Made by a program: the position numbers and the translations under genes
Assembly (NCBI GenBank): GCA_013214905.1
Contig: JABSRV010000010.1
Span: forward strand, 1-47,789
Origin: Psychrobium sp.
GTDB taxonomy: Bacteria > Pseudomonadota > Gammaproteobacteria > Enterobacterales > Psychrobiaceae
DNA length: 47,789 bases
Direction: 5' to 3'
The notes under the pieces: generated by a model
Database searches by the model: none
The model's input: only the letters and a program-made list of their open reading frames with translations
Told to the model about the DNA's origin: nothing
Part shown: one piece after another, positions 1-47,789 of the stretch
Layout: the number at the start of each line of letters is the position of its first letter
Position numbering within the stretch: the stretch's first letter is position 1

Positions 1-600
1 TTCAGACGGTAAAAGGAAAGCCTACAGGCATTGCATTTGTAGACTCTACAAGCCTAAAAGTTTGCCACAATATCCGTATTCCACGCAATAAGGTCTTTGA
101 TGGTGTTGCCAAACGCGGGAAGGGAACAATGGGCTGGTTTTACGGTTTCAAGCTACATTTATTGATTAACCATATATAGGGGAAATTATTTCTCTGAAGA
201 TAACACCAGGTAATACAAACGATAGAACGCCTATTCCAGAGTTATGTAAAAACTTGTACGGAAAGCTTTATGCGGACAAAGGATATATCGGTAAAAAGCT
301 TAATGAGAAGTTAGCGGCGCATGACGTTGATTTAGTCACTACCGTTCGTAAAAACATGAAAGCTAAGGCAATGTCAGTATTTGATAGGGCTATGTTATCA
401 AAGAGATACATTATTGAAACGATAAATGATCAACTTAAAAATATTTCACAAATAGAGCATAGTCGACATCGTAGTGAGGCAGGTTTTATGTTGAATGTCA
501 TTTCAGGCATAGTGGCTTATTGCTTAAAAAAACAAAAGCCACGTATTAAGTTATCACCGAGTGAATTTGGATTAATGTCGATCTAGAAAAAGAGTCTTCT
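1..600 (+). mobile_element. Remnant of an IS982-family insertion sequence, left end outside the window
   Basis: The 3' part of an IS982-type element is recognised from its transposase (next entry). The element runs off the left edge of the window, so its terminal inverted repeats cannot be paired; the right end is placed only approximately, just after the transposase stop at 586, and could reach about position 650. It borders an AT-rich biosynthetic region, which fits insertion-sequence activity near a transferred cluster, but this is inference. Confidence 0.6.
3..586 (+). pseudogene. IS982-family transposase, 5'-truncated by the window and frameshifted
   Basis: Reading from base 3, the frame gives a DDE-transposase segment with FVDSTSLKVCHN, RGKGTMGWFYGFKLHL and then a TAG stop at 177-179. 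The homologous sequence resumes in another frame at 182 (GEIISLKITPGNTNDR) and continues to 586 with YADKGYIGKKL and ETINDQLKNISQIEHSRHRS, all typical of IS982 transposases. The frame change in the run around 177-182 breaks the gene, so it is most likely inactive unless programmed frameshifting occurs, for which I see no slippery site. The second piece alone is a 110-codon ORF starting at 254, an internal methionine rather than a real start. Confidence 0.85.
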
Positions 601-732
601 TAAGCAGATCTCAGGTTACTTAATTGGCTACTGACTTGTTGTGTTGTGTTATGTTTTGCATAGGGTTTCCTTTATTTTATGAGTATTGGATTTAATGGTT
701 TTTATTTCCACCAAAGAAGTGTTTTATTTATA

Positions 733-761
733 TTGACAATTGATTTATAAACGAATAATCT
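733..761 (+). promoter_or_regulatory. Candidate sigma70 promoter for the first biosynthetic operon
   Basis: A perfect TTGACA lies at 733-738. A -10-like AATAAT at 754-759 (15-bp spacing) or TAATCT at 756-761 (17-bp spacing) follows. It sits in the 246-bp AT-rich gap between the transposase remnant and the first gene at 833, where a promoter is needed. The rest of the gap holds no gene I can support. Confidence 0.4.
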
Positions 762-832
762 TATTTCGCGTTTACTTTACAGGCTATGTAAGGTGTTAAA
801 ATAATGAACAGATGGAAAAGGATTAATGTTCA

Positions 833-1975
833 ATGGAAATTTATCAAGATAGTGTTCTAGAATCAAAAACCGCCATAAAAGAAACTTATTTTCAATATCG
901 CCTAAAACAGAGAGAGGCGTTACTTGGATTAAGTGAAAATGTAAGAGTAGCCCTCACTCGTAAAGAATTGTATACAAGGTTGGAAAAAGGGATAGGGCAT
1001 ACTCCTATTCAAAAAATTTCATTACCGAATAACAACGTGCTTATTCAAAAATTCGAGACCAGTAATCCTACCGAAACCCATTATGATAGATGTTATATCA
1101 GGTTAATAAAACTGCTGGAGGAGAACGGCTCTATTTCTCCTGGTGACATTTTACTGGAGACAACATCAGGAAGTGCAGGCGTATCTTTTGCGTGGATATG
1201 TAAACTTCTTGGATATGAAGCTATTGTTTTTATGCCAAGCTTTGTGCCTGAACCTCGAATTCTTGAAGTATCTAACTTAGCATCAGCAGTACATCTAAAC
1301 GAAAATAAAGAAGAATATTTATTAGCTTGCGCTAGGGATATGGTTAATTACTATCGTTCTAACAAAAAAGAAGCCACATCTCAGGGCAAAAAAATATACA
1401 TGCCTAATCATTCTCAACATGATTATACACCAGAAACGTTTAGCACCATTGCCGATGAGTTAAAGCAAGATTTAGGCGAATTAAATGTCGATTACTTTAT
1501 TGGTGGTATAGGTAATGGTAGTACCCTTTTAGGTATAGGTCAGAGGTTTAAAGAAATCTATCCTGAGGCAAAAGTATTGGCTTTTGAACCAATGACAGCA
1601 TGCCCGTATTATCTTCGCCATCAAAAAAAGTGGGGGAAGTATGCACCTATATTAATTGCTGATTCAGATATACCTGAAAAATTTTCATTCCACCAAATGC
1701 CGGGAACAGGAAGTTTTGGGAATGTTGACTTTCCATTTATAAACAAAGCGATAGCAACGGGAGTTATTGATGACATTTTACCTGTTCCAGATGCAAAAAT
1801 TATTGCTAATGCCACTTATAATGACGACTTGTCACAGCAAGATAAACAAGGGAATACGTCAATTGTCGCACGATATATTGCGGAAGAGTTAGCCAAAGGG
1901 ATTTCTGGAAAAATCATATTTACCTTAGTATATGACAAAGCTGATCGTTATGGAAAACCGAGATACCTGAAATAA
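833..1975 (+). CDS. Cysteine-synthase-like fold type II PLP-family protein lacking the usual PLP lysine
   Basis: This 380-residue protein has the cysteine synthase / cystathionine beta-synthase fold signatures: the asparagine-loop equivalent TSGSAG at residues 111-116 and the glycine-rich phosphate loop GGIGNGS at 224-230. The segment aligning with NPGGSVKDR of CysK reads NPTETHYDR (78-86), so the lysine that forms the internal aldimine is replaced by Tyr84. It may therefore not be a conventional PLP enzyme, may use another lysine, or may belong to a divergent subfamily with a different chemistry. The start ATG follows an AAAAGGA at 816-822 at suitable spacing. It heads the operon and sits 38 bp before a free-standing A-T NRPS gene, so a role in making or modifying that protein's amino acid is plausible but unproven. 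Confidence 0.75.
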   Translation: MEIYQDSVLESKTAIKETYFQYRLKQREALLGLSENVRVALTRKELYTRLEKGIGHTPIQKISLPNNNVLIQKFETSNPTETHYDRCYIRLIKLLEENGSISPGDILLETTSGSAGVSFAWICKLLGYEAIVFMPSFVPEPRILEVSNLASAVHLNENKEEYLLACARDMVNYYRSNKKEATSQGKKIYMPNHSQHDYTPETFSTIADELKQDLGELNVDYFIGGIGNGSTLLGIGQRFKEIYPEAKVLAFEPMTACPYYLRHQKKWGKYAPILIADSDIPEKFSFHQMPGTGSFGNVDFPFINKAIATGVIDDILPVPDAKIIANATYNDDLSQQDKQGNTSIVARYIAEELAKGISGKIIFTLVYDKADRYGKPRYLK

Positions 1976-2013
1976 TTATTTAACAATTTTTTGATGTTTT
2001 AAGGTTCTACAAA

Positions 2014-3912
2014 ATGAAAATGAATACTGCTTTGGAAAATACGATACTCTTGCATCATTATTTTGAGAAAAATGCAAAGTCAAACCCTGATAATTTAGCT
2101 GTTTCTGATGAATATATAACTCTTTCTTACAAGCAATTGAATAAGAGGGCTAATCAGTTAGCTCGGCTCTTGGTCAGTGAAGGCGTAGATGTCGGAGATC
2201 ATGTTGCTATATTACTCAACAGAACAGCTGATATTATTGTTAGTATGTTGGCAATATTAAAGGCTGGTGGAGCAATAGTCGCCATCGATCCTAAGTACCC
2301 TACCGACCTTGTTAACTATATGCTCGTTGATAGTGAAGCCAAGGTTGTATTATCTTCGACAAAAGTAAAAGATAAGTTTCAGTCAGCAATTGGCGACTTA
2401 GTCTTATGCCTCGATGAAGAATCCACCTTTAAAAAGTTGGCTAAATTACCTGACAATAACTCAATCGAGTTGTCAGGGCCGTTTACTGGCGATGAATTAG
2501 TTTATGTTGTATATACATCAGGCTCTACAGGCAAGCCTAAAGGTGTAAAACTTCCCCATAAATCTATTGTTAATGTATTAGCTGATCAATCGAGAGGTTT
2601 TGATGTTTTAGCATTGCCTCTGAGGTCGTTACAGTATTCCTCCATCAGTTTTGATGTTGCATTCCATGAAATAATTACAGCACTTTATACTGGTGGTAGT
2701 TTATATATTGTAAATGAGGACATGCGAACTGATTTTACTTCATTACTTGAATTCATTTGTAAAAATCGCATCGAGCGAATATTTATGCCTAATCCTGTAT
2801 TACAGGCCTTGGCATTTGCAGCAATTGAAAGTGGCATAAGCCAAGATTTATCATTGAAAGTGATTGTACAATCGGGGGAGCAACTTCGTATGTCGCCTGA
2901 GCTAACATCATTTTTAATGACTACTAATTGCCAACTGATTAATCAATACGGACCGGCAGAAGCCCATGTGGTCTGTTATTACATTAGTGATGAACCTTAT
3001 GATAAGTGGCCTGAATTTCCTCCTATTGGCTCTCATATTATAAAGAATACAAAACTGTATGTACTTGATGGGAATTTAAATGAAGTTGAAAACGGTGAAG
3101 TAGGCGAGTTATTCATTGCTGGTATTGGTCTGGCTAATGGTTACCAAAATAAAACGGAAAAGACCCAATCGCATTTTATTTCGAATCCTTTTTCATTTGA
3201 AGAAAAGTATAACCGACTTTACAAAACAGGCGACCTTGTAATACAAAAAAATAACGGCGTTATAGAGTATGCTGGCCGTTCTGATCATCAAGTCAAGATC
3301 AGAGGGTTTAGAATCGAGCTGTCTGCTATTGAGTCTGTATTATTAAGTTTTAGCTGTGTAAAAAGTACGGTAGTTAGTGCGGTAAAATTACATGAAGGTC
3401 AATCGGAAAAATCTCTAGTCGCTCATGTGGTTACCCATATTCCTGAGCAATCTCTACCCCATGATGAAAATGAATTAATTCATTTATTTAAATCTGCACT
3501 CGGTGAACGTTTACCTGACTTTATGATGCCCAATATCTTTATTTTTATTGACGCGTTACCACTGTCAAATAATGGAAAGGTGAACCGTAAAGCTTTGTCT
3601 ATGCCAACGATGGAGCATCTACTTAGCTCTAATTTTATACCAAGTAATGGTCAATTAGAACAAGAGCTTTTAACTTGCTATGAGACGCTCCTTAGACTTA
3701 AGGAAATAGGTGTTGGCTTGAATTTTCTGGAGCTAGGAGGAAGCTCTTTAAATGCTATGAGGTTAAATAGAACAATAGAAAAGACCTTCAAGTGCAGGGT
3801 TGGGATCCAAGACATAATGACCTTATCTATTCGAGAACTTGCCTTATTGATCAACAATAAAATTGAACAATGTCCAGCACAATCTGAAAAAATCGCTCTC
3901 GAGAAGGTCTAA
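2014..3912 (+). CDS. Free-standing NRPS adenylation-thiolation (A-T) didomain protein
   Basis: The 632-residue protein activates an amino acid as the adenylate and loads it on its own carrier domain. The A domain (about 20-530) shows core motifs YTSGSTGKPKG (A3), FDVAFHEI (A4), NQYGPAEAHV (A5), YKTGDLV (A7), GRSDHQVKIRGFR (A8) and NNGKVNRK (A10). The T domain (about 545-620) has LGGSSL with Ser578 as the phosphopantetheine site. There is no C domain. Aligning by eye to GrsA, I read the pocket as D-V-H-F-V-S-Q-V-V-K; this shares several positions with proline codes (D-V-Q-F-I-A-H-V-V-K), but I would not assign the substrate. It could load the amine used by one of the orphan terminal C domains in the window, or act as a starter. 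The next gene begins 1 bp after its stop. Confidence 0.92.
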   Translation: MKMNTALENTILLHHYFEKNAKSNPDNLAVSDEYITLSYKQLNKRANQLARLLVSEGVDVGDHVAILLNRTADIIVSMLAILKAGGAIVAIDPKYPTDLVNYMLVDSEAKVVLSSTKVKDKFQSAIGDLVLCLDEESTFKKLAKLPDNNSIELSGPFTGDELVYVVYTSGSTGKPKGVKLPHKSIVNVLADQSRGFDVLALPLRSLQYSSISFDVAFHEIITALYTGGSLYIVNEDMRTDFTSLLEFICKNRIERIFMPNPVLQALAFAAIESGISQDLSLKVIVQSGEQLRMSPELTSFLMTTNCQLINQYGPAEAHVVCYYISDEPYDKWPEFPPIGSHIIKNTKLYVLDGNLNEVENGEVGELFIAGIGLANGYQNKTEKTQSHFISNPFSFEEKYNRLYKTGDLVIQKNNGVIEYAGRSDHQVKIRGFRIELSAIESVLLSFSCVKSTVVSAVKLHEGQSEKSLVAHVVTHIPEQSLPHDENELIHLFKSALGERLPDFMMPNIFIFIDALPLSNNGKVNRKALSMPTMEHLLSSNFIPSNGQLEQELLTCYETLLRLKEIGVGLNFLELGGSSLNAMRLNRTIEKTFKCRVGIQDIMTLSIRELALLINNKIEQCPAQSEKIALEKV

Positions 3913-3913
3913 C

Positions 3914-4627
3914 ATGACAGATTTAGCAGAGCGGTATCAAACGATTAAAGCAATAATTGAAAGTGCATCTAAGTCTTTTAATAGACCGTTATTACTTGCT
4001 GTTAGTAAGGTTCAACCAATTAAAAAAATGGAGTTTTTACACGAATTTGGTATTAATGATTTTGGTGAAAGTTACCTTCAAGAAGCCTTAATTAAAATAG
4101 AACATTTTAAGAATAAACCGATAAATTGGCACTTTATTGGTCCTATTCAATCCAATAAAACGCGTTTGATCGCCGAAAATTTTGACTGGGTGCATAGTGT
4201 TTGTTCTGTGAAAGTTGCAAAACGCTTAAGTGCTCAGCGACCTGAGTCAATGCCGTCATTAAACATATGTTTGCAGGTTAATATTGATAACGAATCAACA
4301 AAAGCAGGAAAATTACCTGAGGAAGTAAGCTTATTTTTTGATGAAATTAAGGCACTGCCTAATCTGTCTATTAGAGGTTTGATGTGTTTACCTAAAAAAC
4401 GAGAAAATATTGTCGATACATGCGAGAGCTTTAATCGTTTAGCCAAGCTGAAAAATAGCCTATGCGATAAAATGGATACACTTTCAATGGGCATGTCTTC
4501 AGATCTGGAATATGCTATATCGGAAGGTTCAACAATTGTCCGTGTAGGTACCGCTTTATTTGGTACTAGGGGCGATATTGTACCATCAGAATTTAAAGTG
4601 GATGGGTTGAATAATAATGGTTACTAG
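3914..4627 (+). CDS. YggS/PLPBP-family PLP-binding protein
   Basis: Starting at the ATG one base after the upstream stop, this encodes 237 residues of a single-domain alanine-racemase-type barrel. LLAVSKVQP gives Lys32 as the PLP lysine; NDFGESYLQEA, WHFIGPIQSNK, and the C-terminal MGMSSDLEYAI and STIVRVGTALFG are YggS hallmarks. The family handles PLP homeostasis and is not an established racemase, because it lacks the second domain of alanine racemase. Housekeeping yggS is normally near cell-wall or proline genes, so a copy inside an NRPS operon is unusual. It may support the PLP-fold protein at 833 or another PLP step. The longer reading from 3863 overlaps the NRPS gene and is rejected. 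Confidence 0.9.
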   Translation: MTDLAERYQTIKAIIESASKSFNRPLLLAVSKVQPIKKMEFLHEFGINDFGESYLQEALIKIEHFKNKPINWHFIGPIQSNKTRLIAENFDWVHSVCSVKVAKRLSAQRPESMPSLNICLQVNIDNESTKAGKLPEEVSLFFDEIKALPNLSIRGLMCLPKKRENIVDTCESFNRLAKLKNSLCDKMDTLSMGMSSDLEYAISEGSTIVRVGTALFGTRGDIVPSEFKVDGLNNNGY

Positions 4628-5798
4628 AAAAGTTGTAATAACAGGGATGGGAATGACGTCTGCTTTAGGTAATGGAGTCGGAGAGTGTTGGAGTAATTTG
4701 GTAACCGGAAAAAATGGTATCGAGACTATAGAAAGGTTCAAGGTGATTAATAGCATAGTCACTTTTGCAGGTACTAACCCAAAAAATGACGTATGCAAGT
4801 ATCCTAGAGATATTATTGTTAAAATGATGCATGAAGTTATTCAAGAAGCTACTGCCGATGAAAAACTTGAATTTGACGAAATGTACTATAGCTTAACTAA
4901 TGGGATATATGACTGGCCTATTAGGTTAAGAAATTTAGAACAGAAAGTGAAAGAAGATCCTTTTCAAAAGTACTTTCTTGAAAGTGAATTTGCCGATCAA
5001 TTAAGGCAGGAATATAACGTGAATTCAATGCCCACATTTGTGTCGAATGCGTGTGCTGCATCAGCAAAAGCAATTCAGCTAAGCTATCGAAGAATAAAAG
5101 AAGGTCATGCATCGCGTATTCTTGTTGCCGCCTCAGATTGTTGTGTTGCGGGTGAAACAATTGCCCTTTTTGGCCGGCTTTCTGCTCTATCGACTAAAAA
5201 TGCAACATTTACATCTGCGTCCAGCCCATTTAGTGAGCAACGGGATGGGTTTGTGATTGGGGAAGGTGCAGCCTCTTTAATTTTGGAAGACGAAGAACTT
5301 GCTAAATCTCGTGGCGCAACCATTTATGGTTATGTTTTGGGAACTGGAAATACGACAGATAATTATCATAAAACCAAGGGAGATCCTGAAGCGAAGAAAA
5401 TAGTTAATTGTATGAAGAGTGCTCTCGATGATGCCCAAATAAAATTTTCTGACTTAAGTTGTATCCATGCACATGGGACTAGTACTGTGGAAAATGACAA
5501 GATGGAAGTAAAAGCAATTGAACAGTTAGCTGTTGGACATCCTATTAAAGTCACTTCTGTTAAATCTATGATAGGTCACTCACTTTATGCTGCGGGTGTC
5601 ATTAATGCTGTATGTGCACTGCAAAGTATTAATACAGATTTAATTCCTCCCACCATAAACTTTAACGAAAATAGAGATATAGAAAATATCGATATTGTGA
5701 CTGAAAAGGCTATTAATTGGCAGAATTCGATAGTGATGTCAAATTCTTTCGGGTTTGGTGGGCAGAATGTTTCCTTAATATTTGCTAAGGCACGCTAA
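4617..5798 (+). CDS. Beta-ketoacyl-ACP synthase (FabF/KS-alpha type), intact catalytic triad
   Basis: A discrete 393-residue ketosynthase of the FabF class. The nucleophile is Cys146 in SNACAAS; the two histidines are His286 (HAHGTST) and His321 (KSMIGHS); the C-terminal SNSFGFGGQN motif is present. It should perform decarboxylative Claisen condensation on ACP-bound substrates in the cytoplasm. Its start overlaps the yggS-like gene by 11 bp. Downstream in the same operon are an ACP (9115) and a KS-like protein without catalytic residues (9503), which resembles the KS-alpha / chain-length-factor arrangement of type II systems. Whether it extends the salicyl starter or makes an independent acyl chain cannot be told from sequence. 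Confidence 0.9.
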   Translation: MVTRKVVITGMGMTSALGNGVGECWSNLVTGKNGIETIERFKVINSIVTFAGTNPKNDVCKYPRDIIVKMMHEVIQEATADEKLEFDEMYYSLTNGIYDWPIRLRNLEQKVKEDPFQKYFLESEFADQLRQEYNVNSMPTFVSNACAASAKAIQLSYRRIKEGHASRILVAASDCCVAGETIALFGRLSALSTKNATFTSASSPFSEQRDGFVIGEGAASLILEDEELAKSRGATIYGYVLGTGNTTDNYHKTKGDPEAKKIVNCMKSALDDAQIKFSDLSCIHAHGTSTVENDKMEVKAIEQLAVGHPIKVTSVKSMIGHSLYAAGVINAVCALQSINTDLIPPTINFNENRDIENIDIVTEKAINWQNSIVMSNSFGFGGQNVSLIFAKAR

Positions 5799-5826
5799 AA
5801 ATTTAATTTTACTAAGGAAGGTTCTT

Positions 5827-7449
5827 ATGAAGTCAAGTTTTCCAAACAATATTGCTCAAAAGTATATCTCTTTGGGCTATTGGAAGAAAAAAACTCTACC
5901 TGAAAGCTTGTGCGAGTGGGCTGCTCAGCATAAAGATAGAGTAGCACTAGTCGATGGCTCAAAATCATTAAGTTATGAAGCATTGGAAATCCAATCTAAA
6001 AAATTAGCCTATTCCTTTGTTAATGCAGGCCTTAAACCTGATGATAGAGTTGTTGTTCAGCTTGCTAACTCTAATGAATTTATTATCGTTTTATTTGCAT
6101 TAATGAATGCGGGAGTTTTGCCTATACTTGCTTTGCCATTACATAGGTTTAATGAAATTGATGATATAATAAAAGTATCAGGTGCTGTGGGTTATATCTC
6201 TCAATCAAGGTTTGGCGGGTTTGATTATAATAAACTGGCTAAAGACCTAAAGAAGAATAATAAAACATTAGAAAAAATATTTTTCACAACATCAAATAGT
6301 GATTTTCAAGCACTTGATTCACTTGATAATAGGCTAACAAAGCTACCAACTATTGTTTTTGATGAGATAGCACTTTTTCTTTTATCAGGAGGAACTACTA
6401 GCTCCCCAAAACTCATTCCTCGAACACATACCGATTACTTATATAATCTTGAAACAATGGCCACAAAATGTGGTATGGATGAAAATTCAAAATTTCTTGC
6501 TGCAATCCCTGTATCTCATAATTTTGCGTTGGCCTGCCCAGGTGCCTTGGGAGTATTAGCTTCTGGTGGAACTGTTGTCTTTGAAAAACATCCTGATCCA
6601 CTTGAAATATTGGAAAAAATTGATACTCACCAAATTACGCATCTTGCCTTAGTACCGATTTTAGCTGATCTTATTTGTATTGCGGCAAATGAAATAGACG
6701 AATTTGATTTAAGTAGCTTAGAACTTGTTCAAGTGGGAGGAGCACGGTTTACAGCGGAATCAGCTAAAAGGCTTCTGGTTTCAATTGGTTGTAATTTGCA
6801 ACAGGTTTTTGGCATGGCAGAAGGATTACTTTGCTGCACATTGCTTGATGACGATGATGAAATAAAAATAACTTCGCAAGGGAGGCCTATTTCACCCCAT
6901 GATGAAATCCTTATTCTTCAAGCTAATGGACTGCCGGTTAAAGAAGGTGAAGTTGGTGAACTTTATACTCGCGGGCCCTATACACTGAGGGCATATTTTA
7001 ATGCAGGGCATCATAATGAAACTGCTTTTACAGATCAGGGATTTTATCGAACAGGTGATTTGGTAAAATGCACATTTGAAGGAAACCTTATTGTTGCAGG
7101 TCGGGTAAAGGAATTAATTAATCGTGGTGGTGAAAAATTTTCACCACTTGATGTAGAGAATCACTTGATCCAACATGATCACATTATGGAAAATATATTA
7201 GTTTCTGTGCCTGACGATACCTTAGGCGAACGAACTATATTATTCGTGAAAGTCGATAATTGTGATATTAATCGAGCCGACGTTATTTCCTTTCTTAAAG
7301 GCAAGGATGTACCTGCATATAAATATCCTGATGACGTTGTAGTTTTAACACAATTACCTCTTACTAGTGTAGGTAAAATTGACAAACTAAAGCTTCTGGA
7401 AAATTACCAATATAGTAAAAGGAATAGTGACTGTGTCAACGAGTTTTAA
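5827..7449 (+). CDS. Salicylate-AMP ligase (EntE/DhbE/YbtE-type stand-alone aryl-acid adenylation enzyme)
   Basis: This 540-residue enzyme activates an aryl acid as acyl-AMP and transfers it to an aryl carrier protein. It carries the family signature HNFALACPG (231-239), the P-loop SGGTTSSPKLIPRTH, QQVFGMAEGL (325-334), YRTGDLV, NRGGEKFSP and a C-terminal SVGKIDK lysine. In DhbE numbering, Ser240 and Val337 mark 2,3-dihydroxybenzoate use, and Cys and Leu mark salicylate. Here the matching residues are Cys237 and most likely Leu335, both salicylate-like. The next gene is a salicylate synthase, which agrees. I start it at the ATG at 5827 behind AAGGAAGG rather than 5782, because the earlier start would overlap the KS gene. 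Confidence 0.92.
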   Translation: MKSSFPNNIAQKYISLGYWKKKTLPESLCEWAAQHKDRVALVDGSKSLSYEALEIQSKKLAYSFVNAGLKPDDRVVVQLANSNEFIIVLFALMNAGVLPILALPLHRFNEIDDIIKVSGAVGYISQSRFGGFDYNKLAKDLKKNNKTLEKIFFTTSNSDFQALDSLDNRLTKLPTIVFDEIALFLLSGGTTSSPKLIPRTHTDYLYNLETMATKCGMDENSKFLAAIPVSHNFALACPGALGVLASGGTVVFEKHPDPLEILEKIDTHQITHLALVPILADLICIAANEIDEFDLSSLELVQVGGARFTAESAKRLLVSIGCNLQQVFGMAEGLLCCTLLDDDDEIKITSQGRPISPHDEILILQANGLPVKEGEVGELYTRGPYTLRAYFNAGHHNETAFTDQGFYRTGDLVKCTFEGNLIVAGRVKELINRGGEKFSPLDVENHLIQHDHIMENILVSVPDDTLGERTILFVKVDNCDINRADVISFLKGKDVPAYKYPDDVVVLTQLPLTSVGKIDKLKLLENYQYSKRNSDCVNEF

Positions 7450-8785
7450 AATTGAAATGGAAAGCAGGGTAATAAAACCAATTCACTTGGCTGAGAGAAT
7501 TACGAAGTTGTTACTTTGTGGTTCAGATTTTTTTCTCTATGAAAAAGGTGAAAAATGTTTCCTAGGCCTAGGTGTTAACGCAAAAATCAGTGCAGACACC
7601 TCAGGAACCGTTATTTATTCAAGCTCCATTGACGAACAAAAATTTTCTGGAAAACGTATTTCATTACTTATTCAGGAAGCTATTGAATATATGAATGTTG
7701 ATGACTGGCGTCTTCATGGCTTGGTTTATTTTGATTTATCAATTTTAATTCATCAGTTAGATGTAAATTATAGTAACCACCAACCTGCATTTGAATTTAT
7801 TTTACCTAAAATCGATATTGAGATCAGTAAGACATTAATAACGATTAAAATAGCGGATGAAAATGAATTTGATTCATCTCAAATTAAAGAAAAAATACAG
7901 GCTCTATTAAATGATGTTACTTTTACTGAGTTAGATAAATATCAGCCTCAAAAAGACACGAGAGAGATTGATATAACGTCAGATACAAATTACCAAAAAC
8001 ATGTTAAAGATGCTGTGGAGTGTATTTCTAACAATGACTTTCTTAAGGTTATATTGTCTAGACGTGTTTATATTCCATTTAAGGTTGATCTTTTAGAAAG
8101 TTTTGGCCGTGCAAGAAAGAATAATACACCGGCTCGTTCATTTATTTATCAGTTAGATAATCGTGCAGCTTTTGGACTTAGTCCTGAAACTGTTGTAGAG
8201 GTATCAAGCGAGGGGGTTGTCAGTACGCAGCCTTTAGCAGGAACTCGTAGTTTGGGAGAAACGCCAGAAGAAGAAGCAAGGTTAAAAGCTGAATTATTGA
8301 GTGACTCTAAAGAAATTGCTGAACACGCCATATCAGTGAAATTAGCTGTGGAAGAAATGGAAAGTATATGTAATCAATCATCGGTCGCAGTTAGTGAATT
8401 TATGAATGTGAAACGCCGTGGTAGTGTACAGCATATTGCATCTCGTGTTGTTGGGCAACTTCAAGAAGAACGTTGTTCTTGGGATGCTTTAATAGCGCTT
8501 TTCCCTGCGATTACAGCTTCTGGGATATCTAAGAAAAAATCTATTCAGTATATCTATGATATGGAACCATATAATCGAGGTTTGTATAGCGGAGCGTCTA
8601 TTCTTGCAGATAGTACAGGCATGTTAGATGCAGCTTTAGTTATTCGAACTCTATTTAAAGAAGGGGATGATTATTGGTTACAAGCTGGTGCAGGCATAGT
8701 TAAAGAATCTCGATTTGAACGTGAGTTTGAAGAAACTTGTGAAAAGCTAAGTGCCATCTCAAAGTTTGTAATCGAAGCAGCATAA
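7427..8785 (+). CDS. Salicylate synthase, MbtI/Irp9 family
   Basis: This 452-residue chorismate-utilising enzyme should convert chorismate through isochorismate to salicylate plus pyruvate. It follows MbtI closely: KVILSRR with Lys207 (MbtI Lys205), NTPARSF, LSPE with Glu254 (MbtI Glu252), PLAGTRSLG, SKEIAEHAISV, RRGSVQHIASRV, FPAITASGISKK, NRGLYSGA and EREFEETCEKLS. Plain isochorismate synthases need a separate lyase; none is present and none is required for this family. It starts with GTG at 7427 behind an AAAAGG, overlapping the ligase gene by 23 bp, so the two are translationally coupled. Together they make and activate the aryl starter. Confidence 0.93.
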   Translation: MTVSTSFKIEMESRVIKPIHLAERITKLLLCGSDFFLYEKGEKCFLGLGVNAKISADTSGTVIYSSSIDEQKFSGKRISLLIQEAIEYMNVDDWRLHGLVYFDLSILIHQLDVNYSNHQPAFEFILPKIDIEISKTLITIKIADENEFDSSQIKEKIQALLNDVTFTELDKYQPQKDTREIDITSDTNYQKHVKDAVECISNNDFLKVILSRRVYIPFKVDLLESFGRARKNNTPARSFIYQLDNRAAFGLSPETVVEVSSEGVVSTQPLAGTRSLGETPEEEARLKAELLSDSKEIAEHAISVKLAVEEMESICNQSSVAVSEFMNVKRRGSVQHIASRVVGQLQEERCSWDALIALFPAITASGISKKKSIQYIYDMEPYNRGLYSGASILADSTGMLDAALVIRTLFKEGDDYWLQAGAGIVKESRFEREFEETCEKLSAISKFVIEAA

Positions 8786-8797
8786 AGGAAAAGTCTA

Positions 8798-9070
8798 ATG
8801 TCAGAACAAAACCTATCGCTACAATCGCATGGCTGTGAAAGTAGCGTATTTGAAAAACTGGAAAAAATTTGGAAAGAAGTATTGTCTATTGAGTTTATTG
8901 AACCAGAAATAGGTTTCTTTGAAGCAGGGGGGAATTCGATTTACGCAATGAAGATTTGCATAGCTATTAAAAAAGTCTTTGGTATTACTGTTAAAGCGAA
9001 CGAATTTGAGTCATCCCCCAGTTTAGTAGACTTAGTTGAAAAATTAAAACTAAAATTGAGCGATGTGTAG
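8798..9070 (+). CDS. Free-standing carrier protein (probable aryl/peptidyl carrier)
   Basis: A 90-residue single carrier domain with FFEAGGNSIYAMKI, Ser47 being the phosphopantetheine site. The GGNS type is closer to NRPS T domains than to fatty-acid ACPs. Lying 12 bp after the salicylate synthase gene, it is the natural acceptor of salicylate from the ligase at 5827. This assignment rests on position and type, not on a diagnostic residue. Confidence 0.88.
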   Translation: MSEQNLSLQSHGCESSVFEKLEKIWKEVLSIEFIEPEIGFFEAGGNSIYAMKICIAIKKVFGITVKANEFESSPSLVDLVEKLKLKLSDV

Positions 9071-9114
9071 GCACTTCACATCTACATTAAGTATGTAAAT
9101 AAAGGTAAGTTTTT

Positions 9115-9426
9115 ATGTCAGTAATAGAGTCCGTTAGCAGAGAAGAAATATTTAAATATGTTGAAAGTGCAATTTTTGAACGTATTGATATTGAAGATTT
9201 AGGTATTTCAGCGATAAGTGAAGATGATGCACTCATCGCAACACTTGGTTTAGATAGTGTAGATTTTTTGGAAGTAGTATTTGATATTGAAGAACGATAT
9301 GAGATAAGCATCCCGATTGAAGATTGGCAAGGACAAGCGGAAGGAAAAGAGGAAAATCATGCTGTCGATAATTTTGTAATGTCAACTTTTGTAGATAATA
9401 TTCAAAGTTTAGTCAATGAAAAGTAA
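9115..9426 (+). CDS. Free-standing acyl carrier protein (type II ACP)
   Basis: A 103-residue ACP with LGLDSVDFLEVVFDIEERYEI; Ser48 in the DSVD motif is the phosphopantetheine site and the helix after it is acidic, as in type II FAS/PKS ACPs. It has a C-terminal extension (about 85-103) beyond a normal ACP. It lies between the aryl carrier and the KS-like gene and is the expected partner of the ketosynthase at 4617. A conserved-looking GKEENHAVDNFV segment links the core to the tail; its role is unknown. Confidence 0.88.
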   Translation: MSVIESVSREEIFKYVESAIFERIDIEDLGISAISEDDALIATLGLDSVDFLEVVFDIEERYEISIPIEDWQGQAEGKEENHAVDNFVMSTFVDNIQSLVNEK

Positions 9427-9502
9427 AGTAGTAGCATCTTTAATGTAATTGTAGAAAATATACACTCTTTGATATTTAATAGAAAGGAATTCAAACGTAC
9501 AG

Positions 9503-10528
9503 ATGTTTAATATTCAGTATAGCGCGGCCATTATTGGGATCGGAAGTATTTCTAATTTAGGGGTAAAGCAAGGAAGGGAAGGAGGTGATAAGAGTTTACA
9601 TAAATTGAAGGCTAGGACAGATATTATCAGTCCTGTAGAGTTTTCATTAGATCGTTATGTGCCTAAAAAGAAAGAACAAAGATCCATGTCTCAAAGCCAA
9701 GCTATGGCTGTTTATGCGGCAGGCTTAGCGATAGAGAATGCTGGAGTGTTAAACGATTTAGAAGTTTGTAATGACCTACGTCTTTTACTTTCATGTTCTA
9801 TTGGTGAAAGAGATGAGCGTGTTGATGTCAATATTTTGAAAAATCGACATGAGCAAAATTTTTGCCTTAATAGTGAATTAAGAAAGATGAGGCCTACAAC
9901 TATTCTACAACGTTTACCAAGTTTGTTCTTGGCCAATGTTTCTATGGCATTTGATTTAAATGGTGAGACAGTTTCCTATGTTGGGGAAACCTCGGCTGCA
10001 ATTGCAAGCTTAAAGTATGCATTGAGTACTGTTAGCTCGAGTAATACGGGCAGAACATTAGTTGGCGGTGTCTTTAATGGCCAACAGCCAATTTACCATG
10101 AAATGGTTGGACATAATAAAAATTTTCCAAAGTATCAAGAGTTAGTCTTTGGTTCTGCTGCTACTTTTACCATTTTGAAAAATGTTGACCAGGCTAGACA
10201 AGAAGGGACTTGTGTTTCAGAACTGAGGTATTGGGGAGAATTCGTAAAAGACGATATTGCGAAGGTACTTAAGAGTGTTAACGCTAAGTTGATCTCTATT
10301 ATGCATGAACTCACCAACACGAGTAGTTTATTGAATGATCTAATAGCGTTGGATATGGATTTATTTAACGTTAATGATTACGTCGGTAATTTATTTGAGG
10401 CTTCTACTCACACTCAAATTATGCTGACACTTAGTTATTATAATACATCCTTAATTCAGGGAAGTGAGGCCTTTATATTGAGTGAAAATATTAGCGGTCG
10501 CTTTAATATATTTAGCTTAATTCATTAG
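9503..10528 (+). CDS. Degenerate ketosynthase homologue, chain-length-factor-like
   Basis: The 341-residue protein has the thiolase-fold N-terminal pattern of KS proteins (SAAIIGIGSISNLG; SMSQSQAMAVYAAGLAIENAG). The nucleophile region reads VGETSAAIAS (160-169) where KS enzymes have DTACSSS-type sequence, so no cysteine is present. Near the C terminus GNLFEAS stands where GHxxEA-type sequence would carry the second histidine, and no HGTxT motif is seen. It is therefore unlikely to condense anything alone. Pairing with the intact KS at 4617, as CLF does with KS-alpha or the KS-like subunits of aryl-polyene clusters, is the simplest role. It is shorter than a full KS (about 400) and could also be decaying. 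Confidence 0.65.
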   Translation: MFNIQYSAAIIGIGSISNLGVKQGREGGDKSLHKLKARTDIISPVEFSLDRYVPKKKEQRSMSQSQAMAVYAAGLAIENAGVLNDLEVCNDLRLLLSCSIGERDERVDVNILKNRHEQNFCLNSELRKMRPTTILQRLPSLFLANVSMAFDLNGETVSYVGETSAAIASLKYALSTVSSSNTGRTLVGGVFNGQQPIYHEMVGHNKNFPKYQELVFGSAATFTILKNVDQARQEGTCVSELRYWGEFVKDDIAKVLKSVNAKLISIMHELTNTSSLLNDLIALDMDLFNVNDYVGNLFEASTHTQIMLTLSYYNTSLIQGSEAFILSENISGRFNIFSLIH

Positions 10529-10855
10529 GCCATACTATTTAAACTGAGTGCGAGTTTGTAGCATGACACCATCAAACGAAATAAAAAAATGTCCGGTTAT
10601 GTAACTAAAGTTGCTAGTCCATTTGGTAAGAAAACAATTTTTGACCAATATATGTTCATCCGTTCAAAGACTACCCAGTGTCTACGTGAGTGCTAGGAAG
10701 CGATACACGCATTAAAAATTCCGACAAATGTATTATTCTTAACAACTTTAGTTCAAATAGGTGACTTGGTTGATCCTGTTATGAGGTTAACTTTTTAGTA
10801 AAACGGGTATTCAAATCACTAATCTTAATCAATAAAATCCATATAAGGAAATGTC
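10529..10855. other. 327-bp gap with no supported gene
   Basis: The gap holds only a 35-codon reading frame at 10589-10696 with no credible ribosome binding site and no recognisable product, and no strong hairpin. A promoter for the BAHD gene could lie here, but I found no convincing -35/-10 pair. The downstream ATG at 10856 has AAGGA at 10845-10849. Confidence 0.5.
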
Positions 10856-12148
10856 ATGTTAGTAGACAGTGAAATAAAATTACCAGCATTAGAACTTACG
10901 GGGGTAGATCTCCTCTGTGAGTCTTGGTCAGATTATGTGATGGTATATGATTATGTCATTGACCAAGATGAATTATGCCAAAGTTTAAAAAAGGCACTAA
11001 ATAGAAACCCATATTTTGGTGGTCGTAAGCTATGTGGTGCCGACGGAAAAGGTTATATTTCGTCAGATGGAGGGGCATCCATTGAATTTCATCACGAAAA
11101 TACTGAACTCCCTGATGATTATGTAGAATTTGATCAAGATGATGATCATCTATTTTGTGATCGCTCAAATAGAAAAAAACATAGAGCATCAAGAACAAGT
11201 TTAAAAGTTGCACTCTTTCAAATCAAAGTGACAACATTTAAAAACGCTACTGTGATGGGATTTAGTGTTTGGCATAGTCTTGCCGATGGTACAACATTTT
11301 TTGATTTTATTAATGCTTGGACAAGTATTCATCGCGATGTTGAAGTACCCGATATCAATTTTGATCGTATAGAACGAGATTTAACTCATGTTGATTCGGA
11401 TTTTAGTAACAGTTTGAAAAAGATAAGTTTCTATACAGATAAGGAAAAAAAAATTAAGCCAATGCAGGAGCAAACGTTTGTTTTAACTAGTACTCAACAA
11501 AAACAAATATTTGCATTAAATAACCCGCATCAAACAGTAATGAATGTTGATATTTTACCCGCGTTTGTATGGAAGCTTATTCTTGGTTCATTATCAGCAT
11601 CGAACATGTTAACCGCGTCTCTTTATTCTGTTTATGATGTTCGTCCTCTTGTAGGGGTGTGTGACAACTATGTTGGCAATTTACTTTATTATCCAAATGT
11701 AACGGTCAATCGCTCAGAAGTTGACAATTTATCTGTTGAAAGTATTGCTGAATCAATTAGAGAAAGTGCATATGAACTGTTAGATGAGGCAGATTTTATT
11801 TTGGATGAAATTGTATGGTTATCTAAACATGTCACGTCATTAAATAAGAGTCAATTTATTCATGGTACTTTGGGAAGCGCTATTTATGAGGATGCCGTTA
11901 TTTACAATAATTTATCGAGTTTGCCATTAAGTCGGATGGATTTCGGTAATGGTGCACCATCTTATATTGATTGTCCTCTTGCTGAAGACGTGAAAGATGC
12001 TCGTTTTATTACTGTATTTTCTCTGCCGTCAAATGAAAATGATTTAATGGTTAAAGTTAATTTAACCGTAGAAGAAATGAAAATATTTGAAAAATCATAT
12101 CATGCTTATATACAGGATCTTTGTCAAGAAGTGGAACCTTGTATCTAG
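10856..12148 (+). CDS. BAHD-family (PF02458-type) acyltransferase
   Basis: The 430-residue protein carries the HxxxDG catalytic motif as HSLADG (140-145; His140 general base). It also has the two features separating BAHD enzymes from NRPS C domains: the DVRP...NYVGN stretch (261-274) and DFGNG (362-366), the equivalent of plant DFGWG. BAHD enzymes move an acyl group from a CoA thioester to an alcohol or amine; these are abundant in plants and fungi and uncommon in bacterial clusters. Here it could esterify a hydroxyl, for example of Thr or the salicyl ring, or accept an acyl-ACP made by the nearby KS. Donor and acceptor are unknown. It may be the first gene of its own transcript, given the 327-bp gap before it. 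Confidence 0.82.
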   Translation: MLVDSEIKLPALELTGVDLLCESWSDYVMVYDYVIDQDELCQSLKKALNRNPYFGGRKLCGADGKGYISSDGGASIEFHHENTELPDDYVEFDQDDDHLFCDRSNRKKHRASRTSLKVALFQIKVTTFKNATVMGFSVWHSLADGTTFFDFINAWTSIHRDVEVPDINFDRIERDLTHVDSDFSNSLKKISFYTDKEKKIKPMQEQTFVLTSTQQKQIFALNNPHQTVMNVDILPAFVWKLILGSLSASNMLTASLYSVYDVRPLVGVCDNYVGNLLYYPNVTVNRSEVDNLSVESIAESIRESAYELLDEADFILDEIVWLSKHVTSLNKSQFIHGTLGSAIYEDAVIYNNLSSLPLSRMDFGNGAPSYIDCPLAEDVKDARFITVFSLPSNENDLMVKVNLTVEEMKIFEKSYHAYIQDLCQEVEPCI

Positions 12149-12228
12149 TTAATTTTAAACAGAATAAGTATGATGCTTGCTAAGTGGTATTGCCGTTTTA
12201 GGTAAGTAATAAAAGGAAGCTGACACTT

Positions 12229-13080
12229 GTGAATGGTAATATGGAGAAATTTGTTTTGGATATCAGTAGAACCCCAGAGAGTATCACTTACATATCTAGG
12301 AAGACGAACGCACAATATAGCAAGCATCTGTCTGAAGACTGGCATGGAGGCGATAGATTTAAAACAATATTAATGAATGCTATTTCGTTTTTATTACCGA
12401 GTGGAGAAAAACTTCTTATTGATGTGATCAATAATAACCTTAAGAACATTAACGATGAGAAGTTACTACGTGAGTGCAAATGGTTTATTCGTCAAGAGGT
12501 AAATCATTCAGCAGAGCACATTCGTTATAACAATTCGCTGTGCGATAGCCGTGGTTATGACTATGAAAAATTGCAGTTAGAGTCTCATATTAATAGAAAC
12601 TCATACAAGGTAGTAAAGAGAGCTCTTGGAGAGCAATATTGTTTAGCAATGACCGCGTGTATTGAACACTTAAATTCAATAGCTGGGGAGTTAATGTTAA
12701 CTGATAAACGTTGGTTTTCGGGCATGCCAATAGAAATGATAGATTTTTGGGAATGGCACTCTATTGAAGAAATTGAACACAAAGCGGTTTGTTTTGATGT
12801 TTATTTATCTATTTATGGAGAACGTGAACTACTGCATAAAGTTATGCGATATTCAGCGCAGCAACTAGGCCATACTATTTTAAGTATTGCGTGCAATATG
12901 TATCAAATGGAAGGGCACCCGAAAGAAGAAATAGAGACTTGGATAACCCAATCAGAATTTATGGCGGGCGAAAACGGTATATTAAAAACAATCGAACGTA
13001 AGATTTCTCCTTTTTATGATTTCAATTTTCACCCTTGGGACAATGATAATAGTGAGTTGTTAGCTAAATTCACTACTTAG
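12229..13080 (+). CDS. PF10118-type putative metal-dependent hydrolase / ferritin-like metalloprotein
   Basis: A 283-residue protein resembling the predicted metal-dependent hydrolase family: RQEVNHSAEH (Glu90, His93, His97), a central CIEHLNSIAGE (Glu146, His147) and FWEWHSIEEIEHKAVCFDVY (His177 and nearby Glu/His). The repeated Glu and ExxH placements on predicted helices look like a carboxylate-bridged dimetal site, so an oxidase role is as possible as hydrolysis; this is inference. It starts with GTG at 12229 because AAAAGGAAG at 12211-12219 is correctly spaced for it and too far from the ATG at 12241. It sits between the acyltransferase and the first giant synthetase. Confidence 0.7.
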   Translation: MNGNMEKFVLDISRTPESITYISRKTNAQYSKHLSEDWHGGDRFKTILMNAISFLLPSGEKLLIDVINNNLKNINDEKLLRECKWFIRQEVNHSAEHIRYNNSLCDSRGYDYEKLQLESHINRNSYKVVKRALGEQYCLAMTACIEHLNSIAGELMLTDKRWFSGMPIEMIDFWEWHSIEEIEHKAVCFDVYLSIYGERELLHKVMRYSAQQLGHTILSIACNMYQMEGHPKEEIETWITQSEFMAGENGILKTIERKISPFYDFNFHPWDNDNSELLAKFTT

Positions 13081-13197
13081 TTTTATTGTTCGTTTTTAAA
13101 GTATCACAACGACTTTACGTAGAAGTTGTACCGTTGTATTTTGCCCTAACCAGTTTAACTAGTTGTTGCATGAAAGGGCGAGTTTGGAGTATCAAAA

Positions 13198-16100
13198 GTG
13201 GAAAATGAGAATAAATCAACAAATGAAGAAATTGCGATTATTGGTGTTTCAGGGCGGTTTCCTAATTCGACTAATGTAAGTGAATTTTGGACTAATTTGA
13301 AAGATGGCACAGATTGCGTGTCTAAAATACCAGGAAATCGCTGGGATCACTCCAAGTTTTGCTCTAACGCTAAGGAAGATGGGTATGATATAGAGTGCAA
13401 ATGGGGGGGATTTGTTGACGGTGTTGACTTATTTGATCCACAGTTCTTTGATATGCCGTTAGCGTTAGCACCCTTACACGACCCTAATGAACGACTTTTT
13501 TTAGAAACAGTTTGGAATTTATTAGAAAGTGCCGGTTATCCACGTAAATTGATTGATAGTGAATATAACGCCAATGTTGGTTTATTTCTGGGATTAACTC
13601 GTCAAGAATATCATTACTTTGCGTCAGATAGCTTTGAGAAAGCTGCTATGTCAGGACTTTCGCATGCTGCGGTAGCCAATAGAGTTTCTCATTTTTTTAA
13701 TTTTAAGGGACCTTCAGTAGCTATTGATACATTATGTTCGTCATCGCTTACTGCAATTGATCGTGCTTGTAATAGCCTCTTAAATAGCGAATGCCAGCTA
13801 GCCGTTGCAGGTGGTATAAATCTTTCGTTACATCCAGCTAAGTATTTGTTACTTACGCAAGGACAAATGCTTGGAGATGACCCTGAACAACGCAGTTTTG
13901 GTCAAGGTAAAGGGTATATACCCGCCGAGGCTATCGGGGCCGTCCTATTAAAAAGAGTCTCAGACGCAAAACGTGATGGCGATAAAATCTATGCGGTAAT
14001 TAAATCCAGTAATGCTATACACGGAGGAACGACTAATTGGCTATTTTCGCCAAACCAAACCTCCATTAGCAATTTGGTTAATAAAACGTTAGCTGATGCA
14101 AATGTAGCCCCTGAATCTATTGGATATATAGAGGCTTCGGCGAATGGCTCTCCCTTAGCTGATAAAGCCGAGTTTGATGCGTTATCTAAATCATTTAGAT
14201 TGTATTCTGAAGACACTGCTATTTGTCCTATAGGGTCTGTAAAGTCGAATATTGGTCACCCCGAAGCTGCCTCTGGTATATGTCAGCTTATAAAAGTTGT
14301 ATTACAACTTCAACACAAAACAATTGTACCCAGCATTAAAGTCGATGCGCCGAATCCAAAATTAAGATTAGCTAAATCACCATTTTATTTACAAAATCAG
14401 TTGTCACAATGGAAAGTCAGACAAACAGAGCAAGGAGACCTTCCTCGTCGTGCGCTTATTACCTCAATTGGTGCTGGTGGAAGTAACGCGTGTTTAGTCT
14501 GTGAGGAATATCAGTCAATGGAATCGTATAGGATGCCTTCATCTGAGTTTCAAACTCAGTCAGTTTGGGTGTTTTCTGCACGTTCTGAAATGGCTTTGTA
14601 TTCCATCGCACAAAATGTACATGATTATTTAATACAGAAACAACAAGACCTGACTAAAAGTGAACACCTAGGTTTCCTTTGTTCTTTGGCTTATACATTG
14701 CAAACTCGTCGAGAAGAGATGGTATTACGTTTTGCTTTTGTGGCCAAGACAATGGAGGATGTTATTAAGTCTATTCATCAGTTTTTACAGCAAAAAACTA
14801 AACAAAATATAACGTATTTACCTGTTGGTGATGTCAGAGAACTAACGAAAGAACAGAGAAAATTATTATTAGGGCAAGTGGGTCGAAGCTTAGCAGAAGG
14901 TTATCTTGAAGCAGAACAATATGGTGAGTTGGCGAAACATTGGAGCCAAGGTGGTAGTGTGGATTGGGTAAGTTGTTACCCTAAAAAGTTAGAGGTTATT
15001 CAAGACTTGCCTAACTACCCATTTGATAAAAGTCGATTTTGGTTATCAGGCTCTGGTAATATTTTTAGTAATGATTTCATAAATAATAAGCAAGTAGCGG
15101 CTAGTTCAAGTAATGTTGACTATAGCTATGATGATATTTCTCGATTGGTACTTGAAAGTATTACCAATGAAATTGGTGGGGCTTATGAGGGGCTATCACT
15201 TGCACAGTCTTTGCTAGAGCTAGGAATGAACTCTATAAGTGGTGTCAGGCTGTTAAGGCAAGTAGAGATACAATTTCACATTAAAATTAGTATTAAAGAG
15301 ATGTTTTTGGCTTCAACGACTAATGGGTTAATTCTCCTTGTTCAACAAAAGTTGCAGCATCAAAACTCTGAAGAAAGTATTCAACGAAAAACGTTTGCTT
15401 TTCTACCCTTTAACCCAAATGAAAAAAAATTCCCTTTGTCTGAAGGACAAAAAGCATTATGGCTTGACTACACGCTAGACCCTAACTCCGAAGCTTATTT
15501 GATCCCAATTGCAATGAAATCTAAAAATGACATCAGTGATGTCATTCTGAAAAAAGTGGTTGACGAGTTAGTGAAAATTTATCCAACCCTTTGCACGTAT
15601 TTTTATGAAGATAAAACTGAGGTGTTTCAAGGAATATCTGATGATATATACAAAGGTGCAAGTGATTTATGTTTTGTGAGTAAAGTCTATAAAATTGAAG
15701 ATAAGTTACTTGAGTCCGAGTTGAGCCAACAGTTGTTTTTACCAATGAACTTAACAAATGAACCCTTATTTAAAGTGGTTCATTACAGTAATAAGCAGTC
15801 ACACGTTTTAGGTTTAACTGTGCATCATATTATTGCGGATGGTCTTTCAGTATCATATTTACTCAGTACTTTTGTTGAACTATACCAACAATTTTCTAAG
15901 AACGAAGTTAATGTAATAGAGCCTTCAAAGTATCAATTTAATGCGTTTGTTGAATGGGAACAGCAATATTTAACGTCACCAGAAGCCAAAGGTGATTATG
16001 ATTATTGGCAACAATTGTTAAAGGACATAAAACAGCCTGTTCATTTGACCGATATTTTTAAAGCAAGCTCAGATCCGCAATCAATAAGCAATCGGAATTT

Positions 16101-19100
16101 AGCGTTCACATTAAAAAAAGACATATCTGCTCGACTTAAACAAAGAGCAATTAGTCAACAGCTTAACATGTCAGTTGTATTTCTTGGCCTATATCAAATA
16201 TTGTTGCATAAATATACAGACGCAAATGATATTGCGATAGGTATGCCTGTACTGGGCCGCTCAGAAGAATCATTTAGTCATATGCTAGGAAATTTCGCGA
16301 ATATTATCTTAGTTAGAAGTCAGTTAGCTGCCCATACGGGCTTAAATGAATCACTTGATGCTTTGAAAAACCAGCTATTAGAGAGCATTGAACATGCGAA
16401 CTATCCATTTCATTGCTTGAATAATCAGTTCAAAGATAATAATAAAGGTGCTCTTAGCCCTTATATTGATGTAACTTTTGCGTTTCAAAATTTTATTGAT
16501 GGTGAAAGTATCACTCTCTTTCAAAATAATGAAGAACTAACTCTTGAGTTTATTGAACAGGTTTCTCAAAGTGGTAATGTAAGTTTTGGACTTGAAGTTA
16601 TTGAAGTTTCAGATGAATTTATACTTAAATTAAAATTTCAAGGAAATCAAGCAGACGTAGCTAAAGTTGATCGGTTCGTGCAAAGCTATGTCTACCTGAT
16701 AGAGCAATATCTTGAGCAAGAAGAATGCTTTATAGCTAAATTACAAGTGTTGAGAAAGCATGAAAGTGCCGCATTAATCACCCCAAGAAAAGCTTATAAG
16801 TCTAATGTGCTATTGCATGAAAAGTTTTCCCAGCAAGTAGAAGCTTTTGGCGACAAGCATGCGTTAACTCATAATGGTAACTCGCTGACTTATAAAATGC
16901 TGGATAAAAAAGCAAATCAGTTAGCTAACTATATACAAAAAGAAGGGGTAACAGTAAATACATTAGTGGGGGTAGGAATTGAGCGCTCTACTGATTTGAT
17001 TATTGCTATTTTAGCCATATTAAAAGCGGGCGGCGCTTATGTACCTTTAGATCCAAGGTATCCTAACTCTCGACTAAATTACATTATAGATGATGCTCAG
17101 TTGGAGTACTTACTTATCACGACAGATGAAACTGATATTTTTTCCGATATTCAAATTGAAAATATCATCATCATTAATGAAGTGAATACCGCGCTTGAAC
17201 ACTCTGTACTTGTGCCTAGTTGCCGTGATAGCCAAGACTGCAATGATCTTGCTTATATTATTTATACATCAGGAACAACAGGTTACCCAAAAGGAGTTAT
17301 GCAAACGCACAAGAATGCCTTACGTCTGTTTTTGAGTACTGAAGAAGAGTTTGCTTTTAATAGTCAAGATGTGTGGCTACTTTTTCATTCAATTTCGTTT
17401 GATTTTAGTGTGTGGGAATTATGGGGGGCACTGCTGCATGGTGGTCGCCTTGTTATACCAAGTTATGAGTGCACACGTGACCCTAAACAGGTTGTAAACC
17501 TGTGTGTAAATGAACAAGTCACTGTATTAAATCAAACGCCAAGTAGTTTTTCTAGTTTTGCTAATCAAGCGATTGCAGTTGATGCGCAACTGCCATCGTT
17601 GCGTTACGTCATTTTTGGTGGTGAAGCTATACAGATGAATGCATTGTTATCTTGGTGGACACATTACGGGGAAAATGAGACGACACTGATAAATATGTAC
17701 GGTATAACCGAAACGACAGTGCATGTAACAATTAAAAAGCTTAGTCGCGATATGGGTAATATATCTGTGATAGGTAGTCCTCTTATGGATCAATCAATTT
17801 ATTTACTTGATCAGCACCTTAATTTTGTACCACACGGTGCTATTGGTGAAATTTATGTTGGCGGCGCTGGCTTGGCGATCGGATACCTTAATCAAGCTGA
17901 ATTAACGGCAGAAAGGTTTATTTCTAGTCCGTTTGACGTTGGTATGCGCTTGTATAAGTCAGGCGACTTGGCGCGACAATTACCTAATTTAGAGTTTGAA
18001 TATATTGGGCGATCAGATAACCAAGTTAAAATTAGAGGCTTTAGAGTTGAATTAGGCGAAGTAGAGCAACAAATACTAAAACATCCGGGTGTTAAATCAA
18101 GCCTTATATCTGTCTATCAAAAAGAAGGTATGCCCGCTCAGTTGGTCGCATATATAATGCCTAATAATGAACTTGATGAACATAATCTTGTTAACTCACT
18201 TAGACAGTTTGTAGGTGAGCAGTTACCAGTACATATGATCCCTGCTTATTTTTGTATAGTAAGCAGCTGGCCAATTAATGAAAATGGAAAAATTGATAAG
18301 GCGCGATTACCAACGCCGAAAATAACTAGTGCTGGCGTTGAAACTGTTGCGCCAACAACTAAAAATGAAACCATCTTAGTTGGTGCCTTACAGGAAGTGC
18401 TTAATGTAGAAAAAGTGGGGATAGAAGATAACTTTTATGCCTTGGGTGGTGACTCGCTTCGTGCATTATCGTTTGTTGCTTCCTGTAAGTCATTCGGACT
18501 TAATTTTAGTGTCAGTGAGGTATTTAAGTATCCGACGATAAAGTCTTTGGCGTATGCCATTGAGACAGAACCTGCTGAATTATTAGAATTAGTGCAAGTG
18601 GATGAGTTTTCTTTAATTAGTGCTGATGAACGTAAGAAGTTAATGTCATTTGAGCTTGAAGATGCTTACCCACTTACCATGTTACAACAAGGTATGGTGC
18701 TACATAACCTCAAAGAGTCGGCAAAAGGGCTCTATCACGATGTGTTTAGCTTTCGTATTGAAGCTGGATGGCAAGAACGTGAATTCTTTGAGGCAATGGT
18801 CCAATTGATACAAAGGCACACTTCTTTACGTAGTTTGTTGTGGCAAGGTGGAACGCGTCCATTACAGTTGGTTTTCCGAGAGGCGGTACCACAACTCACT
18901 GTTATTGACTTACGTGGAGCGTCGGAAATAGAGCAGTCAGATATAGTTTCTCTTTGGATTGAAGAAGAAAAACACTCTGAGTTTGATTTCACTAAACTAC
19001 TTTGGCGTATAGTTGTTCACCGCTTAAGCGATTCTGAATTTTACTACCATATCAGTTTTCATCATGCATTTTGGGATGGATGGAGTATCGCATCACTTAA

Positions 19101-21879
19101 TACCGAGCTTTTGGTTACTTATGCAAACCACTTGCAAAATAAGCCATTAGATGATGAAGACGCACCTTTGCCTTATCGTTATTTTGTTGAATTAGAGCAA
19201 CGTGCTCAGCAATCCCAAGCCCATGAAGATTATTGGCTTAACTTTCTAAATGAAACGACATCTCCTTGGTGGGCTAATGAGCCACAAGGAAAAGAGTTTT
19301 CACGAAAGCTCGTTTTAAAAACAGAGCAAGCAGAGGCAATACGTGCATTAAGCAATGAAATTGGTGTGCAAGAAAAAACACTGTTTCTTGCGATGCACAC
19401 AACCTTAATTTGGTTACTTACCGATAAAGAAAATACGTTAACATCTGTGGTGTCAAATGGCCGACCTGAAGCGAAAGGAAGTGAAAAGACCTTAGGGCTG
19501 TTTCTAAACTCACTCCCTTTTAAGGCGAGTAAGTTTGATGGCAGTTGGTATGACTTATTTGTAGCAATAGAAAAACAGTTGGTTGATTCTATGGCTTACC
19601 GTCATTACCCACTTGCGGATATTCAAATGAAGTCTACTTTAGATTTTTCTGCGTCGCTTTTTAATTATGTTAATTTTCATGTATATGAAGCGCTGCCTGA
19701 TGCCATAAATGTATTGGATGCAAAACAGTTTGAAAAAACTAATTTTAAATTTGCAATGAATTGCATTAAAGATGTGAAAAATGGCACTTACCATATCGCT
19801 TTAGATATTGATTGTGTTGCGTTTGAAGACGAATTAGTTGATCAACTTCCAATCTATATAGAACGTATAATCCAAGCGATGCTTGTTGATCGCGACGCGA
19901 AAATTTCACGTTCAAAATTAGAGCAAAGTGATGAAACGCCTCTCACTGAAAATGAAGTAGACTTTTTAGCCAATGAGCTGAATCAATTGTCATGTGATTA
20001 TCCCAAAAATGTTTGTATTCATACATTGTTTGAATCAAGGGCAACGCAAACGCCTAGCGCTATAGCCCTAATATTTAATGATGAAACGATAACATATGGA
20101 CAATTAAATGAGAGAGCAAATCAGCTAGCACATTATTTATTGACAACACAACAAGTGCAAAAAGGAGCCTTTATAGGCATTTGTGTTGAGCGTTCTATTG
20201 AAATGGTTATTGGTATGATTGCCATTCTTAAAATTGGTAGTGCATATGTGCCTCTGGATCCTAATTATCCCTCTGAACGTTTAGCTTTTATGATTGAGGA
20301 TTCAAATCTTGATTTGGTATTAAGCCAAACTAAAGTGCAAGGTGCATTGCAAGCTTTAAATGGCACCATTGTACTTCTCGATGGTATTGGAAACTCAGAC
20401 GATACATGTTCACATTTTTGCAGTGATCATTCTGTAGCCGATATTTCCTTGTATTCAACAGCAAGTTCGTCAGATCTTTCTTATATAATTTATACCTCTG
20501 GCTCGTCGGGAACACCTAAAGGCGTTTTAGCGCCGCACATTGCCGTTATACGCCTTGTTGTTAATCAAGGATTTATGCAACTCGATTGCGATACTGTCAT
20601 GGTGCATTGCTCTAACATCGCGTTTGATGCTGCCACATTAGAAATTTGGGGGCCTTTGTTAAATGGTGGTAAATGTGTGCTTTATAGCGATCAAGTATTA
20701 ACCCCGGAGCGCTTAAATACGTTAATAGTTAAAGAACAAGTCACCGCAACCTTTTTAACTTCAGGCTTTTTTAGAGAATGGGTGAAATACGCTGACCAGA
20801 TAAATTTACCGCTTCAAGTGTTAACGGGAGGCGAGGAATTTGATACTAATGGGGGGGGCTATATTGCAAGTCACTGTCCAAATATTACATTGATACATTG
20901 CTATGGACCTACTGAAAATACGACTTTTTCGACAACCTATACTTTTCCAAAAGATCATGATTTTAAGGTTGCACCAATTGGTAAACGACTTCATTCTGAT
21001 GAAGCCTATGTGTTAAATAGCGAACAGGGCATAGTACCTTTTGGCCACGTTGGTGAGTTATATCTGGGAGGGGATGGACTAGCAAAAGGCTATTTGAATC
21101 GCCCTGAGCTAACACAAAAAAGCTTTATTAACAACCCGTTTTTCAATGATGCTAATCCACCACGCTCGAAGCATTTATATCGCTCTGGTGATCTTGTTCG
21201 CTACTTACCGGATGGAAATTTAGAATTTGTAGGGCGAGTTGATGATCAAGTGAAAATTCGCGGATTTCGCATTGAGCTTGGAGAAATTGAGAGTCAGTTG
21301 GTGAAAATACCAACAGTAGATTCGGTATTAGTGGTCACTAAACTAGTGTCACAAATGCTACAACTTATTGCCTACGTCAAACCTCAAAAAGACACATTGC
21401 TTGAAGGCGACGAACACAATTATATTGAGAAAATCAAACAGACACTATTAGATCAATTACCAGAGTATATGGTACCTAAGTTTATTGTGCTGGTTGAAAG
21501 TTGGCCAACAAATAGCAACGGAAAAATTGACCGGCCGATGCTGCCTGACCCACAAAAAGTATTGTCAAAACTCACTTATATCGCGCCAATTACAGCAGTA
21601 GAAATAACGATGATTAAAATTTGGTCAGATTTACTTGAGTTAGATGCCAACAATATTAGTGCTGATTCATGTTTCTTCGAATTAGGAGGTCAGTCTTTAT
21701 TAGCTCTGAGGCTGAATTCTCACATTCGAGAGACGTTTAATCTAGAGTTATCTCCTAAAGAAATCTTTGACAATACAACGGTTCAAAAAATGGCTAGCCT
21801 AATCGAGCGTAGTCAAGTTGAACAATATTTAACAGACAAACAAAATAACAGTGTTATTTTTGATGAAGGAACATTATGA
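13198..21879 (+). CDS. Hybrid PKS-NRPS megasynthase: KS-T-C-A(Thr)-T-C-A-T
   Basis: 2893 residues. KS about 10-440 with Cys180 (DTLCSSS) and His354 (NIGHPEA), but the HGTGT motif reads EASANGS (312-318), so the first catalytic His is Ser314. A trans-AT-style KS linker ends in LPNYPFDKSRFWL; no AT follows. T1 Ser679. C1 about 745-1175 with HHIIADG from His876. A1 about 1200-1710 gives code D-F-W-N-I-G-M-V-H-K, the standard Thr code. T2 Ser1753. C2 about 1820-2240 with HHAFWDG from His1955. A2 about 2270-2780 reads D-A-L-F-L-G-C-T-F-K, similar to aliphatic Val/Ile codes. T3 Ser2833. No epimerisation, cyclisation or thioesterase domain. The start is GTG behind GGAG at 13186-13189. The next synthetase overlaps its stop by ATGA, so the chain most likely passes there. 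Confidence 0.93.
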   Translation: MENENKSTNEEIAIIGVSGRFPNSTNVSEFWTNLKDGTDCVSKIPGNRWDHSKFCSNAKEDGYDIECKWGGFVDGVDLFDPQFFDMPLALAPLHDPNERLFLETVWNLLESAGYPRKLIDSEYNANVGLFLGLTRQEYHYFASDSFEKAAMSGLSHAAVANRVSHFFNFKGPSVAIDTLCSSSLTAIDRACNSLLNSECQLAVAGGINLSLHPAKYLLLTQGQMLGDDPEQRSFGQGKGYIPAEAIGAVLLKRVSDAKRDGDKIYAVIKSSNAIHGGTTNWLFSPNQTSISNLVNKTLADANVAPESIGYIEASANGSPLADKAEFDALSKSFRLYSEDTAICPIGSVKSNIGHPEAASGICQLIKVVLQLQHKTIVPSIKVDAPNPKLRLAKSPFYLQNQLSQWKVRQTEQGDLPRRALITSIGAGGSNACLVCEEYQSMESYRMPSSEFQTQSVWVFSARSEMALYSIAQNVHDYLIQKQQDLTKSEHLGFLCSLAYTLQTRREEMVLRFAFVAKTMEDVIKSIHQFLQQKTKQNITYLPVGDVRELTKEQRKLLLGQVGRSLAEGYLEAEQYGELAKHWSQGGSVDWVSCYPKKLEVIQDLPNYPFDKSRFWLSGSGNIFSNDFINNKQVAASSSNVDYSYDDISRLVLESITNEIGGAYEGLSLAQSLLELGMNSISGVRLLRQVEIQFHIKISIKEMFLASTTNGLILLVQQKLQHQNSEESIQRKTFAFLPFNPNEKKFPLSEGQKALWLDYTLDPNSEAYLIPIAMKSKNDISDVILKKVVDELVKIYPTLCTYFYEDKTEVFQGISDDIYKGASDLCFVSKVYKIEDKLLESELSQQLFLPMNLTNEPLFKVVHYSNKQSHVLGLTVHHIIADGLSVSYLLSTFVELYQQFSKNEVNVIEPSKYQFNAFVEWEQQYLTSPEAKGDYDYWQQLLKDIKQPVHLTDIFKASSDPQSISNRNLAFTLKKDISARLKQRAISQQLNMSVVFLGLYQILLHKYTDANDIAIGMPVLGRSEESFSHMLGNFANIILVRSQLAAHTGLNESLDALKNQLLESIEHANYPFHCLNNQFKDNNKGALSPYIDVTFAFQNFIDGESITLFQNNEELTLEFIEQVSQSGNVSFGLEVIEVSDEFILKLKFQGNQADVAKVDRFVQSYVYLIEQYLEQEECFIAKLQVLRKHESAALITPRKAYKSNVLLHEKFSQQVEAFGDKHALTHNGNSLTYKMLDKKANQLANYIQKEGVTVNTLVGVGIERSTDLIIAILAILKAGGAYVPLDPRYPNSRLNYIIDDAQLEYLLITTDETDIFSDIQIENIIIINEVNTALEHSVLVPSCRDSQDCNDLAYIIYTSGTTGYPKGVMQTHKNALRLFLSTEEEFAFNSQDVWLLFHSISFDFSVWELWGALLHGGRLVIPSYECTRDPKQVVNLCVNEQVTVLNQTPSSFSSFANQAIAVDAQLPSLRYVIFGGEAIQMNALLSWWTHYGENETTLINMYGITETTVHVTIKKLSRDMGNISVIGSPLMDQSIYLLDQHLNFVPHGAIGEIYVGGAGLAIGYLNQAELTAERFISSPFDVGMRLYKSGDLARQLPNLEFEYIGRSDNQVKIRGFRVELGEVEQQILKHPGVKSSLISVYQKEGMPAQLVAYIMPNNELDEHNLVNSLRQFVGEQLPVHMIPAYFCIVSSWPINENGKIDKARLPTPKITSAGVETVAPTTKNETILVGALQEVLNVEKVGIEDNFYALGGDSLRALSFVASCKSFGLNFSVSEVFKYPTIKSLAYAIETEPAELLELVQVDEFSLISADERKKLMSFELEDAYPLTMLQQGMVLHNLKESAKGLYHDVFSFRIEAGWQEREFFEAMVQLIQRHTSLRSLLWQGGTRPLQLVFREAVPQLTVIDLRGASEIEQSDIVSLWIEEEKHSEFDFTKLLWRIVVHRLSDSEFYYHISFHHAFWDGWSIASLNTELLVTYANHLQNKPLDDEDAPLPYRYFVELEQRAQQSQAHEDYWLNFLNETTSPWWANEPQGKEFSRKLVLKTEQAEAIRALSNEIGVQEKTLFLAMHTTLIWLLTDKENTLTSVVSNGRPEAKGSEKTLGLFLNSLPFKASKFDGSWYDLFVAIEKQLVDSMAYRHYPLADIQMKSTLDFSASLFNYVNFHVYEALPDAINVLDAKQFEKTNFKFAMNCIKDVKNGTYHIALDIDCVAFEDELVDQLPIYIERIIQAMLVDRDAKISRSKLEQSDETPLTENEVDFLANELNQLSCDYPKNVCIHTLFESRATQTPSAIALIFNDETITYGQLNERANQLAHYLLTTQQVQKGAFIGICVERSIEMVIGMIAILKIGSAYVPLDPNYPSERLAFMIEDSNLDLVLSQTKVQGALQALNGTIVLLDGIGNSDDTCSHFCSDHSVADISLYSTASSSDLSYIIYTSGSSGTPKGVLAPHIAVIRLVVNQGFMQLDCDTVMVHCSNIAFDAATLEIWGPLLNGGKCVLYSDQVLTPERLNTLIVKEQVTATFLTSGFFREWVKYADQINLPLQVLTGGEEFDTNGGGYIASHCPNITLIHCYGPTENTTFSTTYTFPKDHDFKVAPIGKRLHSDEAYVLNSEQGIVPFGHVGELYLGGDGLAKGYLNRPELTQKSFINNPFFNDANPPRSKHLYRSGDLVRYLPDGNLEFVGRVDDQVKIRGFRIELGEIESQLVKIPTVDSVLVVTKLVSQMLQLIAYVKPQKDTLLEGDEHNYIEKIKQTLLDQLPEYMVPKFIVLVESWPTNSNGKIDRPMLPDPQKVLSKLTYIAPITAVEITMIKIWSDLLELDANNISADSCFFELGGQSLLALRLNSHIRETFNLELSPKEIFDNTTVQKMASLIERSQVEQYLTDKQNNSVIFDEGTL

Positions 21880-24800
21880 GTATTTCAGCGCTAATCAGAA
21901 AGTCAGCAGATCATGGTGTTCTATTATACCTTGAAGGTGATAACTTAAAGTTCAAATTAACAGTAAAATTGTTCCCTGCGGAATTAAAGAAAGAAATCTT
22001 AATAAACAAGCCGGAAATCATAGACTTTTTAACGTTTCAATCAAATGGAACTGACGTGCCAATTACCGATATTCCAGTATTGACAGAGCGAAAAAACCTT
22101 CTTGCATCATTTGCTCAGCAACGTTTATGGTTCATTGATAAGCTACGTGGAGGCTCTTCTGAGTATAATATGCCAATCGCCTTTAATGTTGTGGGGCAAT
22201 TGGATTTATCGATACTTAATCGTGTTTTTAATACGATTGTAGAGCGTCATGAAGTACTCAGAACTGTGCTTATTGAGCGTGGAGATACGCTTGAACAAGA
22301 TATTCGTTCAAAGCAACAATATTCATTTAAAGTTAATGTTATTGACCTAACCGAATACTTAGAAGCTACACAAAATCAATTAATTGAGAAATTAGTTCAA
22401 GAAGATTCAACTAAACCGTTTAATTTGGCCAAGGATTTGATGCTACGTGTTAGCTACCTGAAAACAGCAAAAGCGTCTGGTGTGTTGTTATTTAATATGC
22501 ATCATATAGCTTCTGATGGTTGGTCTATGCAAGTGTTAACGAAAGAATTTTTATCACTATATACCGCATATTCGGCTAACGAAGCTCCCTCCCTTGAAAA
22601 GCTAGAGGTTCAGTATGCTGATTATGCTCATTGGCAACGTTCTCGTTTGTCTGATAAGCAGTTTGAATCACAGATTGACTATTGGAAAGAAACTCTCTTA
22701 GACATTGAACCATTGCATCTGCTGCCATTAAAGAGAACCCGGCCAGAACAAAAGGGGAGTCGAGGGAAAATAGTCAAAGGAAACATTCCTCTGCAAATAA
22801 ACGAACGTTTATCTGCCTTGGCACTTCAGCACAGATTAACTCCGTTCATGCTTTTTCACGGAGCTCTGAGTCTTGTACTTTCAAAGTACAGCAATAGTTA
22901 TGATGTGGTTATTGGTACTGCGAACGCAAATAGATTATCAAATCAGTTATCGCCACTCATCGGATTTTTTGTTAATACCATTGTATTGCGCTTGAATACG
23001 AAAAATAGGTTACTGAATGAATATTTACAAGACATTAGAGAGGTGCATCTAGGCGCACAAGTCAACCAAGATGTGCCTTTTGATAAAATTGTTGAGTCAT
23101 TACAGGTGCCTCGTTCAAATTCTTATACGCCATTGACGCAAATAATGATGACGATGCAGTCTGATTTCACTGGTGATAAGAAAACGACTGGATTAAAAGA
23201 GCTCTCTTTGCCAAATGTGAGTTTAACACCCTTATTTTCTAAGGAAACTAATACCAAGTTTGATTTAGAAATAGACTTTAAATTAACTTCGTCTGAAATG
23301 GTTATAAATTGGACGTATGATGTTGATTTATTTTCTGAATCTTTTATTTGTCAATTAAACAAAAGCTTAGAAAATATTCTACTTTCTTTATCTGAAATCG
23401 CTCACGAAAGTGATATTTGTATCAATGATATTCCCTTTTTGAGCTCGAATGAAAGTGAATATTTAATTACCGGTATGAATCAGTCCTTCACGGATTACCC
23501 GCGGGAACAATGTATTCATACGTTATTTGAGTCAATGGTTCAGCAGTCTCCTGATGCGATTGCTGCCGTATTTCAAGAGAGGAAAATTAGTTATGGCGAG
23601 CTTAATCAAAAAGCTAATCAGTTATCCCATTATTTGATCGAACATCACAAAATTACACCAGATTCACTCGTTGGGGTCGGTATAGAAAGGTCGATTGAGC
23701 TAATCATTGCAGTATTAGCGATATTAAAAGCTGGAGGAGCATACGTACCTTTAGATCCCAAGTACCCGGCAGATACGTTAAAATATCTTTTAGAAGATAG
23801 CCAAGTTACTGTTATTCTGACTCAAAAACACATTGATGGGGTGTTGAAAGATTGTAATAGAAAGAAAGTATTCATTGACGATATATTAATTGATGCGGAC
23901 GGGCATGAGTATAGCCATTATCCCCAAAATAACCCGGCAGGTTATTTCGGTAGCACTAAATCAAGTAATTTAGCTTACATGATATACACATCTGGTACTA
24001 CAGCGAAGCCAAAAGGGGTCATGGTTGAGCATAAGAGTCTTGTAAATACGGTGTTAGATAATTCTGCTACATTTAACATTTCGCCAGATAGTGTTATCTA
24101 TCAGGCAACATCTTTTAATTTTGATGCGGCGACTTGGGTGATGTTCATGGCCTTAACGCGAGGAGCGCAAATTAGGTTTGCGTCAAGCATAGATTTTGTT
24201 GCTGATTTTGAAAAGTATCAGGATGTCACTCATCTGATGATGACACCTTCGATGTTACAAGGGATTAATCCTGAGACGTTACCTAAGCTTCAAAATATTA
24301 TCGTTGGTGGTGAAGTATGCTCCCCTTCTTTGCTTGATACTTGGAATTTACCTGATATTTCATTCTTTAATGCTTATGGGCCTACTGAAACAGCCATATG
24401 TAGCACGATAGCAAAAATTGGGAAAAATGAGAGGATTTCTTTAGGGAAGCGGATAAGTAATACTCAATTGTTTATTTTGGGGCAAGAACAGGAATTATTA
24501 CCATTTGGAGCGAAAGGTGAATTATATATAGGTGGTGTAGGTTTAGCGCGTGGATATTTGAATCTGGATGAATTGACCAGGCAGTGTTTCATTCATAGTC
24601 CTTATTATCGAGCTAGCGACCCGAATTCATCTTCACATTTATATCGAACTGGTGACATAGTTCGCTATTGTGAAGATGGTCAATTGGAATATATAGGTCG
24701 AACAGATGAACAGGTGAAAGTAAGGGGGTTTCGTGTCGAAATTTCAGCGATTGAAAGTCAATTAAATGAATTTGACATCCTTGATAGTTCTGTTGTTATC

Positions 24801-27800
24801 GCGGTAAACCATGCCGATAGCACTCATTTGATTGCATATATTAAACCTTCATTGGCTGAACCGGTATCAAACCAAAAAGAGTTTTTGGATCAAGTGAGCC
24901 GTCAACTTGAAGAAGTGCTGAATCATTATATGGTACCTAGCTACTTTATACTGGTCGATCAGTGGTTGCTTACCTCTAATGGCAAAATAGATAAAAAACA
25001 GTTACCGGCATTTGAATATTCTCAGCTTAAATGCGAATTCGTAGAAGCTAGCTCTGAAACTGAAGTTTTATTACGCGATCTGTATAGCGATTTACTCTCT
25101 ATACCAGCAGAAGAAATCAGTGTCTCGGCAAACTTTTTTGAATTGGGTGGGCACTCTTTAAAAGCGACTCAACTTGTAAATCGAGTAAGGGCAGATCTTA
25201 ATAAAGAGTTGCCGCTTCAGCAATTGTTTAAACTCGATAGCCTGTCTGATATAGCTACATATATAGACAGTCAAGAAGAACAGCAAGTTAATGATTTTAT
25301 TGGAAAGAGTGATGAAGATAGAAGTTTGCCATCTTTCTCTCAGCAACGTTTGTGGTTTATTGATAAATTACAGGGACAATCTTCAGAATATAATATGCCA
25401 GTTGTTTTTGATGTCACTGGCGCATTAAATCTCGACGTTCTTAATCGTGTTTTTAACACCATTATTGAACGACATGAAGTACTGCGTACAGCATTCCTTG
25501 AAAGTAATGGTCGGCTTCTACAAAAAATTAAACCTGTGGGGCAATTTGAATTTAAAACTAACGTATTCGATGCTAGCAAACGCCCTCGTGAGGAGAGACT
25601 CTTTGCAATTGATCAATTCATTCAAAAAGAAGCAGGACGATCATTTAATCTAGCAGACGATCTGATGTTGCGTGCACATTACGTTAAAGTATCAGGGGGG
25701 ACTGGTGTATTGCTCGTTAATATTCATCATATCGCGTCAGATGGTTGGTCGATGCAAGTTCTAACTAAGGAATTTAATGCACTTTATACCGCATTTATCA
25801 ACGGGGAGCAAAACCCACTTGCGCCGTTAGAAATACAATTTTCTGATTATGCGTCGTGGCAAAGACATTACTTATTAGGAAAGCAAATGTCTTTGCAATT
25901 GTCATATTGGCAGGAAATGCTAAAGGATGCACCTTTAGTACATAGCTTGCCGTTAAGTAAGTCAAGAGGGGGTAATAGAACGCATTGTGCTAGCACCATT
26001 TATAGTAATGTAGATAAAGAGGTTTCAGATCGTTTAGGAAAATTCCATCGTAACAATGGTTTAACGCCGTTTATGTTATTTCACGGCGCATTAAGCTTTC
26101 TATTAGCTAAGCACAGCGATAGCTCAGATATTATTATTGGTACACCTGTAGCTGGTAGAAATCAGCCCCAATTAGCTCCATTAATTGGCTTTTTTGTTAA
26201 TACTCTTGTACTTAGAGCCAACACCCAAAATAGCTCACTCGATGATTATTTTTCTCATATTCGCCAGGTGAATGTAGACGCTCAATTAAATCAAGATTTG
26301 CCTTATGACAAATTAATCGAATTGTTACAAATACCGCGTTCGAATGATTATTCACCTCTTGTGCAAATTATGATGTCAGTGCAGTCTGACTTTATTGGTA
26401 ATGAAGTAGAAGCAAACAATATATTATTGCCTGATGTATCGATGGCACCAATAGCCAGTGAACAAGCTTCTACCAAATTCGATATTCAGATAAATATTGA
26501 ACATTCAGAAGAAAGTACTTCAATTCAATGGATCTATGACAATGATTTATTCACTTATTCGCAAATAGAACATTTGAGCAATAATTTTACAACCTTATTA
26601 AGCTCGCTATCTCAAGTGGAAGACAGCGCTTCTGTTGAACTTAAAGATATTCAAATTTTGAGTGACACGACGTGTAAGAAACTGCTTACGGGCTTTAACG
26701 TAAAAGATGTGGCTTACCCTAGGGATAAAAGTATTCAAACGCTGTTTGAAGAACAAGTGAAGATTAATCCTGATCATATTGCGCTGGTATATTCAGATTC
26801 AAAATATACTTACCGACAATTAAATGACCGTGCAAATAGGTTAGCAAATTACTTAAAAGAAAAGTATCAAATCGGTGAAGCTGCATTAATTGGCTTATGT
26901 ACGCATCGTTCGTTAGAAATGGTTGTTGGTATCTTAGCGATTCTCAAAGCAGGAGGTGCTTATCTGCCTCTCGATCCAGCCAGTCCTAAACAAAGAGTGA
27001 AGTATATTATCGAAGATGCTAACGTTTCGTTAATATTATGCCAAGAAAGTACGAAAACTTTGCTCGTGGACAACTGTGAAAATTTATTCTTATTAGACGA
27101 TGTTAGTGAATCGGTTATTAAAGATCATCCTTGCTATCAATCTTCTTCGGCCAATTTTAGTCTCACCTCCGGAAAGCCAAATGATCTAGCATATGTAATG
27201 TATACCTCTGGTTCAACAGGAAAACCTAAAGGCGTACTCATAGAGCATTTAGGTATTATAAGACTAGCCAGAGGGTTAGGATTTACGACATTCAGTCAAA
27301 ACCCAACAACATTACAACTTGCCAATATTGCTTTCGATGGTTCAACGTTTGAGCTGTGGGGAGCCTTATTAAATGGCGGTACTTGTGTGCTTTATACCGA
27401 TGAGTTTGTCTCCCCTGAGTTAATAAATAATCATATACAGCAATATGGTATAGACGTATTATTATTGACTGCCTGGGTGTTCACAGAATGGACGTTTGAT
27501 TTACCACTAAATACTAAGTTGAAATTAGTATTGGCAGGAGGTGATGAACATAATGCTGATTCTATTGCTCGTTTTCAACAGACGTTGCCTCAAGTGGAAT
27601 TTGTAAATAGCTATGGACCAACAGAAAACACCACTTTTACGGCTTGTCATTTGTTTAAAAAAACCTTTAAAGGTGAACCTATACCTATTGGGCAAGGTCT
27701 CGATGGGGATTCACTTTTAGTACTTGATAGTGAGCTGAATTTGGTTCCAGAGGGCGCTCATGGTGAGTTATTTGTTGGCGGTGATGGACTGGCGCGAGGC

Positions 27801-29837
27801 TATTTAAATAATAGTGAATTGACGAGTCAGTCATTTATTAAAAATCCATTCTTAGGAGCTTTAAACGTGCCAATGCCTGATATTATTTATCGTACAGGCG
27901 ATATAGTGCGATATTTACCGAATGGAAAACTACACTTTCTTGGACGTAAGGATGTGCAAGTAAAAATTCGTGGATTTAGAGTTGAATTGGGAGAAATAGA
28001 GCAGTTCCTTCATGGACTCGACTTTATTGACTCATCAATTGTTATTCTCAATGAGTCAGCTAATAACAAAGAGTTAGTCGGATGTGTGAAGCTTTCGAAA
28101 AGTTGTGAATTGAGCTCTCATATCACTATTGTTCGGAAAATAAAACAATTGATGGCAGATAAACTTCCGTATTATATGATACCGACCAAATTTAGTATTG
28201 TAGATGTTTGGCCGTTAACGTCGAATGAAAAAATAGATAAAAAACAGTTACAAAAAACTGAAATCGTTCAGCTACAAGGTAAATTGGTTCAAGTTTCTAC
28301 CATAACTGAAATAGTATTAAGCGAAATATTCGCAGACCTGCTTGGACTTGAATCAAGTGGAATCAGCTCAACGGCTAACTTTTTCGAACTCGGAGGGCAT
28401 TCATTGTTGGCAGTTCAACTTGTTAGTCGAGTTAATAAAGAGTTACATCGTGATTTGCCTCTAACGCAGTTGTTTAAACTAGATAGTCTGTCAGATGTTG
28501 CTAACTATATAGATAATCAGCAAGAACAACAGGCGTTACCTCAAAAGCTGGCTTCCGCTCCGTTGGAATATTTGCCAGCTGGCGATCCTTTTGATACCTA
28601 TTACCCTGTGACGGTAATACAGAAAAAAATGCTAACACATCATATGAGTGGTAACGGTGTTTATCATCCCGTTATTTATTTTGAGCTTTGTAGTATCGAT
28701 TTAAAACTTGATGTATTGGAATTAGTATTAAAGTATCTGCTAAGTAAACACGTTGTTTTTGGCACCCGCTTCCACATTAAAGAAAATGGTGAGTTTGTAC
28801 AGAGTATTGATCGCGAAGTATCCTTTGAGATAGATGTCGAAGATATCTCAGGGGTAGAAAACTTGCAGCATCATATTAACCAACTCATGGATCGAGAGGT
28901 TAATGAAAAATTTGAGTTTGGTGAACTGTGTTTCCGATTTAGAGTGCTTCAGCATTCAGCACGTAGTTGGGGAATCGTTTTTTCAACACATCACGCCATT
29001 ACTGATGGTTGGGGCTTTAGTCGCTTTTTAGCTGAGCTAAGTGTGTTATATAAAGAGTGTCAACAAGGTAAAGTCTTACCCTTAATTAAACGTGATTTTC
29101 CAACAGTCCTTGAACATGTAGCTCTGGAGTTGGAAGCTAAATCTGATTCAGCTCACAGATTAGCTTGGGAAAAATTATTAACTGATTATCAACCCATGCC
29201 ACCGTTATCAGCAATGAATAGTAATAAAAGTAGAAAGTTTATTACCCAAACCGTAAATTTTTATGAAATTGAATTAAATGCTCTGAAGAGCAAGTCCTTA
29301 AAATATAGAGTTGACATTAAATCCTTGATATTAAATGCTTATTTTTGTTCGTTGAGTGAGGTGTTAAATTCAGATGTTGTTACTGTTGATGTAGTATCAA
29401 ATGGACGCTCTAGCCGTTTAAATGACCCTCTTAATGCGATGGGACTATTTTGGGTGTTTTTACCTATAGTTCATCAAGTATCCGACATTGAAGGGAATGA
29501 TCTCAAGTTGCTTTCTGATCGAGTCTGGAAGAGCAATGAACATAGCTTATACCCATATGATTGTATTGAGTCTCTTATTAACAGGCCGCAATCGGAGTTA
29601 ACTTATGTCAGCTTTAATTTTGTAAATTTTTATAGCGCTGCGACAAATAGCCCAGACTTTGATGTATCACAAAGGTATATATCTGATAGGTTCCACCATG
29701 AAATCCAATTAGCTGTCTCAGTAAATGAGAAATTGAACAACATGTCATTGCAACTTACCTTCAATGCTAATGTATTTGAAGAGGAAAGAGCCATGAGATT
29801 ATTGACTGGAATACAAGATACCCTGACTGTTTTTTAA
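21876..29837 (+). CDS. NRPS: TubC docking-C-A-T-C-A-T-C (terminal condensation domain, no thioesterase)
   Basis: 2653 residues. A TubC-like N-terminal docking domain (1-52) precedes C1 (about 65-520; HHIASDG at 209). A1 (545-1048) has pocket D-A-W-M-I-G-A-I-C-K, close to the Phe code D-A-W-T-I-A-A-I-C-K. T1 Ser1094. C2 (1140-1600; HHIASDG at 1284). A2 (1620-2128) has D-G-F-L-L-G-S-T-F-K, an aliphatic-type pocket; its A10 motif reads SNEKIDKK, with the usual glycine as Glu but the lysine kept. T2 Ser2176. The protein ends in C3 (2225-2653; HHAITDG at 2372) with an intact histidine motif and no downstream A, T or TE. Release could be by C3 with an amine carried in trans. C1 and C2, and T1 and T2, are very alike, suggesting module duplication. 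Confidence 0.93.
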   Translation: MSISALIRKSADHGVLLYLEGDNLKFKLTVKLFPAELKKEILINKPEIIDFLTFQSNGTDVPITDIPVLTERKNLLASFAQQRLWFIDKLRGGSSEYNMPIAFNVVGQLDLSILNRVFNTIVERHEVLRTVLIERGDTLEQDIRSKQQYSFKVNVIDLTEYLEATQNQLIEKLVQEDSTKPFNLAKDLMLRVSYLKTAKASGVLLFNMHHIASDGWSMQVLTKEFLSLYTAYSANEAPSLEKLEVQYADYAHWQRSRLSDKQFESQIDYWKETLLDIEPLHLLPLKRTRPEQKGSRGKIVKGNIPLQINERLSALALQHRLTPFMLFHGALSLVLSKYSNSYDVVIGTANANRLSNQLSPLIGFFVNTIVLRLNTKNRLLNEYLQDIREVHLGAQVNQDVPFDKIVESLQVPRSNSYTPLTQIMMTMQSDFTGDKKTTGLKELSLPNVSLTPLFSKETNTKFDLEIDFKLTSSEMVINWTYDVDLFSESFICQLNKSLENILLSLSEIAHESDICINDIPFLSSNESEYLITGMNQSFTDYPREQCIHTLFESMVQQSPDAIAAVFQERKISYGELNQKANQLSHYLIEHHKITPDSLVGVGIERSIELIIAVLAILKAGGAYVPLDPKYPADTLKYLLEDSQVTVILTQKHIDGVLKDCNRKKVFIDDILIDADGHEYSHYPQNNPAGYFGSTKSSNLAYMIYTSGTTAKPKGVMVEHKSLVNTVLDNSATFNISPDSVIYQATSFNFDAATWVMFMALTRGAQIRFASSIDFVADFEKYQDVTHLMMTPSMLQGINPETLPKLQNIIVGGEVCSPSLLDTWNLPDISFFNAYGPTETAICSTIAKIGKNERISLGKRISNTQLFILGQEQELLPFGAKGELYIGGVGLARGYLNLDELTRQCFIHSPYYRASDPNSSSHLYRTGDIVRYCEDGQLEYIGRTDEQVKVRGFRVEISAIESQLNEFDILDSSVVIAVNHADSTHLIAYIKPSLAEPVSNQKEFLDQVSRQLEEVLNHYMVPSYFILVDQWLLTSNGKIDKKQLPAFEYSQLKCEFVEASSETEVLLRDLYSDLLSIPAEEISVSANFFELGGHSLKATQLVNRVRADLNKELPLQQLFKLDSLSDIATYIDSQEEQQVNDFIGKSDEDRSLPSFSQQRLWFIDKLQGQSSEYNMPVVFDVTGALNLDVLNRVFNTIIERHEVLRTAFLESNGRLLQKIKPVGQFEFKTNVFDASKRPREERLFAIDQFIQKEAGRSFNLADDLMLRAHYVKVSGGTGVLLVNIHHIASDGWSMQVLTKEFNALYTAFINGEQNPLAPLEIQFSDYASWQRHYLLGKQMSLQLSYWQEMLKDAPLVHSLPLSKSRGGNRTHCASTIYSNVDKEVSDRLGKFHRNNGLTPFMLFHGALSFLLAKHSDSSDIIIGTPVAGRNQPQLAPLIGFFVNTLVLRANTQNSSLDDYFSHIRQVNVDAQLNQDLPYDKLIELLQIPRSNDYSPLVQIMMSVQSDFIGNEVEANNILLPDVSMAPIASEQASTKFDIQINIEHSEESTSIQWIYDNDLFTYSQIEHLSNNFTTLLSSLSQVEDSASVELKDIQILSDTTCKKLLTGFNVKDVAYPRDKSIQTLFEEQVKINPDHIALVYSDSKYTYRQLNDRANRLANYLKEKYQIGEAALIGLCTHRSLEMVVGILAILKAGGAYLPLDPASPKQRVKYIIEDANVSLILCQESTKTLLVDNCENLFLLDDVSESVIKDHPCYQSSSANFSLTSGKPNDLAYVMYTSGSTGKPKGVLIEHLGIIRLARGLGFTTFSQNPTTLQLANIAFDGSTFELWGALLNGGTCVLYTDEFVSPELINNHIQQYGIDVLLLTAWVFTEWTFDLPLNTKLKLVLAGGDEHNADSIARFQQTLPQVEFVNSYGPTENTTFTACHLFKKTFKGEPIPIGQGLDGDSLLVLDSELNLVPEGAHGELFVGGDGLARGYLNNSELTSQSFIKNPFLGALNVPMPDIIYRTGDIVRYLPNGKLHFLGRKDVQVKIRGFRVELGEIEQFLHGLDFIDSSIVILNESANNKELVGCVKLSKSCELSSHITIVRKIKQLMADKLPYYMIPTKFSIVDVWPLTSNEKIDKKQLQKTEIVQLQGKLVQVSTITEIVLSEIFADLLGLESSGISSTANFFELGGHSLLAVQLVSRVNKELHRDLPLTQLFKLDSLSDVANYIDNQQEQQALPQKLASAPLEYLPAGDPFDTYYPVTVIQKKMLTHHMSGNGVYHPVIYFELCSIDLKLDVLELVLKYLLSKHVVFGTRFHIKENGEFVQSIDREVSFEIDVEDISGVENLQHHINQLMDREVNEKFEFGELCFRFRVLQHSARSWGIVFSTHHAITDGWGFSRFLAELSVLYKECQQGKVLPLIKRDFPTVLEHVALELEAKSDSAHRLAWEKLLTDYQPMPPLSAMNSNKSRKFITQTVNFYEIELNALKSKSLKYRVDIKSLILNAYFCSLSEVLNSDVVTVDVVSNGRSSRLNDPLNAMGLFWVFLPIVHQVSDIEGNDLKLLSDRVWKSNEHSLYPYDCIESLINRPQSELTYVSFNFVNFYSAATNSPDFDVSQRYISDRFHHEIQLAVSVNEKLNNMSLQLTFNANVFEEERAMRLLTGIQDTLTVF

Positions 29838-29874
29838 TAATATATATCTACCTTTATAGTGAGATTGAGATCAA

Positions 29875-30846
29875 ATGATAAAAAATAATTTATTACAAAG
29901 TTGGGAAGAACGTTACCAGTTACCTTCTTTTCCAAAAGGCTGGTATGCAGTTGCGTGGGAAACGCATATTAATGAGAAGGATATTATCAATGTTAATTTA
30001 TGTGGACAAAAGCTTGTTGTCTTTAAAACGGAGTCGGGTGAAGTTTCAGTCTTAAGCGCTCATTGTCCGCATTTAGGTGCGCACCTAGGGTATGGAGGTG
30101 TGGTGGAAAAAGACAGAATTAGATGTCCTTTTCATTCATGGGAATTTGGTACATGTGGAAAGTGTGTCAAGACCCCTTTTATTAATAAACCGGTTAAGGC
30201 TACTGTTCGTAAATGGTATCACCAAGTCGCAAATGGCATGCTCCTTGTTTGGTATTCACAAGATAAAAAGGAACCTGACTGGTTTGTTGATGAAGTAGAT
30301 ACAGCAGGTTGGACTCTGCCAATTTTCCATGAAGAGAATACGTGGAGACTCAGAACACACATTCAAGAGGTTGCAGAGAATGGTGTTGATACACATCATT
30401 TTGTCAGTGTTCACAACGCGCAAGAACCGGGAACTTTGGCTAATGTTGATTTTTCGACGCATGTTGGAAAGTGGGTCTCTCATAGTAATACTCTGATGAT
30501 GGGAGAACAAGTAAGCGTGGTAGCGACACTAGCTTTGCAAGGGCTTGGGGTTGAACATGTTTACGTTAACATACCAGAAAAGTCATTAGAATTTAGAACA
30601 TATATATACATTACCCCAGTAGATAAAGAGTATATCGATATACGAATGGCTATTTCAGTTAAGTGCACGGGAAGAGAAGGAAAAGACAAAACACTTCTCC
30701 GTATTTTAACGCCGAAGCTAACCAATGAAATAAAGCAAGACTTTGATATTTGGGAGCATAAGATATATCACGAGAAACCAAGGCTGAGTCCCACAGACGG
30801 ACCTATTCATGCTCTTAGATGCTGGGCGAATCAGTTCTACGAATGA
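29875..30846 (+). CDS. Rieske [2Fe-2S] non-heme iron oxygenase
   Basis: A 323-residue terminal oxygenase. Rieske ligands are Cys64/His66 (CPH) and Cys84/His87 (CPFH). The catalytic iron site is ENGVDTHHFVSVH: Asp172 is the bridging residue and His175 and His180 the ligands, with a late Asp (289 or 291, in KQDFDIWEH) as the third ligand. The layout resembles KshA-type monooxygenases rather than ring-hydroxylating dioxygenase alpha subunits, and no beta subunit is encoded. No dedicated ferredoxin or reductase lies in the window, so it would borrow electron transfer partners. It is 37 bp after the second synthetase and probably hydroxylates, desaturates or cyclises the peptide or a building block. 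Confidence 0.9.
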   Translation: MIKNNLLQSWEERYQLPSFPKGWYAVAWETHINEKDIINVNLCGQKLVVFKTESGEVSVLSAHCPHLGAHLGYGGVVEKDRIRCPFHSWEFGTCGKCVKTPFINKPVKATVRKWYHQVANGMLLVWYSQDKKEPDWFVDEVDTAGWTLPIFHEENTWRLRTHIQEVAENGVDTHHFVSVHNAQEPGTLANVDFSTHVGKWVSHSNTLMMGEQVSVVATLALQGLGVEHVYVNIPEKSLEFRTYIYITPVDKEYIDIRMAISVKCTGREGKDKTLLRILTPKLTNEIKQDFDIWEHKIYHEKPRLSPTDGPIHALRCWANQFYE

Positions 30847-30956
30847 GTTTATTAGTGTTAATAGCTCACAACTAATTTTTATTAACAAAATATCAGCCAT
30901 ATTTATTTAATAAGGCAATATTTTGTGCTGATTCTACTAATAGTTAGGAAAATAAT

Positions 30957-32201
30957 ATGAATAAGCAATTTATTAAGTTCTCTTTTGCCACTTTTTTATC
31001 TCTCTTAGGTGACCAATTAACGTTAATAGCATTTCCATGGCTTCTTATGTCTCTGTCTAATGAAGCTTGGGTCATTGGAATGGCATTAGGGCTTATTGGC
31101 TTGCCTAGGGCTCTTGCTATTTTAGCTGGTGGGGTGTTGACTGACCGTTATAATATACAAAAATTGCTTGTAGTATCACGTTTTTCCTCGGGGATCGTTA
31201 TGGCATTAATGGTTACTTTATTAGCATTAGGTTTACTAAGTTTGAGTTTTTTTATCTTTTTAGCGTTTTGTTTAGGGTTAACTAGCGCAATAGGAATGCC
31301 AGCAACACCTACATTTACAGCCTCATTACTAGGAAGTGATGAAGACAAAGTTCGAGTTGGTAATGGTGTTATATTAGGAATAGCTCAAATAGCAGGGCTA
31401 GTTGGTCCAATTGTCGCTGGTTTTTTACTTACTTATTTTTCCAATACGCAAATGGAGTTGGAACTTGAGGGTTTCATTTATATATTTATAGTTGACATGT
31501 TGACGTTCTTTCTTGCGGCGTTAACCATTTATAATATTAAACACTATGAAAAGAAAGAAACAACACTAGGTGCTTCATTTAAAGATACATTTAATGAAGG
31601 GCTTTCATTCTTATTTGAGCGTAAATTTCTAGTGCTATTGTTTACTTATTTAGCTGTAATTAATTTTGTTGTTCATGGGACAATAATAGTCGGATTACCT
31701 ATTTTAGTAAGTGAATTTATGGGGGGAACACCTAAAAATTATGGATTATTACTGACCACTTGTGGTGTAGGTGCATTATTTGCTTTTGCATCGGCTAAAT
31801 TTATTCCTTCGATCTCAACAAGACTTTTTTTTATTGTATTAACGTCTTTAGATATTATTACGGCTGTTCTTATCTATAGCTTTGTTAATGTTGAATTTGG
31901 TCTATATTCGTTTGCTATTCTATTTTTTGTTGGGTTTATTAGTGGTTTTATTCAGCTAAATATCTTTAGTTTATTACAGACAAAGGTAGATAAAAAATTC
32001 AGAGGAAGAATGTTAAGTTTTTTTATGTTTGCCGTTTTTGGACTTGTCCCTTTTTCTTCCTCGATAATCGGCTGGGTTATTAGTTCTGTGGGGGTTGTTA
32101 TGGCGTTTGAGTTAATGGCATTGCTTTTAGTATTCACCGCTGCTGGATTTTTGATGTATAGCGCTAAATATAGGTATACGTATTCTGTTGTATCTAATTG
32201 A
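30957..32201 (+). CDS. MFS transporter, probable product exporter (EntS/MFS_3-like)
   Basis: 414 residues, nearly all hydrophobic, consistent with 12 transmembrane helices. The loop between helices 2 and 3 carries GGVLTDRYNIQKLL, the MFS GxxxDRxxRR-type motif, with LSLLGDQLTLIAFPWL at the first helix. It lies among tailoring genes and most likely exports the finished compound across the inner membrane, giving self-protection. AGGAAA stands a few bases before the ATG. Confidence 0.9.
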   Translation: MNKQFIKFSFATFLSLLGDQLTLIAFPWLLMSLSNEAWVIGMALGLIGLPRALAILAGGVLTDRYNIQKLLVVSRFSSGIVMALMVTLLALGLLSLSFFIFLAFCLGLTSAIGMPATPTFTASLLGSDEDKVRVGNGVILGIAQIAGLVGPIVAGFLLTYFSNTQMELELEGFIYIFIVDMLTFFLAALTIYNIKHYEKKETTLGASFKDTFNEGLSFLFERKFLVLLFTYLAVINFVVHGTIIVGLPILVSEFMGGTPKNYGLLLTTCGVGALFAFASAKFIPSISTRLFFIVLTSLDIITAVLIYSFVNVEFGLYSFAILFFVGFISGFIQLNIFSLLQTKVDKKFRGRMLSFFMFAVFGLVPFSSSIIGWVISSVGVVMAFELMALLLVFTAAGFLMYSAKYRYTYSVVSN

Positions 32202-32270
32202 TTTTATAGCTATTCGTATAGAGTTTAATAGCTTTTTAGCAGGTGTTTTTAATTAAAATTTGGAATTAGT

Positions 32271-33326
32271 ATGAAATCGGTACTTATCATTGGATTAGGT
32301 AGTTTGACTAAAAAGATAATTTTTCATTTAGCAAATCAAGGTAAAGTTGAGATTATTGTATTATCGAGAAGTGTTACCAATAGTTCATGGCTCAATCTTT
32401 GCGGTTTATTTGAGGATGTTGACATTAAGTTTGTGCAAGGAAATGCGCTTGATAAAAGACAAATTCAAAGGTTAATCAAACAGTATAGCCCTGATCTTAT
32501 TATCAATGGTGCTTCTTTAGCATCACCTTTTTGCTTGGTTGGTCACCCAAAGGCTGAAATGGTTAAACAGGCAGGTTTTGCGCTTCAAATAGGCTCTCAA
32601 ATATCGATAATTATGTCGGTTATGGAAGTTGTAAAAGATATTAGTCCAAAAACACCGGTCTTAAATTGTTCATTTCCTGACTTAGTTAACCCTATTCTTT
32701 ATAAGCTGAACTTAGCTCCAACGGGAGGTATTGGTAATGTTAGTATGCTTGAAATGATTGCAAGAAAGGAAATTCAATCGTATTTTAATACAGGTAAAAA
32801 GCAAGATATACGAGTTATTGGACATCATGCCCATGTTTTACCGATATTACGTAATAGTGTGCATGAACTTAGTCATCACCCCATAGTATATTGTAATAAT
32901 AAGAAAGTAGATGGTATATTTAACGATCTGGATTTAAATTTGTCTCCAGAAGAAATTAATCACTTTACTGCTATGTCGGCAATACCTGTTATTAATGCAT
33001 TGTTATGGCATGAAAGTGACTTGCAATGCTCTATTCCTGGTGTGTTAGGTTACGCAGGTGGGATACCTACAATACTGCACAATGGGGAAATAATTTCAAA
33101 CTTACCTAATGATATGGAACATGGTGATGTCATTTGTTACTTTAATGAAGCGCTAACATTGGATGGAGTTAGTGCTATCGAAGAGGATGGGACTATTCAA
33201 TTTACGCAAGGCTATAAGAAGTTAGTGTCTAAATTGTCGCTTGAACTAACAGAACCATTTCACCCCAATGATGCATTAAAACGACATGAAGCCTTTTTAG
33301 ATACATTTTTTAATAGGAATGAGTAA
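32271..33326 (+). CDS. Rossmann-fold NAD(P)-binding protein, saccharopine/opine-dehydrogenase-like
   Basis: 351 residues beginning with a dinucleotide-binding fingerprint, SVLIIGLGSLTKKIIFHLA. DLIINGASLASPF and GGIGNVSMLEMIARKEI follow, which recall saccharopine-dehydrogenase-type oxidoreductases. I cannot name the substrate. The only cofactor clue is the GxGxxT-like loop at residues 8-13. Flanked by the exporter and thioesterase genes, it is probably a reductive tailoring enzyme, for example imine or carbonyl reduction, but this is inference. The ribosome binding site is weak. Confidence 0.5.
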   Translation: MKSVLIIGLGSLTKKIIFHLANQGKVEIIVLSRSVTNSSWLNLCGLFEDVDIKFVQGNALDKRQIQRLIKQYSPDLIINGASLASPFCLVGHPKAEMVKQAGFALQIGSQISIIMSVMEVVKDISPKTPVLNCSFPDLVNPILYKLNLAPTGGIGNVSMLEMIARKEIQSYFNTGKKQDIRVIGHHAHVLPILRNSVHELSHHPIVYCNNKKVDGIFNDLDLNLSPEEINHFTAMSAIPVINALLWHESDLQCSIPGVLGYAGGIPTILHNGEIISNLPNDMEHGDVICYFNEALTLDGVSAIEEDGTIQFTQGYKKLVSKLSLELTEPFHPNDALKRHEAFLDTFFNRNE

Positions 33327-33441
33327 CAAAATTAATGTAATCATTTAAAGAAAACCATGATGAACCACTAAATTAGCGTTGTGATAGACACAATAGCAAG
33401 AGCCGTTGTTATTTAAAGAATGAAAAAGTTAAGGTGTAAAA

Positions 33442-34206
33442 TTGAAAAATAAAATTTTTTTGGTACCAAACCCTGTTATAAATCCCAAAGTACGCCTGTT
33501 TTGCTTTCCATTTGCAGGAGGCTCTGCGACATCATATTTGCCATGGGCAAAAGAATTCCTAGATGAAATAGAGTTAGTGATTATTCAACCTCCTGGGCGA
33601 GGAAGTAGGCTTACGGAAAAACCATACGAATGTATGTCCGATATAATCAATGAATTAATTCAATATGCAGAATTCATTACTTCTGCTCCCTATATATTTT
33701 TTGGTCATAGTTTAGGGAGTCGAATGGCTTTTGAACTGGTATGCCAATTCAAACAAAATGGACATGCTTTACCAGAGTACTATATCGGATCGGGTAGCGA
33801 GCCTCCACATCTAGAAAAAACTCGGTGTCGAATAGATCAATTATCAGATCATGAGTTTTTACAGGAGTTAAAAAGACTTAATGGTACTCCTTCAAGCGTA
33901 TTAGAAAACAAGGAATTAATGGCAGTATTTATGCCTGTTTTGAGAGCCGATTTTAAAATCGCTTTTGAGTACACGGCTAAAAAAATTAAAATGCCGTTTC
34001 CTATGTTTATACTAAATGGAACGGATGATACAAATATAAATGATAAACGGCTTACTCTCTGGCAGGAACTTTCGGAAAGTGAAATAGAAATTAAATATTT
34101 TAAGGGAGACCATTTTTTTATTAATACGAATAGAGAAGAAGTTATTGTAGCAATTCATTTAGTTGCTAATGAGGTGTTAGAACGACAAGTAGCATTAATT
34201 CAATGA
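33442..34206 (+). CDS. Type II (editing) thioesterase, GrsT family
   Basis: 254 residues of alpha/beta-hydrolase with FCFPFAGGSATSY, PPGRGSR, the nucleophile elbow GHSLGS (Ser90), an Asp in NGTDDTN and the catalytic His in GDHFFI. These enzymes clear mis-loaded carrier domains in trans. It is the only thioesterase in the window, so a product-release role cannot be excluded given the terminal C domains. It starts with TTG at 33442: an in-frame stop lies at 33430-33432, AAGGTG is correctly spaced, and no earlier start is possible. Confidence 0.93.
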   Translation: MKNKIFLVPNPVINPKVRLFCFPFAGGSATSYLPWAKEFLDEIELVIIQPPGRGSRLTEKPYECMSDIINELIQYAEFITSAPYIFFGHSLGSRMAFELVCQFKQNGHALPEYYIGSGSEPPHLEKTRCRIDQLSDHEFLQELKRLNGTPSSVLENKELMAVFMPVLRADFKIAFEYTAKKIKMPFPMFILNGTDDTNINDKRLTLWQELSESEIEIKYFKGDHFFINTNREEVIVAIHLVANEVLERQVALIQ

Positions 34207-34544
34207 ATAAATTCTAAATATATTAGTAGGAACGTGATAATAATATTTATAGGTAAATATCAATATTAGTGGAAAATATTTTCTTGTGTCTGAAACATTA
34301 TTTTACTTTCGGCTTATTGATATTTTACCAAGAAAAACATAATTATCATTTTGTATTGTAAAGAAAAAATGTAATATATATATTGTAACAAGTGAGTCTA
34401 GGTCTTTATATGGCTTGAGGGAAACTGAAAATACATAACAACCAAACTTGAATTTAATATTCGATTTAATTGTGTATTTATACATAATAAATTTAAATTC
34501 AAATCGCTTTAGATGACTTAAAACATAAGGAATATGGAATTAAA
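34207..34544. other. 338-bp AT-rich gap before the carbamoyltransferase, with an extended dyad
   Basis: No gene is seen here. The gap is very AT-rich and likely holds the promoter of the carbamoyltransferase gene. The only structure I can support is the long dyad at 34448-34502, described separately. Confidence 0.55.
34448..34502. promoter_or_regulatory. Long AT-rich inverted repeat, possible operator
   Basis: Outer arms TTGAATTTAA (34448-34457) and TTAAATTCAA (34493-34502) are perfect 10-bp complements. Between them lies a second, imperfect palindrome centred near 34478. The centre is about 70 bp before the start at 34545, where a regulator would bind. The high A+T makes chance palindromes more likely, so confidence is low. 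Confidence 0.35.
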
Positions 34545-36107
34545 ATGAAAATAATGTGCTATAAATCTGGACATAGTGGACATGTTACATACTTAGATTC
34601 AGGAAAACTTAAATTTTCAATAGAAGCTGAAAAAGATAACTGGCCTCGCTATGAGGTCATGACTCCTTCACTTAATCTTCGCTGTATGGAATATATTGAT
34701 CAGGTACCTGATGTTGTAGCTGTTTCAGGTTGGATCAAAGGTTTTCATTCAATAAGTTCACCAATTGAAAGTGGGTATTACGGGGAAGGTGTCGACAATA
34801 TTATAGACAGAGAACAAAATTTTCTTGGTCACACTGTAAAAGTTTTTTCTTCTTCACATGAAAGATCACATTTGATGGGGGCTTATGGAATGTCTCCATT
34901 TCCTCAAGGAAAACCGTGCTACGCATTGGTTTGGGAAGGAACATTTGGTGCATTTTATAGAATTGATGAAAACGTAAAAATAGAAAAAATTGGAGAAGTT
35001 TTAAGCTATCCTGGTGGGAAATATGCTTTTATTTATGGACTAGCAGATCCTGGCTTTCCTGTTAATAGTGGTCAGTTTCGTTTGCAAGATGCTGGGAAAT
35101 TGATGGCCCTATGCAGTTACGGTGAGCCGGGCCCCGCAGATAAGGAAGATCAAGCGCTAATCGATAGAATTCTAGATCAGGAGAAAATATTGTTAACGTT
35201 AGATAAGGGAGACTTGATAGACTCCAAGTACTTTAATATTGGTGTTGAATCCGAAGAATTTAAACAGTTTGCAAGAAAGTTTTCGGACAATTTATTTTCT
35301 CGTTTTCATGATTTTGCTAAAGAACATTTAACTGAAAAATTACCTTTGTTAATAAGTGGTGGGTGCGGACTAAATTGTGATTGGAACACCGACTGGGTTA
35401 AGACAGGCTTGTTCGAGGATGTATTTGTTGCTCCTTGTACTAATGATTCAGGATCTGCGATAGGTACGGCGATTGATGCACAATTTTATTATACAAAAAA
35501 TGCAAAAATTGATTGGGACGTTTATGCAGGTGAAGTTTTTATTCATGATGAAGCTGATCTTAGTGGTTTTGATGTTGAGCCGTTAAATGAAGAACGTGTA
35601 GCTAAACATTTATATGACGGAAATGTACTAGCATGGGTTCAAGGTAAATATGAGATAGGACCAAGAGCACTAGGGAACCGTTCTATTATTGCAGCTCCTT
35701 TTTCTAAAGAGATGCACTTCCGTTTAAACAAAATTAAACAACGTGAAGGCTTTAGACCTATTGCACCTATTTGCCTAGAAGAAGATATGGATTTATGGTT
35801 TGACCACCATGGTCCTAGCCCCTATATGCTATTTTTCCAAAAAGTTAAAGTTAATTCATTGAAAGCTATTACCCATGTTGATGGTTCCGCAAGATTACAG
35901 TCCGTGACTGAGAAGTCTAACCTTCCGATGTATCGCTTATTAAAAGAGTTTAAAAAACAAACTGATTTTGGTGTACTTTGTAATACATCTTTAAATTTCA
36001 ATGGTTTTGGTTTTATAAACAGAATGAGCGATTTGGTAAAATATTCCTTAGAAAATGATCTAGACGGTTTTGTCGTAGAGGATAAGTGCTTCCTTAGGAA
36101 AAAATAG
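34545..36107 (+). CDS. O-carbamoyltransferase, TobZ/NodU/CmcH family
   Basis: A 520-residue carbamoyltransferase that would make carbamoyl-adenylate from carbamoyl phosphate and ATP and pass it to a hydroxyl. It has the Kae1-like metal motif HERSH (His105, His109), LVWEGTFGAFYRI, KLMALCSYG, the ATP-site LLISGGCGLNCDWN and NDSGSAIGTA. The C-terminal YrdC-like part has GPRALGNRS and CNTSLNFNGFG. The family usually has about 550-600 residues, so this is slightly short but looks complete. The substrate hydroxyl is unknown; Thr or an oxidised position from the Rieske enzyme are candidates. A 338-bp gap before it suggests its own promoter. Confidence 0.92.
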   Translation: MKIMCYKSGHSGHVTYLDSGKLKFSIEAEKDNWPRYEVMTPSLNLRCMEYIDQVPDVVAVSGWIKGFHSISSPIESGYYGEGVDNIIDREQNFLGHTVKVFSSSHERSHLMGAYGMSPFPQGKPCYALVWEGTFGAFYRIDENVKIEKIGEVLSYPGGKYAFIYGLADPGFPVNSGQFRLQDAGKLMALCSYGEPGPADKEDQALIDRILDQEKILLTLDKGDLIDSKYFNIGVESEEFKQFARKFSDNLFSRFHDFAKEHLTEKLPLLISGGCGLNCDWNTDWVKTGLFEDVFVAPCTNDSGSAIGTAIDAQFYYTKNAKIDWDVYAGEVFIHDEADLSGFDVEPLNEERVAKHLYDGNVLAWVQGKYEIGPRALGNRSIIAAPFSKEMHFRLNKIKQREGFRPIAPICLEEDMDLWFDHHGPSPYMLFFQKVKVNSLKAITHVDGSARLQSVTEKSNLPMYRLLKEFKKQTDFGVLCNTSLNFNGFGFINRMSDLVKYSLENDLDGFVVEDKCFLRKK

Positions 36108-36145
36108 TATTGTAAGTTAAGGTTTAAACTAGGTTAATAGCAAAG

Positions 36146-36175
36146 AGATCTTAAGGAGCATAATCCTTAAGATCT
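36146..36175. terminator. Perfect 12-bp hairpin after the carbamoyltransferase, possible terminator
   Basis: AGATCTTAAGGA (36146-36157) is followed by a 6-nt loop and its exact complement TCCTTAAGATCT (36164-36175). It begins 39 bp after the stop. There is no T-run after the stem, so it is not a classical intrinsic terminator; it could be a processing or attenuation structure or a protein site. Confidence 0.45.
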
Positions 36176-36266
36176 TCAGGAAATATAGTTAGAATAAATT
36201 TTGAATGCCATTACCGCTAATAATGAGAGCGATAAAGCTAAATGAAACTTGTAATAGAATATAACC

Positions 36267-37007
36267 ATGAAAGTTATTGTTAATGAGCAAGGCTATAATA
36301 TCAATTATTTAGATAAAGTGTTTATTCTGTCTGAAAAAGTGTTATTTATTCCTAACTTAATCAATATTGTATTGTATAAGTGTGTTTATGATAATAGTGC
36401 TTTTAAACAGAATTTGTTTGAAAGTTTGGATATAAAGCCAGCTCTATCTTTATCAAAAGCTATTATTAAAAGAAAGTCGGAATACTTAGCAGGGCGTTAT
36501 TGTGCAAAAAAAGCACTAGAAAAAGTAAATATTTATAATGTTAATATCATGCCTGATAATGACAGGTGTCCATTATGGCCTTCACATGTTTTAGGTTCAA
36601 TAACACACACAAAAGACCATGCTTTTTCAGCAGTAGCAAGTAAGAATAATTATAAATATTTGGGTATTGATTTTGAGGAATTTATGTCCCCTATAACAGC
36701 TACTAGCATTTATTCTAGAATAATAAACAATGCAGAGTATTGCTTAATTGCAAAAAACAATTTGAGCTTTAGCAAAGCCGTTACTCTAATTTTTTCCGCT
36801 AAAGAGAGTTTATTTAAAGCTCTTTTCCCATATGTGGGAGAGTACTTCGATTTTACCGCGGCACAAATCGTTAACTATTCATGTGAAAATAAAAGTTTTG
36901 AACTAATACTGTGTGAAAACCTAACGGATCAACTAATAAAGGGAACGTCATTTAGGGGGCACTTCGAACAAACCAATTCTCATATTTTAACAATTATTGC
37001 TATGTAG
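36267..37007 (+). CDS. 4'-phosphopantetheinyl transferase, Sfp/EntD type
   Basis: 246 residues that convert apo carrier domains to the holo form using CoA. It shows KRKSEYLAGRYCAKKAL, the P-site WPSHVLGSITHT, the metal motif GIDFEE (Asp135, Glu137) and the W/FxxKE motif FSAKESLFKALFP (Lys179, Glu180). EntD-type PPTases of this length act on secondary-metabolite carriers. It would serve all carrier domains in the window. The ribosome binding site is weak. Confidence 0.92.
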   Translation: MKVIVNEQGYNINYLDKVFILSEKVLFIPNLINIVLYKCVYDNSAFKQNLFESLDIKPALSLSKAIIKRKSEYLAGRYCAKKALEKVNIYNVNIMPDNDRCPLWPSHVLGSITHTKDHAFSAVASKNNYKYLGIDFEEFMSPITATSIYSRIINNAEYCLIAKNNLSFSKAVTLIFSAKESLFKALFPYVGEYFDFTAAQIVNYSCENKSFELILCENLTDQLIKGTSFRGHFEQTNSHILTIIAM

Positions 37008-37142
37008 AAGTAGTATAGTTACTTTTAGTTAGTGATAGCTATTAAACTGTTGTACTGTTCATAATCCGCTCCGTTTGAAAGTTGTGCATGACTATATATC
37101 ACAGTGTTTGTAACATATTGCCAGAAAACTATTTCCAATAAT

Positions 37143-37169
37143 CTGTCAAGACTTAAATAATCTCGACAG
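37143..37169. promoter_or_regulatory. Inverted repeat just upstream of the -35 of the second operon, possible operator or terminator
   Basis: CTGTCAAGA (37143-37151) and TCTCGACAG (37161-37169) pair at 8 of 9 positions with a 9-nt spacer. The repeat ends 4 bp before a TTGACA element, so it may bind a regulator. It lacks a T-run. Confidence 0.35.
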
Positions 37170-37172
37170 GTA

Positions 37173-37200
37173 TTGACATTGGAGGGTTATTGGGTACGAT
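37173..37200 (+). promoter_or_regulatory. Candidate sigma70 promoter of the second NRPS operon
   Basis: A perfect TTGACA at 37173-37178 is followed after 16 bp by TACGAT (37195-37200), four of six matches to TATAAT. It lies about 180 bp before the NRPS start at 37381, leaving a long leader. Confidence 0.4.
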
Positions 37201-37380
37201 AAACGGCTCCAAACGTTTGTTTATACTGAAAAATGATTGATTTGTGTGTTAAAAATAATATTCATGTTGTGCGAGTTTATGGGTTGAAAGAGGTAACCTT
37301 TGATTAGTATAAACCACATGCGGTTTGTGGAATGGACATCAGCCACGATTCAATTTCTAATAATACGCTAAGGCGATGTG

Positions 37381-40300
37381 ATGACCGATGTTATAACTGA
37401 GTTTGAACAGCAGGTAAAATCTCGACCAGATAAAACAGCCATTATTTTTGAAAACAGCCAACTGTCCTACCAGCAACTCAATTGTCTGGCCAACAAACTC
37501 GCCCACTGCCTTATCGAAAATGGCGTCGTCGCAGAGCAAGTAGTTGGCCTATTTTTACCCCGCTCGATAGAATTAGTGGTTGGCTTACTGGCAATACTTA
37601 AAGCGGGCGCAAGTTATCTGCCGATGGATATTAATGCCCCCCAAGAACGTCTTAATTTCGTCATAAAAAACACCTCGGTAGTATGTGTAATCGCCCAGGC
37701 AGGAACAGTTGAACCCTACACACCGGTCATCGACCATATCATCAATATCGACGTCGTAATTGCTGATGACAGCAAATATGACATGACTAATCCAGATCTT
37801 AATATTGCCGATAACACCCTGGCATATGTTATCTATACATCGGGTTCGACCGGTAATCCCAAAGGCGTGATGATAGAGCGTGGTAGTTTGAATAGCATGT
37901 TAAGTGCGGTTCAACAAGAACTGCTTATACAGCACACTGACAGTTTGTTGGCTGTAGCCTCCATCTCATTTGATATCCACATCGGGGAGTTTTTTCTGCC
38001 GTTGGTTCAAGGTGCTACTCTGGTACTGGCATCTGATGAGCAAAGACTGTCAGTCGCGCAGTTGGCTCGTATCATCAACGAGCAAAAAATATCCTATATG
38101 CAGGCAACACCGACCTACTGGCAAATGTTGGTAAATTATGGCTGGGCTCCTGAGCATAATATGCGGCTGTTCTGCGGCGGTGAAGCGCTAAGAGAATCAC
38201 TCAGGGACGAATTGCTGCAATTGAATGTCAGCCAACTGCTGAACATATACGGCCCAACAGAAGCCACGATTGGGGCCACGTCAATGGAGATGACACCAAA
38301 TGAAAAGGTTTTGATAGGAAAACCGCTTGCAAATACCAGGGTTTATATTTTGGATAAACGCCTGAACCCGGTCCCCATGGGGGTTGTCGGTGAGCTGTAC
38401 CTTGGCGGACAGGGTGTCGCCAGAGGTTACATCAATAACCCGTCATTGACCGAAGAAAAATTCATTACAAATCCATTTGATAAAACCGAGCGTCTCTACA
38501 GTACTGGCGATCAGGTGCGTTTCATCAAAGACAAGGGAATTGAATATCTTGGTCGCCTTGATGACCAAATCAAACGCCGCGGCATACGTATCGAGCCTGC
38601 TGAAATCGAAGATGCCTTGCTGAAACTTGAACAAATCGAACAATGCGCCATAGTCATGCAAAGTGTCGGCAACCGGTTGATGATAGCTTATGTTGTCGGT
38701 TCACAGGCTAACAGCCGGACGCCGATTGACAGCGAGAACACCTTGTCACTACTTCGCCGATACCTGCCGGAATATATGCTGCCTGACGTGGTCGTCGAGC
38801 AGCAAACCTTACCAGTGACATCCAATGGCAAAGTCGATAGAAAGCGCCTGGCGGCACAGAACGTGGTTATGCAAAAAGCGCAGCAAGCGTTTAAACCACA
38901 AAACGCCACACAAGCCAGACTCTCGATACATTTCCAACAATTGCTTAACTGCAATTCGCTCGTTTTGAACGATTCATTTTTTAACATCGGCGGCAATTCG
39001 TTGCTGGCAATGCACCTGATAATAACCATCAATAACGATTTCGATGTTGAACTAACCATAGGCGATATATTTAAATCACCCGGCATAAAAGCACTGGCCG
39101 ATGTCATCGACAGTCATGATGCCGTCAGTGGTCCAGCCATTGAGAAAGCCAACCGGACCAAGCTTCCTGCCTCTTTGGAAATGCAATTTATGTGGCAGAG
39201 TGGCAAAACAAAACACCCAGCCGCCTACAACTCGTTGGTGGCTATTGCCATAAAGGGCAAACTTAATGAAAGTGCGCTTGAAAACGCCTTGAGAACTATC
39301 ATCAAACGTCACGAGGTGTTCAGAACACGATTGTATGTAGATGAAAGTGGTCTCAATCAACAGATTGAACCATACCGTTGCGAGCAGATGGTGCTAACAA
39401 AAATTGAGATCAACCAAACATTGGACAACTGCCCGGCAGCGGATGCGTGGATTGAGCAAGCCACACTTAAGCCATTTGCGTTAATCGGCGGTGAACTTGC
39501 CCGATTTAACCTGTTGTTGCTGGACGAAGCCGAATACATTCTGGCGATAGATTTACACCATATCATTGCTGATGGCTGGTCGATGGCCAATTTCTTCGAA
39601 GAGCTCAGCGACGCCTACAATGCTTTAGCCAAAAATGAGTCTCCTGCAAACCAAGCTGACACACTCCAGTACAGTGATTATAGCCATTGGCAAAAACAGC
39701 AATTTAAAGGGCCATATTTACAGTCACTACAGGCATTTTGGCTGAAGTACCTCGAAGGAGACATTACCAAACTCAAGTTGCCGACCGACAGGCCCTACAT
39801 CGACAACCTGCCTAGCGATGGCGGTGGTGTAGCAGTACCACTGGATAACGATTTGTTTATTCGCGCCAATGCACTTTGCAAGGAAATGCAAGTGACGCCG
39901 TTTATGTTTTACTTTGCCGTTTTTAACTTACTGTTACAACAATTGAGCGGGCAATCGGACCTCATTGTCGGTATCCCCGTGGCAAATCGTAAAAAGAAAC
40001 GGTTGGACAAAGTGATGGGGCTTTTTGCCAATGCCATCGTATTGAGAAACGACCTGTCCGCCAATCCGCTGTTCAGCGATTTTGTCCAGCAAATAAAACG
40101 CAATACCCTGGAGGCTTTTCAGCATGATGGATTGCCAATGTTATTGCTGGAACAAGCGCTGAGGCAAGCAAACGAGCAACAACACCTGCCTGTCTTTCAA
40201 GTATTGTTTGTTTTTCAAAACAATATCGGCAAGGCGCCGACATTGGACAACCTCAGCCTCAGCCCGATGCCGACAAAAACCCGATTTTCCAAAAGAGATT

Positions 40301-40482
40301 TTTCATTTGTACTCAGTGAAAGTGCCGAGGGTATAGACCTGTTTGTTGAGTATAATGCTTACCTGTTTGACCAAAAGACCATTGAATCGATGTGCAACCG
40401 ATATATCCGCTTGGTTGCCGAGGTGCTTGACAATACCAACATCCCAATTACCCACTACGGACATACAGCTAATGCAAAATAG
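37381..40482 (+). CDS. NRPS A-T-C protein (starts with adenylation domain)
   Basis: 1033 residues from the ATG at 37381; GTG at 37378 would leave too short a spacing to AAGG. The A domain (about 1-495) has YTSGSTGNPKG, YGPTEATIG, GRLDDQIKRRGIR and SNGKVDRK. By eye its pocket reads D-I-G-Q-F-G-I-I-G-K; I know no matching code. T has IGGNSLLAM with Ser540. C (about 595-1010) has HHIIADG from His726. There is no N-terminal C domain, so it either begins a chain or receives one from an orphan C domain elsewhere, such as that of the 21876 protein. The next NRPS gene overlaps its stop by 11 bp. The DNA is clearly GC-richer than everything upstream. Confidence 0.92.
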   Translation: MTDVITEFEQQVKSRPDKTAIIFENSQLSYQQLNCLANKLAHCLIENGVVAEQVVGLFLPRSIELVVGLLAILKAGASYLPMDINAPQERLNFVIKNTSVVCVIAQAGTVEPYTPVIDHIINIDVVIADDSKYDMTNPDLNIADNTLAYVIYTSGSTGNPKGVMIERGSLNSMLSAVQQELLIQHTDSLLAVASISFDIHIGEFFLPLVQGATLVLASDEQRLSVAQLARIINEQKISYMQATPTYWQMLVNYGWAPEHNMRLFCGGEALRESLRDELLQLNVSQLLNIYGPTEATIGATSMEMTPNEKVLIGKPLANTRVYILDKRLNPVPMGVVGELYLGGQGVARGYINNPSLTEEKFITNPFDKTERLYSTGDQVRFIKDKGIEYLGRLDDQIKRRGIRIEPAEIEDALLKLEQIEQCAIVMQSVGNRLMIAYVVGSQANSRTPIDSENTLSLLRRYLPEYMLPDVVVEQQTLPVTSNGKVDRKRLAAQNVVMQKAQQAFKPQNATQARLSIHFQQLLNCNSLVLNDSFFNIGGNSLLAMHLIITINNDFDVELTIGDIFKSPGIKALADVIDSHDAVSGPAIEKANRTKLPASLEMQFMWQSGKTKHPAAYNSLVAIAIKGKLNESALENALRTIIKRHEVFRTRLYVDESGLNQQIEPYRCEQMVLTKIEINQTLDNCPAADAWIEQATLKPFALIGGELARFNLLLLDEAEYILAIDLHHIIADGWSMANFFEELSDAYNALAKNESPANQADTLQYSDYSHWQKQQFKGPYLQSLQAFWLKYLEGDITKLKLPTDRPYIDNLPSDGGGVAVPLDNDLFIRANALCKEMQVTPFMFYFAVFNLLLQQLSGQSDLIVGIPVANRKKKRLDKVMGLFANAIVLRNDLSANPLFSDFVQQIKRNTLEAFQHDGLPMLLLEQALRQANEQQHLPVFQVLFVFQNNIGKAPTLDNLSLSPMPTKTRFSKRDFSFVLSESAEGIDLFVEYNAYLFDQKTIESMCNRYIRLVAEVLDNTNIPITHYGHTANAK

Positions 40483-43400
40483 TCGTTTTCCCCTTACCCT
40501 TGCCCAGCAGGATATCTATTTCGATCAACTACATCTGCAGGACAGTCCTATTTATAACGTTGGCGGATACGTGCGTTTCAAGCAATTGGACGTGGAAAAA
40601 ATTCACGCTACGCATCAATGGTTGATAAATTCTCATGATGCCTTTGGCATTCGTGTGGTCAGTGACAGCTCCGGTGTCAGTCAATATATCTCCAAACAAA
40701 GAACCACCCGACTGGAGTTGGTTGACCTGTCGGCCCAAGACTCACCTCATGAGCAGGCAAAAAACTGGATACAGCAGATTTGTTCAAAGCCCATGAAGAT
40801 AGATGATTGCGAACTGTTCCGCCATTGGTTAATAAAACTTTCTGATGATGAATATTGGTATACCGGATTGGCGCATCACCTTGCCATTGACGGCGTGGGT
40901 TACGCTAATTTAGTCAGACAATTTATAGCGCACTATAATGGTGAAGAGGTAGCCGATGGTAGCAATCAATGGCAAGCCGTGTCGGTAAAAGATCAAAGTT
41001 ATTTGTCCGGAAAAAAATATTATACCGATAGTGAGTTTTGGCGAAACGCTTTGAATAATTTGGCTGACAATCCGCTGCCGGCCAACTATATCGGTAACTT
41101 TAGCGACCAACAGCTCATCCCCAGCGGCTACTACAGCCAAACAATGTCACCCGCCTGGAGACGTGCCCTGACCACATTTGCCGATTCCCTGGAGGTAGGG
41201 ATCTCTCAGGTGTTTTTGGCCATATTGAGCCATTATTTTTCAATCAGCTGCCAGCAAGACCAGCTGACTTTTGGTTTGCCCCTGCATAACCGTAAAAATG
41301 CCGCTCAAAAGCGGATGATAGGGATGTTTGTCGGTATTAGTCCTTTGTGTATTACCATTGACAAAAATGCCTCTTTTGCTCAACTGGCTCAATCCATCCA
41401 GTTGCAGCAAAAGAAAAATTTCCGGCATCAGCGATTTCCTGTCGGACATATGATCAATAACTTGCCCCCAGCTATCGCCAGAGACAGGATTTTTGATATC
41501 AGTTTTAACTATCAGCAAATCGCCGATATCCCCAAGATAGCTGGTACCCCCTGTAAACTGATCTCAATCAGTCATAACCATGAAACGACCCCGTTAGGCC
41601 TGAAAGTCATGGATTATGGCGAAAATAGCCCGATGATGCTGCAGCTAGACTACAATCAAGCCTATTTTTGTGAATCCGAGATAGCATCTTTGCTGACCCG
41701 GTTGCTCTATTTGATTGAAACGGTGCCAAAACAAGTCGATCTGCCGTTAAGTCAATTGCCTATTATTCCGCCAAGCGAGTATCAATACTTGCTGAACCTG
41801 TCCAACAGCAGCAATGTCCGACCCCCCGCTCAACAGTGCATTCACCAGTTATTTGAAACAACACAAAAGCAAAAACCTCAGAACATCGCCGTCAGCGGTG
41901 AGGGGCAACAACTGACTTACCAAGAGCTCAATCACAAGGCCAATCAAATCGCCCATTGCCTGATCAGCAAAGGGGTCCAACCAAATACTCTGGTGGGATT
42001 GTGTGTCGAACGCTCTGTGGCAATACTCCCGGCGATATTGGGTATTTTGAAAGCCGGTGGGGCCTATGTGCCGATGGACCCAGATGCCCCAAAAAGCCGC
42101 TTGCATCACATGATCAACGATAGCGCAGCAAAACTGGTGATCACGCAATGCTCGCTGCTCGATAAAATAACCTCTCAGGGCATTGAAACACTGTTGCTAG
42201 ACAAGCAAGAAACTTTTGCACACTTCGACAGCACCAACCCCCAAGCCGCGGGGGGCAATCCGCAAAGCCTGGCGTATGTGATTTATACCTCAGGGTCAAC
42301 TGGGTTGCCCAAAGGTGTCATGGTCACCCACCAAAATGCTTGCACCCTGGCCGGTGAGATGGCCACCTGGCCGGTTTGTAACCCACAAAAAAATTGGGGT
42401 TGGAATGCCAATGTCGTCTTTGATGCGTCGATACACGGGTTGTTGCGTCTGGTCACGGGCCAGCAAGTGGTGGTGTTACCCGGCACTGCGAAACTGGAGC
42501 CCGAACGGTTGATCCAAATAGTGGCAGACGAAAATATTGGCGTTATCGATTGCACCCCTTCAATGGTTGAAATGTGGTTCAATGCCAATGTGGCCGGCGG
42601 ATTGCCGAACCTGGTTATAGGTGGCGAAGCAATAGGCGACAAATTATGGCGGCGACTGGTGGATTGGCAAAATGAGTATGAAGACCGCATTGCCGTCAAT
42701 ATCTATGGTCCCACCGAGTGTTGTGTCAACATTACCTGTTTTCCCATCAAAGGTAATCAACCGACGATTGGGCAACCACTGGGGCACGTCAAAACCTATT
42801 TAACCGACTCTCAGCATGGTTTGATCCCTTTTGGCGTGGTGGCTGAACTTTTGATTGGCGGCGCTTGTGTGACAAAGGGTTACCTCAACCAGCCTAGATT
42901 GACCGCCGAAAAATTTATCCAAAACCCTTTTACTGATGACCCGAACGACCGCTTGTACAAAACCGGGGATTTGGTGCGATATCTCGAAGATGGTAATTTG
43001 GCGTATGTTGGCCGGATCGACGACCAAATCAAGATAAGAGGATATCGCGTGGAGCCGGGTGAAATTCAAAGCCAGCTGAACCAATGTGACAATGTGCGTG
43101 AGTCTGTCGTTGTTATCAATGCTCAGCGGCAATTACGGCTGGTGGCCTATGTGGTAACAAAAGCGAAAGTCACCGAAAAAAAGGCTGATTTCATCCGTTA
43201 TATGCAAGCGAAAATTAAAACCAGTTTACCGGCTTATATGGTGCCTGATGTATTTATACTACTGGACAGTTTTACGCTGACGCCCAATGGTAAAATTGAC
43301 AAAAACTCGCTACCGGCACCGGATCACAGTATCACTTCAGGCGAATACAGTGCACCGAGAAACGAGCGAGAACACACCTTGATCGATATCTGGGCATCGC

Positions 43401-44995
43401 TGCTGAACCTAGATGGGACCGACATCAGTGTCAATGCTAACTTTTTTGAACTTGGCGGCCATTCACTACTGGCAGTAGAATTGGCGACACAAATAAGCAG
43501 CCGGTTTAACCGTAATGTCACCATCGCCGATATTTTTCAGTTTCTGAGTATTTCACAGTTGGCCAGACATCTCGAACATGGCTCGCACGCCGCTTTAAAG
43601 CTGGAGATTGTGCCGGTTGAGCGTGATAAGGGCAGGCCACTGACAGCCTCTTTTGCCCAGCAACGGCTCTACTTTATTGCGCAACAAAACCGTGATAGTG
43701 GCAAATATAATTTGCCCGGTGCCTGGCGGATAACGGGTCGTTTTGTTCAGGACATCGCAGAACAAGCCCTGGCCAACATTATCGCACGCCATGAGAGTTT
43801 GAGAACCAACTTTCAAAACCGGCAAATGACCATAGTTCAATTGATAAACCCCAGCGCTGATTTTAAATTGGGCAGGATTGATTTAACCGGGCAGTCCGCT
43901 GATACACAAACACACTCATTGACACAAATGCTGATGGCAGATGCAAACAAAGCCTTTTGTCTTGAACAGGATTTAATGTTGCGGGCAAGCTTCGTGCAAT
44001 TGGCTGCCGGGGAAGGTGTGTTGCTGATCAACGTGCACCATATCGCCACTGACGGCTGGTCAAATAATCTGTTGATAAAAGAATTCATACAACACTACCA
44101 GGCGATAGCGCAGGGCACACCAGAGCCGTTGCCACCGCTGAGTATACAATACGCGGATTTCGCCAGCAGCCAGCGTCGCTGGATAGCTGATGGTCTGTTT
44201 GACTCACAGCTGACTTACTGGGAAAAACAACTGGCCTGTTTACCTGACGTTCACTGCTTACCGCTAAACGGACCCAGGGGAGAAACACTAACAAGCCGCG
44301 GTGCCGAGTATATACTGAGCGAAAGTCTTGAGACGCTCACAGCACTCAAACAGGTTGCGCAGAAAAACAATGCTTCGCTATTTATGCTGTTACATAGCGC
44401 TTTTGCCTTATTGCTCTGTCGCTATTCAAATAGTGACGACATTGTTGTTGGTATCCCAACGGCCAATCGTTTGCAGCAACAACTGGCACCCTTGGTCGGT
44501 TTTTTTGTCAATACTCTGGTATTGCGGATAGATTGCTCGATAAATTGTGATTTCGATGCGTTTTTGGCAGAGGTCAAAAACGTGCACCTCGATGCCCAGG
44601 CCAATCAGGAAGTCCCTTTCGACCTGGTGGTTGAGCGCTTAAAACCCAATCGAAGCACCCGTTACTCCCCGCTGTTTCAGATAATGTTTGCTATGAATAG
44701 CAACGAAACGACCGAGTTAAACCTGCCGGGGTTGAGTTTTGAAGCGCTGGACAACCAACAAAGCGAAACCAAATTCGAGCTATCAGTGGTTGCCGATGAA
44801 ACCAGCCAAGGTTTGACATTTGGTTTCAATTACAACACCGATTTGTTTGATAACGATTTTATCAAACAAATGGCCGGACACTTTAGTTATTTATTACGCT
44901 CAATAATGCGTTTACCCGAGTGTAATATACATGAGTTGCCGTTGTTCAGCGAAACCGAGAAGATGCAATTGATTGAACAACTCAACCGGCGTTGA
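40472..44995 (+). CDS. NRPS C-A-T-C protein with terminal condensation domain
   Basis: 1507 residues from the ATG at 40472; the reading frame is open further upstream, but that part overlaps the preceding gene. C1 (about 10-430; HHLAIDG at 135) opens with [14 protein letters not shown], resembling the first C domains of EntF-like starter modules. A (about 450-940) has pocket D-A-H-D-V-G-I-V-N-K by eye, not assignable. T Ser998 in GGHSLLAV. C2 (about 1055-1490; HHIATDG at 1189) is terminal; no T, A or TE follows. Preceded by an A-T-C protein, two C domains meet at the protein junction, so one may accept an external acyl donor. Chain release may involve the alpha-oxoamine synthase downstream. 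Confidence 0.92.
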
Positions 44996-45168
44996 ACCAG
45001 GCGTGACTTAAGGAAAGTGATAAATAAAAACCAAGGATTATATGCTTGAGCAAAGGCGTTATTTTGCTAAAAAGGACCGATGGGCCCGGGATCAGAGCTG
45101 AACATTTTGTTTCTGGCTGATAATGACCCTATTTGACATCACAATTAAATGGATATTCGTAAATACCT

Positions 45169-45999
45169 ATGGACAAAAGTTACCTGTTTACACCCGCACT
45201 TAAAATCGACTCTTTGGCGAGAATTGATAACTGCAATTGCAGTGTCGCAGTATTGGACTTGGAAGACTCCATCCATCCCAGCATGAAATCTCAGGCCCGA
45301 CAAGAGATAGTCGATCGGGATTTCGCTTCGCTGAGCCAATATAAAAAATTATCACTGAGGATAAATGCCATTGATACCATTGACGGTATTAAAGATATCG
45401 AGATGCTCAACCGGCGATTCGGCCAGGGTGATTGTCCTATCGATTCGGTATTTGTTTCCAAAATAAAGCATCACCGAGAATTGCTCGTCTACCGGACGCT
45501 TTTCAATGCATTTGCCCCCGGCGTCAGGTTGATACCCATAATAGAAACACTTGAGGCTGTCGAAGATCTTGATGAGATTGCCAAACTAAGCGATGCATTG
45601 ATCTTGGGGCAGGCCGATCTGGTGTCATGTTTATATGCAAACAATGATACCTTCATCGCCAATACCCGGGCAAAGATCTGCGTTTATGCGGCCAAATATA
45701 ATATTATGGCCATAGATACAAATTCCTTTGAGTTAAGTGACATGACTGTTTTCGAACAACAGTGCCGCAGTGCAAAACAGGAGGGTTTTTTGGCCAAAGC
45801 CGCGATTCATCCGATGCAAATCGATATCATCAATCAGGTTTTTGATATTAGTGAAAAAGACAAGCAAGCATTTGAAGATGTTATCGATATCTATACCCAT
45901 TCGGTGAATGGATTTTCCATTTGCGACGGTCGTATTATTGCACCGCCATTTGTCACCAAAGCCACCAAGATGCTCGATTTTATCGTCCGCAATAAATGA
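45169..45999 (+). CDS. CitE-like HpcH/HpaI-type aldolase / CoA-ester lyase
   Basis: 276 residues, the length of CitE and malyl-CoA lyase-type TIM-barrel proteins. It has YLFTPALKIDS, VAVLDLEDSIHPSMKSQAR, LRINAID, the metal-ligand segments PIIETLEAVED and LGQADLVS, and KAAIHPMQIDIIN. It would cleave or form a beta-hydroxyacyl-CoA such as malyl- or methylmalyl-CoA. The MaoC-like gene in the same operon would handle the dehydrated partner, so the two may supply an unusual acyl-CoA. The substrate is not resolvable. The 173-bp gap before it has only a 19-codon ORF (45042-45101) with no known product. Confidence 0.82.
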   Translation: MDKSYLFTPALKIDSLARIDNCNCSVAVLDLEDSIHPSMKSQARQEIVDRDFASLSQYKKLSLRINAIDTIDGIKDIEMLNRRFGQGDCPIDSVFVSKIKHHRELLVYRTLFNAFAPGVRLIPIIETLEAVEDLDEIAKLSDALILGQADLVSCLYANNDTFIANTRAKICVYAAKYNIMAIDTNSFELSDMTVFEQQCRSAKQEGFLAKAAIHPMQIDIINQVFDISEKDKQAFEDVIDIYTHSVNGFSICDGRIIAPPFVTKATKMLDFIVRNK

Positions 46000-46054
46000 G
46001 CTCCAATACCAATGAACCCGCACCTATATAGCTATAATAAGGATAATACACTTT

Positions 46055-47266
46055 ATGCATAACCAATTTATCAATACCCATAAAATAATCAATATTGGTG
46101 ATCAGTCATGGCAAAAAGCCGACAATAACGGGCTGCTTAATATTGCGGTACAACACGGGCAAGCTCCTTTTTTACAATGCGAAAATGGCCATGAATTCAT
46201 TAATATGTGTTCATGTTCATACCTTGGACTCGATGTACATCCGAAAATAGTGCAAGGTGCCATAAGTGCCATGGAAAAGCACGGTACTTTGCTGATCTCG
46301 ACTTCAAGACTGCGGATACATCTGTCGTATATAGAAGAAGTCGAATCCGTGCTGTCTGATCTGGTTCAGGCCAAATCAATCACCACTTTGAGTTGTGGCA
46401 GTGCCAGTTCGGGCATTTTGCCGGTGCTGGCCTCGGGCCATCTCACCGGTGGCATTCAACCTTTGATGATTTTTGACAAAAACTGCCACTTTTCAATGAA
46501 CCATATCAAGCCTGTCTGTGGTGATGAAACCCAAGTGCTCACCTGTGCCCACAATGATGTTGATTTTATCGAATCACAATGTCAAAAAGGCGGGCCTGTA
46601 GTGTATGTAGCCGATGGAGCGTATAGCATGGGTGGGCACACGCCGATAAAGGAGCTGCTTGAATTACAAGAAAAGTATGGTCTTTACCTGTATTTTGATG
46701 ATTCCCACTCCTTTTCAGTTATCGGTGAAACTGGTGCTGGATTTGTCCGCTCCCATATGGATGAAGTCTCTGAAAGAACCATTATCGTCGCCTCGTTAGG
46801 TAAAGCCTTTGGTGCCACCGGTGGTATCGTCATGATGAACGAAAAAACCAACCTCAAACTGATCGAACGATTTGGTGGCCCGATGGGCTGGTCACAATCT
46901 ATCAACGTTGCCGCAATGGGCGCGATAATGGCCTCGGCTGAAATACACAAGAGCCCCGAACTTGGCCAGTTACAAAACAAACTGAGACAAAACATCAAAC
47001 TGTTCGACAATACGATCAACACAGTGAATGCAGATACACCGCTGCCGATTCGAGTTGTCCCCATACCATCACCTGAACATGCCATTGAATGTTCCAAATT
47101 CATCTTTGACCACGGGTTCTATTCCTCTGCGGTATTTTTTCCGATCATCGCCAGGGGCACAGCCGGACTGCGGGTCATGCCCAGAGCCGACCTGGAAGCG
47201 AAAGATATCGAAAGATTTAACCAAGTACTGAATATGGCGCGGGAACAAACCTTTAAGGGAAGATAA
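46055..47266 (+). CDS. Alpha-oxoamine synthase (KBL/BioF-like PLP enzyme)
   Basis: 403 residues of fold-I PLP enzyme. The aldimine lysine is in SLGKAFGATGG; FDDSHSFSVIGETGAG supplies the ring-stacking/binding region, and CSYLGLDVHPKI the N-terminal signature. The usual SRxxxG segment reads SRLRIHLSY, so it is divergent from BioF and Kbl. The family condenses an amino acid with an acyl thioester, losing CO2 to make an aminoketone. In this operon it could use a carrier-bound chain or a CoA ester from the CitE/MaoC pair; either is inference. The MaoC-like gene begins 4 bp after its stop. Confidence 0.88.
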   Translation: MHNQFINTHKIINIGDQSWQKADNNGLLNIAVQHGQAPFLQCENGHEFINMCSCSYLGLDVHPKIVQGAISAMEKHGTLLISTSRLRIHLSYIEEVESVLSDLVQAKSITTLSCGSASSGILPVLASGHLTGGIQPLMIFDKNCHFSMNHIKPVCGDETQVLTCAHNDVDFIESQCQKGGPVVYVADGAYSMGGHTPIKELLELQEKYGLYLYFDDSHSFSVIGETGAGFVRSHMDEVSERTIIVASLGKAFGATGGIVMMNEKTNLKLIERFGGPMGWSQSINVAAMGAIMASAEIHKSPELGQLQNKLRQNIKLFDNTINTVNADTPLPIRVVPIPSPEHAIECSKFIFDHGFYSSAVFFPIIARGTAGLRVMPRADLEAKDIERFNQVLNMAREQTFKGR

Positions 47267-47269
47267 ACA

Positions 47270-47767
47270 ATGAGATTAAGAAAAATAGACGAAAATACCT
47301 ATGTTGAAGATTTTGGCATGTATCTGGAGCAGTTCAAGCCAGGTATGGTCATCAAACATAAGCCCGGCAGAACCATCACCGAGTCGGACAATACCTGGAT
47401 GACCCTGTTGAGTATGAACCAGCACCCGATCCATTTTGATGCGGAATTGGCCAAAGAAAGTGAATTCAAGCAGCGGCTGGTCAACTCAGTAGTCACTTTT
47501 GCCATTATCAATGGCATGACGGTCAGCTCCATCAGTGCCAAAGCCATTGCGAATTTGGGCTGGGACAAAGTCAGGCTACTCAATCCGGTATTTATCGGCG
47601 ATACCCTGTATGCCCAAAGTGAAGTGTTAAACGTCAGGCCTAGCAAATCCAGACCGGGGCAGGGTATAGTAACAATAATCACTACAGGTACCAATCAACG
47701 AGGCGAGGTTGTGCTCAGCTGCGAACGCAGTGTATTGATCCCCTCTCAGAGCGCCCCAAAATCATGA
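47270..47767 (+). CDS. MaoC-like (R)-specific hydratase/dehydratase, mesaconyl-CoA-hydratase-like
   Basis: 165 residues of single hot-dog fold. GRTITESDNTWMTLLSMNQHPIHFD carries the catalytic His; in the usual (G)DxNPLH motif the Asp is replaced by Asn, as in several mesaconyl-/beta-methylmalyl-CoA hydratase-like relatives. NPVFIGDTLYAQSEV is the typical second signature. With the CitE-like gene it suggests hydration or dehydration of a branched dicarboxylic-type acyl-CoA. It overlaps the next gene by ATGA. Confidence 0.85.
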   Translation: MRLRKIDENTYVEDFGMYLEQFKPGMVIKHKPGRTITESDNTWMTLLSMNQHPIHFDAELAKESEFKQRLVNSVVTFAIINGMTVSSISAKAIANLGWDKVRLLNPVFIGDTLYAQSEVLNVRPSKSRPGQGIVTIITTGTNQRGEVVLSCERSVLIPSQSAPKS

Positions 47768-47789
47768 TGACCATTCACTGTCTCGACAG
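47764..47789 (+). CDS. First codons of an unidentified gene cut by the window edge
   Basis: An ATG at 47764, overlapping the MaoC-like stop by ATGA, begins an open frame reading MMTIHCLD to the window end; a second ATG follows at once. The overlap is typical of a coupled operon gene. Eight residues do not allow identification. Confidence 0.4.

Follow-up and report, generated by a model that had tools for sequence, protein, structure and literature searches.

The open reading frame at positions 10856 to 12148 on the + strand of a gammaproteobacterial contig encodes what its sequence identifies as a real, rare, and very divergent member of the BAHD acyltransferases, a family documented chiefly in plants and fungi and usually discussed as an innovation of the green lineage and the fungi. 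The window analyzed here is that contig at its complete length of 47,789 bases. We propose, with a probability of about 0.75, that the protein is a genuine, catalytically equipped BAHD that would act in the surrounding cluster, which combines salicylate, ketosynthase (KS)/CLF, and NRPS genes, as an acyltransferase for tailoring or for building blocks. Its family, its intact HxxxDG motif, and its cluster context are directly visible in the sequence; its activity, pathway role, acceptor, and donor are inferred. The protein is a new member of a known enzyme family, and the finding is that of a rare, divergent representative of such a family in an unusual gammaproteobacterial cluster. If functional, a bacterial BAHD would widen the family beyond the green lineage and fungi, and would allow acceptance of carrier-protein donors by the BAHD fold to be tested in a compact system. 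In the open-access literature, to which our search was confined with subscription papers falling outside it, we found no paper on a bacterial BAHD in a natural-product cluster.

Family assignment and nearest relatives

The frame starts with ATG, is open over its full length of 430 amino acids, and lies exactly where the earlier note had placed it. Against all of Pfam (E ≤ 10), the sole family recovered is PF02458 (Transferase), at 85.3 bits (E 4.6e-24) versus a curated cut-off of 22.7 bits, which puts the assignment far beyond chance; we consider membership in the BAHD family sound. Searches of NCBIfam and PHROGs with the same protein returned no match. The three motifs from which the family had originally been read are all present and are arranged in the usual BAHD order: HSLADG, a version of HxxxDG with its catalytic-position histidine at H140, occupies residues 140 to 145 of 430 (approximately positions 11273 to 11290); DVRP at residue 261 is followed by GN at 274 to 275; and DFGNG, a variant of DFGWG with Trp replaced by Asn, occupies residues 362 to 366 (approximately positions 11939 to 11953). 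A review of the family describes HxxxD as absolutely conserved in BAHDs and DFGWG as variable in some plant members (PMC10585174). Structure prediction, for which the only input was a two-sequence alignment, gave a mean pLDDT of 32 and a pTM of 0.27, values too low to define a fold or to serve for a fold search.

A rival reading is that the protein is a free-standing NRPS condensation (C) domain, or a member of another acyltransferase family, misread as a BAHD. These proteins do belong to the same wide superfamily, and a profile comparison of the BAHD protein with the C domains of the window aligned 114 columns around HxxxDG with a probability of 69%, a match of the kind that remote relatives within a superfamily should show. 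PF00668 (condensation), however, is not listed for the protein at E ≤ 10, nor is any other rival to the 85 bits of PF02458, whereas PF00668 gives 156 to 332 bits for the eight C domains found elsewhere on the contig. All eight of these have HHxxxDG, while the BAHD protein has WHSLADG, with Trp in place of the first His, and its DFGNG and DVRP...GN are features of BAHDs. Such a misreading is hence exceedingly improbable, and the distinction from C domains drawn in the earlier note is upheld: the profile check it had suggested was run, and neither a C domain nor another acyltransferase family outranked PF02458.

Within the PDB, the closest matches of the BAHD protein in phmmer searches are plant BAHDs, with beta-ODAP synthetase (BOS; 6zbs) the best at 29 bits (E 4e-6), along with hydroxycinnamoyl transferases (HCT; 5kjv and 4g0b; 28.6 bits to plant HCT). 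A two-sequence profile searched against the same database placed EPS1 (6wao) and vinorine synthase (2bgh) on top, and no matches to fungal enzymes were found. Like the BAHD protein, these plant enzymes (HCT, vinorine synthase, EPS1, and BOS) are of the PF02458 type, carry HxxxDG, D-R...GN, and a C-terminal DFGxG, and measure about 430 amino acids, but their single-sequence similarity to it amounts to only about 25 to 30 bits. They also differ in having DFGWG rather than DFGNG, in the residue before this motif, which is Arg in HCT (WVRLPIHDADFGWG) and Ser here, and in lacking the bacterial NRPS context in which the present protein is set. For scale, when a plant HCT fragment is the query, CER2-type proteins score 27 to 31 bits and a monolignol transferase scores 37 bits; the BAHD protein is thus roughly as distant from HCT as are the most divergent BAHDs of plants.

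The surrounding biosynthetic genes

All genes of the cluster are on the + strand, where the BAHD gene is one of a run of biosynthetic genes. In order, those upstream encode a PLP enzyme, an adenylation-thiolation (A-T) didomain (2014 to 3912; PF00501 and PF00550), a YggS-like protein, a FabF1XL-type KS with Cys and His intact (4617 to 5798), an aryl (salicylate/DHB-type) AMP ligase (5782 to 7449; TIGR02275 at 556 bits, under its cut-off, and about 42% identical to YbtE), a salicylate synthase (7427 to 8785; TIGR03494 at 433.6 bits, above the cut-off of 325), a PCP/ArCP-like carrier protein with the motif GGNS (8798 to 9070; PF00550 at 43 bits), which is probably the salicylate carrier, an AcpXL-like ACP (9115 to 9426), and a degenerate, CLF-like KS of the FabF2XL type (9503 to 10528). 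The “neighboring ACP” of the earlier note is thus real, but there are two such genes (8798 to 9070 and 9115 to 9426), and both are separated from the BAHD gene by the degenerate KS gene. A distance of 327 nt lies between the BAHD gene and the gene upstream of it, and the two may or may not be cotranscribed.

Directly 3′ of the BAHD gene is one encoding a PF10118 protein (“predicted metal-dependent hydrolase”; 12229 to 13080; E 9e-59). Further downstream, Pfam domains and motifs define a hybrid megasynthase with the architecture KS-T-C-A-T-C-A-T (13198 to 21879), and Pfam domains an NRPS with the architecture C-A-T-C-A-T-C (21876 to 29837). These are followed by a Rieske oxygenase (29875 to 30846; PF00355 and PF19298), an MFS transporter, a type II thioesterase (33442 to 34206; PF00975), a NodU-type O-carbamoyltransferase (34545 to 36107; PF16861 and PF02543), and a phosphopantetheinyl transferase (36267 to 37007; PF17837 and PF01648). 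The domain content of the megasynthase and NRPS bears out the claim that the BAHD gene resides in an NRPS cluster. The A-domain codes, read from an alignment to a GrsA fragment, include DFWNIGMVHK, the usual Thr code. A plasmid tblastn search and GTDB contig scans turned up no related cluster that includes a BAHD gene, so that comparison lends no support to membership of the BAHD protein in this pathway.

Three of the upstream proteins, among them an ACP of a type not expected here, are related to the rhizobial set for very-long-chain fatty acid synthesis. The top NCBIfam matches of the ACP at 9115, the KS at 4617, and the degenerate KS at 9503 are, respectively, PRK06508 (44.8 bits; cut-off 83), PRK06501 (332.6 bits), and PRK06519 (112 bits), all under the equivalog cut-offs, and we regard the three as homologs, rather than proven equivalents, of rhizobial AcpXL, FabF1XL, and FabF2XL. 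Compared with the proteins in the corresponding positions in S. meliloti, the ACP shows 38% identity over 61 amino acids, the KS 36% (and 40% to the L031 KS), and the degenerate KS 26%. In the last of these, the catalytic Cys is replaced by Glu, a substitution also present in S. meliloti FabF2XL. It aligns to FabF2XL only up to about residue 238 to 268, its C-terminal part being divergent or shortened, and no KS tail was seen in other frames at 9503 to 10528. The S. meliloti match of the degenerate KS in tblastn lies in the gene order ACP-FabZ-KS-KS-dehydrogenase-lipid A acyltransferase, the layout of the acpXL-lpxXL cluster for very-long-chain fatty acid synthesis (PMC11901934), and two KS genes of this kind are also adjacent in a small gammaproteobacterial MAG. 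The cluster around the BAHD gene resembles the rhizobial acpXL-fabZXL-fabF2XL-fabF1XL-adh-lpxXL cluster in encoding AcpXL-, FabF1XL-, and FabF2XL-like proteins, but is without FabZ, the dehydrogenase, and LpxXL (Pfam scans of the window recovered no gene for FabZXL or LpxXL). Further, the genes here are dispersed in an NRPS cluster, and the rhizobial acyltransferase belongs to a family other than that of the BAHD protein. Another parallel is offered by the type II PKS-like pair AmcF/AmcG of cispentacin biosynthesis (PMC10698177), which similarly joins a KS to a degenerate partner in a biosynthetic cluster that also encodes an adenylating enzyme and a free ACP; however, the KS at 4617 matches AmcF at 208 bits, under both the cut-off of 325 and its own PRK06501 score, and the remaining cispentacin genes were not seen in this cluster.

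Proposed role and possible acyl donors

The BAHD protein would most likely act in tailoring, by O- or N-acylating the product of the cluster, a hybrid peptide natural product. The sole match to PF02458, the plant BAHDs as nearest structures in the PDB, the BAHD-like order of the motifs, and the same-strand biosynthetic run all favor this explanation; the low similarity to characterized BAHDs (29 bits at best in phmmer), the failure of structure prediction to yield a fold, the alteration in DFGNG, the long upstream gap, and the lack of related BAHD-containing clusters in the searches above count against it. In known BAHDs, the motif histidine acts as a general base on a hydroxyl or amine, with an acyl thioester, namely, that of CoA, as the donor (PMC10585174). 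By analogy, the acceptor would lose a proton from a hydroxyl or amine to His140 of HSLADG and then attack the acyl thioester, with an ester or amide as the product. A candidate acceptor would be, for example, the hydroxyl of a Thr-type residue introduced by the module whose code is DFWNIGMVHK. By family precedent, acyl-CoA would be the default donor, the alternatives being a chain on the AcpXL-like ACP or a salicyl unit on the ArCP; the AcpXL-type context thereby supplies a concrete candidate for an ACP-bound donor besides CoA. Any chain on this ACP would have two possible outlets. One is the KS that opens the first megasynthase (13198 to 15120), in which Cys and the second His are retained but EAHGTGT is changed to EASANGS; with the His of HGTGT missing, this entry KS is probably non-elongating and would simply hand the chain on. 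The other is the BAHD enzyme. The former outlet requires no new biochemistry, and the latter is the novel reading.

One possibility within this explanation is that the ACP at 9115, loaded by the KS at 4617 and the degenerate KS at 9503, hands its acyl group straight to the BAHD protein, which would then stand in the place of rhizobial lpxXL, with a peptide hydroxyl or amine as the acceptor. The homology of these three proteins to the products of acpXL, fabF1XL, and fabF2XL, the lipid A acyltransferase gene that ends the S. meliloti cluster and is missing here, and the adjacency of the BAHD and degenerate KS genes are consistent with such a role. However, known BAHDs use CoA thioesters (PMC10585174), an ACP-bound chain could leave just as well through the probably non-elongating KS that opens the NRPS, no FabZ or free-standing KR for fatty-chain synthesis was seen nearby, and the ACP scores under the cut-off of its family; we therefore hold this donor to be rather unlikely. 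No more probable, and likewise differing from the preferred explanation in the donor alone, is that the protein transfers a salicyl or other aryl group from salicyl-ArCP or salicyl-CoA in the manner of the plant BAHDs that use aroyl-CoA: the cluster does encode a salicylate synthase, an aryl-AMP ligase, and a free carrier protein, but its KS or C domains could equally admit the salicyl unit, and no feature of the BAHD sequence indicates an aryl donor. Finally, the protein might be a degenerate, non-transferase relative with an accessory role or none, as suspected for the plant CER2 clade. Its altered DFGNG and its 28.6 bits to HCT, as low as the values for CER2-type proteins, would fit such a state, but the intact HxxxDG, the full-length open frame, and the variation of DFGWG known within the family (PMC10585174) make it improbable, less so only than a misread C domain.

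Distribution and origin of the contig

The rarity of such enzymes, which the earlier note asserted for bacterial clusters, is borne out in the Pseudomonadota sampled. The host genome has a single copy of PF02458, and the family is found in one of the nine genomes from the genus (the other eight having no match), in 1 of 295 from the order, and, counting only scores above the cut-off, in 2 of 369 from the class and 1 of 398 from the phylum; these samples overlap, comprise about 1,000 Pseudomonadota genomes, and each include the genome of the window itself. Only two proteins in these approximately 1,000 genomes exceed the threshold, the BAHD protein and one (L002/L006; JAPLRL010000042.1) from a gammaproteobacterial MAG from Lake Pavin. 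The latter was also the one relative (24% identical) recovered in a scan of contigs from GTDB species. It is 24 to 25% identical to the BAHD protein and like it has H-x-x-x-D intact, but its motifs are the variants HALGDA and DFGIK, and it is encoded between housekeeping-type genes, with no biosynthetic cluster. A scan of the order to which this MAG belongs yielded no further real member of PF02458, and the BAHD protein had no match in a plasmid collection (tblastn) or among IMG/VR viral contigs. The scans for relatives rely on conserved peptides or span the Pseudomonadota only, and bacterial BAHDs may exist beyond them. The present gene may be of bacterial or of eukaryotic ancestry. Two weaker matches fell under the PF02458 cut-off and were set aside: a class-level match that reads as a WS/DGAT-type protein with HHALVDG (L003) and a region inside a 2817-amino-acid frame that resembles part of an NRPS (L004). 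The single genomic copy and its absence from genus-mates are in keeping with a cluster gene rather than a housekeeping gene.

As the window is more than twice as long as any of the eight other sampled contigs of the bin (at most 22,216 bases) and departs from their average GC, we considered misbinning. GC is about 0.36 over 1 to 37.3 kb and 0.46 beyond, versus 0.38 to 0.44 in the sampled contigs; tetranucleotide correlation gave no clear signal, and a 16S search in the bin found none. Against misbinning, an IS982-family transposase fragment at the contig end (79 to 624) shares 93% identity with a copy from a genus-mate, whereas in the best rows IS982-family elements in plasmids of other bacteria reach only 66 to 69%. 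On account of this link, the contig is probably in the correct bin and probably carries an acquired island. A eukaryotic contaminant is ruled out, as the genes on either side of the BAHD gene are bacterial, biosynthetic, and matched to it in GC. The step in GC (0.36 to 0.46) near 37.3 kb coincides with the start of a second gene set (37300 to 47789), which encodes A-T-C and C-A-T-C NRPS proteins, a RipC-like lyase, a PRK07505 alpha-oxoamine synthase-like enzyme, and a RipB-like hydratase; this jump may reflect either two clusters or a mosaic.
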